From contig CADAEH010000004.1 in assembly GCA_902786855.1 (NCBI GenBank), positions 124,001 through 188,000 on the forward strand: 64,000 bases of DNA, in the 5' to 3' direction. The position numbers and the translations under genes are program-made. The number at the start of each line of letters is the position of its first letter. The stretch's first letter is position 1. This document shows positions 1 through 64,000 of the stretch, piece by piece. The stretch is from an uncultured Eubacteriales bacterium (GTDB taxonomy: Bacteria > Bacillota > Clostridia > Peptostreptococcales > Anaerovoracaceae). The notes beneath the pieces are model-generated. The model was given only the letters and a program-made list of their open reading frames with translations, did no database searches and was not told the origin of the DNA.

Positions 1-150
1 CCGGGATGCCAGCTCACTGAATGGCAATTAAGACAGCTTGTAAAGGAAGAGAAGATACCGGCGATGATGGCAGGTAAAAAAGCACTTCTGTCTGTTGAAG
101 CGGTAGAGCGGTACCTCGAGGAACAGCTTGGCGGCGAGCGGCTGAACTGA
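1..150 (+). CDS. Excisionase-like small HTH protein (3' part only)
   Basis: An open frame enters from the left edge and stops at 148-150, giving 49 visible residues. The visible part has the pattern of a MerR/Xis-type DNA-binding module: a helix, the segment KEEKIPAMMAGKKALLSV, then a closing helix (VERYLEEQ). Family knowledge: such small excisionase-like proteins sit beside integrases of integrative elements and bend DNA at att sites. It lies 15 bases upstream of the replication protein, consistent with one element module. The start and any integrase are outside the window, so its role in excision is inferred. Confidence 0.6.
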   Translation, partial: PGCQLTEWQLRQLVKEEKIPAMMAGKKALLSVEAVERYLEEQLGGERLN

Positions 151-165
151 AGCGAGGTGTGAAAC

Positions 166-1122
166 ATGCAGGTGAGTAAAACAGGGGTCAACTCAGTAGA
201 TGCTCTGTATGGAGTGATTTTCACCGGCAATATAATACCGAATTCGTGGTACAGCACCATACGGACAGAAAAAGGGAAGCCGGATCTTACAGCGATAACG
301 ATCCTCTCAGAAATCCTGTACTGGCACAGACCAAGAGAGGAGTGCGATGAGAGTGATGCCGGGGGCATAAAGCTCATTAAGCGGTTCAAAGCTGATCTCC
401 TGCAGATGAGTTATAAGCATCTTTTGAATAAGTTCGGGCTGACTAAGGATCAGAGCAGAAGAGCGATAGAACGTCTGGAGAAGCTTGGGCTGATAAAGAG
501 GCAATTAAGAAATGTTGAGACAGACAATACCACTCTGAATAACGTGATGTATATAGAACTCTTTTCAGACAGGCTCCTGGAGATCACATTCCCTGAGGGA
601 TACGAACCCCCTGGTAGGAAAAATCCTACAAGGGTATCGGAAAAAACCGATGAGGTCATAGGAAAAACCCAATCAGGTAGTATGAAAAATCCTATGACAA
701 ATACAGAGAATACTACAGAGATTACAAACATAGATTACGACTCTATCTATCAAGCGGAAATAGAAAGTGTCCGAGAGCAGATAGATTATGAAGCTCTGAC
801 AAGAGACATGGGATCAGATAGAGGAATGATAGATGAGATAGTAGAGATAATAGTAGAAATCAATCTGTATGGGACCGAGCCGCAACTGATCAACGGAGAA
901 CGGATACCGGCATCGATCATACGAGAGAGATTCAGAAAGATAAACAGTTATGTGGTGAAGGAAGTAATAGACAGCCTGAGATCGGCACCGAGAAACATTG
1001 TGAATACCAGAGGATATATCATGACCGCACTGTACAATGCATCGTCGACATATGAGCTTGGACTGGATATGGAGGTCACCAGAGATATGTTCAGAAGGGA
1101 GGCGAGTGCATGGGAAGCATGA
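166..1122 (+). CDS. Replication initiator-like protein of a mobile element (DUF6017-type)
   Basis: A 318-residue protein with the layout of replication proteins on clostridial plasmids and integrative elements. The N-terminal part contains a winged-helix segment (about residues 85-112, LTKDQSRRAIERLEKLGLIK). A polar linker of about 40 residues follows, then a C-terminal helical region (about 195-318) that resembles the DUF6017 domain. The start has a purine-rich ribosome site (AGCGAGGTG) before ATG 166. Its stop overlaps the start of the small Cys-rich gene (ATG at 1110), implying translational coupling. It probably opens the element's replication origin or helps load replication proteins after excision. 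The fold assignment is from remembered family patterns. Confidence 0.7.
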   Translation: MQVSKTGVNSVDALYGVIFTGNIIPNSWYSTIRTEKGKPDLTAITILSEILYWHRPREECDESDAGGIKLIKRFKADLLQMSYKHLLNKFGLTKDQSRRAIERLEKLGLIKRQLRNVETDNTTLNNVMYIELFSDRLLEITFPEGYEPPGRKNPTRVSEKTDEVIGKTQSGSMKNPMTNTENTTEITNIDYDSIYQAEIESVREQIDYEALTRDMGSDRGMIDEIVEIIVEINLYGTEPQLINGERIPASIIRERFRKINSYVVKEVIDSLRSAPRNIVNTRGYIMTALYNASSTYELGLDMEVTRDMFRREASAWEA

Positions 1123-1274
1123 CACCTATGAAAGCGATCAGAGCAAAGTGCATTGACTGCTGCTGCGGAGAGAAGAAAGAGATACGACTCTGCCCGATCG
1201 AAAGGTGCCCGCTATGGCCGTACAGGATGGGCAAGCGACCTGTGAAGGATACAGACATCGACAAGAAAGATTGA
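1110..1274 (+). CDS. Small Cys-rich conserved mobile-element protein
   Basis: A 54-residue protein whose ATG lies inside the last codons of the replication gene, so the two are translationally coupled (preceding AGAAGGGAGGCG is a good ribosome site). It contains the pattern RAKCIDCCCGEKKEIRLC, followed by CPLWPYRMGKRP. This five- to six-cysteine signature recurs in small proteins of clostridial phages and integrative elements. The cysteines suggest a zinc knuckle. Its function is not known to me. The internal ATGs at codons 4 and 7 are alternative starts. Confidence 0.75.
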   Translation: MGSMTPMKAIRAKCIDCCCGEKKEIRLCPIERCPLWPYRMGKRPVKDTDIDKKD

Positions 1275-1641
1275 GAACAGAAAAGTAGAGATAGCTAAGA
1301 CTTTTTTCTGAAAAGTGACCCGATATACGACACTTTTGAGAAGGGTATAGACCGGGAACAATAATCAGACAGATCTTCATGACAGTCAGAGATCATGAAT
1401 GTGATTAAGAGGGATCCGAACTACTGTCATGTAGCTGAAGGACGAAGGAGCATATGAGGAGCACACAGTTGTGGATACATAGGAGCCACACGGACTCCTA
1501 ACAAGGGAGATAAAGGAAATGAACAATGAAAATGTATAGCCATAAAGGCCTCGCCGACTGAGAGCGAAATACACCCATCGCACAAACCTTACGGTTCGTA
1601 CTCGCGGTACCGATGAATAAAGAACGTCCAGGGAAAAGGGG
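1275..1641 (+). other. Non-coding interval upstream of the relaxase, candidate oriT
   Basis: I see no convincing gene in these 367 bases. They hold several short inverted repeats: AAAAGTG/CACTTTT around 1311-1335, TCATGA/TCATGA around 1378-1400, and TAGGAG/CTCCTA around 1480-1500. AACC/GGTT flanks a 4-base spacer near 1586. Origins of transfer commonly lie just upstream of a MobA/MobL relaxase and consist of such repeats next to the nick site, so this is the best place for oriT. I could not recognise a nick-site consensus. Confidence 0.4.
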
Positions 1642-2715
1642 ATGATGCCTATAAAAAATGTGACATTTATACAGCACGGAAAGCTGACTAATGTAGTCGG
1701 CAGGATCAGATATATCAGCGATGAAAAGAAACAGGAGAACCTGTATGCGGTCTATGAAACAGTGCCGAGGAAGTACTGGAAGGATCTTGCGAAAGAGAAT
1801 CAGTCGGACTTCAGGCGCAGCGGAACGAGTGGAAATTGCATCGAGGCCAGAGAACTGATAATAGCTTTGCCAAAAGAAATGACCTACTTTGATCCTGATA
1901 AATTGCTCAGATACTTTGTTGAATCATATCGGAAAGAGTATGGCACGGAGTGCATCGCAGCTCTACACCATAACAAGAGAAAGACGAATTATCATATCCA
2001 TCTGATCTATTCGGAGCGGCAGCAGCTGGAAGAACCGGTGAGAAAGGTAGCAACTCGCAACATGTATTTTGATCCTGAAGGCAGACATGTAAGGACGAAA
2101 AAGGAAGCGACAGCAGATGGGAAACTGCTGCCGGGATACAGCATGATACCCAAAGGTGAAGTGTATGAAGAGCATCTATTCGATAAAAAGAACCCGCTCT
2201 TCAAACAGAAATCTTTCACAGAAGATGTAAAAGTTTTCTTCACAGATCTCATGAACAGGCAGTTGTCTGAACCAAATCAGATGCAGGTGTTCCCTAAGAA
2301 CAGTCCATTCCTTCCGACCAAGAAGATCGGTAAGAACAATCCAAAAGCTGAATTCATAGAAGAGACCAACAGGCTAAAGGATGAATGGAACCGGAAAATA
2401 TGGACAGCATACCGTAATGGGGCACCCAAAGAGAGCCTGATAACGGTGAAGAAGGAACTGATATCCAAGCTGGCAGCAGAGTCGATCAGGGAAGCCGGAG
2501 GCAAAAGCGATCCCGAAAAATACAACAGCATACTTGTAAGGGCGATAGCGATAGTTGCGGAGATGTGCAGACTGCTGAGCAAACAGGGAAGAGAGACCTG
2601 GGCAGAAGCCTGGGGGAAAGCACTGACCAAACTTATGGATATGGCAACAGAACAAATTGCCGGAAGAAGGATCGATATCAAAAAAGATACAAGGCACAGA
2701 ACAATGGAACGGTAG
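1642..2715 (+). CDS. MobA/MobL family relaxase
   Basis: A 357-residue conjugative relaxase that would nick oriT and pilot single-stranded DNA into a recipient using another element's transfer machinery. The metal-binding histidines of the relaxase fold are visible: HH at 109-110 and NYHIHLIYSE with histidines at 118 and 120. The rest of the catalytic domain is about residues 1-200, and the C-terminal part is helical and charged. At 357 residues it is a short member, lacking a primase or helicase extension. ATG 1642 is followed directly by a second ATG; GGGAAAAGGGGATG supplies the ribosome site for either. With no type IV secretion genes in view, the element is better called mobilizable than conjugative. 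Confidence 0.85.
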   Translation: MMPIKNVTFIQHGKLTNVVGRIRYISDEKKQENLYAVYETVPRKYWKDLAKENQSDFRRSGTSGNCIEARELIIALPKEMTYFDPDKLLRYFVESYRKEYGTECIAALHHNKRKTNYHIHLIYSERQQLEEPVRKVATRNMYFDPEGRHVRTKKEATADGKLLPGYSMIPKGEVYEEHLFDKKNPLFKQKSFTEDVKVFFTDLMNRQLSEPNQMQVFPKNSPFLPTKKIGKNNPKAEFIEETNRLKDEWNRKIWTAYRNGAPKESLITVKKELISKLAAESIREAGGKSDPEKYNSILVRAIAIVAEMCRLLSKQGRETWAEAWGKALTKLMDMATEQIAGRRIDIKKDTRHRTMER

Positions 2716-2724
2716 ATGTGACTG

Positions 2725-2733
2725 TGCTATAAT
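2725..2733 (+). promoter_or_regulatory. Extended -10 promoter of the small membrane peptide transcript
   Basis: TGCTATAAT is a perfect extended -10 element just after the relaxase stop. No good -35 is visible. Transcription would start near 2740 and give a structured leader of about 170 bases before the 27-codon peptide gene at 2910. Confidence 0.5.
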
Positions 2734-2755
2734 TCGGAATACTCTTGAGGCGGTA

Positions 2756-2801
2756 AATGCTCCCTTTGATTTTACGGCTTCGCCGTAAGGTAGGGAGCAT
2801 T
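2756..2801 (+). repeat. Large nested hairpin in the leader of the small peptide mRNA
   Basis: Outer arms AATGCTCCCT (2756-2765) and AGGGAGCATT (2792-2801) are perfect complements, and inner arms TTACGGC/GCCGTAA flank a TTC loop. Further short complementary blocks (GGAGGG/CCCTCC, about 2840-2858) follow before the ribosome site. Long stable leaders that hide the ribosome site are typical of type I toxin mRNAs, so this may delay translation. There is no U run, so it is not a simple terminator. Confidence 0.6.
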
Positions 2802-2909
2802 GATTTCGCTCGACAAGCTCGCTCAATAGATGCCCTCTCCGGAGGGACTGTGACCCTCCGTATATATAGAAATCCCTTGTGGAAATCTGATAGAAAGGAG
2901 GGCAATGCT

Positions 2910-2993
2910 ATGGACGTGTTCCAGTTCATGCAGATCGTGGGTTTCGCGCTCGCTTTCTTCGTAGCCGGGTACACTCTTGGCAAAAGAAAATAA
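2910..2993 (+). CDS. Small hydrophobic peptide, candidate type I toxin
   Basis: A 27-residue peptide beginning MDVFQFMQIV and ending GYTLGKRK. It has one hydrophobic helix of about 18 residues with a basic tail, the build of Fst/TxpA-like membrane toxins. The start is fixed by AGAAAGGAGGG about 9 bases upstream. A longer in-frame reading from 2757 exists, but it would translate through the hairpin region and lacks a ribosome site. The gene is followed by a two-way terminator and a minus-strand promoter, which together make a convergent antisense RNA likely. Toxicity is inferred from layout only. Confidence 0.6.
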   Translation: MDVFQFMQIVGFALAFFVAGYTLGKRK

Positions 2994-3071
2994 CCGCCCA
3001 ACGCCACATTGATGCGGTTATTATCTAACTAATTCATATGCGGGCTAACCGTCTATCGGTAGCCTTTATCT
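2985..3071 (-). ncRNA. Candidate antisense antitoxin RNA
   Basis: A minus-strand promoter at 3078-3106 would start an RNA near 3071. The RNA would read leftward through a hairpin (GGCTAACCG/CGGTAGCC, 3043-3064 on the plus strand) and end at the shared terminator 2989-3022. It would overlap the 3' end of the toxin-like mRNA tail to tail. This is the arrangement known for par/Fst-type and similar type I systems. The ends are predicted, not mapped. Confidence 0.45.
2989..3022. terminator. Bidirectional terminator between toxin-like mRNA and antisense RNA
   Basis: AATAACCGC (2989-2997) and GCGGTTATT (3014-3022) form a perfect 9-bp stem that begins in the stop region of the small peptide. A- and T-rich flanks on both sides fit termination in both directions. 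Confidence 0.65.
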
Positions 3072-3077
3072 ATGCTT

Positions 3078-3106
3078 ATAATAATCAAAAGCTACTGCAT
3101 TTTCAA
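3078..3106 (-). promoter_or_regulatory. Minus-strand promoter for the antisense RNA
   Basis: Read on the minus strand, TTGAAA (3106-3101) and TATTAT (3083-3078) are separated by exactly 17 bases. This is a good sigma-A type promoter pointing at the small peptide gene. Confidence 0.55.
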
Positions 3107-3303
3107 GTATTTAAGATGAATGGCGCAATACGGCTTAAATAGTTGATTGAGTGGAAGCGTTATGCTTTGTATATCTGCCTCTCTTTGCAATTTAGGGTGT
3201 AAGGAGCGGGTTTGTTTTTTGTTCAGTTTCACTAGCAAGAAATGCTTGCGTGTCTCTTTACAACGGATAGTGCTATTATTCTTGTATAGAGGAGAGGCAT
3301 AGT

Positions 3304-4602
3304 ATGGAAATAGGAGAGAAGATAAAGAAAATCAGAAAGGAAAGCAATCTCAGTCAGGAAGAATTCGGAGAGCTTTTCCATGTGACACGGCAGGCCGTGT
3401 CACATTGGGAGCATAATCGCAATTATCCGGATATGGGCACTCTTGAAAAAATAAGCGACAAATTCAATATCTCATTTGATGAACTTATCAAAGGGGATGA
3501 AGAACTGATCGATAAAATAGACAAAACTCGCATTAGGGCCAGTCTTTGGAAAAAGCTGTTTATTATTTTGGGTTTAATAATGCTAGTGCTCACAACCTTA
3601 TATGCTATGCCAAAGGCAGCTAAATATCTGTATTATGATCCAGAAGAAACTGTTGCAGTCCAGCACTACAGTGATGGATCGGTAGAGGATAAGCGAATGG
3701 ATGTAGACATGCAGGTCTTCAGTACTCTCCGTATACCAGGACATAAATTTGACAATGTCATCAGCTACGATATGGGAATGGGTTGCTATGACGTAACAAT
3801 AAACCAAAGTTCTTACGTTGGAGACAAGGAAAAATCGGTATCCGGTACAGTCGAGCGAAACCATTTGCAGTTGTTTGACCCTAATGTATTTAAAATACCA
3901 TATGGTAATGTGTTTGAATGGAGCACATACTCAAGAGATATTCATAAAAGTCTGGAGGAAAACATTGCGAATGATCAGGAAGAATGGGAACGTGAAACTC
4001 ATGCGGACGGATTCACTCTCCCGGAAGCTCAGGGAATTGCGGGCGATACTGAAGATTCAAAAGACGCTCTAAAAGAACTTGCCCCTGATAAATATTATGA
4101 GGCATACATATCTTTTCATAATGCCATGGACTATAAGGATGCGCTGAAGTGGATAGATGACCATAGAGCGGAAGGACTATTATATCCTTGGGTTGCGGTT
4201 GCGACAGGTGACGACATTCAGAATGGCCCAATTGGGTTCTATACTGAGTTTTCAGGATACTTGAGGGCTTTTGACAAAGAGAAATATCCATTCCTTTTTG
4301 GATATGAAGATGTATACAAAAATAACGGAGAAGATGAACTCAGAAATGAGGCCAATGCACAGCAACATATGCTGAGCATGCTCAGATACATGCAGGATCA
4401 GAAAACCTTTTGGAAAATGATGAGCGACGCTGGCTTTGACTCCAACTTCAATGAAGAGTGTCTTGAATCGACAATTGATTATATTGAGAAAAATGGTCTT
4501 AAGATATACGGCGTTGCCATTACAGCAAAGAAGGATACTCTGATTAAGATCCATGAGGATAAGGAAGTTTTCTCGATCGGTACAGAAGCTTATAATAATT
4601 AG
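3304..4602 (+). CDS. XRE-family HTH protein with transmembrane and sigma-regulator-like extracytoplasmic region
   Basis: A 432-residue membrane-anchored regulator. Residues 1-65 are a Cro/C1 helix-turn-helix (LSQEEFGELF ... RQAVSHWEHNRNYPD). One membrane segment covers about 83-102. The outside part has a stretch after the membrane segment resembling Sigma_reg_N. A later stretch (about 264-315, YYEAYISFHNAMDY ... PWVAVATG) resembles Sigma_reg_C, a domain usually found on anti-sigma factors. The combination suggests an envelope-sensing, DNA-binding receptor. An extended -10 (TGCTATTAT, 3271-3279) and GAGGAGAGG ribosome site precede it. It is 26 bases upstream of a lipoprotein gene, probably its partner. 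The domain calls outside the HTH are moderate. Confidence 0.7.
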   Translation: MEIGEKIKKIRKESNLSQEEFGELFHVTRQAVSHWEHNRNYPDMGTLEKISDKFNISFDELIKGDEELIDKIDKTRIRASLWKKLFIILGLIMLVLTTLYAMPKAAKYLYYDPEETVAVQHYSDGSVEDKRMDVDMQVFSTLRIPGHKFDNVISYDMGMGCYDVTINQSSYVGDKEKSVSGTVERNHLQLFDPNVFKIPYGNVFEWSTYSRDIHKSLEENIANDQEEWERETHADGFTLPEAQGIAGDTEDSKDALKELAPDKYYEAYISFHNAMDYKDALKWIDDHRAEGLLYPWVAVATGDDIQNGPIGFYTEFSGYLRAFDKEKYPFLFGYEDVYKNNGEDELRNEANAQQHMLSMLRYMQDQKTFWKMMSDAGFDSNFNEECLESTIDYIEKNGLKIYGVAITAKKDTLIKIHEDKEVFSIGTEAYNN

Positions 4603-4628
4603 TGGCATATAAAGGAAGGGAATCAAGT

Positions 4629-5237
4629 ATGTTTACAAGAAGGAAAATTCTGATATTCATGTCTTTGATAATGATTGCAGCAATGTCTTTCGCAATGACT
4701 GCTTGTAAGACCGATGATGTCTCGAAGAGCGTTGAAGATGATGTCTTGAGGCGTGCTGAAAATGAAGAAAAGCTGCTTAAAGCGATGACTGAATATCCGG
4801 GAGAGGGATTATATTATCCTGCAATGACTGAAATCGGCCTTGATGCATCTGCGCCGACAGAGGGGGAACTAGCGGAGGAAAAAAAGAAGGCAGCAAACGA
4901 GAAAGATGTCTGGCAAAAGGCAGTAGGGGACTGCTTTGCTGATGGTATGTTCGATACTTTCTATAGCGAATGGGAGAGAACCCATATAATGGGAGCGGCA
5001 TGGATCTATGAACTGGAAACGGAAATGACTGGTTTCAATATTGAGGATGATGCATCGCAGGGCTCAGACAATATAGAACATGCTATTATAACAGTCACTG
5101 CAACTGATAGATCCAGGAATACTTTGTCCTTCAATATGGACTGGAGAGTCATTTTCGACAGTAAAAATCCTGATCTTATTCAGAAGATAGAGCTGATTGA
5201 CGATGGTGGATTCTTAGAGGCATATTTGGAAGATTGA
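4629..5237 (+). CDS. Putative lipoprotein downstream of the XRE membrane regulator
   Basis: A 202-residue exported protein. The start ATG 4629 is chosen because AAAGGAAGGG lies about 8 bases upstream and the resulting N-terminus is a lipoprotein signal: basic MFTRRK, hydrophobic core, then lipobox MTAC with the cysteine near residue 21. The mature part is acidic, with no fold I recognise. It follows the regulator at 3304 by 26 bases and is probably cotranscribed. It ends about 170 bases before the tRNA-fMet scar, so it is the last gene of the first element. Confidence 0.65.
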   Translation: MFTRRKILIFMSLIMIAAMSFAMTACKTDDVSKSVEDDVLRRAENEEKLLKAMTEYPGEGLYYPAMTEIGLDASAPTEGELAEEKKKAANEKDVWQKAVGDCFADGMFDTFYSEWERTHIMGAAWIYELETEMTGFNIEDDASQGSDNIEHAIITVTATDRSRNTLSFNMDWRVIFDSKNPDLIQKIELIDDGGFLEAYLED

Positions 5238-5334
5238 TAATCCGAAGAACAGACCGAAACGATAGATGGAAGCAATGAGTGGGCTGGAAAAAGATCGATT
5301 AGGAATAAATAAGATAACAGGAGAATGACTGGAA

Positions 5335-5355
5335 TTTGTACTAATTTTGTACTAA
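5335..5355 (+). repeat. Direct repeat next to att scar, candidate integrase arm sites
   Basis: TTTGTACTAA occurs twice (5335-5344 and 5346-5355), an 11-base spacing close to one helical turn, about 57 bases before the tRNA scar. Tyrosine recombinases bind such arm-type repeats near attachment sites, so this may be an integrase-binding site at the element's right end. Confidence 0.45.
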
Positions 5356-5411
5356 ATCGAACAAATAACGAAGAGAGACGTGGTGTTTTCAACGAGTTGA
5401 GAGCAACATTT

Positions 5412-5454
5412 CATAACCCGGAGGTCGAGGGTTCAAGTCCCTCCCCCGCAACCA
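5412..5454 (+). other. tRNA-fMet 3' half, attachment-site scar of an integrated element
   Basis: From CAT (anticodon, 5412-5414) to CCA (5452-5454) the sequence is the 3' half of an initiator tRNA. It has the CCC of the anticodon stem, GGAGGTCG, the T-arm GAGGG-TTCAAGT-CCCTC, the acceptor strand CCCCGCA, discriminator A and CCA. The A at the last acceptor position is the base of the initiator-specific 1-72 mismatch. The bases before CAT do not match a tRNA, so no D-arm or 5' half exists. This is what tyrosine-recombinase elements leave at the far end after integrating in a tRNA 3' end. The intact tRNA should lie left of the window. Confidence 0.85.
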
Positions 5455-5459
5455 CTTGA

Positions 5460-5497
5460 AGTCGGAATTCTGAACCACGGAATTCCGACTCTTTTCT
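5460..5497 (+). terminator. Rho-independent terminator after the tRNA-fMet scar
   Basis: AGTCGGAATTC and GAATTCCGACT form a perfect 11-bp stem with a 9-base loop, followed by CTTTTCT. It sits directly after CCA, as the terminator of a tRNA gene would. It was probably carried along with the tRNA tail. Confidence 0.8.
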
Positions 5498-5606
5498 GTA
5501 TTGCAGGCATAGCAATACTTTCAGACATTTTTTAGAATTGTGTCTGATTACAAACATTTGAAATAATTCGCGCAAAGATTCGAATCGGTGTTATATTCTG
5601 AACCAC

Positions 5607-6743
5607 TTATTCCGACAGATGTGCATAATACTGAGTTTCCTTTTCATCAGGAGACCTGTAATTGTTATAACTGTGCGGACGATTATGGTTATAGTTCATG
5701 ATATAATTTGCGATTCTTTTTTTGAATTCGCGCTCTGAGCGATAGTCATGCCTATAGATTTCTTCTCTCTTTAGATTCGAAAAAAAAGACTCATTCACTG
5801 CGTTGTCAATGGGCGTACCAGTATGTGAAAATGACTGATTCACAGAACAGCTTGCGAGAAGTCTGCGGAAAGCTCTGGACGTATACTGACATCCCTGATC
5901 GCTGTGGAATAATAGATTATTTGGAAAACCTCTCTCTTTGAATGCCATTTTGAAACAAGAGGTTACTATCTGTGTTGAAGCATTCGGAGAAATCTTATAG
6001 CCGACAATTTTTCTTGAAAACAGATCCATAACAACACATACATTATAATAAATACCTTTTACCTTGAATTTGGTAATATCACTGACCCATACAGTATTTG
6101 GTGCTGAAACATCGAACTGTCTTTTGACTTTGTTCTTACGATGCAGGGCATAGTAATCTTTCTTTGAATGTATCCTTATGCTTTCGAGACCGAGTTCATG
6201 CATTATACTAAGCACATACTTCTTTGAAGTATGGTATCCCTGCCTATTTAAAACAGCCAGAATCTTGTCTGAACCATAGCATTGCTCACTTTCATCAAAA
6301 ATAAGTTGAACTGCATCGCTGATTGTCTTGTGATGCAGTTCATAACTGGTCGGAGTATGTTCACATACTATCCTGTTATGATAAGTTCCTTTTGAAATAT
6401 GAAGAGCCTCAAGTGTCGCATTGATTCCGTAAATGGGACTTAATCTCACGAATTCGCTTAGTCTCTCTTCGAGCGGTGATTCACTGTTACAGTTTGCGTC
6501 ATTGAGAATATCTACGATTTTCCTTAGCTTTTGCATACTGCGCTGTGTATCACAGAACTCTTTATGTATCATTATTTCCATTCCAAGATCTGCCGCATAC
6601 TCCTTGTATTTGCCAGGGGCAATCCAGAAATATGCCGTTGATTCCGAAATGCCATAGATTTTACATAACTCTTTTACCGGAGTTCCACTCCAATATGCAG
6701 AGCGCATTGACAGGATTTGAGAATCATTAAGTTTTGAATACAT
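5607..6743 (-). CDS. IS3-family transposase (single frame)
   Basis: A 378-residue DDE transposase. The N-terminal part is a helix-turn-helix (residues 5-40, PVKELCKIYGISESTAYFW), and the integrase core carries the triad D222 (VSDITKF), D282 (FHSDQGCQY) and E318 (NAVNESFF) with the typical D-35-E spacing. In most IS3 elements two overlapping frames are joined by programmed frameshifting; here everything is in one uninterrupted frame. I could not identify convincing terminal inverted repeats in 5500-5606 or 6744-6823, so the ends of the insertion sequence are left open. A 5-base-mismatched copy of the scar's terminator loop (TTCTGAACCAC) occurs at 5596-5606. Confidence 0.88.
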   Translation of the reverse strand: MYSKLNDSQILSMRSAYWSGTPVKELCKIYGISESTAYFWIAPGKYKEYAADLGMEIMIHKEFCDTQRSMQKLRKIVDILNDANCNSESPLEERLSEFVRLSPIYGINATLEALHISKGTYHNRIVCEHTPTSYELHHKTISDAVQLIFDESEQCYGSDKILAVLNRQGYHTSKKYVLSIMHELGLESIRIHSKKDYYALHRKNKVKRQFDVSAPNTVWVSDITKFKVKGIYYNVCVVMDLFSRKIVGYKISPNASTQIVTSCFKMAFKERGFPNNLLFHSDQGCQYTSRAFRRLLASCSVNQSFSHTGTPIDNAVNESFFSNLKREEIYRHDYRSEREFKKRIANYIMNYNHNRPHSYNNYRSPDEKETQYYAHLSE

Positions 6744-6823
6744 GTAACCTCCTTATGTTAATATAAAAATAAAACAACAAAGAGCATTATATGATCCATG
6801 TCAAGTGAGCGAGGAAATATGTT

Positions 6824-9799
6824 ATGAACATCGAAGCATATGATTTGGATTCCCTGCGTAAAATAATCAGAGGATTACAGGAAGAAAATAGAAGTCTGAA
6901 GGCGCAGCTGCGACAGGCGGGAGCGGCCTATAACGAGCAAGACTATTTTTCAGACAGAATAGAAGAGTATGAAGAATATGATCCTGACCAGGGTGCAAGA
7001 ATATATAGACCTTTTATTACAAAGGCTCATGCTCAGGCTTTCTTCAAAATGTTCTGGGGCCGTCAGGATGTTTATGCAAAACGTGGACGCAAGGGAGGCT
7101 ATTTCCCGCAATGCGCAAACAGATGGAATAATTACGTCTGCCCGAAGCAGCATGGTGAAAAGCAGTTTTGTGATGAATGCGCTTTTAATCAGTGGATAAA
7201 GCTTACTCCGGAAACTGTAGTCCAGCACTTGATCGGCTATAAGGAAGATGGCACAGATGTTATTGGTGTATACCCGTTGTTCCCGGACGGTACCTGCAGG
7301 TTTCTTGTATTTGATTTTGATAATCATATTAAAGGATCTGAAGCCAACGACTATGCAAATGAGGATGAAGCCTGGCATGAAGAGGTAGATGCACTCAGAA
7401 AAATGTGCGAAAAGAATGGCGTGACTCCTCTTGTGGAAAGATCAAGATCAGGACGTGGCGCTCATGTCTGGATTTTCTTTGATAAGCCGATATCGGCATC
7501 GATTGCAAGGAACTTCGGATTCATGCTTCTGGACAGGGGAGCAGCATCAGTTAATATGAAGTCTTTCCATTATTACGACAGAATGTATCCATCCCAGGAC
7601 ACAGCAAGCAAGCTGGGAAATCTTATTGCGTTGCCGTTGCAGGGTCAGGCATTGAATAATGGTAATAGTGCCTTTGTAGATAGAAACTGGAATGCATATC
7701 CCGACCAGTGGGATGTTCTTGTGAACCGAACTCCACGGTATTCCCAAAGAGAAATTGAGCAACTTATGATCAAGTGGTCAAATGAACTGGATCCGAATGC
7801 TGTGAATGATACAGAGCTGTTCTCTGGCTCAAGACCAAAACCGTGGAGAAAGACTGACTGCCTGAACAAAAGTGACGTAATAGGCAAGTTACATATTGTG
7901 TTGGCGGATGGTGTTTATGTAGATGCTCTGAATCTTATGCCAAGATTACAGAATCAGATAAGATGTATGACAGCATTCGATAATCCTAAATACTTCCAGA
8001 ATAAAAGGCTTGGTTTTTCAAATTATTATAATTTCAGTGCCTTATATCTTGGCAAAGATGTTGATGGATATATCCGTATGCCAAGAGGACTACTGGAAGA
8101 ACTGGAAGCAGCATGTGACAAAGCGGGGATAGAATATGACGTTACTGATCATAGGGAAAAGGGAAGACCGATAAGAGTTAAATTTAATGGAACGCTTAAA
8201 CAACAGCAGGATCTTGCAGCGCAGAAAATGCTTGAGTATGATAACGGCATTCTCAGTGCTGCCACTGCTTTCGGAAAAACTGTTGTCTGCAGCTACCTTA
8301 TTGCAGAGAGAAAGGTCAACTGCCTGGTTCTGCTGCAGAGCAAAGACCTTTTGGACCAATGGGTCTATGAACTTGAAAGGTTCTTGGATATAGATGAGGA
8401 GCCGCCGGAATATACAACCAAGACCGGAAGAGTCAAAAAGAGAGACAGTGTAATTGGAGTTTTGCATGGATCAAAGAAGGCACTTACGGGAATAGTTGAT
8501 GTAGCTATGGTAGGTTCTGTATATGCAAAGGGCAAGTTCAATGAGCTGATCAATTCATACGGAATGGTCATAATGGATGAATGTCATCATGCGGCAGCAA
8601 ATACAGCGGTTGAAGTTCTTCAGAAAGTGAATGCAAGATATGTTTATGGCGTATCAGCAACAATAAAAAGAAGTGACGAGCTTGAAAAGATGATACCTAT
8701 GCTGATCGGTCCGATGCGCCACAGCTATACAGCAAAGCAGAGAGCTATCTATCAGGGAATCGGTCACTATGTATTCCCTCGATTCACTAGGGCCATCGAT
8801 ACTTTTGAAAGCCGAAGTGACATTAATCAGGCTTTTTCACTTATCAGCAAAAGTATTGATCGTAACCAGATGATAATCTCAGATGTTAAGCATTCAATAT
8901 CTGACAAAAAGACACCTGTCATCCTGACAAGATACAAAGAACATGCAAAATATCTCTACGATAACCTGAGAGAAGAGGCTGATCATGTATTTCTTATATA
9001 TGGAGACAATTCAGATAAAGAAAACAGCACAGCCAGAATTGAAATGAAAGGAATTCCGGATGATGAATCCATGATACTTGTGGCTACCGGGCAGAAGATT
9101 GGTGAAGGCTTTGACATGCCACGGCTTGATACACTTATGCTCGCTTCTCCTGTATCTTCTTCAGGGTCTAACCTTGAACAATATGTAGGACGGCTCAACA
9201 GAGACTATGAAGGAAAAAAGGAAGTCATAGTCTATGATTATGTCGATTCACATATACGCTACTTCAACAATATGTATACTAAGAGGCTGAATCTGTATAA
9301 AAAGATTGGCTTCAGCGTAATTGGGTGGGCGGCTCATGAGAAGCAACAGGCTAATGCCATCTATGATGCAGGCAACTATTCTGATACATTTGAACAGGAT
9401 GTTATAGAAGCAGATAAGGCTATTGTGATTTCAAGCCCGGTACTTCTTCGTGAAAAGGTGAATCGATTCATATATATTGTTCGCAGCCGACAGGAAGCCG
9501 GAGTAAAGATCACTGTAATCACAACAAATCCGGATCGAGTACTTGATAGTTCGTCAGATTATTATATGGAACTCATCAATACAATGACAAACAATGGGAT
9601 CAACGTTATTCCGAGAGAAGAGGTGTTGGAACATTTCGCAGTTATTGATGATGAAATAGTATGGCACGGAGGCGTAAACCTTCTTGGAAGTGATGACATC
9701 TGGGATAATCTCATTAGAATCAAGTCTCCGATAGTAGCGGCAGAACTGTTGGAGCTAGCCCTTGGTGATGACAGATGGGAAAGCTGGGATTATGAATAA
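6824..9799 (+). CDS. TOTE conflict-system protein: archaeo-eukaryotic primase, SF2 helicase and PLD-like domain
   Basis: A 991-residue multidomain protein. Residues 8-32 form a short coiled coil. A Cys cluster (C97, C106, C116, C119) precedes the primase core with FDFD (acidic pair D164/D166) and RSGRGAHVWIFF (H214). The helicase has Walker A AFGKT near 480-486, DECHH near 585-590, VSATIKRSD, and motif VI QYVGRLNR near 786. The C-terminal 130 residues look like a phospholipase-D nuclease domain. The expected HxK dyad is degenerate, however: the block reads EHFAVIDDEIVWHGG, so this domain may be inactive. TOTE proteins are described as mobile conflict or defence modules. The gene lies between two tRNA scars, which supports transfer. 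Confidence 0.85.
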   Translation: MNIEAYDLDSLRKIIRGLQEENRSLKAQLRQAGAAYNEQDYFSDRIEEYEEYDPDQGARIYRPFITKAHAQAFFKMFWGRQDVYAKRGRKGGYFPQCANRWNNYVCPKQHGEKQFCDECAFNQWIKLTPETVVQHLIGYKEDGTDVIGVYPLFPDGTCRFLVFDFDNHIKGSEANDYANEDEAWHEEVDALRKMCEKNGVTPLVERSRSGRGAHVWIFFDKPISASIARNFGFMLLDRGAASVNMKSFHYYDRMYPSQDTASKLGNLIALPLQGQALNNGNSAFVDRNWNAYPDQWDVLVNRTPRYSQREIEQLMIKWSNELDPNAVNDTELFSGSRPKPWRKTDCLNKSDVIGKLHIVLADGVYVDALNLMPRLQNQIRCMTAFDNPKYFQNKRLGFSNYYNFSALYLGKDVDGYIRMPRGLLEELEAACDKAGIEYDVTDHREKGRPIRVKFNGTLKQQQDLAAQKMLEYDNGILSAATAFGKTVVCSYLIAERKVNCLVLLQSKDLLDQWVYELERFLDIDEEPPEYTTKTGRVKKRDSVIGVLHGSKKALTGIVDVAMVGSVYAKGKFNELINSYGMVIMDECHHAAANTAVEVLQKVNARYVYGVSATIKRSDELEKMIPMLIGPMRHSYTAKQRAIYQGIGHYVFPRFTRAIDTFESRSDINQAFSLISKSIDRNQMIISDVKHSISDKKTPVILTRYKEHAKYLYDNLREEADHVFLIYGDNSDKENSTARIEMKGIPDDESMILVATGQKIGEGFDMPRLDTLMLASPVSSSGSNLEQYVGRLNRDYEGKKEVIVYDYVDSHIRYFNNMYTKRLNLYKKIGFSVIGWAAHEKQQANAIYDAGNYSDTFEQDVIEADKAIVISSPVLLREKVNRFIYIVRSRQEAGVKITVITTNPDRVLDSSSDYYMELINTMTNNGINVIPREEVLEHFAVIDDEIVWHGGVNLLGSDDIWDNLIRIKSPIVAAELLELALGDDRWESWDYE

Positions 9800-9847
9800 C
9801 CTATGAATTGAAAATGATTATTAATTCACCTTTTGAATTGACACTTA

Positions 9848-9856
9848 TGCTATAAT
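9848..9856 (+). promoter_or_regulatory. Extended -10 promoter of the GNAT pair
   Basis: TGCTATAAT, a perfect extended -10, lies 37 bases before the ATG of the small gene at 9894. An AT-rich stretch with TTGAATTGACA lies just upstream. Confidence 0.5.
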
Positions 9857-9893
9857 CATTTTACAAATTGCTGATTGGAAAGGAGGAAACTGT

Positions 9894-10064
9894 ATGGTTT
9901 ATTCGGTAAGAACAGATAGGCCTATTATTTCTACTAAGCCATTGAAGACTAAGAGAGTAGAAGGCGAGCACTCGAAAAAAGTAAGAGAATTTATGGATAG
10001 CCATAAGGTTTCCATAAATACAAGTGCTAACGGCGATATAATCGTTAATGTTAAGGAAAATTGA
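9894..10064 (+). CDS. Small protein upstream of GNAT enzyme, candidate antitoxin
   Basis: A 56-residue basic protein starting MVYSVRTDRP, with an excellent ribosome site (AAAGGAGG, 6 bases before ATG 9894). Its stop is separated by one base from the ATG of the GNAT gene, so the two are translationally coupled. The C-terminal third alternates hydrophobic and polar residues (NGDIIVNVKEN), suggesting a short strand pair. Position and size fit an antitoxin, but it does not resemble the usual DUF1778 ribbon-helix-helix partner of GNAT toxins. I do not recognise its family. Confidence 0.6.
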   Translation: MVYSVRTDRPIISTKPLKTKRVEGEHSKKVREFMDSHKVSINTSANGDIIVNVKEN

Positions 10065-10065
10065 T

Positions 10066-10608
10066 ATGATCAATCAATTTGAATCTAAACTTGATACTAA
10101 ACTTCTTGACGCAAGCCTTCAAAAGCTTGCGTCTGACTTTCATTGTGGTAATCAATACATAGATTTATTCCTCAGAAGTGCTCAAGCACTTGATGATAGT
10201 TTTGGTAAAACCTATGTATGGCTCAATGAATCTGGTGATGAAATAATCGGGTTTTACAATATTAGTGCAGGAAGCGTAGACTATCTGGAAGACGGTTATC
10301 GTTACAAGATGGGCGGTGCTATTCATATTAATGAGTTCGCAATAAAACAAAGGTATCAGGGGGTGGCAGTTACTGAATTTGCTAATATTTCAGATTTGCT
10401 GTTGGATGATTGCTTAGAGCGAATCAAATATATTCGTAATAATCATATTGGTTGTTCTTTCGTAACATTACAGTCAACTAAGGAGGGTTATAGCCTATAT
10501 CTACGACATGACTTTGAAGATATAGAAGAGGATATGGGAATTACAAAGAATCAACCAGCTGAAGACGGTTGTAAGGCAATGTATATGGTTATAGATTTAG
10601 TTGTGTAA
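10066..10608 (+). CDS. GNAT-family N-acetyltransferase, candidate toxin
   Basis: A 180-residue protein with a GNAT-like pattern: a strand ending in NEFAIKQRYQGVAV, which places an RxxGxA acetyl-CoA loop near residue 100, and later GYSLYLRHDFEDI, the common YxxxGF-like closing motif. GNAT toxins of type II systems acetylate aminoacyl-tRNA and are paired with a small upstream antitoxin, as here. The start ATG 10066 follows AAGGAAAA. Base composition is visibly AT-richer than the genes after 12.9 kb, consistent with acquisition. It could also be an ordinary GNAT enzyme. Confidence 0.65.
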   Translation: MINQFESKLDTKLLDASLQKLASDFHCGNQYIDLFLRSAQALDDSFGKTYVWLNESGDEIIGFYNISAGSVDYLEDGYRYKMGGAIHINEFAIKQRYQGVAVTEFANISDLLLDDCLERIKYIRNNHIGCSFVTLQSTKEGYSLYLRHDFEDIEEDMGITKNQPAEDGCKAMYMVIDLVV

Positions 10609-10725
10609 GTATATATAAACCAACTCGAACTATACTGAAACCTACAGATCTGGAGATAAAATAGGGGATGATTTTGAAGAATGGCAATGTAATCCATGAA
10701 AATACTGAGGTTCAGATAATAATGC

Positions 10726-10743
10726 GTCCCTACCCCGCAACCA
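10726..10743 (+). other. Second tRNA-fMet tail, candidate att scar
   Basis: GTCCCTACCCCGCAACCA matches the last 18 bases of the longer scar (GTCCCTCCCCCGCAACCA, 5437-5454) with one substitution. As at the first scar, a terminator follows at once. It marks a second boundary 5.3 kb to the right, so the segment 5455-10743 (IS3, TOTE, GNAT pair) looks like one inserted unit. Confidence 0.65.
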
Positions 10744-10751
10744 CTTTTTTT

Positions 10752-10778
10752 GCTCTCGGAGATGATCCGGGAGCTTTT
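10752..10778 (+). terminator. Terminator following the second tRNA tail
   Basis: GCTCTCGGA and TCCGGGAGC pair (one wobble) around a 5-base loop and are followed by TTTT. A run of T also precedes it. Confidence 0.6.
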
Positions 10779-10849
10779 GATTTTACTGAATTTAATTGAT
10801 ATTTCAATATATGGTATCATATGGGTGTCGCAGTTTAGCTCGACAAATC
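10753..10849 (+). repeat. Intergenic promoter-like repeat, copy A
   Basis: The last 49 bases (10801-10849) align without gaps to 16201-16249 with 38 identities, counted by hand. The preceding hairpin region also resembles 16159-16180. The most conserved core is GGTATCATAT, and TGGTATCAT fits an extended -10. The copy lies between the second tRNA tail and the gene at 10874. Confidence 0.7.
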
Positions 10850-10873
10850 GAAATTTACGGAGAAGAATGTGTT

Positions 10874-11290
10874 ATGAGTGCATATGACTTCATTGCAGCA
10901 GACAGGAAAATGAAACCGGTCGAAATCGGAGTGGAGAATAAAGGTCACATGATTATCATAGAAAATGAAAATCATGTACTTGGCATATATGATGATAAGC
11001 CTAGCTGCTACACAGAGCCTTTTACTGACCTCCCAATAATTATGAGTGTTCAGATTGGAAACTTTGAAAATATAAGGGCTGAACTTTTCTCTTATGTGAA
11101 AGATGCTATCAAAGAAAATACCATAATTGAAGTTTGGTCCACATGGATGGGAGAGACTGATGGCATCGAGAGAAAAATAGTACATGAGAATAAACTGACT
11201 GCAGATGATCTTCAATGGGTTTACGGCCTTAAGGACAGAAGTCATCCCAGATGCCTGAAGATATATAAGTGGATTAGAGGGAAAAAATAG
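10874..11290 (+). CDS. Hypothetical protein
   Basis: A 138-residue soluble protein beginning MSAYDFIAAD, preceded by GGAGAAG 8 bases upstream of ATG 10874. An upstream in-frame start at 10796 would run through the promoter repeat and is rejected. There is no signal peptide, membrane segment or known motif. The predicted pattern is mixed strand and helix, with a basic C-terminus (KIYKWIRGKK). It stands alone between promoter repeat copy A and a terminator. Single-gene cargo next to att scars is often defence or immunity related, but nothing in the sequence shows this. Confidence 0.55.
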   Translation: MSAYDFIAADRKMKPVEIGVENKGHMIIIENENHVLGIYDDKPSCYTEPFTDLPIIMSVQIGNFENIRAELFSYVKDAIKENTIIEVWSTWMGETDGIERKIVHENKLTADDLQWVYGLKDRSHPRCLKIYKWIRGKK

Positions 11291-11444
11291 ACATATTCCC
11301 GTTTGTCTGGATAATGATAAATCGGAGTTTGTAGAGCTAATTGCTTAAAAGAAGAAGAATACAAATTCTTATTTGTTGGAATATCGCTAAATTGCAATTC
11401 TAGGATTATACATCAGACCATACTCGAAGTTACTGCACATAAAG

Positions 11445-11478
11445 CATGATCGGCAATTGGTGTCAGATCATGTTTTTT
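11445..11478 (+). terminator. Terminator after hypothetical gene
   Basis: CATGATC (11445-11451) and GATCATG (11466-11472) form a 7-bp stem followed by six T. The long loop makes it only moderately convincing. Confidence 0.5.
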
Positions 11479-11541
11479 ACTCTTTTGAAAGATATATGCA
11501 ATGGAAAACCAGAATGTCAGAGATACTGACACTGCGTTTCC

Positions 11542-11570
11542 TTGAGTGTAAGCGTGCCTCGCTTTATAAT
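11542..11570 (+). promoter_or_regulatory. Promoter of the second XRE membrane regulator
   Basis: TTGAGT and TATAAT are separated by exactly 17 bases, ending 42 bases before ATG 11613. This supports the later start over the longer reading from 11457. Confidence 0.7.
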
Positions 11571-11612
11571 GATTTCAGCGTTCGTTATAGTGTGACCAAG
11601 GAGGCGGGAACA

Positions 11613-12260
11613 ATGAATATTGGAGAACAAATCAAGGCGCGCAGGATAGAAATCGGTATGACACAGCAGGATATGGCCGATAGACTGGCTGTATCCAGAT
11701 CTGCCATATCGAACTGGGAAACCGGCAAGAACTATCCGGATCTCCAGATCATCGTTCAGATCTCCGAAGAGTTGAATATTTCTTTGGATACACTATTGAA
11801 AGGAGACACGAACGTGGTGGAGAAGATAGCAAATGATACGAATGAAAGCAAAAAACTCAGAGAAAATGCAAAACAGTTAAAGGGAGTGATCACGGTACTG
11901 GCAGTATTGCTGATTGGTGTTGTATATCTCTTTTTCGGCTGGTCAGCAGAAATCAGCAAGCCTGAGCAGGTGAAGGAGATGAAGATCGAGAACGATCAGC
12001 TCGTGATCGAAGTAGATACCCCAAATTACTACGGACAGCGCGACTGGTGGATCGATATTGATGATACGGGCACTGTTGCACAGGTCACGATCTGCTATGG
12101 CTTCGGAAAAAACCGTAAGGACAACAATATCATGAGAACATCTGTAAATACCGATGATTATTCAGATCCGCTGTCAAGAGAGCACATGGCAAAGCTTGAG
12201 AAGATACAGATTGTCACAACAAAAGGAAAAGTAGTGAAGGAACTGAATGTCACAAACTGA
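11613..12260 (+). CDS. XRE-family HTH protein with C-terminal membrane segment
   Basis: A 215-residue protein. Residues 1-65 are a Cro/C1 helix-turn-helix (IGMTQQDMADRLAVSRSAIS, then NWETGKNYPD). One membrane helix spans about 92-112, and roughly 100 residues lie outside the membrane. ATG 11613 is chosen because AAGGAGGCGGG lies 6 bases upstream and a promoter sits between this start and the next upstream one. The N-terminal half resembles the regulator at 3304, including NYPD and the LKGD/IKGD segment after the HTH, so both are probably the same class of membrane-tethered repressors. The external domain is different and unrecognised. Its target is unknown. Confidence 0.7.
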   Translation: MNIGEQIKARRIEIGMTQQDMADRLAVSRSAISNWETGKNYPDLQIIVQISEELNISLDTLLKGDTNVVEKIANDTNESKKLRENAKQLKGVITVLAVLLIGVVYLFFGWSAEISKPEQVKEMKIENDQLVIEVDTPNYYGQRDWWIDIDDTGTVAQVTICYGFGKNRKDNNIMRTSVNTDDYSDPLSREHMAKLEKIQIVTTKGKVVKELNVTN

Positions 12261-12385
12261 CAGAGAGATCTGTTCAGACTATGCTCAGAGATACATAAGG
12301 TAAAACAATGAATGTGGTATTATTTATAATGACTGTAAATCATCAAAGAAAGGGAGGAATCGATCCCCGTGAGTGAAATATTGCT

Positions 12386-12674
12386 AAATGGTTGTGGATT
12401 GGAGGAGCTGTTGCATGGTCACGTAACTTTATCGATACAGGCATGGTCGACAGTGAATCCCAACATGATCGGCACAAGCGGAAAGTCTGTAAAGCCTGCA
12501 GTGTTTATCGGATCGGGCATTTCGGGCGCGGCTCACTTCATAGTCGGAATGACAAAGAGCAAGCTGATCATCAATGTAAACAAAGATGAGAATGCCAAGA
12601 TCTTCAATCAGTCAGACTATGGAGTAGTCGGAGACGCAGCGAAATTCATGAGCGCTCTTAATGAGTTATTGTAA
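12386..12674 (+). pseudogene. etfA: etfA (electron transfer flavoprotein alpha) 3' remnant, frameshifted
   Basis: The C-terminal FAD-binding end of EtfA is recognisable in two reading frames. One frame from about 12386 reads IGGAVAWSRNFIDTG, matching the usual LGGAVGASRPxVDxG block. The next frame continues with GTSGKSVKPAVFIGSGISGA and ends KDENAKIFNQSDYGVVGD, matching the FAD-site block and the closing block of EtfA. The switch lies near 12460-12470. The N-terminal 200-odd residues and any etfB are absent. A short reading from GTG 12369 (101 residues) could be translated but would not make a working flavoprotein. Confidence 0.8.
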
Positions 12675-12693
12675 ATCATAGGAAGTGTTATAG

Positions 12694-12721
12694 CGGGTAG
12701 TCACCAGTGGCTGCCCGTTTT
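12694..12721 (+). terminator. Terminator after the etfA remnant
   Basis: CGGGTAGTCAC and GTGGCTGCCCG form an 11-bp stem with two G-T wobbles, followed by TTTT. It is probably the original etfA terminator. Confidence 0.65.
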
Positions 12722-12801
12722 GCTATGCATACGTTTTTTATTTTCAAGGCGTTTGATTATCGCGTTGTTGGCGATGCAGATAATATCCTTTCAGGACTTC
12801 G

Positions 12802-12836
12802 TTGAAATTTCACTATGTGGTATCATATTAATGTCA
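12802..12836 (+). repeat. Intergenic promoter-like repeat, copy B
   Basis: TTGAAATTTCA followed by GTGGTATCATATT matches copy C (16196-16230); by hand 25 of 30 bases agree from 12807. It precedes the M14 peptidase gene by 65 bases. No tRNA tail is found here, unlike copies A and C. Confidence 0.65.
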
Positions 12837-12900
12837 CATCAAGTTGATTAGGTATCATCATTTACAATTTTATTCAACACTAAAGAAGGAGCCTGATATA

Positions 12901-15900
12901 ATGAAAGGAGTATCCAGATTTCTGTCTGTGTTTCTTGTGCTTGCGCTGATACTCAGCTGCAGCGCCTGTACCTTCGGGACCTTTACCGCGCTTGGGGAGG
13001 AAGAGGATGTGGAAGAAATTGTCATCGGAGCGGACAACACGACTGAGCTCTTTGTGCCCCTGACGGAAAAGACCAGCAAAGCACTGGCTTTCCCTCTCTC
13101 TGAAGAACAGGCTGCTCAGGTCAGGAAGGCCGGTGCGCGCAATGTGACCTGGACCCTCCATCGGAATGCACCGTACGCAAACCCAGTGGACGGGAAATTT
13201 ATCCCCCTCCACGGCGAAGAAAAAATGTTCCCCAATGAAAAGGAAACGATCGACTTCGCAACTATCAGATTCAGTGATGCAAACGAATTCGGAGAAGCTT
13301 TTTCCATGAAGCGTTTTAAGACTAAGCTGGATGGTTCCACACTGAAACTGAATTTCACCACCACTCCGGTAAGCGGCGGCAGAAATGATAGTATTCCACA
13401 AGAAAACGGCGGCAGGTTTATGGATATCTGCGGTGATTTTACCCTTACTGCTGAACTGGACGGAGTCACCCTGGTGTCCCTTGATCACGTCACTATCAAG
13501 CCTTACACCTCTTTCCACACCATGTGGGAGACATTTGATGAACTGCAGCGGCTTGCTGAAGAAGGTGACGATGACGGCACTACATCCAGACCGTATGTGG
13601 AATACGGTGTGATGGGCAAGTCCTACCTTGGTTATGACATGCCATACCTCATCGTTGCCCGTGACAGCGCATCTGTACAAAAATGGCTGGATCTCTCTGA
13701 GCGGGCTGAGGAAACCGGAACTGCAGTTATCGATGAACTTAAAAACTCCGGGGATGAAGACTATCAGGTGCCTGTCCTGTATTCCAATGTCCATGCCAAC
13801 GAGGTCGCCGCTTCGGACGGGATACTGGAATTTGCCCGTCGGCTGATTGAGGAGCCATCTATCGAATACACGAAGCTCACCGGCTTCACTGAGGAAGGTA
13901 AGGTAAAACTCGAGAAGCAGCGGAAGGAAATGGGTCTGTACACTCCGAAGCTGCTCGCGGATAAGTGTAATTATCTGGGGTCCATCTGGTCCAATAAAAT
14001 GAAGGATTCCGACGTGGTGGACGGATTTGACAGTTATTATACATCCGAAAATGCCATCGTTAATGTGGCAGATCTTCTGGATGATACCTTTTTCATCCTC
14101 GTACCGGTGGAAAATGTAGATGGTCGCATGCACTACACCCGCTGTTCCACCAGCGGCTATAACCTCAACAGGGATAACGACTCCCAGGTAACGCCGGAGA
14201 CACAGAACATTCAGCATCTGATCGGCACCTATGATCCTGTCACCTTCCTGGAACTTCACGGGGTGGTAGAATCATTTCAGATAGAGCCCGCCACTCCGCC
14301 TCATCAGCCCAACTTTGAGTATGACGTGATCGCCAGAAATCAGATGGCCGGCGGGGAGGCATTCGGTGCGGCAGCCGTGGCCAACAACCCGGTTTACCAG
14401 AGCTATACGTCAGAGATGCGCGACTACATGGAATGCGACAAGAACGGTACACCGTCCTGGACAATAGGCGGAAATGATTATCCGACTACCTTTACCCCAA
14501 CATATGCCATGCTCCATGGATGTGTCGGATACACAGCTGAACTGCCCGCATATTCCGAGACCACCTGTCAGACAGCTGTCTACGGGCTTTTGGGGCTGGC
14601 TGACTACGTGGCTGCTAACAAGGAGAGCTACTTCGCAAATCTTGCAGAGATCTACTCCCGCGGCATAACTAACAAAAACTCCGATGCCGAGGTTGGCCCT
14701 TGGTTTGCAGACGGGCATGACAACATCGGTGCCGAAGCAGATATCTTTCGTCCTGCTCATACAGGGGAAGGAGAGAACGGACAGTTCTTCCCCGAGTGCT
14801 ATCTGATCCCTCTGGATGCGGAGAACCAGACTAATCTTCAGGCAGCCTTTGAAATGATCGAATACCTGACCCGCAACGACGTAAAAGTCAGCATTTCCGG
14901 TTCTCCCGTAACTGCAGACGGAAAGACATTTCCTGCCGGAACTGCCGTGGTTTCCATGTACCAGGCGAAGCGGTCTGTGGCCAACTCTGCCCTTTATAAA
15001 GGGAATTTGATCAAAACCTGGGATTCTTTGTCTAATGAAACAAGCGGATGCTTCAATTACATCCGAGGTTTTGACATGGTCACCTGTGTAAAGCCCGCGG
15101 AATATGATGTGATCGCAGGCTCTTTGGTCCAGACCCTGACCTATGATACGCTGCAGCCTTTCCTGCAGGAGCACGCTGTATCCCGGTTTACAGGTGAAAC
15201 GGGAGGGGATGTGATCATCTCTAACGCCTCAGAGAGCTCCACCGCAGCTGTAAACACCCTTCTGGGATCAGGCAAACAGGTCGGTATGATCACCGAGGGC
15301 GCATACAAGGGCGACTTTATCTGCTCCTATGAGGACTGGCAGGCAGTGTCTGACGATCATATCCTCACGGGCACCGGTGTTAAGGATCCGGATCTTACCG
15401 CCTATGTCATCGAAAAGACGCCTACGGTCTGCATCAGTGGAACAAAGAGTGCTCTTAAGCCTGCACCTGACGGCTACGTATACAGCACTCTCGAAACTTC
15501 CACTGATTACAACAATGAACGGATAGCAATGGAACTGATGGGCTTTGGCACCACTGAGGATCCCACCGGGGCTGACGCGGTGGTAGGCGGCGCTTATCTG
15601 GACAATGAGACCCTTGCAGCTGTGAAAGCCGGAGTTCCATATGTGGGATATACCTATAATGCTGTGGACAGTGTCCGGGAATCTATCCTTCCTGATATTC
15701 AGACCGGCACCGCTGAGGGAGTTGACTGTGTGGGCTATGTTACCTATCCAACTGAAACTCTCGTCAATGCAAGTTATATCATGGACGGGGACGATGTATT
15801 CTACTCCGTCGGGACAGATTACTTTACGGCTCTGCCTAAAGGCGCGAAGACCCTTGTTCAGCGTGACGGCAGCCGCGCTCCTCTGGAAGGCATTTTTTGC

Positions 15901-16095
15901 GGTGAAGATGAGAACACAAAGGCTTTCCTGAATGGTATCATGGGATTCTCTTATGAAGGCAAAGACAAAGACGGAAATGACGTGAATATCACTCTCTTTG
16001 CAAATTCCATGACCGAAAGCGGCCATCAGAGAGATGAGTATGCTTTCATCAGCAACGCTCTCTTTTCCGCTTTCCTGACTGAGACTCGTTATTAG
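12901..16095 (+). CDS. M14-family zinc carboxypeptidase-like lipoprotein
   Basis: A 1064-residue exported protein. ATG 12901 follows AGAAGGAG and opens a lipoprotein signal (hydrophobic core, then CSAC; lipid-bearing Cys near residue 21). The M14 metallocarboxypeptidase signature is spread over residues 240-560: HANE with H298 and E301, the LNRDND block near N423/R424, LELHG with H453 as third zinc ligand, and ELPAYSE with E547 as probable catalytic base. The C-terminal 450 residues have no fold I recognise. It likely trims peptides or peptidoglycan stem peptides outside the membrane. Third-position GC looks higher than in its neighbours, suggesting separate origin. Confidence 0.82.
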   Translation: MKGVSRFLSVFLVLALILSCSACTFGTFTALGEEEDVEEIVIGADNTTELFVPLTEKTSKALAFPLSEEQAAQVRKAGARNVTWTLHRNAPYANPVDGKFIPLHGEEKMFPNEKETIDFATIRFSDANEFGEAFSMKRFKTKLDGSTLKLNFTTTPVSGGRNDSIPQENGGRFMDICGDFTLTAELDGVTLVSLDHVTIKPYTSFHTMWETFDELQRLAEEGDDDGTTSRPYVEYGVMGKSYLGYDMPYLIVARDSASVQKWLDLSERAEETGTAVIDELKNSGDEDYQVPVLYSNVHANEVAASDGILEFARRLIEEPSIEYTKLTGFTEEGKVKLEKQRKEMGLYTPKLLADKCNYLGSIWSNKMKDSDVVDGFDSYYTSENAIVNVADLLDDTFFILVPVENVDGRMHYTRCSTSGYNLNRDNDSQVTPETQNIQHLIGTYDPVTFLELHGVVESFQIEPATPPHQPNFEYDVIARNQMAGGEAFGAAAVANNPVYQSYTSEMRDYMECDKNGTPSWTIGGNDYPTTFTPTYAMLHGCVGYTAELPAYSETTCQTAVYGLLGLADYVAANKESYFANLAEIYSRGITNKNSDAEVGPWFADGHDNIGAEADIFRPAHTGEGENGQFFPECYLIPLDAENQTNLQAAFEMIEYLTRNDVKVSISGSPVTADGKTFPAGTAVVSMYQAKRSVANSALYKGNLIKTWDSLSNETSGCFNYIRGFDMVTCVKPAEYDVIAGSLVQTLTYDTLQPFLQEHAVSRFTGETGGDVIISNASESSTAAVNTLLGSGKQVGMITEGAYKGDFICSYEDWQAVSDDHILTGTGVKDPDLTAYVIEKTPTVCISGTKSALKPAPDGYVYSTLETSTDYNNERIAMELMGFGTTEDPTGADAVVGGAYLDNETLAAVKAGVPYVGYTYNAVDSVRESILPDIQTGTAEGVDCVGYVTYPTETLVNASYIMDGDDVFYSVGTDYFTALPKGAKTLVQRDGSRAPLEGIFCGEDENTKAFLNGIMGFSYEGKDKDGNDVNITLFANSMTESGHQRDEYAFISNALFSAFLTETRY

Positions 16096-16113
16096 ACTGC
16101 TGCCGGAGAGCTG

Positions 16114-16125
16114 CTCCCGCAACCA
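16114..16125 (+). other. Third tRNA-fMet tail, short candidate att scar
   Basis: CTCCCGCAACCA repeats the final bases of the tRNA-fMet scar; only CCCGCAACCA (10 bases) is exactly shared. On its own this could be chance. Its place, right before a terminator and a copy of the same promoter repeat that follows the second scar, supports a third, more eroded boundary. Confidence 0.45.
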
Positions 16126-16128
16126 ATT

Positions 16129-16153
16129 GGCCTTGCTGATGCAAGGCCTTTTA
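16129..16153 (+). terminator. Terminator after the third tRNA tail
   Basis: GGCCTTGC and GCAAGGCC form a perfect 8-bp stem with a 4-base loop, followed by TTTTA. It may also serve the M14 gene, which ends 34 bases upstream. Confidence 0.75.
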
Positions 16154-16158
16154 TATTA

Positions 16159-16249
16159 CTCCCGGAGACGATCGGGAAACTGCCCTTTGGTTCCGTTGAA
16201 ATTTCAAATTGTGGTATCATATTGGTGTCATAGTTCAATGTGACAAATC
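16159..16249 (+). repeat. Intergenic promoter-like repeat, copy C
   Basis: This is the counterpart of 10753-10849: the CTCCCGGAGACGATC block, then a 49-base ungapped match. It contains TGGTATCAT as candidate extended -10. It lies immediately upstream of the lipoprotein gene at 16273. Confidence 0.7.
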
Positions 16250-16272
16250 AGGTTGTAAAAGAGGTGACTCCT

Positions 16273-16932
16273 GTGAATAGACAACCACGTTATAGAACAA
16301 TTCTGATGATAAGTATAATTGTTATCACAGCTGTAGTTGCGATAACTGTTTCCGGCTGCAATGAAAACGAGGAGCAGGATCAAAACCAAAACCAAAACTA
16401 TTTGTCCCTAAGCGAGTATCTGGCAAAAACCAGCGAAAATTGGTTCCTGACAGGAAAAAATGAATATACAGTGCAGGCAATGATGGTCTCTGAAAAAATG
16501 ACTTTCCACAATGATCTGGAGGTCGTGGATCTGGTTGCCACAGATGATGGAGAAACTGTAGTATTAAAAGGAACCAGAGACGAGATCTGGACGTCTCCGC
16601 TGTCGCAAGTCATTATCAGGTATACAAAACCGGATGGCAGCGAACTCTGCAAAGAGGATTTTGCAAACAAAGATGTTTTTATTGACATTGTAACGATCCC
16701 AACCAAGGATACATACTATGCCATGCATGTTCCCAAGGATATTACTGTAATTGTAGAAACTGCTCAGGGAGATGTGCTGCACACAAATCTCCCAAACGCC
16801 CCGCATGGCGAAGGAGATTACCTGATCTGTACGATAGGAGAAGATGGGGGGCCAAATCTTTCAGATGTCTGGGTCCTGAATGGGTTGATTTTTCCGGACT
16901 GCTATGACACTTCTCACTTAAATGAGCAGTAA
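16273..16932 (+). CDS. Putative lipoprotein
   Basis: A 219-residue exported protein with GTG start at 16273, chosen because AAAGAGGTG lies 8 bases upstream. The alternative GTG 16240 lies inside the promoter repeat. The N-terminus is a lipoprotein signal ending VSGC, followed by an acidic Glu/Gln/Asn-rich linker with QNQNQN repeats. The mature region appears strand-rich with no recognised family. It is the first gene to the right of the third tRNA tail. Confidence 0.65.
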   Translation: MNRQPRYRTILMISIIVITAVVAITVSGCNENEEQDQNQNQNYLSLSEYLAKTSENWFLTGKNEYTVQAMMVSEKMTFHNDLEVVDLVATDDGETVVLKGTRDEIWTSPLSQVIIRYTKPDGSELCKEDFANKDVFIDIVTIPTKDTYYAMHVPKDITVIVETAQGDVLHTNLPNAPHGEGDYLICTIGEDGGPNLSDVWVLNGLIFPDCYDTSHLNEQ

Positions 16933-16988
16933 CACTTCGAAAAGGGCGTTGTAAATCTTGTTGTAGAATAAACAGCGAGGCAAGAATA

Positions 16989-17429
16989 ATGATAAGGATA
17001 TGTGCAGAGCGAGACAGCGTATGTATGGGCGATGATGTTACCGCTCCTAATGCAGACTATTTCTTTTTTCCACCTGACAATACAACAGATGATTTGCTGT
17101 TGTCACTATGTGGATATGTTCCGCATATGAAGAATGTTGTCTGGGAGGTCATCTGCAATAAGCAAATCATAGGGTATTTATTCTCTGATGAGACAGGATA
17201 TTATCAATATGAGTCAGCAGGTTCTTGCGAGATCATTTCTGAACTGCCTTCACACAGCATTTTTTGCAAGTACTATTATGAAAGCAGCGATTTTTCTGGA
17301 AACAGTTTTCCTGATGGCGCGACACTATTGGAAAGGATCAAAGTATCAAAAGCACAACAACACTTGACAGAGGACTCAGATGACTTCGACGGAGACATTC
17401 ATGATCCATGCCTGCGTTTTCAGAGGTAA
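16989..17429 (+). CDS. Hypothetical protein
   Basis: A 146-residue cytoplasmic-looking protein, ATG 16989, preceded by AGCGAGGC. It contains several cysteines and aromatic residues (DYFFFPPDN, CKYYYESS) and no membrane segment. No family is recognised. It is spaced 56 bases after the lipoprotein and 83 bases before the next hypothetical, so the three may form a small cargo cluster. Confidence 0.5.
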   Translation: MIRICAERDSVCMGDDVTAPNADYFFFPPDNTTDDLLLSLCGYVPHMKNVVWEVICNKQIIGYLFSDETGYYQYESAGSCEIISELPSHSIFCKYYYESSDFSGNSFPDGATLLERIKVSKAQQHLTEDSDDFDGDIHDPCLRFQR

Positions 17430-17512
17430 AAAGAGGAATACATAGAAGATGATCTCAACAAGACACTGGCGAGGCTTTTAGATTGATAAATAAGAGTTTG
17501 CAGGTATGAATA

Positions 17513-18145
17513 ATGAGAAGAATAGATAAAGACTCTTTTTTCGAATTTATAAAAAAATATGATCCGGATAGTGAATATCATTTTGTCGGTGAGGTTGACT
17601 ATCATCTGCTATGTGATGATCAACCTTATGAGGGGATGAAATCCCATAAGGAAGCATTACATTCAATCTTTGAATGGCTGGTGGAAGAAAGCATAAAAAA
17701 TAAAGAAAGCGCCCGGTCAATGTTTGGTGATGACTATGCAGATCGGATTCGTCCTTTGGTTTATGACATCGATAAGGCACAGCTTTCACCGCTGGATCCA
17801 CAGGTGTTTTTCTATTGTCCGAATATTGTAAAGACTGATTATTATGGCAATGTCTGGTATGATGCCGGGTGGGAACCAAATGACGAGAACTGTGGAACTA
17901 CAGTTCCTTACTGGTATGCTGTCATGGAGCCGGTGTACGGCAGAAGAAATAAGCCTGAGGACTTCAAAAGAGTGAACGAGGCTCTGTTTCCAAAAGGTAC
18001 AGATGCACTTGATATATATGAATGGACAACAGACTGGTCAGATTTTTTCGACGACGGACATGAATGGTATGGTGCTTGCTGCTGGAGTGTATATGATAAG
18101 GCCCTGAACAGATATGTAGTGATGCTGGTATCAGCAACCGATTGA
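17513..18145 (+). CDS. Hypothetical protein
   Basis: A 210-residue acidic, aromatic-rich protein, ATG 17513. It has no signal, membrane helix or catalytic motif that I can name. Trp and Tyr are abundant in the C-terminal half (EWTTDWSDFFDDGHEWYG). This composition is seen in small immunity-type or SUKH/Imm-like proteins, but no specific signature is present and I do not assign it. Confidence 0.5.
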   Translation: MRRIDKDSFFEFIKKYDPDSEYHFVGEVDYHLLCDDQPYEGMKSHKEALHSIFEWLVEESIKNKESARSMFGDDYADRIRPLVYDIDKAQLSPLDPQVFFYCPNIVKTDYYGNVWYDAGWEPNDENCGTTVPYWYAVMEPVYGRRNKPEDFKRVNEALFPKGTDALDIYEWTTDWSDFFDDGHEWYGACCWSVYDKALNRYVVMLVSATD

Positions 18146-18187
18146 TAGATTCAAGTTTGTGGATATAAGTGGAGGAATAGGATCAAC

Positions 18188-18649
18188 ATGGGAAGATTGA
18201 AGGAACTTCGGGCATATGTCAATACTGAACTGAAAAAAATGGAAAATGAAGATAAACGAAACAGCGCGATCGTGCACCTTTATGGAGTTTCGCTTGCTGC
18301 GACTATGATAGCAAAAAAGCGCGGACTCAACTGGGAAATCGCATCAATGGCAGCTATGCTGCATGATCTTCACGCGTATAAAAGCGGTTCGTATGATGAT
18401 CATGCCCATAAAGGGGCAGAACTGGCAAGAGAAATCCTGGGAGAACTGAATCTGACGAATGAGGAAGAGACCGAGACCATATGCTCTGCCATCTATCATC
18501 ATGATGATAAGCTTGTGATAGACGCACCAATGGATGAGGTCCTTAAAGATGCAGACGTTATACATCACTGCATGAACGATCTGTCAAAATCAATAAAAGA
18601 GAAAGAGCAGGAGCGTTTTAACAAACTGTGCAGAGAATTCGGGATGTGA
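18188..18649 (+). CDS. HD-domain phosphohydrolase-like protein
   Basis: A 153-residue protein with the metal-binding pattern of HD hydrolases: H30, the HD pair H59-D60 in AAMLHDLHAY, H72/H74, and a later HHDD block near residues 103-106. The small size means the HD domain fills the whole protein. Such stand-alone HD proteins hydrolyse nucleotides or related phosphoesters, but the substrate cannot be read from sequence. ATG 18188 follows GGAGGAATAGG, a strong ribosome site. Confidence 0.75.
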   Translation: MGRLKELRAYVNTELKKMENEDKRNSAIVHLYGVSLAATMIAKKRGLNWEIASMAAMLHDLHAYKSGSYDDHAHKGAELAREILGELNLTNEEETETICSAIYHHDDKLVIDAPMDEVLKDADVIHHCMNDLSKSIKEKEQERFNKLCREFGM

Positions 18650-18770
18650 ATAAAACAGATGGATATTGCTTCAGTTTCCTCAAGGTCAGATGGTTCTAAA
18701 TCTGACAATTTTATGATAGTATTTTTCATATGTCTTCATGAAAAACTATAAGAAAGATCGGTAATAACTC

Positions 18771-20861
18771 ATGAAAAAATCACTTAGTATTCTCCTTACA
18801 CTATTGCTTATGATGTCGTGTTTTACAGCATGCTCGTCAGGTGACTCTAATGAAGAGACAGAAGTAATACCTGAAGAAGAATCTCAGGACATCAAAGATT
18901 TCTCTAATGGTACACCTTGGCCGATAATTGATCTGGATGGTGTTGTAACTCAGGATACGCCTGCTGATGTTAAGGACAACTTTGCACTTTTTGTTAATAA
19001 GGATAAGATCATTTCACGTGAACTTAAGAAAGATGATTCCATCGTGGGGACGATGTATGATGCGATACTGGCAGGGGAGGAAGATGAACAGCTGATGTAT
19101 GCTGGCGATGAGCCGGAATCACACGATGCGAAACTGGCTTATGATCTCTTCCATCTGATGATTGACTGGGACAGCCGAAACAAAGTGGGAGTGGAACCTC
19201 TGAAGAAACAGACTGATGCCGTCGAAAGTCTGGATACCATCGATAAGCTTACCGTTTATCTGCGTGATACACCTAAGACTGAACAGCTGGGTGGGCTATG
19301 GTATGCCGGGGGAGAAAAAAATCTGGAAGATTCCTCAAAAAGAATTATCGAAGTCAGCAACGACAAGCTGCTGCTAATGGATTCAGAAGAGTACAGTAAA
19401 CCCACGGAATTCGGCAAGGTTCTTAAGGATGCCAAGATGAAACTGGCAAGGCGGATGCTGGTAAAACTGGGATACACTGAGGATGAAGCACAGCAGAAGA
19501 CAGACAACGCGCTTGCCTTCGAGACTAAGCTTGCTACTTCTATATATACTGCAGAAGAGAACGGCAGTGAGGATATATATGAACGCGCAAACAATCACTA
19601 TACATGGGATGAGCTGAAGGAAGCAGAGGGGAAGCTGCCGATCCTGGAACTTCTTGAAAATACAGGCTATCCGAAGCAGGATGATTATATAGTCAGCAAT
19701 CCTGAAGCACTGAAAAAGCTCAACGAGCTCTATACAGAGGAAAACCTTCCATTGATGCGAGATCTGATGATCGTTAAAGGCGTGATCTCCGCGGCCAGTG
19801 ATCTGGACAGAGAATGTTTTGAATGGAGTGAAGAATGCTCCAACGAAATCGAAGGCATCGATGCGGAACCTGACGATAAAGCCATAGCCGCAGGTTATGT
19901 TTCGGGTGCGCTGAAGTGGGCGGTGGCACAGTTGTATACAGAAGCATATTTGCATGAGGAAGACAAGGAGAGGATCACCGAGCTCGTAAATGAGATAAAG
20001 GAAGCCTATCACGGGATCCTGGAGGATGCGGATTTCCTTTCGGACGAGACCAGAGAAAAGGCGATTGAGAAGCTTGACGCCATTAGACCTTGCGTGCTGT
20101 ATCCGGACAGCTGGGAGAAGTATGAATACAAAGGGCTGGATTTCAAGGGACCGAAAGATGGAGGTACTCTATGGGAAGCCATTCAGGCTATCGAAGCATA
20201 TGAGATCAAGGAAGAAATAGAAGAGTTTTTAAATCCGGTCGATAAGGAGAAATGGACTGTTTCTCCGCAGACATTCAATTGCGGCTATCAGCCTCTTACC
20301 AACAGTATATACATATTAGGCGCTTATGCGCGCGGAGATATCTATAACTCGGAAATGAGTGATGAAGAAGTTCTGGCTAAGCTTGGCGTTTCTATCGGAC
20401 ACGAGATTTCTCATGCCTTTGACAGGACCGGTGCTCAGTTCGATAAAGACGGCAACATGAAAAACTGGTGGACCCCGGAGGATAAAGAAAAGTTTAAAAA
20501 GAGGAATGCAAAACTGGCAGAATACTATAACTCGATCCACCCATGGGAAGGGCAGGATCTCCAAGGAAGCATCATGACCGGTGAAGCATGCGCTGATATG
20601 GCGGGTATGAAGGTTGCCCTCAGAGTTGCCTCTGAAAAAGAGAACTTTGACTATGATAAGTTCTACCGGGCATTTGCAGATCTCTGGTTCGTCAAAGAAA
20701 ACCTGATGATGGCCAGGGCAGGCGTCGAAGACGAACATCCGCTGCAATATCTGCGCATCAACTGCACTCTTCAGCAGTTTGATGAATTCCTGGATTACTA
20801 CGGGATCACTGAAGGGGACAATATGTACCTGGCCCCTGGGGACCGTGTAAATATCTGGTAA
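18771..20861 (+). CDS. M13-family metallopeptidase (neprilysin/PepO-like) lipoprotein
   Basis: A 696-residue zinc endopeptidase anchored outside the cell. Residues 1-21 are a lipoprotein signal (lipobox FTAC). The zinc site is GHEISHAFD with H544, E545 and H548; the third ligand is E605 in GEACADMAG, a variant of the family's GENxAD block. The preceding NSIYILGAYA corresponds to the substrate-binding region. Length matches full M13 enzymes (about 650-700). The start follows a modest purine stretch (AAGAAAGATCGG). It probably degrades extracellular peptides for nutrition, in parallel with the M14 lipoprotein at 12901. Confidence 0.88.
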   Translation: MKKSLSILLTLLLMMSCFTACSSGDSNEETEVIPEEESQDIKDFSNGTPWPIIDLDGVVTQDTPADVKDNFALFVNKDKIISRELKKDDSIVGTMYDAILAGEEDEQLMYAGDEPESHDAKLAYDLFHLMIDWDSRNKVGVEPLKKQTDAVESLDTIDKLTVYLRDTPKTEQLGGLWYAGGEKNLEDSSKRIIEVSNDKLLLMDSEEYSKPTEFGKVLKDAKMKLARRMLVKLGYTEDEAQQKTDNALAFETKLATSIYTAEENGSEDIYERANNHYTWDELKEAEGKLPILELLENTGYPKQDDYIVSNPEALKKLNELYTEENLPLMRDLMIVKGVISAASDLDRECFEWSEECSNEIEGIDAEPDDKAIAAGYVSGALKWAVAQLYTEAYLHEEDKERITELVNEIKEAYHGILEDADFLSDETREKAIEKLDAIRPCVLYPDSWEKYEYKGLDFKGPKDGGTLWEAIQAIEAYEIKEEIEEFLNPVDKEKWTVSPQTFNCGYQPLTNSIYILGAYARGDIYNSEMSDEEVLAKLGVSIGHEISHAFDRTGAQFDKDGNMKNWWTPEDKEKFKKRNAKLAEYYNSIHPWEGQDLQGSIMTGEACADMAGMKVALRVASEKENFDYDKFYRAFADLWFVKENLMMARAGVEDEHPLQYLRINCTLQQFDEFLDYYGITEGDNMYLAPGDRVNIW

Positions 20862-20918
20862 AATGATAATAGAAATATCTGAGGGTAATAAAGCTCTATA
20901 CACAGAAAGAGAATTGAA

Positions 20919-22490
20919 ATGGGTAATGAAGGAAAAGTAATCAGATTGGCAAAACCGCTAAAGAAAGGTCTTTTGCGCCTCATCTTCAGCAGATTTTTCG
21001 TATTCGTGATCCTTCTCGCAGCACAGATCGCTCTCATGATTTTCGTATACTTCTGGTTTGCGGATCAGCTGCCTGTACTGCTGCATATCCAGTGGGTATT
21101 CGCTTTTGTGATGATCATCTATCTGTTCAACTGCAGCATGGATTCATCTGCAAAGCTTACATGGATGCTTGTTATATCCTTGCTGCCTCCGCTGGGCGCT
21201 GCGCTGCTGCTCTGGACACAGGCAAACATCGGTCACAGAAGGACGACAGAGCTTGCAAAAGAACAGATAGACAGGACCAGAGATATACTGGAGCAGCCTG
21301 AAGATGTATTCAGACAGGTAGAGCATGACGGATCGGGTACAGATGATATGAGTAAGTATCTGAGCAGGAGCGGATGCTTTCCATTGTATGCCGGGACTAA
21401 GGTGACATATTTCGAGCTTGGAGAGTATAAGTTCAACGCTATGCTCGAACAACTGGAAAAAGCTGAAAAGTTTATCTTCATGGAGTACTTCATAATCGAA
21501 GAAGGGTATATGTGGGGACGCATACTTGATATCCTGATCAAAAAGGCGAAGGAAGGCGTTGATGTTCGCGTAATGTATGACGGTATGTGTGAGATATCTA
21601 CGCTCCCTGCCGACTACTGGAAGCTACTTGAAGCTCAGGGGATACATGCCAAGACATTCTCACCGATAATACCGGTAATATCTTCGCATTACAATTACCG
21701 TGACCACCGCAAAATACTTGTTATTGACGGAAAGGTCGCATTCAACGGCGGAGTCAATCTTGCTGATGAATACATCAATGAAAAAGAGAGATTCGGCCAC
21801 TGGAAAGACACTGCGGTGATGCTTGAGGGAGAAGCTGTCAAGAGTTTCACTTTGATGTTCCTTCAAATGTGGTATCTTGCAACGAGCGAGGCTGATTATG
21901 AGACCTGGCTGTCTGTTCCATGCGATGCACCGGAGGACGCATCAGGTTATGTCATGCCGTATTGCGACAGCCCGCTTGATGAGTATAAGGCCGGAGAATC
22001 GGTTTATATCGACGTGCTCTACAGAGCCACGGATTACGTACATATCATGACCCCGTACCTTATACTTGACGGAGAACTACTGAATGCACTGACCTTCGCT
22101 GCACAGAGAGGGGTCGATGTAAAGATCATAATGCCGGGCATACCGGACAAGAAAGTAGCTTATTCTCTGGCTAAGACGCATTATAAAGCTTTATATGATG
22201 CAGGCGTAAAGATTTATGAGTACATTCCGGGCTTCGTGCATGCTAAAGTATTCGTCAGCGATGATACAAAAGCGATCGTCGGCACGATCAATCTGGACTA
22301 CAGGAGTCTCTATCATCACTTCGAGTGTGCAACATATATGTACAAAACCGAATGCATAGCAGCCATTGAGAAGGATTTCCGGAAAACACTTGCATCCTGC
22401 AGAGAAGTGACCGGAGAAACCATAAAAAAAGAAAGGTTCTCGTATAAAGCGATCGGTGTGCTAGCCAAGATGATCTCGCCTCTTATGTAA
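20919..22490 (+). CDS. cls: Cardiolipin synthase
   Basis: A 523-residue membrane enzyme that joins two phosphatidylglycerols to cardiolipin. Two N-terminal membrane helices (about 27-48 and 53-72, with a further hydrophobic stretch to 95) precede two phospholipase-D domains. HKD motifs are complete: HRKILVIDG with H263, K265 and D270, and HAKVFVSD with H441, K443 and D448. The length is typical. The ribosome site is weak. It lies 57 bases after the M13 gene and ends in a clear terminator, so it may be read through from 18771. Confidence 0.92.
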   Translation: MGNEGKVIRLAKPLKKGLLRLIFSRFFVFVILLAAQIALMIFVYFWFADQLPVLLHIQWVFAFVMIIYLFNCSMDSSAKLTWMLVISLLPPLGAALLLWTQANIGHRRTTELAKEQIDRTRDILEQPEDVFRQVEHDGSGTDDMSKYLSRSGCFPLYAGTKVTYFELGEYKFNAMLEQLEKAEKFIFMEYFIIEEGYMWGRILDILIKKAKEGVDVRVMYDGMCEISTLPADYWKLLEAQGIHAKTFSPIIPVISSHYNYRDHRKILVIDGKVAFNGGVNLADEYINEKERFGHWKDTAVMLEGEAVKSFTLMFLQMWYLATSEADYETWLSVPCDAPEDASGYVMPYCDSPLDEYKAGESVYIDVLYRATDYVHIMTPYLILDGELLNALTFAAQRGVDVKIIMPGIPDKKVAYSLAKTHYKALYDAGVKIYEYIPGFVHAKVFVSDDTKAIVGTINLDYRSLYHHFECATYMYKTECIAAIEKDFRKTLASCREVTGETIKKERFSYKAIGVLAKMISPLM

Positions 22491-22508
22491 GATTTGGAGC
22501 CTGCTGAA

Positions 22509-22536
22509 AATGCCTTGCTGCGCAAGGTATTTTTAT
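22509..22536 (+). terminator. Terminator after cls
   Basis: AATGCCTTGC and GCAAGGTATT form a 10-bp stem (one G-T pair) with a 3-base loop, followed by a T-rich tail. Confidence 0.75.
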
Positions 22537-22613
22537 TATCATGTGAGCCAATTTGACTTGTAATAAGAATTCAGGATGCGCTAAAATTCAAATGGTATGG
22601 AGGTAAACAGAAC

Positions 22614-22709
22614 ATGAAAATCACATCTGTAATTGCTGCTCTGGTGGTGATCATTGTTCCGGGCAGCCTTTATTTAAAGATAACAGATAGAAGAGGAAAT
22701 AAGCGTTAG
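22614..22709 (+). CDS. Small membrane peptide
   Basis: A 31-residue peptide (start MKITSVIAAL, end ITDRRGNKR), with a single hydrophobic helix of about 18 residues and a basic tail. ATGGAGGTAAACAG gives a strong ribosome site, and the stop is 12 bases before the next gene, so the two are probably cotranscribed. No family is recognised. The build resembles small regulatory membrane peptides. Confidence 0.5.
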   Translation: MKITSVIAALVVIIVPGSLYLKITDRRGNKR

Positions 22710-22721
22710 GGGGAAGCTGTA

Positions 22722-23195
22722 ATGAGGATATCGATCGAAAACCAGTTGTACATGGATTGCCCTGAGGGGTTCCGTGAACTGACAGAAGAAGAACTGAAGG
22801 ATATGAACATCGCTCCGGGCGGCAAAGTCATGTGCATCTCAGATCAGGTAAGACATATAGTCATTTCTGTCGCATGGATACATGTCAGCGGTCTGTCCGC
22901 ATGGCTCCTCGGCAGGCGTGAGGTCTCCTGGAATATGACAATGCAGATAGAAAAGAAAATGAAGAAGTTTTCATACTACTGGATTGATGATGTCAAGCGG
23001 ACGATCGACGGTCACCTTGCCAGAGGAGTGGATTACGATTATGTAGTAAATGGGATAAATATGACCGGCGAGTCATTAGCGATAAAAAGTGATGAGAACC
23101 TCTACTATTTCCATATGTATGCGAGAAAGATCCGCAGAGAGGAGAGTCTTAAGGTATTCAATGAGATTCTCGATGGCGTAGCGATCGTAGAATGA
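22722..23195 (+). CDS. Conserved hypothetical protein
   Basis: A 157-residue protein, ATG 22722 with AGGGGGAAG upstream. It starts with a short strand and the phrase MDCPEGFRELTEEE, then a stretch with mixed hydrophobic content (about 38-62) that may be amphipathic rather than membrane-spanning. I remember similar proteins as uncharacterised in Clostridia, but know no function. It precedes the large sensor-channel gene by 54 bases. Confidence 0.55.
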   Translation: MRISIENQLYMDCPEGFRELTEEELKDMNIAPGGKVMCISDQVRHIVISVAWIHVSGLSAWLLGRREVSWNMTMQIEKKMKKFSYYWIDDVKRTIDGHLARGVDYDYVVNGINMTGESLAIKSDENLYYFHMYARKIRREESLKVFNEILDGVAIVE

Positions 23196-23249
23196 TGTTC
23201 ATCGGGCATGGGATATTTTTTTAGAGCAGCTTTTAAAGTCAGAGTATAA

Positions 23250-25967
23250 ATGGAAAAGCAAAAAGAAATAAAAAAAATCAGCATTACATCTGTAACTTTG
23301 ACATATCTGATCATTGCCGCAGTAGTATCTGCGGTACTGATCATGTCTTCGTATTGTGCTATCCAGTTCAGGTCAATTTCAAATGAGAGTGCCGGCTTGA
23401 TAAGTCGGTTTGAAGAGACCTATAAATTCATGAAGGGCAAGGAGTCCGCTACTTCCGCTGAGATAGAGAATGATTTTTGCGTCTCTGCGAGACTTACAGC
23501 ATCTGCCCTAAGAACAAAAGCCGATAAACTGGAACCCGGTAAATACGGAAACGGATGGATCATAAGAAAAATAGGTGATGCAGTTGCTTTTCCCGATGAT
23601 TTCTCTTATGATATCACTCTTTCAGGTTCTGATCTCCCGAAAGATTATTCAATAAAAGTAATAAGCGATACAGAAGTTTCATGCGCTAAGATACGGGGAA
23701 AATACTATTATGTCGAGTTTGAACCTGTGTCAAAGGAAGAAACCATAATAGACAATGGAGTCAACTATCAGAAGGCACTCAACAATATCGCTGATGCTAC
23801 GGGATATGATTTTATAAGTCTGAAATCAGATAAAAAAGGTGATTATACTATCACCGCTGCAACAGGGAAATACGCAGACTTCGACAAGTCATCTGAACTC
23901 AGACTCAATGGCTTTCTCAGCACAATAAGTGATACCGGATCAGATACAGATAAGTCCCATACAACTGACTCAAAACTGATGAAGATCAACGGGAAAAGCT
24001 GCATAGTGTTCGGGACAAAAGAATTCGACATAAAATATGTGCCTGATGATGCAGCGGTAATGCTGGTCCCATTGCATAATATGCTTTTGCGCGCACTGGC
24101 ATTCACTATGGCACTGCTTTTTCTGATTATGATCATGTGTCTGCCGCTGGCTATCTGGCTGATATCGATATTCAGAAGACTTTCATGCGGATATTTTACC
24201 GATGAACAGTTAAGCAGCTACAGCTATGAAACAGTCAGAAGAAAAGTAATGATCATCGTTGCCATCTGCACGATCACTGCTTTTGCAGGAGCTGTTTTTA
24301 CTACGTCACTTGACAGTGTATTTCTGCGGACATCCCGAGGTACTTCTACGCTCAAAGAGTATTTCAACAGGATCGATGATGACAAAGAGCGTACTGATAT
24401 ACAATGGGAAGGCAGCCAGAACCGATATATAGAAAATGCTAAGAGACTTGCTTATCTTATTGACAATAACAGAGAGCTGCAGAACGAAAAATGGCTCGAG
24501 GAGGCATCCGGGATCATTGATGCCGACTACATCATGATATTCGATGAAAACGGTGATGAGCTGATATCCAACTCGCAGTATAAACGCATCTCACTCAATG
24601 ACCGAAAGAATCCGGAAATGGCGGATTTCAGCCGTCTGCTTAATGGCGTTGAAAACATATCACATGCAGGCGTAGAAGACGAGGTAACCGGACTGACGCG
24701 CGACTATCATGGCATATGCCTCAGATACGTTTCTGACGATGATTATTATGGCGCAATGCTCATAGCTGTTGATCCGGAAGAACATACATGGGTACGTTTC
24801 AGCAATGCTAACAGCGTTGCGGCAACCATGGCGCCGGAAAATGGATTTATTATTGGTATCGATCCTAAGACAGGCGTCGCAAATGTTGCAAGCAGCAAAA
24901 AAATGTCAGGCAGCAGACTGAAAAAATCTGAGAGAGATGGCTCTTTTCTCGGGTTCATCAAAGTTGATCGAAAACCATATTTTGCTATTTCCTCGTCACA
25001 TGATGATAAGTATTATTACTATGGCGTCAGCGAAAAAGATATGATGGAACATAACTTGTTATTTGCAGCATGCTATGCATTGCTATGCTTCCTGATTATA
25101 AGAATACTGTCCGACATGCTGATCAAGAGAAGCCCATATAAGTCTGATGAAGCTGAAATAATCGACAGCTACACTAAGAAGAAACTTGATAAATTATCTG
25201 CTTTTATACAGAAAGCAGCACAGAAAAACGACAGACTCCTCAGGCTCAACGATGATAAGCTTAACAGGGAAATGACAAAAGACTATTATTACAGAAATGT
25301 CACTCCGGAACGTGAAGCCTTATCGGCATCCGAACTGCTGTTGTTCTTATTCGCTTTAGGCGTAGGAATAATCGTACTTGCCAGGAATATGTCCGCAGAC
25401 AAAGGTCAGACAGTCATTGGTTTTCTGTTTACCGGAAAGTGGACACATGGTCTGAATATATTCTCGCTTGCGGCGATATTCTTCCTTTTCTGCATGTTGT
25501 TCCTGTTCCTCGCCCTTTTGAAAGCAATATCAGCTGTATTGGATACTGTACTGAGCAAGAGAGCTTTGACGATCAGTTCGCTGGTCATGAACATATTGTT
25601 CTACGCCTCAGTCATTGCTTTTATATTTATTTCATTAGGATGTCTGGGTGTAAATGCAAAGGCACTTATTGCATTGGCAGGATTTGTCGGGCTGGCTGTC
25701 AGCATGAGTTTCAGAGATATTATCAGTGATGTTCTGGCAGGCATTATGATCATTACAAGCCGGACATTCGAGGTCGGAGACTATATTGAGATAAGAGACG
25801 CAAGCTCCGGTACTGTCAGAAGAATGGGACTCAGAAAGACAGAATTGATTTCAGATAATGGAAAGACATTTTCTATACGTAACAGTCAGATCAGCAAGGT
25901 CACAAATCATTCTCGCATGGCTGAAAAGCCAAAAACAGAAAAACCGAAAAAGGATAAATCAAGTTAA
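23250..25967 (+). CDS. Large sensor-MscS fusion membrane protein
   Basis: A 905-residue protein. It has an N-terminal membrane helix (about 12-32), an extracytoplasmic block of about 240 residues, two helices (about 282-308 and 330-352), a second outside block to about 590, then five or more helices. The last 110 residues carry the pore and beta-domain pattern of MscS channels: ALIALAGFVGLAVSMSFRD, FEVGDYIEIRDASSGTVRR, then IRNSQISKVTN. The usual C-terminal alpha-beta vestibule is missing; the protein ends in a Lys/Pro tail soon after. The outside blocks resemble ligand-sensing (Cache-like) arrangements, by inference. It may be a gated osmotic or ligand-responsive channel. Confidence 0.75.
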   Translation: MEKQKEIKKISITSVTLTYLIIAAVVSAVLIMSSYCAIQFRSISNESAGLISRFEETYKFMKGKESATSAEIENDFCVSARLTASALRTKADKLEPGKYGNGWIIRKIGDAVAFPDDFSYDITLSGSDLPKDYSIKVISDTEVSCAKIRGKYYYVEFEPVSKEETIIDNGVNYQKALNNIADATGYDFISLKSDKKGDYTITAATGKYADFDKSSELRLNGFLSTISDTGSDTDKSHTTDSKLMKINGKSCIVFGTKEFDIKYVPDDAAVMLVPLHNMLLRALAFTMALLFLIMIMCLPLAIWLISIFRRLSCGYFTDEQLSSYSYETVRRKVMIIVAICTITAFAGAVFTTSLDSVFLRTSRGTSTLKEYFNRIDDDKERTDIQWEGSQNRYIENAKRLAYLIDNNRELQNEKWLEEASGIIDADYIMIFDENGDELISNSQYKRISLNDRKNPEMADFSRLLNGVENISHAGVEDEVTGLTRDYHGICLRYVSDDDYYGAMLIAVDPEEHTWVRFSNANSVAATMAPENGFIIGIDPKTGVANVASSKKMSGSRLKKSERDGSFLGFIKVDRKPYFAISSSHDDKYYYYGVSEKDMMEHNLLFAACYALLCFLIIRILSDMLIKRSPYKSDEAEIIDSYTKKKLDKLSAFIQKAAQKNDRLLRLNDDKLNREMTKDYYYRNVTPEREALSASELLLFLFALGVGIIVLARNMSADKGQTVIGFLFTGKWTHGLNIFSLAAIFFLFCMLFLFLALLKAISAVLDTVLSKRALTISSLVMNILFYASVIAFIFISLGCLGVNAKALIALAGFVGLAVSMSFRDIISDVLAGIMIITSRTFEVGDYIEIRDASSGTVRRMGLRKTELISDNGKTFSIRNSQISKVTNHSRMAEKPKTEKPKKDKSS

Positions 25968-26012
25968 AAAATCAATTCATATACAGATTATGAGCAACTA
26001 AGGAGGAAAACA

Positions 26013-26468
26013 ATGGATCTGAATGAAAGATTTGAAGAAGTATCAGCTAAGATGGATGAGCTCAAAGCTAAAGCAGAAAAGGCATCCCGTGAGGTAAAAG
26101 AATCCTGGAATGAGGGCATTGCCAATTTTAAGTCTGATATGGCATTCACCATGGAAAGCATTAATGAGGTTGCCGATGAAGCAGAGATGAAGCACGACCA
26201 GAAGGTTGAAGAACATATCGATAAAATAGAGACAAAGAGAGATGAAAGGCTTGAGAAACGCAGAGAAAAGGTCTATGCTCTCAGAGACAGGATCAACGAG
26301 CTTGCTCAGGATGTAAGCAAAGCCGATCAGGAAGAGTTTATCCTCGATCTCCTTGATTATGCGGATGAATGCCAGGCAACTGCAGTGTATATGGCAGAGG
26401 AGGCAGCTGTTGCATACAAGACTGCAGCTCAGGAGATAGTAAAATATAACGAGAAATACGGCAGATAA
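26013..26468 (+). CDS. Coiled-coil hypothetical protein
   Basis: A 151-residue, highly charged, almost entirely helical protein rich in Lys and Glu (for example KIETKRDERLEKRREKVY) with heptad-like spacing. ATG 26013 follows AAGGAGGAAAAC, a strong site. There is no signal or membrane helix. It resembles phasin-like or stress-type coiled-coil proteins only in general character, so no function is assigned. It lies 45 bases after the MscS fusion and ends at a terminator. Confidence 0.55.
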   Translation: MDLNERFEEVSAKMDELKAKAEKASREVKESWNEGIANFKSDMAFTMESINEVADEAEMKHDQKVEEHIDKIETKRDERLEKRREKVYALRDRINELAQDVSKADQEEFILDLLDYADECQATAVYMAEEAAVAYKTAAQEIVKYNEKYGR

Positions 26469-26496
26469 GATATACTGCACATTACCTGGTCCGGGA

Positions 26497-26530
26497 AAGC
26501 CTCTGATCATAACGGTCAGAGGCTTGTTTA
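26497..26530 (+). terminator. Terminator
   Basis: AAGCCTCTGA and TCAGAGGCTT form a perfect 10-bp stem with a 9-base loop, followed by GTTTA. Confidence 0.75.
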
Positions 26531-26603
26531 GATCCTTCCGATTGCTATACAAGCAATATCGCTATACAATTATCCCTGACAACAGTAAAGGACAACAATT
26601 GCT

Positions 26604-27675
26604 ATGAAGTATTATGTAGATGTTAACGCGATGCCTGGAGGTAAAGGCACACAGGATTCACCATTCAGCACCATTCAGGCGGCAGCAGATATCGCCCTGC
26701 CGGGAGATGAAGTTATAGTATTGCCTGGTATATACAGAGAAAATGGATGGCATATGGACTGCGCGTGTGTGCAATGACATTTTTACTGAGCGCAATCCTT
26801 ATGCAACAAGAGTCAGCGGGGACTGGTTCATGGCAGAATTTATCGCACATACAGGTGATGTTTTCCTGAATGGTAAATCGATGTATGAAGCGGATTCCGT
26901 AGAGGCCGTAAAGGCTGCAGTACCGTCATCAGCCTCATGGGATAAGGCATTTTCTGTATATCAGTGGTATGCAGTGCAGGGCGGGAATGGGCTGGTTTCA
27001 GTTGGAAGGGGTACTGACAACGGTGCTGTGACTCTCAGTTCACCTCGTTACACACCGTATCACATACCTCATCGTACTGAGATCGCGGGCTTCATGACAT
27101 TCCTTCATGGGGATGACAGATTCTATAATAATATCTTTATACAGAAGCCTGTAAGACCTGTAATGAATACGTTGGTGAACATCATGAGCAGTGACAATGC
27201 TGCATGGGATGAATGCAATATCCTGACCGGAACCTTTGTGTTTGACGATTATCAAAACTTTGAGGAGTGGGATCGGGAGTTCGAAGGATACTGCGGAATG
27301 GGCTCTCCGGCCAGTGACAGATATTATATCCCGCTGCCTGTATGGTCAGCAGGCAATATCTATTACAATGGGGCAAAGCCTTGGAAAAAGGAAATGGGGG
27401 CAGTTGTTGACATCGAACAGGATATCAGGATCAGAGTGGAAGAATGCGAAGACGGATGGTATCTCAGGACAAATCTCGGAGATGTGGATCAGCCGGATGC
27501 ACCTGCTTTTGTTGATACTGATCTTCTCGGAATGGCTTTCGAACCTGAGCAGAAGTTCGAGAATCCGGACGGTACACCGATCGCCTTTGATACAGATTAT
27601 TTTGGATGCAAAAGGATGAAAGTAATTGCCGGTCCATTTGCAGACATCAGTGATTCAGCAAAGAAACTGTGGTAA
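26604..27675 (+). pseudogene. Decayed right-handed beta-helix (DUF1565-type) protein gene
   Basis: The first frame, from ATG 26604, reads MKYYVDVNAMPGGKGTQDSP and then IQAAADIALPGDEVIVLPG, the classic DUF1565 opening. It stops at about 26777. A second frame continues at about 26743 with IWTARVCNDIFTERNPYA and ends with FEPEQKFENPDGTPI and the closing PFADISDSAKKLW, the C-terminus of the same large polysaccharide-active family. The part in between is far shorter than an intact gene. At least one deletion near 26745 changes frame, and a second in-frame loss removes most of the beta-helix (around 27045-27140). The 310-residue second frame is unlikely to be functional. Confidence 0.75.
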
Positions 27676-27783
27676 TGCGCTATCAATACATGACAGTATA
27701 AATCCATACTTTGTGATATACTGAATAAAAGTCATACATAGACAATAGAAAAATGACAGAACTGTCAGCAATTGTGTTTAGAG

Positions 27784-28947
27784 ATGAAAAAACTGGATAA
27801 ATATTACAATAAAGAATATTCTTTGAAATCAATATACGTGGTCAAGACCGCGCTGATGATATTTGTTTTGGGCTGGGTGGTCTATTACCTTGGAGGAAAA
27901 CTGGGCGGTGCCGTCTCCTTCGTATCGGCTGTGTTCAAACCGCTTGTACTTGGTCTGGTATTTACATATCTGTTCAGCCCGCTTGTAAGGATACTCGAAA
28001 AAAAGCTATTCGGTTCGATGAAAAACCGGACCGGCAGAAGGGCAGCCGCTGTGATCCTTACTTTTACCATTATTATAGCGGTATTCGGTTTTGTCTTCGG
28101 TATAATTGCATTTACAGTAAGCAAGAGTCTGACTTCATTCAATCCTGCACAGATAAAAGATTATGTTGTCCTCCTGAGTGATCAGTTTGCCAGATTCTGG
28201 ACAACGATCGAAAAGCAGCTTTCAAGTATGAACATTAATCTCGGCAGTGCGGGAGATAAGCTTGGCAGGATATTCAACGGTGTCAGATCCGGAGCTTCTA
28301 CATTGCTGTTTGCGTTTATATTCGCAGCGTACTTTCTTCTTGATGAGAGAATATTCGCTTACTGGGGCGGTGTTCTTGATACATTCACAAGTGAAAAGAC
28401 GAGAGCGAAGCTCCACCAGTTTGCAGAGGATGCTGACAGAGTGTTCTCTGGATATATAAGAGGTCAGGCTATGGATGCCTGTTTAGTAGGTGTGCTGGTC
28501 TCCATTACACTTCTTATAGCAGGTGTTCCTTATGCAGTAGTAATAGGCATACTTACCGGAATCGGAAATCTGGTGCCTTATGTGGGACCTGTAGTTGGAT
28601 TCGGTTCGCTCATAATAGTGTGCCTGGCTGAAAGCTCACTCAGCGATCTGCTTATAGGTGCAATAATACTTGTTGCTGTGATGTTCATTGACGGAAATGT
28701 CATCAATCCGAGAATGCTCAGCAGCAAGGTTGAAGTACATCCTGTACTGGTGATCGTTGCTCTGCTTGCCGGTGGTAAGATAGGCGGCGTTGTAGGAATG
28801 CTTGTGGCAGTACCTGTTGCAGCACTGCTCAAGCTGCAGTTTGAAAAATTCGTAGAAATAAGGAAAAACTCAAAAGCGCGAAACCATCCGGATGCTCAGG
28901 ATAAAACTCCTGACAGCATGAAAAACACAGAGGTGGACATAACATGA
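27784..28947 (+). CDS. AI-2E family transporter-like permease
   Basis: A 387-residue polytopic membrane protein of the PerM/AI-2E exporter family. Hydrophobic segments near residues 19-38, 45-66, 85-112 and 165-182 precede a helical cytoplasmic block. A conserved C-terminal hydrophobic half follows, with GIGNLVPYVGPVVGFG and the VKVHP-like box SKVEVHPVLVIVALLAGGKI. Members export small molecules or work as Na+/H+ antiporters, so the substrate is unknown. ATG 27784 is used because the alternative TTG 27772 has no ribosome site either; initiation looks weak. The stop overlaps the next ATG (ATGA), implying coupling. Confidence 0.82.
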   Translation: MKKLDKYYNKEYSLKSIYVVKTALMIFVLGWVVYYLGGKLGGAVSFVSAVFKPLVLGLVFTYLFSPLVRILEKKLFGSMKNRTGRRAAAVILTFTIIIAVFGFVFGIIAFTVSKSLTSFNPAQIKDYVVLLSDQFARFWTTIEKQLSSMNINLGSAGDKLGRIFNGVRSGASTLLFAFIFAAYFLLDERIFAYWGGVLDTFTSEKTRAKLHQFAEDADRVFSGYIRGQAMDACLVGVLVSITLLIAGVPYAVVIGILTGIGNLVPYVGPVVGFGSLIIVCLAESSLSDLLIGAIILVAVMFIDGNVINPRMLSSKVEVHPVLVIVALLAGGKIGGVVGMLVAVPVAALLKLQFEKFVEIRKNSKARNHPDAQDKTPDSMKNTEVDIT

Positions 28948-29549
28948 GAACACCGTATTATGAAAGTACGATGCACAAGCAGATAAGAGAAAAACGTGAG
29001 AACCGCAAAGAGAGGATCAAAAGCGATCTTGAACTCTACGGTAGCGAAGTGCTCAGATCTGAAGAGATGAGCAGAGCTTTTGAGCAGACACACCATAAGT
29101 GGTCTACTGTCGGGGAGCATACTTTCAGGGTAGCGTTTTCCAGTGTTATGATCTGCTATGCGTTAAGAAAACTGAATATAAAGGTAAGTATACCGGCAGT
29201 TGTGATCGGATCTCTGTGCCATGATCTGGGGATACTCGGACGATATGAAAAGTTTTCTTCTGAAAAAGAGTGCAGCATAGAGCATCCAAAAGAGTCTGTA
29301 GCTGTAGCCAGGGAGCTTATTGATGAACTACCGGAAAAAACCGAGGACATTATCGAACGTCATATGTGGCCGGCCGGACAGAGCAAAGCGCCTAACTCGA
29401 TAGAGGGGGCTGTGGTATCTGTTGCTGATAAATACAATGCTGTAAAAGATATTATCAAAGGCAGTGAAGTAAATCATACCGGCGTGAAAAAATACGTTCA
29501 GGATGAGAGAGAAAAAATCAGAGAAGGGATAAAAGATCTGGTGAAATAA
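28944..29549 (+). CDS. HD-domain protein
   Basis: A 201-residue protein with a charged N-terminal helix and an HD hydrolase core: H59 in GEHTFRVAF, H93-D94 in LCHDLGILG, then HPKES and ERHMWP as further metal ligands and D-containing VADKYNA. The pattern is close to metal-dependent nucleotide phosphohydrolases. Its ATG overlaps the stop of the upstream permease gene, so the two proteins are made together and may work on the same molecule. The substrate is unknown. Confidence 0.78.
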   Translation: MRTPYYESTMHKQIREKRENRKERIKSDLELYGSEVLRSEEMSRAFEQTHHKWSTVGEHTFRVAFSSVMICYALRKLNIKVSIPAVVIGSLCHDLGILGRYEKFSSEKECSIEHPKESVAVARELIDELPEKTEDIIERHMWPAGQSKAPNSIEGAVVSVADKYNAVKDIIKGSEVNHTGVKKYVQDEREKIREGIKDLVK

Positions 29550-29564
29550 CTGTGAGAAAAAGAG

Positions 29565-29592
29565 ACTGGAGATGGGGGCTTCCAGTATTTTG
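29565..29592 (+). terminator. Possible terminator
   Basis: ACTGGA and TCCAGT form a short stem with a G-rich loop, followed by ATTTTG. The short stem makes this only a fair call. Confidence 0.4.
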
Positions 29593-29617
29593 ATCAATAG
29601 TAGTAATGGAGACATAT

Positions 29618-30970
29618 ATGCAAAAGAAACCTATCACTAACAAGCTGCTCTGGATCTTTGCGGTAGGCCAGTTCGGGTGGAGCCTTCTTTCAGGCATCGT
29701 GGCCAACTGGATGGTTTACTATTATACCGGCAGTCCTGATGCTCAGAATCCTAATACAGGTATTTTTGCTTCGGGTATCACTCAGCATCCGATCCTTTTC
29801 AAGCTGACGCTTTTCGGCCTCGTTCTTGCTGTAGGACGTATATTTGATGCAGTCACAGACCCTTTGATCGCAGGGTGGTCGGACCGTTCAAAATTCAAGG
29901 GAGGGCGGCGTATCCCATTCATGCGTGCGATCGCAATACCGTTCGCGCTGGTCACTATCGGACTTTTCACATTGCCTCAGACAGGCAGTGTGGTCGTCAA
30001 TGATATCATACTTTTTGTACTGCTGATCACGTTCTACCTGTTTATGACGGTATTCTGCACTCCATACAACGCCCTTATAGCGGAACTCGGAGACACGCAG
30101 GAGCATCGTATCAATGTTTCCACATACATCTCATTCACATTCATCGCAGGTCAGTCCATTTCATTTATGCTGCCTAACGTAGCCGGGATGCTGCAAGGTG
30201 CTGCAGGTCAGGCAGGTTCTGTAAGGCTCGCTGTAGCGATCATGGCTGCTGTAGCATGCATTGCGATGCTTGTTCCGTCCCTTTATATCAAGGAACGTGA
30301 TTACCTTGAGGCGAAGCCGAGCGAGACAAAAGCATTCTCATCCTTACTCAAGACGTTCCAGAATCGTCAGTTCCGTCGTTTTGTATGCAGTGACGTTATC
30401 TATTTCTTTGCTCTGACCTTGTTCCAGACAGGTCTCGCATTCTATGAGACCAAGCTGATGGGCATAGAGGATACATGGACATTCGTACTGACAGCAACGA
30501 TGACGGCTATAAGTGTATGCCTGTATCCTATCGTCAATAAACTGGCGCCTAAGACAGGAAAGAAAAAACTTATCATTACGGGATTCTTTGGTTACGCACT
30601 GGTATTCCTTATCACATTCCTGTGCGGCAAGGGACTTTACTGGGGATTCATAGTTGCAGTCTGTGCCGCAGTTCCTATGGCTATTCTGGGAATATTGCCT
30701 CAGGCATGCGTAGCTGACGTGGCAGAACTCAGCCGTCTTGAGACAGGTGAAGACCGGAGCGGAATGTTCTTTGCAGCACGCACTTTTGCGTTCAAGATGG
30801 GGCAGGCTATCGCAATGGTGGTATTCACATCCATAACTGTTTCAGGAACACCGGCAAGCTATCGTGCCACAGCTGCAGTTGCTTTCGTAACATGTGTAAC
30901 AGGTGCATGCCTTTTCTTCCTGTACAATGAAAAAATGATACTTGCAAAAATCGAAGAACTCAAAAAATGA
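29618..30970 (+). CDS. GPH/MFS-family sugar:cation symporter-like transporter
   Basis: A 450-residue transporter with about 12 hydrophobic segments. The hallmark of the glycoside-pentoside-hexuronide (MelB-like) group is visible after helix 2: RIFDAVTDPLIAGWSDRSK, and the loop GGRRIPFM. ATG 29618 is chosen over 29606 because GGAGAC lies 6 bases upstream of it. Members couple sugar uptake to H+ or Na+. No sugar-metabolic gene is adjacent, so the substrate cannot be guessed. Confidence 0.85.
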   Translation: MQKKPITNKLLWIFAVGQFGWSLLSGIVANWMVYYYTGSPDAQNPNTGIFASGITQHPILFKLTLFGLVLAVGRIFDAVTDPLIAGWSDRSKFKGGRRIPFMRAIAIPFALVTIGLFTLPQTGSVVVNDIILFVLLITFYLFMTVFCTPYNALIAELGDTQEHRINVSTYISFTFIAGQSISFMLPNVAGMLQGAAGQAGSVRLAVAIMAAVACIAMLVPSLYIKERDYLEAKPSETKAFSSLLKTFQNRQFRRFVCSDVIYFFALTLFQTGLAFYETKLMGIEDTWTFVLTATMTAISVCLYPIVNKLAPKTGKKKLIITGFFGYALVFLITFLCGKGLYWGFIVAVCAAVPMAILGILPQACVADVAELSRLETGEDRSGMFFAARTFAFKMGQAIAMVVFTSITVSGTPASYRATAAVAFVTCVTGACLFFLYNEKMILAKIEELKK

Positions 30971-31009
30971 TCATATCAGAGCATTTTACATGCCGATCAA
31001 GCATGGAAC

Positions 31010-31038
31010 TATACAAATGACAGATAAAGAAGTATAAT
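31010..31038 (+). promoter_or_regulatory. Promoter of the molybdenum operon
   Basis: TATACA and TATAAT with 17-base spacing. The transcript would start near 31045 and carry a leader of about 95 bases. Confidence 0.5.
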
Positions 31039-31066
31039 TTTAAAAGATACCTGACCTGTATAAGCT

Positions 31067-31085
31067 GGCGCCGGAGCTCGGCGCC
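31067..31085 (+). promoter_or_regulatory. GC-rich hairpin in the leader of the molybdenum operon
   Basis: GGCGCC (31067-31072) and GGCGCC (31080-31085) pair around GGAGCTC and are followed by TGTTGTTTG. It lies between promoter and ribosome site (AAGGAGGTG, 31127-31135). It is too short to be a complete Moco riboswitch as I know it; it might be an attenuator or an operator half. Confidence 0.4.
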
Positions 31086-31141
31086 TGTTGTTTGCAAACC
31101 GATTTGTTATCGATAATAAATCACTCAAGGAGGTGAATGCC

Positions 31142-32098
31142 ATGAAATACGGTGCTGTTATCGTAGCAGCTGGGATGACGGATCGCTTGAAGCGATACAA
31201 GCAGCTTATGAATATAAGCAGCAAAAGTATCGCCGAAAGAGTTATTGTCAACTTTAAAAGGGCCGGCATCGAGGATATCATAATGATCACAGGTCATAAC
31301 GCCGATAAGCTGGAAAAGGCACTTAAGAATTTTGACATTACGTTTATAAGGAACCTCGATTACGAAACATCACAGATGTTTGATTCAGCAAAGCTGGGAC
31401 TTGAGCGACTTGCGGACAGATGCGACAGAGTTTTCTTTACTCCGGTAGATATTCCTTTTTTTACAGACCGGACAGTCACACTGGAAATGCAGATGATGGA
31501 CGAGTTCCCGTCTGCAAGTGTCATAGTACCTGTATATGATGGCAAGGGCGGGCATCCTGTCCTGATCGACACAAAAATACTTCCGGATATTCTTTCATAT
31601 TCCGGTGACCGTGGTATGAGAGGTGCGATTGCTTCACTCCCGGAAGGAATTGTCCTGAGAGCCAGTGTTGATGATGAAGGAGCCGCTGCAGGTACCGCAG
31701 CCGAAGATGATTATCAGAGGCTGGTCGATCTCCACAACGACCGGATAATGCATCCGGAGATAAAACTGATGTTTTCAAGCACTACCAGATTTTTCGGACC
31801 CGGAACTGTCTGTCTCCTCAAAGAGATAGAGAAGTGCGGCAATGTAAGGGACGCCTGTGAAAAATGCGGGTTTTCCTATAGTAAAGGCTGGACGATAATA
31901 AACAACTGCGAGGAAAAATTCGGTTATTCAGTAGTTGAAAGACAAGCGGGAGGACAGGAAGGAGGTATGGCCAGAGTTACTGAAAAAGGTCGTGATCTGT
32001 TATCTGTATATGATGTACTGGAAAATGAACTGACTGCTCTGGCTGAAGAAAGATTCCGTGAACTGATGAAAAAATACCATTTGACCTGTGAGGAATGA
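31142..32098 (+). CDS. MocA-like nucleotidyltransferase fused to a ModE-type winged helix
   Basis: A 318-residue two-domain protein. Residues 1-205 are an NTP-transferase of the MobA/MocA group (VIVAAGMTDRLKRYKQLM at the N-terminus, PVDIPF, GHPVLI), which attach CMP or GMP to molybdopterin. Residues 212-300 are a ModE N-terminal type winged helix: MFSSTTRFFGPG, LLKEIEKCGNVRDACEKCG, YSKGWTIINNCE. The fusion couples cofactor modification to DNA binding, so it may regulate this operon. ATG 31142 has AAGGAGGTG in ideal position. It is the first gene of a tight row of maturation and molybdate-transport genes. Confidence 0.82.
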   Translation: MKYGAVIVAAGMTDRLKRYKQLMNISSKSIAERVIVNFKRAGIEDIIMITGHNADKLEKALKNFDITFIRNLDYETSQMFDSAKLGLERLADRCDRVFFTPVDIPFFTDRTVTLEMQMMDEFPSASVIVPVYDGKGGHPVLIDTKILPDILSYSGDRGMRGAIASLPEGIVLRASVDDEGAAAGTAAEDDYQRLVDLHNDRIMHPEIKLMFSSTTRFFGPGTVCLLKEIEKCGNVRDACEKCGFSYSKGWTIINNCEEKFGYSVVERQAGGQEGGMARVTEKGRDLLSVYDVLENELTALAEERFRELMKKYHLTCEE

Positions 32099-32101
32099 AC
32101 A

Positions 32102-32728
32102 GTGAAGCTCCTGATCGTAAGACATGGTGAACCTGAGGGGAATGAAAGAGGAAAAAGATTCCTCGGCACATATGATGCTGCTTTATCAGACATTGGCCTT
32201 GAGCAGGCATATAATGCCGGCAAACTGATCGCAGAAAGAGTAGCATGTCATGATGTCAGTATCGTGTCCAGCCCTCTGATCAGAAGCATGCAGACGGCGT
32301 CAGCTATAAGAGAATGTCTCGGATGCGGACCTGCACGTATCGATCCGCGTCTCAGTGAGATAGATATGGGCAAATGGAACGGGAAGCTGTTCGATGATAT
32401 ACGTGACGAATACCCGGAAGAGTTTTATGCCAGAGGCAGAGACCTGTGGAATTATAAAGCTCCGGGAGGAGAGAATTTTGCAGAGACAGGTGCAAGGTTC
32501 AAAGCTGCGATGGAAAGCATTATCAATGAATCACCGGATGACAGTATACTGATCGTCGTCTCACATGCAGGTGCTATTCGCGCAGGCCTGAGTCTTATGA
32601 CAGATACTCCTTTCCGGATATGGATGAAGAGAAGCATTCCTTATGCCGGCATATTGCAGGTCGAAATAAAAGACGATCATTTCTGTTTCCCGGAAAAGGC
32701 ATGGACTTACCGGAAACCAGACAGATGA
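32102..32728 (+). CDS. Histidine-phosphatase (phosphoglycerate mutase-like) family protein
   Basis: A 208-residue protein with GTG start three bases after the upstream stop. RHGEPEGN at residues 7-14 supplies the catalytic histidine H8. The other conserved points are LSEIDMGKWNG and VVSHAGAIRAG with the second histidine. Members remove phosphate from many small molecules. Its place inside the molybdenum operon suggests a role in cofactor metabolism, but cobalamin-type (CobC) phosphatases look similar. The specific substrate is not visible. Confidence 0.8.
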   Translation: MKLLIVRHGEPEGNERGKRFLGTYDAALSDIGLEQAYNAGKLIAERVACHDVSIVSSPLIRSMQTASAIRECLGCGPARIDPRLSEIDMGKWNGKLFDDIRDEYPEEFYARGRDLWNYKAPGGENFAETGARFKAAMESIINESPDDSILIVVSHAGAIRAGLSLMTDTPFRIWMKRSIPYAGILQVEIKDDHFCFPEKAWTYRKPDR

Positions 32729-32758
32729 TTGATCTGCATAAAGATCAAAGGTGAGAAT

Positions 32759-33787
32759 ATGAAACTGATGAAAACAACAGAAGCGGTAGGGCAAGTGCTC
32801 TGCCATGACATAACACAGATAATCAAAGATGTGACCAAAGACGCGGTGTTCCGCAAGGGACATATCATTACAGAAGAGGATATCCCGGTCCTTCTCTCAG
32901 TCGGAAAGGATAATATTTATGTATGGGAAAACGATGACACAACGATGCATGAGAATGAGGCAGCCGAGGTACTTTGCGCTATCTGCAAGGGCACTAACAT
33001 GAGCCGTGGAGGTGTCAAGGAAGGAAAAATCGAGCTTTCTGCAGAATGTGATGGAGTTTTCAGGATCAACAGAGAAAAACTCAGGGCAGTAAATTCATTC
33101 GGCCAGATGATGATAGCCTCGAGACATGGCGACTTTGAGGTGAAGAAAGGCGACAAACTTGCCGGAACCAGAATAATCCCGCTTGTCATAGAGAAGGAAA
33201 AGATGGAGCAGGTCAAGGCTATATGCGGTGATGAACCCATCATGAGAGTCGAGCCGTATAAGCCTCACAAAGTCGGTATAGTGACAACGGGAAATGAGGT
33301 CTTTTACGGGCGCATTGAAGATACATTTACACCGGTCGTTATTTCCAAGGTAGAATACTTCGGTTCTGAGGTCATAGGGCATAAGATCACCAACGACGAG
33401 AATGAGAATATCGAAAGATGCATCAGGGAGCTGCTTGATGAGGGCTGTGATATGATCATCTGCACTGGCGGCATGAGCGTTGATCCGGATGATAAAACGC
33501 CTCTGGCAATAAAAAACGTCACAGGAAACGTCGTTACTTACGGAGCTCCTGTACTGCCGGGAGCAATGTTCATGCTTGCTTATTACGGAGAAGACAACAT
33601 TCCTGTAATGGGACTCCCGGGCTGTGTCATGTACGCTAGAAGGACTATTTTTGATCTGGTCCTGGCTAGGGCGATGACAGGAGAGATCCTGAAGAAAGAA
33701 GATCTTGATAAACTTGGAGAAGGCGGTCTGTGTCTGAACTGCAGCATATGCACATTCCCGAACTGCGGATTCGGAAAAGGTAGGTAA
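32759..33787 (+). CDS. Molybdopterin-binding MoeA/MogA-like protein with C-terminal Cys cluster
   Basis: A 342-residue protein. The N-terminal part resembles the SAF-like/MoeA N-region. Residues about 175-310 form a MoCF-biosynthesis domain (KVGIVTTGNEVFYG, then CTGGMSVDPDD and VMGLPGC). The extreme C-terminus carries CLNCSICTFPNCGFGKG, four closely spaced cysteines that could bind metal or iron-sulfur. ATG 32759 follows AAAGGTGAG. Proteins of this type accompany XdhC in clusters for selenium-dependent molybdenum hydroxylases, and the same partner follows here five bases later. The role is probably handling the cofactor before insertion. Confidence 0.8.
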   Translation: MKLMKTTEAVGQVLCHDITQIIKDVTKDAVFRKGHIITEEDIPVLLSVGKDNIYVWENDDTTMHENEAAEVLCAICKGTNMSRGGVKEGKIELSAECDGVFRINREKLRAVNSFGQMMIASRHGDFEVKKGDKLAGTRIIPLVIEKEKMEQVKAICGDEPIMRVEPYKPHKVGIVTTGNEVFYGRIEDTFTPVVISKVEYFGSEVIGHKITNDENENIERCIRELLDEGCDMIICTGGMSVDPDDKTPLAIKNVTGNVVTYGAPVLPGAMFMLAYYGEDNIPVMGLPGCVMYARRTIFDLVLARAMTGEILKKEDLDKLGEGGLCLNCSICTFPNCGFGKGR

Positions 33788-33792
33788 AATAC

Positions 33793-34815
33793 ATGAATTT
33801 TTACGAAGCTATAAACGAAACCAACATCAATACGGAAACATGGCTGCATACTGTCGTGGAAGGAGAACATGCAGGGGAGAAAGCTGTGGTATCCGGCGGG
33901 ATCATGAGTTGGGCAAGTGATGATCAAGGCGTCTTCACTTCCCATGTAGAAGAGACTGTATCTGTTGCTGACAGCGGATTAGCAGAAATAGATGGTGCCA
34001 GAGTATATTCTGAACTCCTTGGTAAAGAAAAGAAGCTCGTAGTCTGCGGTGCAGGACATGTTTCGATGCAGATCATCTCCATAGGCAGAATGCTGGGGTT
34101 TCATGTCACAGTCATCGATGACAGGCTCCAGTTCGCAAATAATGCAATAACATATGGCGCAGATGAAGTCAAATTCAAAGAATTCGAGGATGCGCTCAGC
34201 GAGATATCAGGGGATGAAGACACGTACTTCGTTATCGTAACAAGAGGACACAGATACGACAAAGAATGCCTGCGTGCAATATCGCAGAAACCTCATGCAT
34301 ATATAGGAATGATGGGCAGCCACAGGAGAGTCCTGATCGTGAAACGGGATCTGGAGACAGAGGGCATTCCCAAAGAAGTTCTTGATGAGGTTTACACCCC
34401 GATCGGGCTCAGTATCGGCGCAGAAACGCCTGAAGAGATCGCGGTCTCTATTATGGCAGAGATCATAGAGGTCAAGAACAGGAGAAACAGAAATTTCGGT
34501 TTTCCTGAAGATATCTTAGAGGCACTGATGTCTGATGAACGAGATAAAATGACGCTTGCTACGATCATATCAAGGCAGGGATCTGCACCGAGAAGCATAG
34601 GAACTAAGATGCTGATCAAGCGCGATGGCGGGATCATAGGAACCATTGGAGGAGGCTGCATCGAAGGCAATGTTATAGCAAAGGGGAGAAGAATGCTCCT
34701 TGATGATGAAGGACATAAGCCTGTGATAATAGAAGTGGATATGAGCAATGATACTGCAGAGGATGAAGGAATGGTCTGCGGCGGAGTGGTAGAAGTATTA
34801 CTTGAGACAGTATAG
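33793..34815 (+). CDS. XdhC/CoxI-family molybdenum-hydroxylase maturation protein
   Basis: A 340-residue protein. Residues about 75-215 are the XdhC Rossmann domain (KKLVVCGAGHVSMQI, then YIGMMGSHRRV). The C-terminal part is the CoxI domain (SRQGSAPRSIGTKML, GTIGGGCIEGNV, MVCGG). The two halves are in the order XdhC-CoxI, opposite to many stand-alone proteins. Known role: binds molybdenum cofactor, promotes its sulfuration and delivers it to xanthine dehydrogenase-like enzymes. The enzyme itself is not in this window. It closes the first half of the operon; a new promoter precedes modA. Confidence 0.88.
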   Translation: MNFYEAINETNINTETWLHTVVEGEHAGEKAVVSGGIMSWASDDQGVFTSHVEETVSVADSGLAEIDGARVYSELLGKEKKLVVCGAGHVSMQIISIGRMLGFHVTVIDDRLQFANNAITYGADEVKFKEFEDALSEISGDEDTYFVIVTRGHRYDKECLRAISQKPHAYIGMMGSHRRVLIVKRDLETEGIPKEVLDEVYTPIGLSIGAETPEEIAVSIMAEIIEVKNRRNRNFGFPEDILEALMSDERDKMTLATIISRQGSAPRSIGTKMLIKRDGGIIGTIGGGCIEGNVIAKGRRMLLDDEGHKPVIIEVDMSNDTAEDEGMVCGGVVEVLLETV

Positions 34816-34901
34816 ATCAGACAAGTAAGAGTATTTGAGACAGATGTTTTGCCCTCGATACTTTCCAAATGGATGGTAAAGGGTCATTTTATAAAATACC
34901 G

Positions 34902-34931
34902 TTTACTTTTTAAAAACAAATCGCCTATAAT
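34902..34931 (+). promoter_or_regulatory. Promoter of modA
   Basis: TTTACTT and TATAAT are separated by 17-18 bases, 130 bases upstream of the modA start. The long leader (about 34940-35060) has no structure I recognise. Confidence 0.6.
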
Positions 34932-35060
34932 ATAAGTGTTCAGATCCAAGCTGCTACTTGCTGAATGTATTTTTGACTGCATTTTGCTATGAACAGTACA
35001 GCCAGAACATAGATCGACAGACTATCACTTATATTGACCGAACTTAGTTGGAGGAAGAAA

Positions 35061-35924
35061 ATGAAAAAGAAGTTACTTGCGATAGCACTTATGTTTGCTA
35101 TGATATTTGCTATGACAGCCTGCGGTGGCAGTGATAATGCAGAAGAAGCAGATGCTCCTGCAAAAGAAGTATCAACAACTGTCAATGTATTTGCAGCAGC
35201 ATCACTCAGTGCTGTAATGGCAGATTTCGAGACATCATTTGAAGAGGCTAACCCGGGAGTGGATATAGTAGTAAACGCTGACAGCTCCGGAGCACTTCTG
35301 ACGCAGATACAGGAGGGCGCACCTTGTGATATTTTCTTCAGTGCTGCGCAAAAGCAGATGGATACACTCGAAGAGGAAGGTCTGGTTGTTGATGGTACGA
35401 GAAAGAACGTTGTCAACAACCAGCTCGTAGTAGTTACACAGCCTGACAGCGAGACTGCTGTTACCGGTCTTGCCGATATCGCAAATGCTAAAAGCATCGC
35501 TCTTGCGGATGGCAGCGTTCCTGTAGGAAAATACACAAGACAGGCTATGATCAATCTTGGCCTTATTGATGAAGCAGAGGACCCTGCTACCATTACAACT
35601 GCAGAGGTATCAGAACAGCTCGGAGGAGTAGAGATCAGTGAACAGGGCAATGTAAGCAAAGTACTGGCTGCTGTAGAAGAGGGCTCCTGCGAAGTAGGAA
35701 CGACATATCTTTCAGACACAATAGGCCATGAAGACTCTGTCAGGATCATAGAAACTGTAGGCTATGATGTTACGGGCAACATCATCTATCCGGTAGCGCA
35801 GATAGTCAATCAGGATGCAGATGATGCTGAGACAGCAGCTGCTGTGGACTTTATCGAATTCATCACCAATGACGATGCAAAGGCGCTCTATCAGAAATAC
35901 GGATTCGATACAGATGTAGAGTAG
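35061..35924 (+). CDS. modA: Molybdate-binding lipoprotein of the ABC importer
   Basis: A 287-residue solute-binding protein. The lipoprotein signal ends FAMTAC with the modified cysteine at residue 21. After an Ala/Glu-rich linker the binding fold starts with VNVFAAASLSAVMADF. It goes on with SSGALLTQIQEGAPCDIFFS, then NQLVVV, both standard ModA blocks. ATG 35061 follows TTGGAGGAAG; the upstream ATG-like readings lack a site. It delivers molybdate to ModB/ModC encoded downstream. A strong hairpin follows, which may keep modA mRNA more abundant than modB and modC. Confidence 0.92.
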   Translation: MKKKLLAIALMFAMIFAMTACGGSDNAEEADAPAKEVSTTVNVFAAASLSAVMADFETSFEEANPGVDIVVNADSSGALLTQIQEGAPCDIFFSAAQKQMDTLEEEGLVVDGTRKNVVNNQLVVVTQPDSETAVTGLADIANAKSIALADGSVPVGKYTRQAMINLGLIDEAEDPATITTAEVSEQLGGVEISEQGNVSKVLAAVEEGSCEVGTTYLSDTIGHEDSVRIIETVGYDVTGNIIYPVAQIVNQDADDAETAAAVDFIEFITNDDAKALYQKYGFDTDVE

Positions 35925-35981
35925 TCAGATACTCTGAAATAGATTATAATTCTTCAAAAGATTTTCTCAGAAAATGCATGA

Positions 35982-36010
35982 CCGGGGACAGAAGCCTGCT
36001 CCGTCCCCGG
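35982..36010 (+). terminator. Strong hairpin between modA and modB
   Basis: CCGGGGAC and GTCCCCGG form a perfect 8-bp GC-rich stem with a 13-base loop. The bases after it are CTTGCTCC, not a T run, so partial termination or protection of the modA 3' end is more likely than full termination. Confidence 0.55.
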
Positions 36011-36061
36011 CTTGCTCCGGATGATCAGAGACCTCTTATTAAATAAGAACATGTAAAACAG

Positions 36062-36766
36062 ATGAACAGTTTTATCGAACTTGCCGGAAAACTGGACTGG
36101 AGTCCGCTGTGGATCTCGCTCAAAACAGGTGTAGTAGCGACGATAATATCTTTTTTTCTCGGACTCTGGGCAGCGCGTAAGGTAATAAAAAAGGATTACA
36201 GGGCAAAGTCTATCCTCGACGGTTTACTTACCTTGCCTATGGTTCTCCCGCCGACTGTAGCGGGCTTTTTCCTTTTGCTCATTTTCAGCCGGAGAAGGGC
36301 GTTCGGCATTTTTCTTGATAAGACATTTGATATACAGGTCGTACATACATGGCTGGGGTGTATCATAGCAGCAACCGTGATCGCATTTCCTCTGATGTAC
36401 CGGAATGCACGGGCCGCTTTTGAGCAGATCGACGCCAATCTGGTATATGCCGGAAGGACACTCGGTATGTCAGAGATTTCTATATTCTGGCGGATCGTTG
36501 TCCCCACAGCGGGACCGGGCATTGCAAGCGGGACCATCCTGACTTTTGCGCGCGCGATGGGAGAGTATGGTGCAACCTCTATGCTCGCAGGAAACATACC
36601 CGGAAAAACGGGAACTGTATCCCAGCGGATAGCAATGGTCATACAGGACGGTGACTATGTGACTGCGGGGTTCTGGGTCATAATCGTTCTGCTTATAGCT
36701 TTCTTCGCAGTGTTCCTGATCAATCTGATCACAGGCAGGCATATGAAGAATATACGAAAGTGGTAG
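36062..36766 (+). CDS. modB: Molybdate ABC transporter permease
   Basis: A 234-residue membrane protein with about five helices. The ModB/EAA-type cytoplasmic loop is present: RAAFEQIDANLVYAGRTLGM and IFWRIVVPTAGPGI, where it docks on ModC. TLPMVLPPTVAGFFLL is the standard ModB block near residue 58. It forms a homodimeric channel with ModA outside and ModC inside. Its stop is five bases before the modC start. Confidence 0.92.
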   Translation: MNSFIELAGKLDWSPLWISLKTGVVATIISFFLGLWAARKVIKKDYRAKSILDGLLTLPMVLPPTVAGFFLLLIFSRRRAFGIFLDKTFDIQVVHTWLGCIIAATVIAFPLMYRNARAAFEQIDANLVYAGRTLGMSEISIFWRIVVPTAGPGIASGTILTFARAMGEYGATSMLAGNIPGKTGTVSQRIAMVIQDGDYVTAGFWVIIVLLIAFFAVFLINLITGRHMKNIRKW

Positions 36767-36771
36767 TTCAG

Positions 36772-37866
36772 ATGAGCAGACTTTACGCAGACATCCACAG
36801 GAAAATAGGGAATTTTGACCTGAACGTACTGATCGAGAGCGATGCCCGTCGTATCGGTATTCTGGGCGCGTCAGGCAGCGGGAAAAGCATGACCCTTCGC
36901 AGTATTGCCGGTATTGAGGACGTTGACAGCGGACATATCGAGGTGAACGACCGAGTCCTGTTTGATTCAGACACTCGAGTCAATCTTAAACCTCAGAAGC
37001 GCAATGTCGGGTATATGTTCCAGAATTACGCTCTGTTCCCTACAATGAGTGTCCTGAAAAATGTCATGGCCGGGCTGAGGGGACATTCGGAAGAGAACCG
37101 AAGCAAAGCAATGGACATGCTTAGGCGTTTTCGAATGGATGGTTTTGAAGACCGGCTTCCCGGAGAACTTTCCGGCGGACAGCAGCAGAGGGTAGCTCTC
37201 GCACGCATAATGGTGACCGAGCCTGCACTGATACTGCTGGATGAGCCTTTCTCTGCTCTGGACGGATATCTCAGAGACCGGATGCAGGTAGAGATGCTCG
37301 AGATGCTTGAAGACTATCCGGGGCAAGTGGTAATGGTTTCACACAGCAGAGACGAGCTTTACAGATTCAGCGAAGAACTTTTTGTGGTCAGAAAAGGCAG
37401 CATATTAAGACAAGGCGAGACAAAATCTGTTTTCCGCGATCCGGTGAGAATTGAAGTTGCGAAACTGACTGGATGCAAAAATTTCTCTGATATCAGATCA
37501 ATAGATGATCATACTATTGAAGCTGTTGAATGGGGCATCACTCTCAGGCTTGAGAAAGAAATACCGGAATGGGTAAGACACATTGGGTATCGTGCGCACT
37601 ATTTTGAACCGGTCTGGGGTGAAAGGCAGGAAAACTGCATCAGGTTCAATCTTGCAAGAGTAGATGACCTTCCTTTCGAGAAAAATTACTATATTACTCC
37701 TGAGCATAATGAACAGGCACAGGGTGGAACTGATGCCTTTAAGGCTAATGCAGATGAAACTCTATTGTGCTGGTTCGTACAGGGAGAGGAACAGAGATTC
37801 GTAGAGAAAAGAGGTCTTCCCGACTATCTGAAGCTTAAAGAAGAAAGTATTTTACTATTAGAATAA
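36772..37866 (+). CDS. modC: Molybdate ABC transporter ATP-binding protein
   Basis: A 364-residue ATPase. Walker A is GASGSGKS (32-39), signature LSGGQQQR begins at residue 133, and Walker B with LLDEPFSALDG has D157 and E158. The typical N-terminal ATPase domain ends near 230. The C-terminal 130 residues do not show the usual clear TOBE/molbindin motif; that function may be taken by the separate tandem molbindin downstream. ATG 36772 is chosen over an upstream in-frame reading that overlaps modB. Coupled to modB by a 5-base gap. Confidence 0.9.
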   Translation: MSRLYADIHRKIGNFDLNVLIESDARRIGILGASGSGKSMTLRSIAGIEDVDSGHIEVNDRVLFDSDTRVNLKPQKRNVGYMFQNYALFPTMSVLKNVMAGLRGHSEENRSKAMDMLRRFRMDGFEDRLPGELSGGQQQRVALARIMVTEPALILLDEPFSALDGYLRDRMQVEMLEMLEDYPGQVVMVSHSRDELYRFSEELFVVRKGSILRQGETKSVFRDPVRIEVAKLTGCKNFSDIRSIDDHTIEAVEWGITLRLEKEIPEWVRHIGYRAHYFEPVWGERQENCIRFNLARVDDLPFEKNYYITPEHNEQAQGGTDAFKANADETLLCWFVQGEEQRFVEKRGLPDYLKLKEESILLLE

Positions 37867-37882
37867 TCAAGGAGAAAAAAGG

Positions 37883-38302
37883 ATGAAATACGCATTAAGC
37901 GCAAGAAATCAGCTGGAAGGTACTGTAACAAACGTACAAAAGGGTGCAGTTAATGGGATAGTTACTATAGATGTCAACGGAACTCCTGTGACCGCGACAA
38001 TATCAATGGGTTCCATAGAGAATCTGGGAATCAGGCCCGGAGTTCCTGCGACTGCAGTGATAAAAGCTACTGAGGTAATGGTTGGCAAGGGAAAACTCAA
38101 GCTTAGTGCCCGCAACCAATTTGAGGGTAAGGTCATTTCTGTCGAAGAAGGAGCAGTGAACGGCATAGTAAAGCTGGAAGTTCTCGGAGGAAATATCATG
38201 ACAGCTACTATATCTATGGGCGCTATCAGGGAACTCGGACTTGAGCCGGGAACAGAAGCGACAGCAGTAGTCAAAGCTACTTCCGTAATGGTAGGAATTT
38301 AG
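37883..38302 (+). CDS. Tandem TOBE molbindin
   Basis: A 139-residue protein consisting of two copies of a roughly 68-residue molbindin (TOBE) domain: LSARNQLEGTV at 5 and LSARNQFEGKV at about 75, each followed by VNGIV, TATISMG and TAV(I/V)KAT(E/S)VMVG. Such di-Mop proteins form rings that bind several molybdate ions and act as intracellular store or buffer. ATG 37883 has AAGGAGAAAAAAGG upstream. It is the last gene of the molybdate-uptake part and is followed by a terminator. Confidence 0.9.
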   Translation: MKYALSARNQLEGTVTNVQKGAVNGIVTIDVNGTPVTATISMGSIENLGIRPGVPATAVIKATEVMVGKGKLKLSARNQFEGKVISVEEGAVNGIVKLEVLGGNIMTATISMGAIRELGLEPGTEATAVVKATSVMVGI

Positions 38303-38335
38303 GTATAATTTATCCGGTACATAAATGACAGGAAG

Positions 38336-38360
38336 CATCCGGTCTTGTACCGGATGTTTT
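38336..38360 (+). terminator. Terminator of the molybdate operon
   Basis: CATCCGGT and ACCGGATG form a perfect 8-bp stem with a 5-base loop, followed by TTTTGTT. Confidence 0.8.
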
Positions 38361-38381
38361 GTTATAGAAGGGAAGTAGATC

Positions 38382-39830
38382 ATGAAAAAAAAGACAGCGA
38401 TCTTAATAGCTGCTTTTACAGCTGTGCTTTTGCTTTCTGCGTGCGGCAGCTCGTATGAGTACCGGTTTGGAGATGTGGAATGGTATTCTACATATGCCGA
38501 GGAAAAAGGTACTACTATCAAGGACACCTATTATTATTCTGATGACTGGTTCAGCGGTAAGCCGGAAAAAGAGAATACAGAACTGGCGCTTGCCTCCATG
38601 CAGCTGACAGCAGCAGCAGTCACTGATGAAGAAAACGGCACGGGGGCTGCATTCCTTAAGAATATGGGGTTCGAGGAAGTGGGATTCAGCGATTTTAAGA
38701 GCGCAGACCCTGATGACTGCAATTATACATGGGCACGCAAAACTTTGCCTGACGGATCCACTCTTGTAGCTGTAGCTATCCAGAGCGCTTCTGACGATAT
38801 GGATATCAAGAACAAAGGCTGGAAGCAGAACTTCACTGTGAATGATCCCGATGCCGCTGAGACGTCCGGTGAGCACTTTGCATTTGCAAGAGCCGCAGAT
38901 AAAGTCGTAGATGATATAGCGGCACTCGCGAATGCAGATAAAGTAAAATTCTGGATCACCGGCCAGAGCCGCGGCGGAGCGATCGCCAACATACTTGCCG
39001 TAAGACTTTCAGAAAAACTCGGTGATAAGAACGCCGGAATATTTGCCTATACATTTGAGGCACCCGCAACAGTCGATGAAGCTGACAAGGGTGACTATAA
39101 GAATATCCACAACTATGTCTGCAGTGATGATTTTGTAACGATGATACCTATGTGGGGAATGACCCGCTATGGTGTGACACATGACCTCAAAACAAAAGAG
39201 ACCGATGCAGATCTTATAGCAGAACTGGGAAAAATGGGCAGTGAGGCAGCCGACCTCAAACCAAGGATCGTCACTGAAAAAGTCGCAAATGAGATAGTAA
39301 GCAATCTGGAAAAGAAGATCCCTGATCGCGCGGATTTTTCAAAAACTATGACAGACAAGTGGACGGGAGCTGACGGAAATCAGCACGAGATAACTTACAG
39401 TTATCAGGACTCATTTACAGATCTTATGGATTTTGTATTCAGCGGAGATGGTTCAGAGAGTCCGGTCAGCGGGCTTGCAAGTAAAAAAGATGACCTCTCA
39501 GCAGGGGTAGATCATCTCGTGAATGGACTGAAGCTTGAGAACGCGGGGGATGATCCTTCTCCTGAATACTGGGAAGCTGCTGAGAACTTTTATGATGTAC
39601 TTAGTAAGATAGCAGACGAGGACAGTTCTGCTGCTCTCAATGAGGAGGATGTGTACAAGATACTCAGGCTTGCTGCGCCTGTTCTTATAGAGCTTCCGGA
39701 AGATCAGGGAGACCCTTCAACTGAACTGCTGACAGATGTGATCGCTTACAACAAGGAGCTGACATATTCACATATGTTCGATACCATTATCGCCCGCCTT
39801 AAGATATTAGCTCCGATGCCTGAAAAATAA
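38382..39830 (+). CDS. Lipase-like alpha/beta-hydrolase lipoprotein
   Basis: A 482-residue exported protein. The signal ends LLSAC with the lipid-bearing cysteine near residue 21. The nucleophile elbow GQSRGG (S196) preceded by KFWITGQSRGGAIANILA is that of class 3 lipases. Later AYTFEAPATV and the SDDFVTMIPMWG block hold the probable aspartate and histidine regions. It probably hydrolyses lipid or ester substrates at the cell surface. AGAAGGGAAG is the ribosome site. It stands alone after the molybdate terminator. Confidence 0.8.
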   Translation: MKKKTAILIAAFTAVLLLSACGSSYEYRFGDVEWYSTYAEEKGTTIKDTYYYSDDWFSGKPEKENTELALASMQLTAAAVTDEENGTGAAFLKNMGFEEVGFSDFKSADPDDCNYTWARKTLPDGSTLVAVAIQSASDDMDIKNKGWKQNFTVNDPDAAETSGEHFAFARAADKVVDDIAALANADKVKFWITGQSRGGAIANILAVRLSEKLGDKNAGIFAYTFEAPATVDEADKGDYKNIHNYVCSDDFVTMIPMWGMTRYGVTHDLKTKETDADLIAELGKMGSEAADLKPRIVTEKVANEIVSNLEKKIPDRADFSKTMTDKWTGADGNQHEITYSYQDSFTDLMDFVFSGDGSESPVSGLASKKDDLSAGVDHLVNGLKLENAGDDPSPEYWEAAENFYDVLSKIADEDSSAALNEEDVYKILRLAAPVLIELPEDQGDPSTELLTDVIAYNKELTYSHMFDTIIARLKILAPMPEK

Positions 39831-39910
39831 GCGAAAAGAACGGTGATGTGGTAGAATAAATGCATATGGTTGCGTATAGTACTGTAAACAATGCAGGAGG
39901 ACAATAGGAT

Positions 39911-41257
39911 ATGGCTATCAAAGAATACGCAAAAGAGATGATCGCTAGCAATCAGGTCTTCAGGGACATAGCTGAGCAGAAAGAGACTCTGTGGATCAAT
40001 GACAAATACCTTCCGTTTGAAATGGTGGATGGTGTATGTCAGCTCGTTGTGAATGATGAGGATATCGCAGATGCAGAGAGAAGACTGCAGAAATTTGCAC
40101 CGTACATCAGAAAGTGTTTTCCTGAAACTGTTCCTGACGGAGGTCTTATTGAATCGCCTCTGAAGGATATACCTGAGATGAAAAAGGCTCTCGAAGAGAC
40201 TTATGATGCAGAGATACCGGGAAGGCTTCTGCTCAAGATGGACAGTCATCTGGCGATAGCAGGCTCTGTAAAGGCAAGAGGCGGGATATATGAAGTCCTT
40301 AAGCATGCCGAAGATCTTGCTCTGCAGGAGGGAATGATAACAGAAGACGATAATTACGAGCGTTTTGCCGATGATGACATGAAAGAGTTCTTCGGCCGGT
40401 ACACTGTGCAGGTCGGCTCTACCGGCAATCTCGGATTATCTATCGGTATTATGAGTGCATTTCTCGGATTCAAGGTCAAAGTCCATATGTCTGCAGATGC
40501 AAGGCAGTGGAAGAAGGATATGCTTCGCAGCAAAGGCGTTGAGGTGATCGAATATGATGATGATTACTCAGCGGCAGTCCTTGAAGGACGCAGACAGTCA
40601 GACCTTGATCCTTCAAGTTACTTCGTTGATGATGAATATTCGGTACCGCTTTTCCTCGGATATGCTGTTGCAGCACGCAGGCTTCTCGGGCAGTTTGATG
40701 AAAAAGGCATCACAGTAGATGAAGATCATCCACTTATCGTCTATATACCTTGCGGCGTCGGCGGAGCACCGGGTGGTGTATGTTACGGACTCAAGAGACT
40801 GTTCGGAGACAACGTCCATGTATTCTTCTGCGAGCCGACACTTTTCCCTTCAGTCCTGCTGGGAATGGCTTCCGACAGACATAATGAAGTGAATGTTTCT
40901 GATTTCGGTCTGACCGGTATGTCCGCTGCTGACGGACTGGCATGTGCGAGCCCATCCGGATTCGTAACAAGGATAGACCGCAATCTGCTTTCCGGAGATT
41001 TCACAGTCAGAGATGCGATACTCTTCGATTATATGAGAATGCTCAAGGCTACTGAAGACGTTTTCATTGAGCCTTCGAGCTGCGCAGCTTTTATAGCTCC
41101 GGTCAATATCATGAAGTATGATGCCGGGAAGGCATATCTGGAAAAGCATGGACTGGATGCCGAAAAGCTTGCGGCTTCCACACAGATCTGCTGGGCGACA
41201 GGAGGCAGACTGGTACCGGATGAGATCTGGGATAAATATATGAATACATATCTTTAG
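39911..41257 (+). CDS. dsdA: D-serine ammonia-lyase (dehydratase)
   Basis: A 448-residue PLP enzyme that converts D-serine (and slowly D-threonine) to pyruvate and ammonia. The PLP lysine is K121 in GSVKARGGIYE. The phosphate-binding and asparagine loop is QVGSTGNLGLSIG, and the glycine-rich loop is PCGVGGAPGG. Length and motifs match DsdA. CAGGAGGACAATAGG precedes the start. It is followed after 20 bases by ridA, whose product removes the reactive enamine/imine intermediates made by such lyases. Confidence 0.93.
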   Translation: MAIKEYAKEMIASNQVFRDIAEQKETLWINDKYLPFEMVDGVCQLVVNDEDIADAERRLQKFAPYIRKCFPETVPDGGLIESPLKDIPEMKKALEETYDAEIPGRLLLKMDSHLAIAGSVKARGGIYEVLKHAEDLALQEGMITEDDNYERFADDDMKEFFGRYTVQVGSTGNLGLSIGIMSAFLGFKVKVHMSADARQWKKDMLRSKGVEVIEYDDDYSAAVLEGRRQSDLDPSSYFVDDEYSVPLFLGYAVAARRLLGQFDEKGITVDEDHPLIVYIPCGVGGAPGGVCYGLKRLFGDNVHVFFCEPTLFPSVLLGMASDRHNEVNVSDFGLTGMSAADGLACASPSGFVTRIDRNLLSGDFTVRDAILFDYMRMLKATEDVFIEPSSCAAFIAPVNIMKYDAGKAYLEKHGLDAEKLAASTQICWATGGRLVPDEIWDKYMNTYL

Positions 41258-41277
41258 AATGCGAAAGGAGAAACACA

Positions 41278-41646
41278 ATGAAAGTAATCGCAACTGATAA
41301 GGCACCAGGCGCTATCGGCCCATACTCACAGGGATTCATCGCTAACGGTTTTGTCTTCACATCCGGCCAGATCCCGGTAGTTCCTGAGACAGGAGCTGTT
41401 CCTGAAGGCATTGCTGCTCAGACTGCTCAGAGCTGCAAAAATGTAGGAGCTATTCTTGAAGCAGCAGGATCAGGATTCGACAAGGTCATCAAGACGACAT
41501 GTTTCCTTGCAGAAATCGCAGACTTCGCTGCCTTCAATGAAGTGTATGCAGAGTACTTTACATCCAAGCCTGCAAGAAGCTGCTTTGCAGTAAAGGACCT
41601 GCCAAAGGGCGTTCTCTGTGAGATCGAGTGCATCGCAGAAGCGTAA
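41278..41646 (+). CDS. ridA: RidA family enamine/imine deaminase
   Basis: A 122-residue protein with the RidA pattern: APGAIGPYSQGFIANGFVF at the N-terminus, SGQIPV, and the C-terminal PARSCFAV with the catalytic arginine, followed by CEIECIAEA. It hydrolyses 2-aminoacrylate released by PLP lyases, so its place next to dsdA is functional. GCGAAAGGAG is its ribosome site. Probably cotranscribed with dsdA. Confidence 0.93.
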   Translation: MKVIATDKAPGAIGPYSQGFIANGFVFTSGQIPVVPETGAVPEGIAAQTAQSCKNVGAILEAAGSGFDKVIKTTCFLAEIADFAAFNEVYAEYFTSKPARSCFAVKDLPKGVLCEIECIAEA

Positions 41647-41678
41647 CTAAGCTCTTTCTTTCAGAAGCCTTTCGGACA

Positions 41679-43487
41679 ATGAGAAGATCAGAAAAGCATT
41701 CAATGAAAGAAGAATATAAGGGTTCCCTGCTTGCCAAAGTTACAGGGATAACTTTGGCAAGCTCTCTTTTGATGGGGATTGTTATACTGTTCATTGGTAT
41801 GACGCTCTATTCTATAGCACTGGTCGATCAGTACATCACAGAATCATTCTGCCTTGCCAGAAGCACTTCAGTCGTAATTGACAATTTTCCGGAAACAGAG
41901 CGTATAACAGATCAGATCATGGATGCATATCACAGCATGACTGATGAAGAGCGTATAGACTTTAGATCCGAGAAGTATCGTGAAAAGTTCTCCTTTATAG
42001 AACAGGATGAGGGATGGCAGCAGCTCAGAAGCATACTTGGTACGATGAGGAAATCAAGTGATGTCCAGTATCTGTACATGGGAGTATACGATACTGAGAC
42101 CCATAAACTCGTTTATATATGTGACCCTGATAAAAACCCTCAGACCTTATGCCCGCCCGGAGAATGGGAGAATCCTGACAAGGGTGAGCTTGAAAAATTC
42201 TTAAGCTGGGACGGAAAAGGGCAGCTCTATGATATTGGCAGATCAACAAGGCATGGGTACATGTGTACCAGCGGGTACCCATTGAAAAACAGTAATGGGA
42301 AAGTGTTTGCCTTTATTATGGCAGATGTAACTCTCGTTGGAGTAGTAAAAGGGGTCGGGCTTCTTGCGATCCAGTATTTTATTGCTCTTGTTATTATTCT
42401 GTACCTCATAGGGTATTATCTGCGGAAAAAACTCACTAAGACCCTTGTCGATCCGATCAACAGCATTTCATATGCAGCTCAGGACTATGTCAGAGACAGA
42501 AATGCAGGCATTACAGCTACCGATCACTTTGACAAACTTGAAGTTCATACGGGTGATGAGATAGAGCATCTGACCATGATCATGGCAGATATGGAGCATA
42601 ATATCGCTGCGTATGAACAGGCACTGTCAAAGGCAGTCGCTGACCGTGAGCGTGAGCATACAGAGATGGACCTTGCCTCAAGGATACAGATGAACATGCT
42701 TCCGATGACATTCCCTGCATTTCCAGACAGGGATGAATTTGATATCTATGCATCAATGAATCCGGCCAGAGAGGTTGGCGGAGACTTCTACGATTTCTTT
42801 TTCATAGATGAAGACCATCTGTGCATGATCATAGCCGATGTGTCGGGAAAGGGTATCCCTGCAGCACTGTTTATGATGGCTTCAATGATAATCGTTGGAA
42901 ATACTGCAATGACAGCAAAAGGATCCGACCCGGGTGCTATGCTGACAGCCGCAAATAAGATCATAAACATGCATAATAATGAGGATATGTTCCTTACTGT
43001 ATGGCTGGGAATACTCGAGATATCGACGGGCAAACTCAGTACAGCAAATGCCGGACACGAATACCCTGTAGTAAGGCATGCAGGAGGTCCGTTTGAGCTG
43101 ATCAAAGATCCGCACGGACTTGTGCTTGGCATAATGGAAGACACAAAATATGAGCAGTATCAGATACAGCTTGAACCGGGTTCAAAGATATTTGTCTATA
43201 CTGATGGTTTGCCGGAGGCAACAAATGAGGATAATGAACTCTTTGGAACTGACCGGATGATCGAAGCCCTGAATAAAGATCCTGATGCCGTACCTGAAGA
43301 GATACTTAAGGGTACGAAACATGCAGTTGATCTGTTTGTAGGGAAAACCCCGCAGTTTGATGATCTCACGATGCTGTGCCTTGAGTATAAAGGCGGTCAC
43401 AAATCATCGCGGGGTGAAAAACTCAAAAAGAAACCTTTGAGTTATCCATCAAAATGGACATTTAAAGACAAGATCCACTGGCACTGA
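41679..43487 (+). CDS. Membrane PP2C (SpoIIE/RsbU-type) phosphatase with HAMP domain
   Basis: A roughly 602-residue membrane protein. A helix near residues 26-48, an extracytoplasmic sensor of about 170 residues, a second helix near 228-252 and a HAMP-like segment (TLVDPINSISYAAQDYV) precede a coiled coil and the PP2C phosphatase domain. The latter has REVGGDFYDFF and DVSGKGIPAALFM as metal-binding aspartate blocks and NAGHEYPVV. Such proteins dephosphorylate STAS anti-sigma antagonists in response to an external signal. The start is uncertain: ATG 41679 (AGAAG upstream) or ATG 41703. It follows ridA by 32 bases and faces a gene encoding a STAS-kinase fusion. Confidence 0.85.
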   Translation: MRRSEKHSMKEEYKGSLLAKVTGITLASSLLMGIVILFIGMTLYSIALVDQYITESFCLARSTSVVIDNFPETERITDQIMDAYHSMTDEERIDFRSEKYREKFSFIEQDEGWQQLRSILGTMRKSSDVQYLYMGVYDTETHKLVYICDPDKNPQTLCPPGEWENPDKGELEKFLSWDGKGQLYDIGRSTRHGYMCTSGYPLKNSNGKVFAFIMADVTLVGVVKGVGLLAIQYFIALVIILYLIGYYLRKKLTKTLVDPINSISYAAQDYVRDRNAGITATDHFDKLEVHTGDEIEHLTMIMADMEHNIAAYEQALSKAVADREREHTEMDLASRIQMNMLPMTFPAFPDRDEFDIYASMNPAREVGGDFYDFFFIDEDHLCMIIADVSGKGIPAALFMMASMIIVGNTAMTAKGSDPGAMLTAANKIINMHNNEDMFLTVWLGILEISTGKLSTANAGHEYPVVRHAGGPFELIKDPHGLVLGIMEDTKYEQYQIQLEPGSKIFVYTDGLPEATNEDNELFGTDRMIEALNKDPDAVPEEILKGTKHAVDLFVGKTPQFDDLTMLCLEYKGGHKSSRGEKLKKKPLSYPSKWTFKDKIHWH

Positions 43488-43498
43488 TGATATGAAAT

Positions 43499-43530
43499 AA
43501 AAGGACACGAGTCCGGGCTCGTGTCCTTTT
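43499..43530. terminator. Bidirectional terminator between convergent genes
   Basis: AAAAGGACACGAG and CTCGTGTCCTTTT form a perfect 13-bp stem around TCCGGG, with T runs on both strands. It ends both the phosphatase gene and the STAS-kinase gene. Confidence 0.88.
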
Positions 43531-44719
43531 AAAATGCTTTGTACGAAAGCGTATCAACAATGTCAATGAGCTGAATAAGCTCCTTTTTCCAATTTTCTAT
43601 ATCAGCACGCATCTTTTCATCTTCGAGACCATTTCTGCGAATGGCTCTGCGGATCAGCCTTGTATAACCGACGATCCGTGCACGGTCTGACATGCTTCGC
43701 AGGATATCTTCATCATCAGTCCCTGCGTATGCAGGTAAGATCCTATTCCAGAACTTCTTTGCTGTGTCATAGTCAAATCCCTGAAAAGACTTCACCTGGT
43801 TATGATCAAGTTCAGAGAATCCGACGAATGCATTGAATATGGAGGCAAACTCGAAAACAGGGTCTCCGATCGCAAGAGTATCCATATCTATCAGAAGCAC
43901 TTCATCTCCGGCCAATACGACATTTTTAGTGTGATAGTCACCGTGGATCATGTGATCATTATGCGGGACTGCCTTGACAAGTGACAGAAGTTTATTCCCG
44001 GTTTCAGGCGGCAGATAATCTTTCATGAAGCCTGCCCATCCTAGTACAGTTTTTTTCATGTCAGGAAGTTTGCCTTTTGGAACAACAGTGCTGTGGATCT
44101 TTTTCAGCAGATCAACATATTCTTCAACACACCAGTCGAAACGGTCAGGTTCTTTTGCAATGATGTCAGAGAATGATCTCGCATTGAGCAGCTCGAATAC
44201 CGAACCGTAGCTGTCTCCGACCTTTACGATATCATAAGAAATTGCAGTTGGGATCCCAAGTATCAGAGCCAGACGTGCCACTTCACGCTCGTTTTTCAGA
44301 TCATCGATCGAATCGGCATCGTGATATACTTTTACAACATTATCGCTGTCTATTCTGTAAATGGTTCCGTTTGCACCCCGGCCGATCACTTCAGCACCTT
44401 CAACAGAAACCTGTTTGTATGCTCTGGAGACTTTCATCATCTGGGTAAAACCGGTCACATCAAGTATCTCATATACCTCAGGACTGACATCAACGATACA
44501 GAAATCCGGATGATTTTTTCGAAGCTGCAGAAGTACTCTGAGACCGGCGCTTGAAATGTACTCAAGATCCTGTGCCTCCACAAGAACAGGGATATCGGTC
44601 CTGCCGTTTATTTGAGAGTTGATCTCGTTCTTCACGGCTTCTGCATTATTTGAATCGATACGGCCGCTTAGATCGATACGGATCAGCTTATCAGATATAT
44701 CTGTTCTGACTTCATTCAT
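43529..44719 (-). CDS. STAS domain fused to an APH-type kinase domain
   Basis: A 396-residue protein. Residues 1-105 are a STAS (anti-sigma antagonist) domain with LEYISSAGLRVLL, the phosphorylatable serine being S56 or S57. Residues 108-396 are an aminoglycoside-phosphotransferase-like kinase: glycine loop GRGANG (113-118), K130, catalytic HGDYHTKN (259-266) and LIDMD with D278/D280. Start ATG 44719 is fixed by AGAGGAGAG on the minus strand; the longer reading has no site. The usual RsbW-type kinase is absent nearby, so the attached kinase could phosphorylate the STAS domain or a small molecule. It converges on the RsbU-like phosphatase gene. Confidence 0.8.
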   Translation of the reverse strand: MNEVRTDISDKLIRIDLSGRIDSNNAEAVKNEINSQINGRTDIPVLVEAQDLEYISSAGLRVLLQLRKNHPDFCIVDVSPEVYEILDVTGFTQMMKVSRAYKQVSVEGAEVIGRGANGTIYRIDSDNVVKVYHDADSIDDLKNEREVARLALILGIPTAISYDIVKVGDSYGSVFELLNARSFSDIIAKEPDRFDWCVEEYVDLLKKIHSTVVPKGKLPDMKKTVLGWAGFMKDYLPPETGNKLLSLVKAVPHNDHMIHGDYHTKNVVLAGDEVLLIDMDTLAIGDPVFEFASIFNAFVGFSELDHNQVKSFQGFDYDTAKKFWNRILPAYAGTDDEDILRSMSDRARIVGYTRLIRRAIRRNGLEDEKMRADIENWKKELIQLIDIVDTLSYKAF

Positions 44720-44822
44720 TGCCGCGCTCTCCTCTGATACATTGTTTAAGCTTATATTGAATAATAACATAATTGATGCAAAAAACGAATCTTAGGCTGA
44801 AGCAAAACAGGACAAGATATAA

Positions 44823-44851
44823 TTGAATAGCTTGAGGATTAGTCTTATAAT
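44823..44851 (+). promoter_or_regulatory. Promoter of the peptidoglycan-binding protein gene
   Basis: TTGAAT and TATAAT with exact 17-base spacing, 60 bases before ATG 44911. Confidence 0.7.
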
Positions 44852-44910
44852 AGATTCGTAAACGCTTATAACAATGGCCGTGCATATGATCGGCAGAAAA
44901 GAGGTGCAGA

Positions 44911-45519
44911 ATGGGATTATTTGATAGGTTTAAGAAGGGAACAAAAGAAGAAACAGAAGCCAAAGCTAAGGAAGCCGGTGTAAAGGCAAAAGAAGCCGGT
45001 GTAAAGGCAAAAGAAGCTGTAGGAAAAAAGGCTGAGGAAGTAAAGACATCCGCAACATCAGCAATAAACACTGCAGCTGAGGACGCGAAGAAGGCTGCTG
45101 AAGAAGCTAAAAAGAAAGCTGAAGAGGCTAAGGCAAAATTAGAAGCTGAGGCTAAGGCAGAGGAAGAGAAACTCAAAGCTGAAGCAGAGAAGGCCAAGGC
45201 AGAAGCAGAAGCCAAAGCAGAAGCAGTCAAGCTTGCTGCAGCAAAGGCTGAAAATGCTGCTTATACACTTGTTGAGGACGGACAGTGGGGCAAGAAGACC
45301 ATCCTGACCACTCAGCACATTCTCAAGGTAAAGGAAGATGGTATCATGGGCGTTGAGACCATCAAGGCCATCCAGAAGAAGGTCGGTGCTGAAGCAGACG
45401 GAATCTGGGGTACCAATACTTCCAAAGCTATGCAGAAGTTCCTCGGCGTTACTGTTGACGGAGAGAGAGGACCTGAGACAGTCAAAGCATGGCAGAAATG
45501 GTGCAACAGCCAGCTCTAG
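44911..45519 (+). CDS. Coiled-coil protein with C-terminal peptidoglycan-binding-like domain
   Basis: A 202-residue protein. Residues 10-115 are a long Ala/Lys/Glu-rich helix with repeated AKEAGVK and KAEAE units. Residues 120-202 have two PG_binding_1-like repeats (EDGIMGVETIKAIQKKVG, ADGIWGTNTSKAMQKFLG), a fold used to bind cell wall. No signal peptide is visible, which is odd for a wall-binding domain. It may act inside phage-like or unconventional secretion, or the domain may serve another purpose. Repeated helical units at 23-35 are perfect tandem copies, a possible slippage site. GAGGTG is the ribosome site. Confidence 0.7.
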   Translation: MGLFDRFKKGTKEETEAKAKEAGVKAKEAGVKAKEAVGKKAEEVKTSATSAINTAAEDAKKAAEEAKKKAEEAKAKLEAEAKAEEEKLKAEAEKAKAEAEAKAEAVKLAAAKAENAAYTLVEDGQWGKKTILTTQHILKVKEDGIMGVETIKAIQKKVGAEADGIWGTNTSKAMQKFLGVTVDGERGPETVKAWQKWCNSQL

Positions 45520-45553
45520 ACATTAAGGTTCACCAATTATACTGTGAAAGAAG

Positions 45554-45576
45554 CTCCGGCCCTGTGCCGGAGTTTT
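45554..45576 (+). terminator. Terminator
   Basis: CTCCGGC and GCCGGAG form a perfect 7-bp stem with a 5-base loop, followed by TTTT and GCTTG. Confidence 0.8.
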
Positions 45577-45647
45577 GCTTGTCTTAAGAGTGCCAGTGAT
45601 GATAATGTTACTTTGTAGCATACAAATGATTAACGGAGGTAATATCC

Positions 45648-46526
45648 ATGACTTATGACACAGCGATAATCGGAACAGGGCCGGCAGGACTTTCTGCTGC
45701 GATCAACCTTAAGCTTCATAACAAAACAATCCTCTGGCTTGGCGCATCAAACCTCAGTACCAAAGTTGAAAAGTCTGAGAAGATAGCAAACTATCCGGGA
45801 ATGGGCTATATTTCCGGGAGTGATCTGATAGAAAAGTTCAAAACTCATGCCGATGAAATGGGTTTAGAGATAACAGAACAGATGGTGACAGCTATTATGC
45901 CCGGAGGGGATTTTTATATGCTGTCAGCAGGCTCTGATGTCTATATGGCAAAAACTTTATTGCTGGCTGTCGGAGCAGCTGCTGCAAAAGGTTTTGACGG
46001 TGAAGAAGAGTTCTTAGGACGGGGAGTAAGCTATTGTGCAACTTGTGACGGCTTTCTCTACAAGGGGAAAACTATAGCTGTGTTCTGCGGTGACGAAAGA
46101 TTTGAACATGAGATCGATTATCTTGCTGAGCTCGCAGATACAGTTTATGTATACGCTGCTTATGATGGAGGCAAGTACGGCAGGAATGGAAACAAGACTG
46201 ACGAAGCCGGTAAAACAGTCATTCTCCGGAAACCAATAAAGAAAGTTTCCGGGACGATGAAAGTATCGGAAATAGTTCTGACAGATGATACCCACGTCAG
46301 TATAGACGGACTGTTTTGCCTCAGGAACGCCATTGCCCCGGCAACACTTCTGAAGGGACTTGAGCTTGACGGAGCTCATATTATTGTTAACAGAGCGATG
46401 GAAACTAACTTGCCGGGCGTATATGCTGCAGGAGATTGTACAGGCAGGCCGTATCAGATAGCAAAATCTGTCGGTGAGGGAAATATTGCCGCTCACTCTA
46501 TTGTTGAGTATCTTGCTGAAAAGTAG
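45648..46526 (+). CDS. Thioredoxin-reductase-like flavoprotein with atypical second nucleotide domain
   Basis: A 292-residue protein with the two-domain layout of TrxB. FAD motif GTGPAGLSAAIN begins at residue 9, and redox pair C130/C133 sits in YCATCDGF. The closing FAD block is VYAAGDCTG. The NADPH site is unusual: the GxGxxA motif and the HRRxxxR signature are missing, the region reading FCGDERFEHEIDY and VYAAYDGG. Ferredoxin- or other-donor thioredoxin reductases of clostridia lack the same motifs, so NADPH use is doubtful. CGGAGGTAAT is the ribosome site. Confidence 0.8.
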   Translation: MTYDTAIIGTGPAGLSAAINLKLHNKTILWLGASNLSTKVEKSEKIANYPGMGYISGSDLIEKFKTHADEMGLEITEQMVTAIMPGGDFYMLSAGSDVYMAKTLLLAVGAAAAKGFDGEEEFLGRGVSYCATCDGFLYKGKTIAVFCGDERFEHEIDYLAELADTVYVYAAYDGGKYGRNGNKTDEAGKTVILRKPIKKVSGTMKVSEIVLTDDTHVSIDGLFCLRNAIAPATLLKGLELDGAHIIVNRAMETNLPGVYAAGDCTGRPYQIAKSVGEGNIAAHSIVEYLAEK

Positions 46527-46565
46527 ATGTCTGTCCGTAACACTTTTTTCAGGCTTTAGTGAAGA

Positions 46566-49292
46566 ATGAACGATAAGAAGAAGATAACAGTTGGAATACT
46601 TGCACATGTTGATGCCGGCAAAACGACTCTTTCTGAGGCGATCCTTTTTAAGACAGGAGTACTCAGAAAACCCGGTCGTGTCGATCATGGTGATGCTTTC
46701 CTTGATGATAGTGAGATAGAAAGGAACCGCGGTATCACAGTATTCTCAAGGCAAGCCAGATTCAGCACGGATACTGCCGAGTTTACTCTCATAGACACCC
46801 CGGGACATGTTGATTTTACCGCAGAGACTGAGAGAGCTTTGTCTGTAATAGACTATGCACTGCTCATCATAAGCGGATCTGAGGGTGTACAGGCGCATAC
46901 TAAGACTTTGTACCGCATGCTGGAAGAACGCGGCATCCCTGTTTTTGTGTTCATAAATAAAATGGATATCGCTGTTCGGCAAAAAGCTGATATCCTGGCA
47001 GACATGGCCAGAGAGCTGGATGCCGGACTTGTGGATTTTACAGATGCAGCATTCTGCAAAGACGGCGAATACAGTGAAAGATTCATAGATGATATCACCC
47101 TGTACTCTCCGGTCATTGCCGAAACCGTGCTTGAATATGACGGAGGAGATCAGGACCCGGGTCCGATAAGCGATGAAGATATCATAGCATCTGTCCGGCA
47201 GGGTGAGATCATCCCGTGTGTATTCGGATCGGCACTCAGGATCGAAGGGATAGATATACTCCTTGAGGTGCTTTCAAGATATACTGAAGAGCCTGAGTAT
47301 ACTGATGAGTTCGCTGCCAGGATATATAAAATCACTAACGCAGAGGATGGCAGCAGGCTGACATTTGCTAAGATCACAGGCGGAGTGCTGAGGGTCAGGG
47401 ATACTGTCTGGTGCCATAGCATAGGCAAGGATGACAGGGAGAATAAGGTCACACAGATAAGGTTTTATTCGGGCAGCAGATATACTGCGGCTGATGAAGC
47501 AACCGCCGGCAGCATCTGCGCACTTTCAGGACTTCCTGATGCAGTTCCGGGTGACAGCCTCGGCGCTGAACTCCCGGAAAGCAGATCATCTGTCAGATCT
47601 TTTATGCTTTATACCGTTAAAGGCCCGGAGGGAATGGATCCTTATCTTGTGATGAAAGATCTTGAAAAGCTATCGCAGGAAGATCCCGCTCTCAGCGTGA
47701 AGTGGTGTCAGGAAACAGGAGAAACAGAGATCAGGCTGATGGGACGCGTGCAGCTTGAAGTACTTGCTCAGATCATAAAAGACCGATTCGGCTACGATGT
47801 CATGTTCGGGACAGGTAAAGTTCTTTATCTTGAGACTGTGTCAGATACATTCGAAGGTGTCGGACATTTTGAGCCCCTTCGCCATTACGCAGAGGTGCAT
47901 CTCATAGTTGAACCTGGAGAAAGAGGCAGCGGAGTCGTTATCAGCAGTATCACGCCTGAGGACGAACTCGCCAGGAACTGGCAGAGACTTATCTTGACTC
48001 ATATAGAAGAAAAGGAGCATGTTGGAGTACTTATCGGAGCACCGCTGACTGATGTCAGGATCACTCTGGCCGCGGGCAGAGCACATGATAAGCATACGAG
48101 CGGCGGAGATTTCCGTGAGGCTACATACAGGGCAGTCAGGAATGCTCTGATGCAGGCAAGAGCAGCAGGAAAGGCAGTGCTTCTTGAACCTTGGTATGAA
48201 TATGAGATGGAACTGCCTACACAGGCTGTGGGCAGAGCTATGACAGATATAAAACAGATGGGAGGGACACAGGACGGACTGTTGCAGAAAGGTGATGTTT
48301 CTTTGATATCGGGTCGTGTTCCTGCTTCTGAGATCGCAGATTATCAGCAGACACTGACAGGGTATACATCCGGCGCCGGTAAGCTTTCATGTATTCCTGC
48401 GGGATATGAGGAATGCCATCAGTCAGAAACTGTCATTGCCGAGTCTGGATATGAACCTGAAAGAGATACTGAAAATCCTGCAGACTCAGTTTTTGTGACC
48501 CACGGAGCCAGCGATATCATAAAGTGGGACGCTGTATCTGAACGTATGCATCTGGGTAGTGTGCTGAAAAAGATCAGGGAAAGTGATACCTATGATTATT
48601 CTGCATATGGATCTGAATGGTATAAACCTGAGATATTAAGGGGAGAAGAAAAGGAGCGCAAGGAAGCAGCAGAAAAAGAACTCCGCATGATTTTTGAACG
48701 GACCTATGGTCCTGCAAAAGAAAGCAACAGAAAGGACTCTCGCGAAAGACGCTACGGAGCGGATGATCTTGCAGAAAAGACTCCGGAGCAGCAAGCAGCA
48801 GATGAAGCCAGAAATCAGGAGATACGCCTGAAGCATTCGAAGAAAAGCACTTCTGCAGATATCCGGGAAAGACCTCTTGTTATAATCGACGGATACAACC
48901 TCATCTATGCAGATGAGTATCTTAAAGACCTTTCGAGGCGCGATATGGGCGCGGCCAGAGATCAGATCCTTGAGAGATTATGTAATTATGCAGCATATAA
49001 AGGGCATGAAGTGTTCGTTGTATTTGATGCCTACAATGTCTATGGCGGAGAAGGCTACGAGGAAGATCATCTCGGGGTAAAGGTAATATATACTGCTGAA
49101 AATGAGCCGGCTGATATCCGTATAGGTCTGATAACCGGCACTGTTAAAAACCGGAGCATATATGTCGTTTCCTCAGATGTACTCGTGCAGCAGGACTCAT
49201 TTGAACATGGAGCATTGAGGATATCATCAGGAGAATTCATAAGAATGCTTGAACAGACAGAGACAGAAATCAGAACATCTCTTAAAAAATAA
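46566..49292 (+). CDS. TetM/EF-G-like translational GTPase fused to YacP/NYN nuclease domain
   Basis: A 908-residue protein. The first 640 residues are an EF-G/ribosomal-protection type GTPase: G1 AHVDAGKTT (13-21), G3 DTPGH (77-81), G4 NKMD (131-134), then EF-G domains. A charged linker (about 690-765) leads to a NYN domain of the YacP (Rae1) type, with IIDGYNLIYAD (D775), VVFDAYN and VVSSDVLVQ. YacP nucleases cut mRNA in the ribosomal A site, so the fusion plausibly acts on stalled ribosomes. Similarity to Tet(M) alone does not show tetracycline resistance. The ribosome site (GTGAAGAATG) is weak. Confidence 0.8.
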   Translation: MNDKKKITVGILAHVDAGKTTLSEAILFKTGVLRKPGRVDHGDAFLDDSEIERNRGITVFSRQARFSTDTAEFTLIDTPGHVDFTAETERALSVIDYALLIISGSEGVQAHTKTLYRMLEERGIPVFVFINKMDIAVRQKADILADMARELDAGLVDFTDAAFCKDGEYSERFIDDITLYSPVIAETVLEYDGGDQDPGPISDEDIIASVRQGEIIPCVFGSALRIEGIDILLEVLSRYTEEPEYTDEFAARIYKITNAEDGSRLTFAKITGGVLRVRDTVWCHSIGKDDRENKVTQIRFYSGSRYTAADEATAGSICALSGLPDAVPGDSLGAELPESRSSVRSFMLYTVKGPEGMDPYLVMKDLEKLSQEDPALSVKWCQETGETEIRLMGRVQLEVLAQIIKDRFGYDVMFGTGKVLYLETVSDTFEGVGHFEPLRHYAEVHLIVEPGERGSGVVISSITPEDELARNWQRLILTHIEEKEHVGVLIGAPLTDVRITLAAGRAHDKHTSGGDFREATYRAVRNALMQARAAGKAVLLEPWYEYEMELPTQAVGRAMTDIKQMGGTQDGLLQKGDVSLISGRVPASEIADYQQTLTGYTSGAGKLSCIPAGYEECHQSETVIAESGYEPERDTENPADSVFVTHGASDIIKWDAVSERMHLGSVLKKIRESDTYDYSAYGSEWYKPEILRGEEKERKEAAEKELRMIFERTYGPAKESNRKDSRERRYGADDLAEKTPEQQAADEARNQEIRLKHSKKSTSADIRERPLVIIDGYNLIYADEYLKDLSRRDMGAARDQILERLCNYAAYKGHEVFVVFDAYNVYGGEGYEEDHLGVKVIYTAENEPADIRIGLITGTVKNRSIYVVSSDVLVQQDSFEHGALRISSGEFIRMLEQTETEIRTSLKK

Positions 49293-49365
49293 AGCTTAAC
49301 GGTCGGGAATTGGTCAAAATAATTACCGTTGTTAACAAAAAAATAACGAAAAACTGTCAAATTGA

Positions 49366-49394
49366 TTGAGATATTATACAAATAGTGATAGAAT
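49366..49394 (+). promoter_or_regulatory. Promoter of gap
   Basis: TTGAGA and TAGAAT with exact 17-base spacing, about 60 bases upstream of the gap start. A GAAAGGAG ribosome site follows. Confidence 0.65.
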
Positions 49395-49456
49395 GAGCAG
49401 GATTTGAAAATTGTATTTAAATGGACCTGAGTTTCAGGTGAAAGGAGAATATATTA

Positions 49457-50467
49457 ATGAAAGTAGCAATCAATGGATTTGGACGTATCGGAAGACTTTC
49501 CTTCAGAAAGCTCTATAAGGAAGAGGATATCGAGATCGTAGCGATCAATGACCTGACAAGCCCTCACATGCTGGCATACCTTCTGAGAAACGACAGTGTT
49601 CAGAAGAAGTTCGACGCAGAAGTAGAAGAGGCTGAGAACGGCATCATCGTAGACGGAAAGCTGTTCCCTGTATATGCAGAGGCAGACGCAAGCAAGCTTC
49701 CATGGGGCGAGCTCGGGATCGACGTCGTACTCGAGTGCACAGGCTTCTACACATCCAAGGCTAAGTCCCAGGCACACATCGATGCCGGCGCTAAGAAGGT
49801 CCTCATCTCTGCACCTGCAGGCAACGACCTCCCGACCATCGTATACGGAACCAACCATGAGACACTGACCAAGGAAGACACTATCGTATCCGGAGCTTCC
49901 TGCACCACCAACTGCCTTGCACCGATGGCAAAGGCACTCGCTGACTACAGAGAGCTGAGAACAGGATTCATGACAACGATCCACGCATACACAGGTGACC
50001 AGATGATCCTCGACGGACCGCACAGAAAGGGCGACCTGAGAAGAGCAAGAGCCGGCGCGATCAACATCGTACCTAACAGCACAGGCGCAGCAAAGGCTAT
50101 CGGACTGGTAATCCCTGAACTCGCAGGCAAGCTGATCGGATCAGCACAGAGAGTACCTGTTCCATCAGGTTCCATCACGATCCTCGACGCAACACTTAAG
50201 GATATGACAGACACAGTATCCGTAGAAGGCATCAACGAGGCAATGAAGGCTGCTGTAACCGAGTCCTACGGCTACACAGAAGAAGAGATCGTATCAAGTG
50301 ACGTTATCGGAATGAGCTATGGTTCACTCTTTGACGCAACACAGACACTTGCTCAGCAGTGCGGAACACACATCTTCGAGGTAAGAGTAGTATCCTGGTA
50401 CGACAACGAGATGAGCTATGTAAGCCAGCTCTGCAGAACACTCAAATACATGGGAACACTTATCTAG
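49457..50467 (+). CDS. gap: Glyceraldehyde-3-phosphate dehydrogenase
   Basis: A 336-residue glycolytic enzyme, NAD-binding start [15 protein letters not shown] and catalytic SCTTNCLAP with C149. [17 protein letters not shown] and the S-loop match canonical type I GAPDH. Codon choice is strongly biased (ATC, CTC, AAG, GCA, CCT preferred) compared with its neighbours, as expected for a highly expressed gene. A good promoter, strong ribosome site and terminator surround it, so it is probably a single-gene unit. Confidence 0.97.
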
Positions 50468-50490
50468 TTGTTTCCTGCGAAATAGTACAA

Positions 50491-50527
50491 AATACCGCTT
50501 CACTCAAGTGGAGCGGTATTTTTTTAA
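50491..50527 (+). terminator. Terminator of gap
   Basis: AATACCGCTTCAC and GTGGAGCGGTATT form a 13-bp stem (one G-T) with a 4-base loop, followed by a run of T. Confidence 0.88.
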
Positions 50528-50587
50528 CAATAAAAAGCTGTAAGGTGTATAATGAATAAAAATCAGTGACTGAGAAGGAGCATATAT

Positions 50588-52072
50588 ATGGCTTACAACG
50601 GATGGGCAATCGATGAATATCTTGATGCTGAACTTGTCAACAGGCAGCTTGATGAACTGAAAAAAGGACCTGTATATGGAGTCAAACCGGAACCTTTGAA
50701 AGATTATGTGGAAAACTACTTTGAAGCGAAATGCAGCGGATCAAAAAAACTTACCGATGAAGCAAAAGAATATATTCCGGGGGGAGTGCAGCACAATCTT
50801 GCCTTTAACTACCCATTTCCTCTTGCCATAGCAAAGGCTGAAGGTGCTTATCTGTATGATGTGGACGGAAACAGATACTATGACTTGCTTCAGGCAGGCG
50901 GTCCTACGGTCCTTGGAAGCAATGATCCTGTTGTCAGAGATGCTGTGATGGATCTGATCAGGGAATGCGGTCCTTCGACAGGACTTTTCCATGAATATGA
51001 ACTTAAATTAGCAAAAAAAATAAGTGAGTGTGTTCCCAGCGTAGAAATGTTCAGGATGCTAGGGTCGGGTACTGAGGCTGACATGGTTGCTGCAAGGATC
51101 GCACGGCTGAAGACAGGCAATAAGAACCTCCTGAAAATGGGCGGAGCATACCATGGCTGGTCTGATCAGCTTGCATATGGGATCAGGATCCCGGGAACTA
51201 AAGGTATCCAATCGAGGGGTATTCCTAATTATGTATTCAGACATACCGACGAGTTCTTCCCGGGTGACCTTGAAGACCTTGAAAGAAAGCTAAGAAAGAA
51301 CAAACTTGACGGCGGCACAGCAGCTGTATTCATTGAAGCTATCGGTCCTGAAAGCGGTACCAGACCTGTTACCAAGGCATTTGTCAGAGGTTGCGAGAGA
51401 CTTGCTCATGAATACGGCGCGTTACTTGTATGTGACGAGGTCGTGACAGGATTCCGTATAGGACTAGGAGGTGCTCAGGGATATTATGGAATAGATCCTG
51501 ATCTTACAGTTTTCGGCAAAGTGATAGCCGGTGGATATCCGGGTGCTGGCGGCATCGGAGGCCATGCAGACTGCATGGCACATCTTGGAGCAGGACTTGA
51601 TTCTTCTGGCAAGAAGGTTAAAAAGGCTCTCTGTGGCGGCACGATGGCGGCAACTCCTCTATCCTGTGTTGCAGGCTATACAGCAATTTGTGAGATAGAA
51701 AAGAGGAACGCCTGCGAGGTTGCCGGGCGAATGGGAGACAGACTTACAAAAGGACTGCAGAAACTGATCCGAAAACATGATCTGCCTTTTGTTGCATTCA
51801 ACCAGGGCTCTGTTTGCCATCTCGACAGTGTTGGCACCATGCAATATGCAATAGACTGGTCGAGACCGTGGGAACTTCCGAAGATACTTAAGGAGACAGG
51901 ACGCAGGCAGATCGAGATGGAGCACATCGGAGCGGCATATATGGCTGAAGGAATAGTCACTCTTGCAGGATCAAGACTCTATACGAGTGCAGCCTATACA
52001 GAAGAGATGATCGATGATCTTCTGACCAGATTCGACAGGGTATTCGCAAACTGTGGACGACTCGATAAGTGA
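50588..52072 (+). CDS. Class III aminotransferase, glutamate-1-semialdehyde aminomutase-like
   Basis: A 494-residue PLP enzyme of the glutamate-1-semialdehyde 2,1-aminomutase subgroup. Landmarks are IPGGVQHNLAFNYPFP, MLGSGTEADMVAARIAR, LLVCDEVVTGFR and the PLP lysine K311 in VFGKVIAGGYPG. About 60 extra N-terminal residues exceed classical HemL (about 430). No other tetrapyrrole gene is near, and it heads an operon with an aldolase-type protein and a sugar kinase. A role in amino-sugar or hydroxy-acid metabolism is therefore more likely than heme synthesis. GAGAAGGAGC precedes the start. Confidence 0.82.
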   Translation: MAYNGWAIDEYLDAELVNRQLDELKKGPVYGVKPEPLKDYVENYFEAKCSGSKKLTDEAKEYIPGGVQHNLAFNYPFPLAIAKAEGAYLYDVDGNRYYDLLQAGGPTVLGSNDPVVRDAVMDLIRECGPSTGLFHEYELKLAKKISECVPSVEMFRMLGSGTEADMVAARIARLKTGNKNLLKMGGAYHGWSDQLAYGIRIPGTKGIQSRGIPNYVFRHTDEFFPGDLEDLERKLRKNKLDGGTAAVFIEAIGPESGTRPVTKAFVRGCERLAHEYGALLVCDEVVTGFRIGLGGAQGYYGIDPDLTVFGKVIAGGYPGAGGIGGHADCMAHLGAGLDSSGKKVKKALCGGTMAATPLSCVAGYTAICEIEKRNACEVAGRMGDRLTKGLQKLIRKHDLPFVAFNQGSVCHLDSVGTMQYAIDWSRPWELPKILKETGRRQIEMEHIGAAYMAEGIVTLAGSRLYTSAAYTEEMIDDLLTRFDRVFANCGRLDK

Positions 52073-52108
52073 GGCTCTGCCGGGACATATGAGATCAAAG
52101 GAGAGATT

Positions 52109-53185
52109 ATGAAGTATTACAGTGACAATGAAGCAAGACAGCTTGTGATAGAAGCAGGGTATAAACTTCTGGAGAACAAGCTTATAGCACGTACCTGGGG
52201 CAATATCAGTGCCAGGATCAGTGATGAGGAGTTCATAATCACACCGAGCGGAAGAAAATATGACACTCTTAAGCCGGAGGACCTTGTTATAGTCAGGATA
52301 AAAGATGGGTCTTTTGAAGGCGGCATCAAGCCAAGCAGTGAAAAAGGTGTACATGCAGCTGCTTACGGACTGAGAAAAGATGTGCGGTTCATTATACATA
52401 CTCATCAGTATTATGCCTCGGCAGTTGCTGCCGAATGCAGAGACACACGTTATGCCCCATGTGCGGACTACGGAATGCCGGGAACGGGCAAGCTCAGGAA
52501 GCATGTAGAGACCAAGATCCGCAAACATCCTGATAAAAGGATGTTTCTGATGGCAAGGCACGGAACTCTTCTGCTTGGGAGAGACTATGATGATGCTTTC
52601 AGCATGGCAGAAGAGCTCGAGCAGAAATGCAAGGAACTGGTCGAAACCAGAGTGCCTGACCATGATGCTCCAAGAACCGGAGGCATCAATACCGAAGCAG
52701 TCAGAACCGAGGTGTTCCCTTGTGTCACTGTTGTCAGAGATCCATACATTATGGAATGCTGTCAGGCAGGAGTAACTGTCGGACCATATATAGATGATTT
52801 TGCTCAGATAGTCGGTCCGGACATGCAGGTCACTGAAAATGATGTATGGAAGGTCAAGAGAGCTTTGCTTGGATACAGCACTGAAGTCAACCGCGCAGGG
52901 CGATTGTTCAGCAGGTTGCCGCTGACAGGCGTTCTTAATCAGCGAGGGGGGATGCATCCGGTTTTCAATCCGATGATTGGCAGAAATGCAGTGCTCGTAA
53001 AAGGTGTCGGTGCGGTATGCGCAGGCAAGACGAAAGAAGACGCGGAGGCTGTTGCCATGATAGTGAGCAAGAACTGCGCTGCAGCATGTTATGTGAGAAA
53101 GTGCAAACCACTCAGCCCGTCCGACGCCAGACTTCAGAGATACATATATCTGACCAGCTATTCAAAGAGGATAAACAGCAGATAG
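52109..53185 (+). CDS. Class II aldolase/adducin-like protein with second, degenerate domain
   Basis: A 358-residue protein, longer than usual class II aldolases (about 215). The N-terminal domain has the zinc-binding H97/H99 in FIIHTHQYYAS and ARHGTLLLGRDYDDAFSM with another histidine, plus ITPSGRKYDTL and the catalytic-type glutamate in SSEKG. From about 235 on, a second partial domain appears (NAVLVKGVGAVCAGKTKEDA, then VSKNCAAA), resembling the C-terminal half of the same fold but lacking histidines. Members cleave or epimerise phosphorylated sugars. It is 36 bases after the aminotransferase and 18 before the kinase. Confidence 0.78.
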   Translation: MKYYSDNEARQLVIEAGYKLLENKLIARTWGNISARISDEEFIITPSGRKYDTLKPEDLVIVRIKDGSFEGGIKPSSEKGVHAAAYGLRKDVRFIIHTHQYYASAVAAECRDTRYAPCADYGMPGTGKLRKHVETKIRKHPDKRMFLMARHGTLLLGRDYDDAFSMAEELEQKCKELVETRVPDHDAPRTGGINTEAVRTEVFPCVTVVRDPYIMECCQAGVTVGPYIDDFAQIVGPDMQVTENDVWKVKRALLGYSTEVNRAGRLFSRLPLTGVLNQRGGMHPVFNPMIGRNAVLVKGVGAVCAGKTKEDAEAVAMIVSKNCAAACYVRKCKPLSPSDARLQRYIYLTSYSKRINSR

Positions 53186-53203
53186 GGAAGAAAGGCATTT
53201 ATA

Positions 53204-54802
53204 ATGAGCAGCTATATTCTTGCATATGATATTGGGACAACAGGGGTAAAGACTTGTCTGTTTGAAGTTGACCGTTCAATCAGCCTGGTGGCTTCTGCAT
53301 CAAGAAGCTATCCGCTGTATATTCTTGATAACGGCGGAGCGGAGCAGGATACTGAAGACTGGTGGCGCGGAATGGCAGAAAGCACACGCGAGATATTCAG
53401 CAGTTCCGACTTTGATCCTGAAATGGTAGCAGGGATCTCTTTCTGCTCACAGATGCAGGGACTTGTGCTTGTAGACCGTGATGGAAATGCTCTCAGAAGA
53501 CCGATGAGCTACATGGATCAGAGAGCTACCGAAGAGATAAAAAAAGGTATATCCAACGGAATACAGGTAGCTGGAGCCAATGTAACAAAGCTTATTCCGA
53601 GTCTCAGGATAACAGGCGCTGTTGCCGGCAGTGTCAAGGACCCGGTATGGAAATATAAGTGGGTAGAATCTAATGAACCCGATGTTTTCTCCCGCGTTTA
53701 TAAATGGCTGGATGTCAAAGATTACCTGATTCTGAGATGCACAGGCAATTTCACTATGACCGATGATTCAGCTTTCGGAACAATGCTTTATGATATCAGG
53801 CCTGAATATCGATGCTGGAGCAAAGAAATGTGCGAAATGCTCGGCGTCAGGAAAGAGCATCTCCCGGATATCATCAAAGCAACTGATATAGCGGGATACC
53901 TGACTGCACAGTCAGCTGCCGAGCTTGGACTGGCGGAGGGAACGCCGGTATACGGCGGCGGTGGAGATGCTTCTCTGATCGGCGTAGGAGCAGGATCGGT
54001 AAAAACCGGAGATACACATATTTACAGCGGGACATCGGGATGGGTCATCACTGTTACGGATAAACAGCTGGTAGATGTTACAGCAATGATAGCTGCAATA
54101 GTTGGTGCGGATCATAGAAAGTACAACTATTTTGCTGAAATGGAGACTGCCGGAAAGTGTCTGGAATGGGTGCGCGATCACCTTGCCAGAGATGAGATCG
54201 GAGTGTATATACACAAAGAAGGAATACCGTCTGACTATGAAGAACAGAGCACCAGCCTGTACAGCTACATGACAGATGTAATACGCGATGTTCCTCCGGG
54301 CTCAGGCGGACTGATATTCACTCCGTGGCTGCATGGCAACCGCTGTCCGTTCGAAGATCCGGCGGCAAAAGGAATGTTCTTCGGTATCGGTCTTGATACC
54401 GGAAAGACTGAAATGATCCACGCGGTACTCGAGGGCGTGTTCTATCATCTCAGATGGATGCTCGAATGCCAGGATCGCAGGATAAAGACTTCAAAAGTCA
54501 TCAGATTCGTCGGCGGCGGAGCACTGTCTCCGGTATCGTGCCAGATGCTCGCCGATATAACCGGCAGGATCATAGAGACAGTGGATTCTCCACAGAACGT
54601 TGGGTCTGCAGGCGCATGCGCGATTACTGCAATAGGACTGGGCCTGATCCCGGATATTGAAAGTGTAAAAGAATTCATCCCTGCAACAGCTGTATATAAA
54701 CCTGACAAAGCAAAGCATAAAGCCTATACACCATATTACAGGACGTTTAAAAAACTGTATTCTGCAAATAAGTTATTGTTCAGACAGCTGTCAAAAGCCT
54801 GA
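53204..54802 (+). CDS. FGGY-family carbohydrate kinase (xylulokinase-like)
   Basis: A 532-residue sugar kinase. The N-terminal phosphate loop is YDIGTTGVKTCLFE (6-19). The substrate-side blocks SFCSQMQGLVLVD and MSYMDQRA follow. The C-terminal half has YSGTSGWVIT and RFVGGGALSPVSCQMLADI with the ATP-binding glycine run. It would phosphorylate a keto-sugar or polyol to feed the class II aldolase upstream. The exact sugar is unknown; xylulokinase is the nearest-looking relative. It closes the three-gene operon started at 50588. Confidence 0.88.
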   Translation: MSSYILAYDIGTTGVKTCLFEVDRSISLVASASRSYPLYILDNGGAEQDTEDWWRGMAESTREIFSSSDFDPEMVAGISFCSQMQGLVLVDRDGNALRRPMSYMDQRATEEIKKGISNGIQVAGANVTKLIPSLRITGAVAGSVKDPVWKYKWVESNEPDVFSRVYKWLDVKDYLILRCTGNFTMTDDSAFGTMLYDIRPEYRCWSKEMCEMLGVRKEHLPDIIKATDIAGYLTAQSAAELGLAEGTPVYGGGGDASLIGVGAGSVKTGDTHIYSGTSGWVITVTDKQLVDVTAMIAAIVGADHRKYNYFAEMETAGKCLEWVRDHLARDEIGVYIHKEGIPSDYEEQSTSLYSYMTDVIRDVPPGSGGLIFTPWLHGNRCPFEDPAAKGMFFGIGLDTGKTEMIHAVLEGVFYHLRWMLECQDRRIKTSKVIRFVGGGALSPVSCQMLADITGRIIETVDSPQNVGSAGACAITAIGLGLIPDIESVKEFIPATAVYKPDKAKHKAYTPYYRTFKKLYSANKLLFRQLSKA

Positions 54803-54809
54803 AAGCATA

Positions 54810-56432
54810 ATGGAAAGAAATATGATATATATCCCGGTAATGAAAAAGCGAATAATTGCATTCTTTATTGTTTTAGTACTGACAATCAGCCAGTCCGGTT
54901 ATTTGTCACTGATAGAAGTATACGGAGAAACCGATGATTCCGGTCAGCCGGAAATAGTATCGGTACTTGCGTTTACTTCTGATGTTCATAACAAGAGAAG
55001 AAATGTCGCTGCTCATAGATTAGGCACCTGGATCGATAAGACCAAAAGCAAATACGGCAGGATCGATGCTATGTGCTTTTGCGGTGACATGGCATCTGCA
55101 ATGTCAAAAAGGAATTATTGGAAATATACAGGGACAGTCATGAAGACTGCAGAACGGAAGATCGGTACGGTTTTATACACGACGGGCAACCATGAATACA
55201 GCCACAGATACAGACCTGGTGCGTACAGACCTGGTCTGAACAAATATACAAAAAAGTTTATAGAGGATGCACAGGGTCTGGACCAGGATCATTTCTGCAT
55301 ATACTGTATGGGCAGTTCTTCTTATACAGCCCAGAAGAGGATAAACAGATACAGTATCGAACAGATCGAAAAGCTGACAGCCTATCTGTCAGAAATCGGA
55401 AATGAGAAGCCAATAATAATAATCACTCATTATCCACTGCACTTATATGGAAAAAGAACTGTCAAGAATGCGAACTTGCTGATAGATGCACTGAACAGTG
55501 CTGCTGTCGGGGACCCGGAAGATGCCACAGATGATAAGAAAATAGTCTTTTTATGGGGACACAATCACTCGTTGTTTGATGTTAACTACGATCAGATATT
55601 TGAACCGGGAGATGATATCACTTATGCTGAGGGCAACTCTAAAGTGATCAGGTTCTATTATGGTGCTGCCGGATGTATGAGTGATAAGGAGTACAGCAAT
55701 GGCAGTGCAAGCGTCAGCGGAAAAGGCCTTGTGATCACAATTGACAGCAAACATATGCTTAAGTTCGCATACTATAATGAAAAGGGGTTCGATGTTACCG
55801 AAGAAGGAGCATTAACAGAAAAAGATCCTGAGATGGATATAAGCAATCCTATACAGGAACCAAAGCAGGGAGTTCTGCTTCCGTGCATGACCGTCAAACG
55901 TGGAAAGAAGTTGTGCATTTCGTGGAACAAAGTCAGAGAAGCTGAGGGATATGATGTGTTTTTAGGAGAGGGAAAAGATCCGCAGCAATTGCAGCTGATC
56001 CAGTCTCTGAGCGGTAACCAATGGATAACACCCGTTCTGAAGAAACATACTCTGTACCAGGCTGTTGTCAAGGCATATATTATGCAGGATGATGTCAAGA
56101 CGTATATAAGGACAAGCCCGGCTGTATATGCATATACTTCCGGCGGTACCAAGAAACTGACCAACCCTGAATGTGTAACAGTAAAGAAATCAAGGGCTGT
56201 GATCAAAGCGGGCCAGACATATAAGATCAAAGCGAGTGTAAGGAAAATGAAAAAGCGCAAGAAACTTGTCGGCAAGGGCCTCACGCCAAAACTTCGGTAT
56301 GTCAGCAGCGATACTTCTGTTGCTGAAGTAAGCCGGTCCGGCAGGGTTACTGCAAAGAATGCCGGCACATGCATGATCTATGTCTGTGCGGTAAATGGTG
56401 TACGAAAAGGCGTTGCTGTTACTGTTAAATAG
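54810..56432 (+). CDS. Secreted metallophosphoesterase with Ig-like C-terminus
   Basis: A protein of up to 540 residues. A signal peptide is present (FFIVLVLTISQSG), best read from the Met at 54840; ATG 54810 and 54822 are alternatives, with only weak GGAAAG near 54812. The calcineurin-like phosphoesterase motifs are complete: FTSDVHN, CFCGDMA, TTGNHEYSH, ITHYPLHLY and WGHNHS. The C-terminal 160 residues are a fibronectin-like and a BIG2-like segment (RYVSSDTSVAEVSRSGRVTA, ending VAVTVK), as on surface proteins. It probably removes phosphate from extracellular compounds. It follows the kinase after only 7 bases, though the topic seems different. Confidence 0.8.
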   Translation: MERNMIYIPVMKKRIIAFFIVLVLTISQSGYLSLIEVYGETDDSGQPEIVSVLAFTSDVHNKRRNVAAHRLGTWIDKTKSKYGRIDAMCFCGDMASAMSKRNYWKYTGTVMKTAERKIGTVLYTTGNHEYSHRYRPGAYRPGLNKYTKKFIEDAQGLDQDHFCIYCMGSSSYTAQKRINRYSIEQIEKLTAYLSEIGNEKPIIIITHYPLHLYGKRTVKNANLLIDALNSAAVGDPEDATDDKKIVFLWGHNHSLFDVNYDQIFEPGDDITYAEGNSKVIRFYYGAAGCMSDKEYSNGSASVSGKGLVITIDSKHMLKFAYYNEKGFDVTEEGALTEKDPEMDISNPIQEPKQGVLLPCMTVKRGKKLCISWNKVREAEGYDVFLGEGKDPQQLQLIQSLSGNQWITPVLKKHTLYQAVVKAYIMQDDVKTYIRTSPAVYAYTSGGTKKLTNPECVTVKKSRAVIKAGQTYKIKASVRKMKKRKKLVGKGLTPKLRYVSSDTSVAEVSRSGRVTAKNAGTCMIYVCAVNGVRKGVAVTVK

Positions 56433-56461
56433 GAAAGTATATAGGATATATAGGAGAATAT

Positions 56462-56914
56462 ATGGAAGAGAAAAAAAGCGGCAAGAGCAGAAAAGAAATC
56501 ATAAGAGCCATAAAATTCGCTCTGGTATCAGCATCTGCTGGGCTGGTTGAATTCGGTGTGTTCTTCGTAATGAATGAGCTTACAGAGCTGAAATACTGGC
56601 CATGCTATCTTACGGCACTCATTGCATCAGTGGTCTGGTGCTTTACCATCAACAGACGATATACTTTCAAATCCACCAAGAATGTGCCGAGAGCTATGGC
56701 AATGGTTTTTGCATTCTATCTGGTTTTTACTCCGGCAACTACTATCCTGGGGAACTATCTTGCAGAGACGCTGCGCTGGAATGAATATCTGGTTACCTGT
56801 ATAAATATGGCTCTGAACCTTTCTCTTGAATATCTATATGATACATTCGTTGTATACAGGGGCGAGATGGATAACAACGATATAGCAGCAAAAGACAGGG
56901 CAAGAGGCAAATAG
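56462..56914 (+). CDS. GtrA-family membrane protein
   Basis: A 150-residue protein with four hydrophobic segments and the GtrA pattern: IKFALVSASAGLVEFGVFF at the N-terminus, WCFTINRRYTFKS in the middle (the conserved NRxxTF), and YLYDTFVVYRG near the C-terminus. GtrA proteins are thought to flip lipid-linked sugars or teichoic-acid precursors. AGGAGAATAT is the ribosome site. It may be cotranscribed with the phosphoesterase. Confidence 0.85.
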   Translation: MEEKKSGKSRKEIIRAIKFALVSASAGLVEFGVFFVMNELTELKYWPCYLTALIASVVWCFTINRRYTFKSTKNVPRAMAMVFAFYLVFTPATTILGNYLAETLRWNEYLVTCINMALNLSLEYLYDTFVVYRGEMDNNDIAAKDRARGK

Positions 56915-56961
56915 GATATTTGCGATAGATAACTGTCAGATTACACATAACAAAGATCGAA

Positions 56962-56992
56962 AAAGACCCGCTGTTATTTGCGGGTCTTTACA
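56962..56992. terminator. Terminator between convergent genes
   Basis: AAAGACCCGC and GCGGGTCTTT form a perfect 10-bp stem with an 8-base loop, with A and T tracts serving both directions: gtrA from the left, the class V aminotransferase from the right. Confidence 0.8.
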
Positions 56993-57041
56993 TGTCTAAA
57001 TAATAAGATGTATCAAATACCGATAAACTGGTAAAGAGATA

Positions 57042-58229
57042 CTAAACCGAAGCTATCTCGGTAACAGCTTTGATAGCTGCGTCTACATCCTCATCTGTGT
57101 TGAAATTGCCGAACGAGAATCTGATCGTGCCGATTGGGAATGTTCCAAGCGTTTTATGTGCATTAGGTGCACAGTGCAGGCCTACCCGGGTCTCGATCCC
57201 GTATTCGAAGTCCAGTCTGAAAGCAGCATCGGCGCAGTCGGTCCTGAGTGTCTGTATGGAGACCACACCTGTGCGGAGCGGAGTTTTCTTACCGTTTTCT
57301 TCTTTCCAACAGTCTTTGAGTCCGCATATCCTTATCAGACCTTTCTCTTCGAGAGGGAGAAGACCGTCTATGAATCTCTGTGTCAGATACAGTTCGTGAT
57401 CTGCTATCCTGTCGAGACCTTTGGTTTTGATCCAGTTGAGTCCTGCATTGAGTCCGACTATTCCCGGAAGATTCATGGTGCCCGGCTCGAATCTGTCAGG
57501 CATGAAATCAGGGATCTCTTCGGTGTGACTGATAGATCCTGTGCCTCCGGAGAGGATAGGGTCAATAAGCGGGATCATTTCTTCAGTAATGATAAAGCCT
57601 CCTATGCCCTGCGGCCCGAGCAGCGACTTATGACCTGTGAAGCACAGAGCATCAATGTTCATCTCCTTCATGTTGATCGGAAGCACCCCTGCAGACTGTG
57701 CGCTGTCAACGATAAGTTTTATACCATGTTTCCTGCAGATCACTCCTACTTCTCCAATAGGGTTCACAGTCCCGCAGATGTTACTGGCATGTGACATTAC
57801 AACAGCGACCGTATTAGGTTTTATCATGCCCTCAACAGCGTCAAGAATAAGCTCGCCATTTTCATTGCCCGGAATACGGTCAAACTCAACTCCTTTTTTC
57901 TGAAGCTGGACAAGAGGTCTCATAACAGCATTGTGCTCCATGGAAGAACACAGAACATGGTCACCCGGCTTCAGTAAGCCTTTGAGGACTACATTAAGAG
58001 ATTCTGTTACATTTTTGGTAAAGACTACATTCTTACAGTCAGTACCGCCAAACATCTCCACTAGCATTTCGCGTGTTTCAAATACAGTCCCTTCAAGATC
58101 GTAAGCTACTTCATATCCGCCCCGGTTTATATTCGAACCGCACTTTGTCATGTATTCATAGACAGCATCCGCTACCTCGAAAGGTTTCGGAAAAGAAGTA
58201 GCACCATTATCAAGATATATTTTATCCAT
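57042..58229 (-). CDS. Class V aminotransferase, cysteine-desulfurase-like (EF2568/TIGR01977 type)
   Basis: A 395-residue PLP enzyme beginning MDKIYLDNGATSFPKP. The minus-strand start is set at 58229 because GAGG lies 7 bases upstream; a Met two codons earlier overlaps that site. Landmarks are SSMEHNAVMRPL, VDSAQSAGV and the PLP lysine in FTGHKSLLGPQG. The C-terminal RVGLHCAPNAHKTLG carries a cysteine in the active loop. This subgroup was described beside selenium and molybdenum-hydroxylase genes in Enterococcus faecalis, so it may supply sulfur or selenium for the enzymes served by the operon at 31142. Confidence 0.8.
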   Translation of the reverse strand: MDKIYLDNGATSFPKPFEVADAVYEYMTKCGSNINRGGYEVAYDLEGTVFETREMLVEMFGGTDCKNVVFTKNVTESLNVVLKGLLKPGDHVLCSSMEHNAVMRPLVQLQKKGVEFDRIPGNENGELILDAVEGMIKPNTVAVVMSHASNICGTVNPIGEVGVICRKHGIKLIVDSAQSAGVLPINMKEMNIDALCFTGHKSLLGPQGIGGFIITEEMIPLIDPILSGGTGSISHTEEIPDFMPDRFEPGTMNLPGIVGLNAGLNWIKTKGLDRIADHELYLTQRFIDGLLPLEEKGLIRICGLKDCWKEENGKKTPLRTGVVSIQTLRTDCADAAFRLDFEYGIETRVGLHCAPNAHKTLGTFPIGTIRFSFGNFNTDEDVDAAIKAVTEIASV

Positions 58230-58421
58230 TGCCATTCCTCACATATTAAAGAAGTCAGACTTATGTTTCATATAATAATATTACTTCACAACAGGGGGGC
58301 GTTTCTATAGAAATCATCTATATTATGTAAAGTAAACATCCCGAAACATCATTCTCTTTTTTTTCATTGACCACAATGCTGCGAGTTATGTAGAATTTAG
58401 TTGATAGAAAGGGGTGATATC

Positions 58422-59237
58422 TTGAAGAAAAACAAAAGGGTCGGAATGCTTATGGATGAGTTGCTGCAGAATCCATGCAGATTATACGAATCCAGACATT
58501 TCTGCGAGAAGTACGGCATAGCAAAATCAAGTCTGTCGGAAGATATCAAACTGATCAATGAGATCCTTCAGGAAAATGGATCAGGACGCATAGAAAGCAT
58601 CCAGGGCGCAGGCGGCGGGATAAGATACATACCCGGTATTTCAGATGAAAGAATACATGCCCTCCAGAATGAACTTATAGAAGCCCTGTCAGATACGACA
58701 AGGATGCTCGGAGGTAAATATCTGTATACATCTGATATCATGTTCAATGGGCATTTTGCTGCAGATATTGCAAGGATATTCACTCAGAAATTCTACAGCC
58801 TTGGTGCAGATTATGTTGTTACGGTCGAGACCAAAGGAATAGGCATCGCTGCCCAGACCGCGTATATGCTCGGGCTTCCGCTCGTGGTTATACGCCGGGA
58901 GGCAAAATATTCCGAAGGTTCTACAGTCAGCATCAACTATTTCAGCGGTACAAATGAGAGAATACAGAAGATGTCCATTGCCAAGCGCGCCGTGGAGCCG
59001 GGACACAAGGCTATAATAATCGATGACTTCATGAGAGGCGGCGGCAGTCTCAAGGGCATCAGAGATATTTTAGGTGAGTTCGATGTCGAGACAGTAGGGA
59101 TCGGTGTGGCGATCGAGTCCCGTATACCGGAGAAGAAAAAAGTAAAAGATTATACCTCCGTGCTGATCATTGATGATATAGATGAAGAAGACCGTGTGAT
59201 CTACATAAGACCTAATGAGACGATCACAGAAGAATAA
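58422..59237 (+). CDS. purR: Pur operon repressor
   Basis: A 271-residue regulator with an N-terminal winged helix (LLQNPCRLYESRHFCEKYGI, SSLSEDIKLIN) and a phosphoribosyltransferase-type domain with the PRPP loop IIDDFMRGGGSLKG (D201/D202). It senses PRPP and represses purine genes in Bacillus-type systems. The start is the unusual TTG 58422, because AGAAAGGGGTG lies 5 bases before it. A TTG 21 bases upstream is in frame but overlaps that site. It heads the conserved run purR-murC-prs-pth-mfd. Confidence 0.9.
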   Translation: MKKNKRVGMLMDELLQNPCRLYESRHFCEKYGIAKSSLSEDIKLINEILQENGSGRIESIQGAGGGIRYIPGISDERIHALQNELIEALSDTTRMLGGKYLYTSDIMFNGHFAADIARIFTQKFYSLGADYVVTVETKGIGIAAQTAYMLGLPLVVIRREAKYSEGSTVSINYFSGTNERIQKMSIAKRAVEPGHKAIIIDDFMRGGGSLKGIRDILGEFDVETVGIGVAIESRIPEKKKVKDYTSVLIIDDIDEEDRVIYIRPNETITEE

Positions 59238-59358
59238 AATTGACATTCTTTGAAATGGGGAATTCATTTCCTTGAAACACTATTGTTATTCAAATATAAT
59301 TAATGTGTATGGCTCCCGTCTCAGATCATGCATTATTAGACCAAGAGGTTATCATTAT

Positions 59359-60735
59359 ATGGATTTTTCAAAATATAAAAAAATACACTGCCTTGGCATC
59401 GGCGGGATAGGTCTTTCAGCTGTTGCAGAGATACTGGCAGATAACGGACATACAGTTACGGGTACTGATATAAATCCTTCTAAAGTAACAAGGCATCTTG
59501 AGAGCATCGGTATCAAGGTTTTCACTTCACATGAGCCGGAAAATGTCGAGGGCGTTGATGCTGTCGTGTATTCAGCTGCTGTATCTGAGGAAAACCCTGA
59601 AGTAATAAGAGCCAGGGAGCTCGGGATACCTCTCTTTTCAAGAGCACAGGTCCTGGGCATGATCATGGATCGTTACGATCATTCAGTAGCGATATGCGGT
59701 ACTCACGGCAAGACTACCGTAACTTCGATGACATCGCTTATACTGAGAAATGCTGATTATAAGCCTACTATTCTTGTCGGCGGCAATCTCCCTCAGATCA
59801 ACGGCAATGTTGAGATCGGGGAGAACACGTATTTCGTAACAGAAGCCTGCGAATATATGGACAGCTTCCTGCAGCTCAAGCCGAGCATCGGAGTCATTCT
59901 GAATATAGATTCTGATCATCTTGATTACTTTAAGGACATGGAGCACATCGTCAAATCTTTCAGCACTTTTGTTGAACAGATACCTCCTGACGGTGTCATC
60001 ATTGCATATGGAGACAACCCGTTTGTCAAGAGCATATTAAAAGGCCATAGGAATAAGATCACATACGGATACAGTGAAAGCAATGATTTTTATGCTGAGA
60101 ATATCCGTTTCAACGAACATGGCTTCCCGTCATTCGACCTGTGCCGCAAGGGCAGAAAACTTGCCGAGCTGGAGCTTTCAGTACCGGGAGAGCATAACGT
60201 TCTGAATTCAATGGCTGCTTTTGTGACGGCTTCATTCCTTAAGGTAGATATAGAGACGATCAGAAAAACATTAAAGGATTATCACGGTACTAACAGACGC
60301 TTTGATTTCAATGGCATCACAGACAAGGGCGTAATGATCATCGATGACTATGCTCATCATCCTACAGAGATCAAGGCTACGCTTAAGGCTGCAAAAAACG
60401 TCAAGCACAATAAGCTCTGGCTTATATTCCAGCCTCATACTTACACAAGAACGAAGGCATTGTTCGATGAATTCGTGGATTCCTTCGTTGACACTGATGT
60501 CCTTATACTTACTGATATCTATGCAGCAAGAGAGAAGGATGTCTATAATATCTCTTCATATAAATTAATGACTGCCATCAGGAACAAGTACCCTGACAGA
60601 AAAGTATACTATGTCAAAGATTTCGAAGACATAGTCAACTATATAAAAAAGGTTGCGGGTAAAGACGACATCGTAATGACGATGGGAGCGGGGGACGTAT
60701 ACAAGGTCGGCGAGATGCTGCTTGCCGAAGAGTGA
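59359..60735 (+). CDS. murC: UDP-N-acetylmuramate--L-alanine ligase
   Basis: A 458-residue cytoplasmic ligase adding L-alanine to UDP-MurNAc in peptidoglycan synthesis. ATG 59359 gives the standard length, with AAGAGG 10 bases upstream; the longer reading from 59272 adds 29 non-conserved residues. The motifs are HCLGIGGIGLSAVAE (UDP-substrate loop), GTHGKTTVTSM (ATP loop), EACEYMDSF and DDYAHHPTEI. It lies between purR and prs. Confidence 0.95.
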   Translation: MDFSKYKKIHCLGIGGIGLSAVAEILADNGHTVTGTDINPSKVTRHLESIGIKVFTSHEPENVEGVDAVVYSAAVSEENPEVIRARELGIPLFSRAQVLGMIMDRYDHSVAICGTHGKTTVTSMTSLILRNADYKPTILVGGNLPQINGNVEIGENTYFVTEACEYMDSFLQLKPSIGVILNIDSDHLDYFKDMEHIVKSFSTFVEQIPPDGVIIAYGDNPFVKSILKGHRNKITYGYSESNDFYAENIRFNEHGFPSFDLCRKGRKLAELELSVPGEHNVLNSMAAFVTASFLKVDIETIRKTLKDYHGTNRRFDFNGITDKGVMIIDDYAHHPTEIKATLKAAKNVKHNKLWLIFQPHTYTRTKALFDEFVDSFVDTDVLILTDIYAAREKDVYNISSYKLMTAIRNKYPDRKVYYVKDFEDIVNYIKKVAGKDDIVMTMGAGDVYKVGEMLLAEE

Positions 60736-60844
60736 TCAGAGAACGGAGTCTTTTATGAGCGAAAAAATGAGAAGAGATGCAAAATCCATCTCCAAAACTA
60801 TGCTTAACACTACCCATCACCAGAATTATATCCAGGAGGATCAT

Positions 60845-61801
60845 ATGACTCACGACAATTTTGCAAACCTCAAGCTTTTTACATGTAATTCACATCCTAA
60901 GCTGGCTAAGGAGATAGCTGAGTATATGGGAATTGAACTCGGCAAATCCACAGTAACAAAGTTCAGCGACGGGGAGATAAGTGTAAGCATCTGGGAGTCA
61001 GTCAGAGGCAAGGATTGCTTTATTATTCAGTCAACCAATGATCCTGTAAATGATAACCTGATGGAACTTCTCATCATGACGGATGCACTCAAAAGAGCAA
61101 GTTGCAACAGCGTTACTGCAGTAATGCCGTATTATGGTTATGCGAGACAGGACCGCAAGGCAAAAGCCAGAGACCCGATCACAGCAAAGCTTGTTGCCAA
61201 TATGATCACTGCAGCAGGCATTGACAGAGTCATCACTATGGATCTTCATGCATCGCAGGAACAGGGATATTTTGACATTCCTGTTGACCACATGCTGGGA
61301 CAGCCTATGCTGACAGATTATTTTGCCCTTAAGGGTCTTACTGATCTGGTTATTGTTTCTCCTGATCATGGCTCAGTTAAAAGAGCCCGCAACATGGCCA
61401 AGCCTCTCAATGTACCTATCGCTATCATAGATAAGAGAAGACCTGAAGCCAACAAGAGCGAGATCATGAATGTCATCGGCGATGTCGAAGGCAAAAACTG
61501 TATAATCCTCGATGACCTGATCGATACAGCAGGAACGATATGCAATGCTGCACAGGCACTCGTGGACCTCGGAGCTAAGAGTGTATATGCCTGTGCAACA
61601 CATGCAGTTCTTTCCGGACCGGCACTGGAGAGGATACAGGCCAGCCCTATCAAGGAGATGGTACTGCTTAATACTATTCCAATCCCGGAAGAGAAGATGC
61701 TCGATAAGTTCACGGTTCTTTCAGTAGGACATATTTTTGCAGAGACCATCAACCGCATCTATCTGCACAAGCCGATCTCTGCTATGTTCAACAATGATTG
61801 A
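60845..61801 (+). CDS. prs: Ribose-phosphate pyrophosphokinase
   Basis: A 318-residue enzyme making PRPP from ribose 5-phosphate and ATP. Start ATG 60845 is fixed by CCAGGAGGATC 5 bases upstream; a reading from 60755 adds 30 non-conserved residues. The motifs are ATP-loop VMPYYGYARQDRK, MDLHASQEQGYFD and the PRPP loop ILDDLIDTAGTI. Its product is the ligand of the PurR repressor encoded just upstream. Confidence 0.96.
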   Translation: MTHDNFANLKLFTCNSHPKLAKEIAEYMGIELGKSTVTKFSDGEISVSIWESVRGKDCFIIQSTNDPVNDNLMELLIMTDALKRASCNSVTAVMPYYGYARQDRKAKARDPITAKLVANMITAAGIDRVITMDLHASQEQGYFDIPVDHMLGQPMLTDYFALKGLTDLVIVSPDHGSVKRARNMAKPLNVPIAIIDKRRPEANKSEIMNVIGDVEGKNCIILDDLIDTAGTICNAAQALVDLGAKSVYACATHAVLSGPALERIQASPIKEMVLLNTIPIPEEKMLDKFTVLSVGHIFAETINRIYLHKPISAMFNND

Positions 61802-61824
61802 TGACAGACAGATAATGATGACAC

Positions 61825-61854
61825 GGGGCAGCTTTGCAGCTGTCCCTTTTGTTT
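61825..61854 (+). terminator. Terminator after prs
   Basis: GGGGCAGCT and AGCTGTCCC form a 9-bp stem (one G-T) with a 3-base loop, followed by TTTTGTTTT. Confidence 0.8.
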
Positions 61855-61916
61855 TATCCCGGAGAAAATTGTGATACAATATCCGCGGATAATTTTATGG
61901 AAAAGCAGGCGATAAA

Positions 61917-62546
61917 ATGGGGATACTGTTCAATAGAAAAAAGAGTTCAGAGTTTGATGATGATACATACGTGATCATCGGACTCGGTAATCCCGGATCT
62001 GAATATGAGAAGACAAGGCACAATATGGGATTCAGAGCCCTGGATGTGCTCGCTTCTGATGAGGGAATAGAGATAAGAAGGGCAAAATTCCACGCTCTTA
62101 TAGGGCAGGGAAAGATCGCCGGACATAAGGTGATCCTGGTAAAACCACAGACATACATGAACAGGAGTGGTATTGCAGTCAGGGAGGCGGCGATGTACTA
62201 TAATGTGCCCAGCTGCAACGTCATAGTCATATATGATGACATTGACCTCCCTCTTACAGCTATCAGGGTGCGAAAATCAGGCGGCGCAGGTACACATAAT
62301 GGTATGAAATCCGTGGTACAGCAGCTTGGAGTAAAAGACTTTCCGCGTATCAGGATAGGAGTAGGATCCCAGGAAACCGGAGAGGATCTTGTGGACCGCG
62401 TCATAGGAAAGGTCCCTAAAGCAGAACAGGAACTCCTGGATAAGGCGGCAAAGGCAGCGGCTGATGCTGCACATGATATTGTGGATCTGGGTATAGACAT
62501 GGCGATGAACAGACACAATTTCACTCCTGAACAGAAAAAGGACTGA
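61917..62546 (+). CDS. pth: Peptidyl-tRNA hydrolase
   Basis: A 209-residue enzyme that frees tRNA from stalled peptidyl-tRNA. Conserved residues are N25 and H35 in GLGNPGSEYEKTRHNMGF, YMNRSGIAV with a substrate-binding asparagine, and the D in VIYDDIDLPL. It has about 17 more N-terminal residues than most Pth. The promoter region TTGTGATACAATAT (about 61869-61882) lies ahead. It is four bases from the mfd start. Confidence 0.95.
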   Translation: MGILFNRKKSSEFDDDTYVIIGLGNPGSEYEKTRHNMGFRALDVLASDEGIEIRRAKFHALIGQGKIAGHKVILVKPQTYMNRSGIAVREAAMYYNVPSCNVIVIYDDIDLPLTAIRVRKSGGAGTHNGMKSVVQQLGVKDFPRIRIGVGSQETGEDLVDRVIGKVPKAEQELLDKAAKAAADAAHDIVDLGIDMAMNRHNFTPEQKKD

Positions 62547-62550
62547 AGCA

Positions 62551-64000
62551 ATGATAACCAGTTATACCGGCATCAGCGGCAGCAGGACTGCATATCTGAT
62601 ATCATCTCTTACAGACGGGGAGAATAACAGACAAAATGATGCTGCAGTGAAAAACAAAAAAGTGCTGATTGTGGTCTCTACCGGACGCGATGCAGAGCGT
62701 CTCGCGAGAGACCTCTCTTTCTGTGCATCTGACGCTGCTATTACAGTGATTCCTGAAGAAGATGATATACAGATCCTCTATGAAGCAAGAAACCGTGAAT
62801 CACAGGTCAGCAGGATAAAAGGCATTCATACACTGCTTTCAGTCCCGGATGACCGCAGACAGTTTGTCATAGCTCCTGTCAGTGCCGCTGTTAAACGTAT
62901 TGCAGCTCCTGAAAGATATCTGGAGGGCGTGACAGATATAGAATTAGGGGATGTGATGGAACCGGCTGAGCTGAGGGAAAAGCTGGTGGCATCAGGATAT
63001 ACCCCTGCTGCAGTGACGGAATCTCCGGGAGAATTCACCGCTCGCGGCGGTATACTTGATGTGTTCCCGCCAGCTCTGTTACATCCGGTGCGGATCGAAT
63101 TCTTCGGAGATGAGATAGACTCTATCAGATATTTTGACCCTGATACACAGCGGTCTCTTGAAAATGCCACAGAAATTGTGATCGGTCCTTCTGCTGAGTT
63201 TATTCCGGACGAGGAGGAAAAGAAAAAGGCACTCGAAGCTATACTCAGAGAGTACGACAAGCGGATAAGAAGAGTGCGAAAAGAATATGGATCACCTGAT
63301 GCTGCAACTGCTGACGGAAGAATAGAGACACTGGAAATACACAAGGGAAGGGTGACTGACTTGTTTGGTCAGGACACCAATGTACAGCTGTACTCGGATT
63401 TTATAGAATACTTTGATATAGATAAGACCGGGCTTTGGGATTATGCTGCTGCAGGAGGAGCTGAGCTGTTCATAGTAGACCCATCCAGATGTGAAGAGAA
63501 GCTGCCTGAGTCTTTCAGTAAGGAGAGCTGGCATCAGATATACAGATGCAGGACTGATATCGCAGTCCTCACACCTTTCCCTGAAATGATCCACGGCGCA
63601 GAGCGTCTCGATAACATCGTAAATATCAGAAGCAGGCAGATAGCTCCTTTTAACGGACAGATAGATCTTTTTGCAGAGGAAACCGGCAGGCTTGCCGGTG
63701 CGGGATACAGGATCACTATCGTAAGCTCTGATGCGGAACGATCGGAACGCGTAAAGGAATATCTTGCTATAGCGGAAGTCGAAGGAAACATTACCTTCCG
63801 TACAGGATATCTCAGTTCAGGCTTCATAATGGATGACGACAGGATATGCTTTATCACTGAATCAGACATTTATCCTGAGAGCAGACGCCGTTCGCGCAGA
63901 CACAAAGCAAAAAAGAGATCCTCTGATACGATTCAGTTTTCCGATCTCAAGGCAGGAGACTATATAGTCCATGAGCAGCATGGCATCGGCAGATTCGAAG
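62551..64000 (+). CDS. mfd: Transcription-repair coupling factor, 5' part (runs off the window)
   Basis: About 483 residues are visible, open to the right edge without a stop. The N-terminal UvrB-like region has TSYTGISGSRTAYLI, SAAVKRIAAPE, the ESPGEFTARGGILDVFPP block and VRIEFFGDEIDSIRYFDP. The last residues (LKAGDYIVHEQHGIGRF) are the start of the RNA-polymerase interaction domain. Mfd removes polymerase stalled at DNA lesions and recruits UvrA. The helicase part lies outside the window. Its order after pth is the usual one in Firmicutes. Confidence 0.95.
   Translation, partial: MITSYTGISGSRTAYLISSLTDGENNRQNDAAVKNKKVLIVVSTGRDAERLARDLSFCASDAAITVIPEEDDIQILYEARNRESQVSRIKGIHTLLSVPDDRRQFVIAPVSAAVKRIAAPERYLEGVTDIELGDVMEPAELREKLVASGYTPAAVTESPGEFTARGGILDVFPPALLHPVRIEFFGDEIDSIRYFDPDTQRSLENATEIVIGPSAEFIPDEEEKKKALEAILREYDKRIRRVRKEYGSPDAATADGRIETLEIHKGRVTDLFGQDTNVQLYSDFIEYFDIDKTGLWDYAAAGGAELFIVDPSRCEEKLPESFSKESWHQIYRCRTDIAVLTPFPEMIHGAERLDNIVNIRSRQIAPFNGQIDLFAEETGRLAGAGYRITIVSSDAERSERVKEYLAIAEVEGNITFRTGYLSSGFIMDDDRICFITESDIYPESRRRSRRHKAKKRSSDTIQFSDLKAGDYIVHEQHGIGRFE

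Follow-up and report, generated by a model that had tools for sequence, protein, structure and literature searches.

A tRNA-fMet gene as a probable hotspot of tandem accretion in a Mogibacterium-like bacterium

In integron cassettes a single gene or a small group of genes precedes a recombination site, with the recombinase provided from elsewhere, and tycheposons resemble the locus described here in being cargo islands associated with tRNA genes. For arrays of ICEs, IMEs and CIMEs, the consulted part of PMC5704250 describes accretion, decay to CIMEs and re-integration. In Dehalococcoides, according to an excerpt of PMC3146451, ssrA carries tandem islands with 20-bp repeats and an adjacent motif; integration modules are missing from 15 islands. 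Tandem accretion at gene ends is an already known way of collecting genes. The portion of PMC12429752 available to us concerns prophages that carry tRNA-fMet, not prophages that integrate into it.

We analyzed a 64,000-nucleotide stretch of DNA, hereafter the window, which corresponds to C4:124001-188000 of the source genome (G000; an assembly of 2.9 Mb in 62 contigs), using a genus comparison set of 48 genomes, all draft assemblies. Records holding one of the elements described below, B (JAFWMD010000072.1 from a Mogibacterium sp. of sheep jejunum, G066; ONHU01000123.1, G007; CACZAM010000020.1, G004), place the genus near Mogibacterium of ruminant guts. Four genomes were set aside as outside the genus (G052, G042, G040, G051) and two for contig ends close to the tRNA (G005, G026). 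A 20-base signature of tRNA-fMet was present as a single copy per genome in 28 of the 37 genus genomes. Our results make it likely that in this Mogibacterium-like bacterium the tRNA-fMet gene serves as an integration hotspot, enlarged by tandem accretion.

The tRNA-fMet gene and elements A and B

The original prediction proposed three tRNA-fMet tails, each beside a terminator hairpin, with an intact tRNA-fMet and an integrase to be sought left of the window. Both genes were found there, and sequence comparison confirmed the positions of all three tails. The intact tRNA-Met(CAT), which is the tRNA-fMet, lies at C4:121790-121865, 2.1 kb left of the window and after tRNA-Asn and tRNA-Leu. Tail 1 (5412-5454, plus strand), a 43-bp 3' half that forms the attR of element A, shares 40 of its 43 bases with the resident 3' half. 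Tail 2 (10726-10743, plus), at the end of element B, agrees with the final 18 bases of tail 1 at 17 positions, and tail 3 (16114-16125, plus), at the end of segment C, reproduces the final 12 bases of the resident gene exactly. A hairpin and T-run lie downstream of each of the three tails. An Rfam search of window positions 1-22000 at gathering scores returned no matches.

Element A (7,589 bp in total, plus) starts directly after tRNA-fMet, 2.1 kb left of the window, and occupies window positions 1-5454. Its genes run from a minus-strand integrase (C4:122093-123271) and an XRE gene to a DUF6017 protein (166-1122, plus), a MobA/MobL-type relaxase identified by profile match (1642-2715, plus), cargo that includes an XRE regulator with a Sigma_reg_C domain (3304-4602, plus), and tail 1. 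The integrase matched Phage_integrase at 80.6 bits against a cut-off of 27.1. Among the larger open reading frames scanned in the window part of A, there was no full conjugation machinery; the others were regulators, DUF6017 or of no family. GTACTAA repeats lie close to both ends of A and are possible arm sites. With an integrase, a relaxase and attL/attR, A is, as judged from its sequence, an integrative and mobilizable element. In viral contigs the exact 43-bp tail had no match and the integrase no relative.

Six integrases at least 95% identical to that of A occur in the 48 genus genomes, all six at tRNA-fMet. Five have tRNA-Met beside them (G000, G008, G009, G015, G016); in the sixth (G003), the left end of A adjoins the tRNA and an extra open reading frame separates that end from the integrase. 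More distant relatives, at 69-71% identity, are near tRNA-Val (G069, with a partial one also in G026) or tRNA-Gly (G027), and one in G025 has no tRNA within the stretch examined. This distribution suggests an integrase specific for tRNA-fMet, and excision of A would be expected. A is 98.5% identical to its counterpart in G008 over its full length and to that in G009 over the 3.2 kb compared. The DNA left of the tRNA is only 68.7% identical between G009 and G000 over 839 bp, and about 1 kb compared in G008 had no match to G000.

Element B (5455-10743, plus) contains a minus-strand IS3-like transposase (5607-6743), a TOTE primase-helicase (6824-9799, plus) and a last gene without a Pfam or NCBIfam match (10048-10608, plus). 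Counterparts adjoin the intact tRNA-fMet directly in G004, G007 and G066, whereas in G000 A stands between. In G000, G004 and G066, B is flanked on both sides, by the tRNA or tail 1 on the left and by a tail of the tail-2 type on the right. Over 3.55 kb, B and its G007 counterpart share 99.8% identity, and the transposase of B is 100% identical to that of G007, 89% to that of G004 and 88% to that of G066, with no other close copies in the 48 genomes; a truncated 63% relative lies further along the tRNA-fMet locus of G008. Since A and B are near-identical to relatives and the DNA left of the tRNA is divergent, both have moved recently between lineages.

Neither B nor C contains a tyrosine integrase detectable by tblastn, a search that a distant recombinase could escape, and no relaxase was present among the scanned genes of B, which include an IS3-like transposase with D, D and E residues. 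The absence of a tyrosine integrase leaves self-mobility of B and C unsupported. No larger ICE or IME ancestor of B was seen among the genus loci read, and B is a candidate CIME. The TOTE gene matched primase-polymerase and helicase models in Padloc. The idea that TOTE generally marks tRNA integration was also considered and found unsupported: among the best 80 of 144 TOTE loci, tRNA genes were near in 7, with the fMet-locus tRNA-Met adjoining in 3, and the B transposase or a relative was present in 4 (three at 88-100% identity, and L184 at 37%). The cluster at another TOTE locus, L243, includes a tRNA-Met. A literature search on TOTE conflict found nothing.

Units with a shared right end and no integrase

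Tail 2 belongs to a class of right ends that we call type II. We aligned 13 tail-2-like ends from nine genomes (G000, G001, G004 (2), G012 (2), G023, G033, G034, G036 (2) and G066 (2)), setting aside tail 3 and the G031 tail as non-type-II. In B, the end runs from a conserved motif at 10628-10644 to the tail at 10743 (plus). The motif, AACYATRYTGRAACMTA, precedes the tail by about 100 bp and occurs 12 times in 10 of the 48 genomes, against none for a reversed control. Eleven of these occurrences belong to the 13 type-II ends, and the twelfth (G071) has no tail after it. Of the two ends without an exact copy, one in G036 has a single-base difference, and the second in G012 has no motif. GTACTAA was found at none of the 13 type-II ends, versus four of six ends having a 43-bp tail. 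The original prediction had read shrinking tail identity as a sign of age; this reading failed, as a tail of about 18 bp is the native right end of type-II units, and we rule out tail length as a clock.

Type-II units carry varied cargo: TOTE with an unknown protein in the window, TOTE with a gene that we label DUF3800-like in G004 and G066, a MATE transporter in the same two genomes, what we label a Na/Pi-type transporter and two-component pair in G001, G023 and G036, and a pair of small genes in G012 and G034. The G071 motif is preceded by genes that we label methyltransferase and acylphosphatase. The G033 sequence starts at its right end, so that its cargo lies outside the data. In five of six cargo kinds the motif starts 20-74 bp past the cargo stop codon; the MATE gene is oppositely oriented. 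Type-II units stand directly at the intact tRNA in G004 and G066 (B) and in G034 (a small unit). Searching 13 stretches by tblastn with eight integrases of these loci recovered, apart from that of A itself, only a fragment to the left of the unit in G023.

The mover of type-II units such as B is most likely an integrase acting in trans. A more specific reading is that the genus keeps an integron-like bank at tRNA-fMet, made of non-autonomous cassettes with a shared right end and a left terminator and moved by one unseen integrase that recognises the common end and that none of the examined cassettes encodes. We regard this as possible and rather unlikely. The tail common to 13 ends, the exact motif upstream of 11 of them, its regular spacing from cargo stop codons and the tblastn result all fit such a bank. 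However, left ends are dissimilar save for the terminator, the second G012 end lacks the motif, no helper was seen, and the units may simply be decayed islands (CIMEs). We found no literature on integrase-less genomic islands of tRNA genes that are moved in trans.

Alternatively, B could be a site-specific DDE transposon, its IS3-like transposase inserting just after tRNA-fMet and the short tail being its own recognition sequence. The transposase is the sole recombinase-like gene seen within type-II units, apart from transposase reading frames of neighboring segments and the G023 integrase fragment; moreover, each of the four genomes with a close copy, among the 48, has a single one, at tRNA-fMet, and the bases separating CCA and B vary among copies. 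Yet paired terminal repeats are absent (the left end scored against the stretch before the start codon falls below the shuffle mean), which also disfavors a free IS3 insertion within B. At least five other cargo kinds have the identical right-end motif without this transposase, and an 18-bp flanking repeat is not usual for an IS3 target duplication. Transposition by this enzyme is therefore possible but not favored, and we consider a DDE transposon improbable as an account of B.

Segment C, order of arrival and extent of the hotspot

Segment C (10744-16125, plus) encodes a 164-aa open reading frame, an XRE protein, an ETF-alpha fragment and an M14 peptidase; the M14 gene is present in only one of the 48 genomes, the source itself. 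Of the gene labels first proposed for the three intervals, the relaxase, IS3, TOTE, XRE, etfA remnant (the ETF-alpha fragment) and M14 stood; Rep, where only DUF6017 matched, and GNAT, for which there was no Pfam or NCBIfam match, did not. The left flank of C resembles that of the following segment, D, and both are like the DNA directly after the intact tRNA-fMet in G025 and G030. A motif of this native flank is found at 10815-10833 and again at 16215-16233 (both plus). It has eight matches in 7 of the 48 genomes (control, none); seven matches lie 3' of tRNA-fMet or one of its tails, and the eighth, in G061, does not. The first gene of D (16240-16932, plus) has a relative in G010 that immediately follows tRNA-fMet; the 3.6 kb compared there held none of A, B or C. 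The native tRNA-fMet flank, of which C carries a copy at its start, points to a probable capture of C from the fMet locus of another strain.

Under tandem accretion, recombination of an incoming unit would take place within the tRNA gene's 3' end, the unit would restore the tRNA with the copy that it carries, and it would supply a replacement terminator directly after CCA. Older units would be shifted rightward, each marked by a displaced tail. B would have arrived in front of C, and A last, in front of B. B adjoins the tRNA in three relatives and sits behind A here, so A is the later arrival. Non-random tails, the intact tRNA and integrase at the left edge, and the position of all close integrases at tRNA-fMet argue for accretion. 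Against it stand the lack of an integrase in B and C, the 12-bp length of tail 3 with no recognisable right end before it, the variable bases between CCA and the hairpin of B, which are unexpected from clean integration, the context of the G023 unit and the draft state of all assemblies.

We also weighed whether the A-B-C block was inherited as a single composite island, integrated once. The consulted part of PMC5704250 describes transfer of CIME-ICE tandems as composites, but A (G008, G016) and B (G004, G007, G066) occur apart and beside other neighbors, which makes one joint integration improbable. It is hardly credible that tails 2 and 3 match by chance within ordinary chromosome, even though tail 3 is short and no recognisable right end precedes it in alignment with type-II ends, as the right end of tail 2 is common to 12 others, which already contradicts chance for that tail, the 10-mer CCCGCAACCA has four matches in the window versus 0.07 expected (none of 100 shuffles reached four), and tail 3 is followed by a terminator similar to those found behind tails of G004, G018 and G036. 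In the whole genome CCCGCAACCA occurs six times: in the intact tRNA, in the three tails and twice within genes. Of the last two, we rejected the one at window position 38109, which lies within coding sequence; the other is on C9. The proposal of successive integrations, newest leftmost, is supported: an intact tRNA-fMet lies upstream, no related genome showed the first 16 kb as conserved ordinary chromosome devoid of tails, and relatives include near-empty tRNA-fMet sites.

A gene that we label GAPDH-like (49457-50467, plus) serves as the right-hand anchor of the hotspot. It has a match in 46 of the 48 genomes, three of them at just 44-46% identity, and in the eight genomes where it shares a contig with a located tRNA-fMet it is always downstream. 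The intervening distance is 0.4 kb in G019, 2.5 in G021, 9.9 in G067, 14.4 in G070, 18.4 in G024, 20.5 in G031, 45.0 in G022 and 51.6 in G000. One or more further tails lie downstream on the tRNA strand at 10 of 26 genus loci and on the opposite strand at 2 of 26, counted over 66 kb in G000 (its match within a gene excluded) and at most 20 kb, in some cases less than 5 kb, elsewhere.

A hairpin and T-run are present within 70 bases of CCA at 29 of 31 non-redundant junctions, compared with 203 of 1500 random windows; the 31 were reduced by similarity from 46, with tails that misfit the pattern, such as that of G031, left out. Both junctions without a terminator are outside the genus. We infer that these hairpins terminate the tRNA transcript. 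Some junctions are irregular. The bases between CCA and the hairpin of B differ between G000 and G007, in which B is otherwise 99.8% identical; in G023 a type-II transporter unit is preceded by an integrase fragment and tRNA-Ser, with no fMet tail; and in G036 a 113-bp segment separates two tails. Together with tail 3, these cases show rearrangement beyond clean integration. In G018, tails are separated by a 112-bp segment whose relatives occur elsewhere as well, and we treated it as a dispersed repeat.

Comparison with known systems

The layout of type-II units, cargo followed by a recombination site, is that of integron cassettes; here, however, the site is a tRNA tail and no integron integrase was found, that of A scoring 29.6 against the integron-integrase model TIGR02249, far under its cut-off of 265. 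A literature search on mobile genetic elements and tRNA in Mogibacterium found nothing, and we do not claim that integration at fMet is unpublished. What is new is the host, the fMet site and an integrase-less class with a shared end.

The locus gives a readable order, A after B, with units that occur apart in relatives and near-empty sites for comparison, and it shows that tail length is unsafe as a measure of age without relatives. The terminator at the start of each examined genus unit suggests that upkeep of tRNA expression limits which units can insert. Integrase-less units with a common end also allow the movement of non-autonomous islands to be tested concretely.

As in Dehalococcoides, a single-copy RNA gene carries tandem islands bounded by repeats, with a conserved motif just upstream; the excerpt of PMC3146451 describes serine recombinases at ssrA, whereas the one integrase identified here is a tyrosine recombinase at tRNA-fMet. 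The ICE/IME/CIME arrays, as far as the consulted part of PMC5704250 describes them, share with this locus stacked site-specific units, the newest at the gene and the older ones often without integration genes. By contrast with those arrays, the stretches read showed no conjugative element, the site is tRNA-fMet, and a single right end is common to integrase-less units that differ in cargo. It is this shared end that could take the locus beyond one more case of accretion.

Inverted repeats and a segment with predicted folding near tRNA-fMet tails

At window positions 10815-10833 and 16215-16233, the motif resembling DNA directly after intact tRNA-fMet is followed, by eye, by a short inverted repeat. 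The repeat arms are TGTCG/CGACA in one copy and TGTCA/TGACA in the other, so that on visual inspection they seem to change in step, and the repeat is perhaps an operator or leader hairpin. In two genomes of the Mogibacterium-like genus, G018 (locus L047:1549-1660) and G036 (C29:16521-16628), a segment of ~112 bp lying between two displaced copies of the tRNA-fMet 3' end contains a terminator and shows strong predicted folding. Relatives of this segment occur elsewhere in genus genomes (G064, G066, G071 and G009).

Units and integrases at tRNA genes

In G024, the first 2.1 kb past tRNA-fMet (L082) form a unit bounded by the full 43-bp repeat and containing two ORFs, one of 190 aa and one of 323 aa that looks Rep-like on visual inspection; no integrase was noted alongside them. 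Integrases ~70% identical to that of element A, the integrative mobilizable element beside tRNA-fMet, are located near tRNA-Val and tRNA-Gly in G069 (L275), G026 (L278) and G027 (L277). Target switching inside this one integrase family is possible.

Transposase and TOTE genes

At locus L184, a TOTE gene has a divergent IS3-like transposase upstream that is distinct from the transposase of unit B (37% identity). Because this layout is like that of B (5455..10743), where an IS3-like transposase also lies divergently beside a TOTE gene, it suggests that the two form a recurrent pairing.
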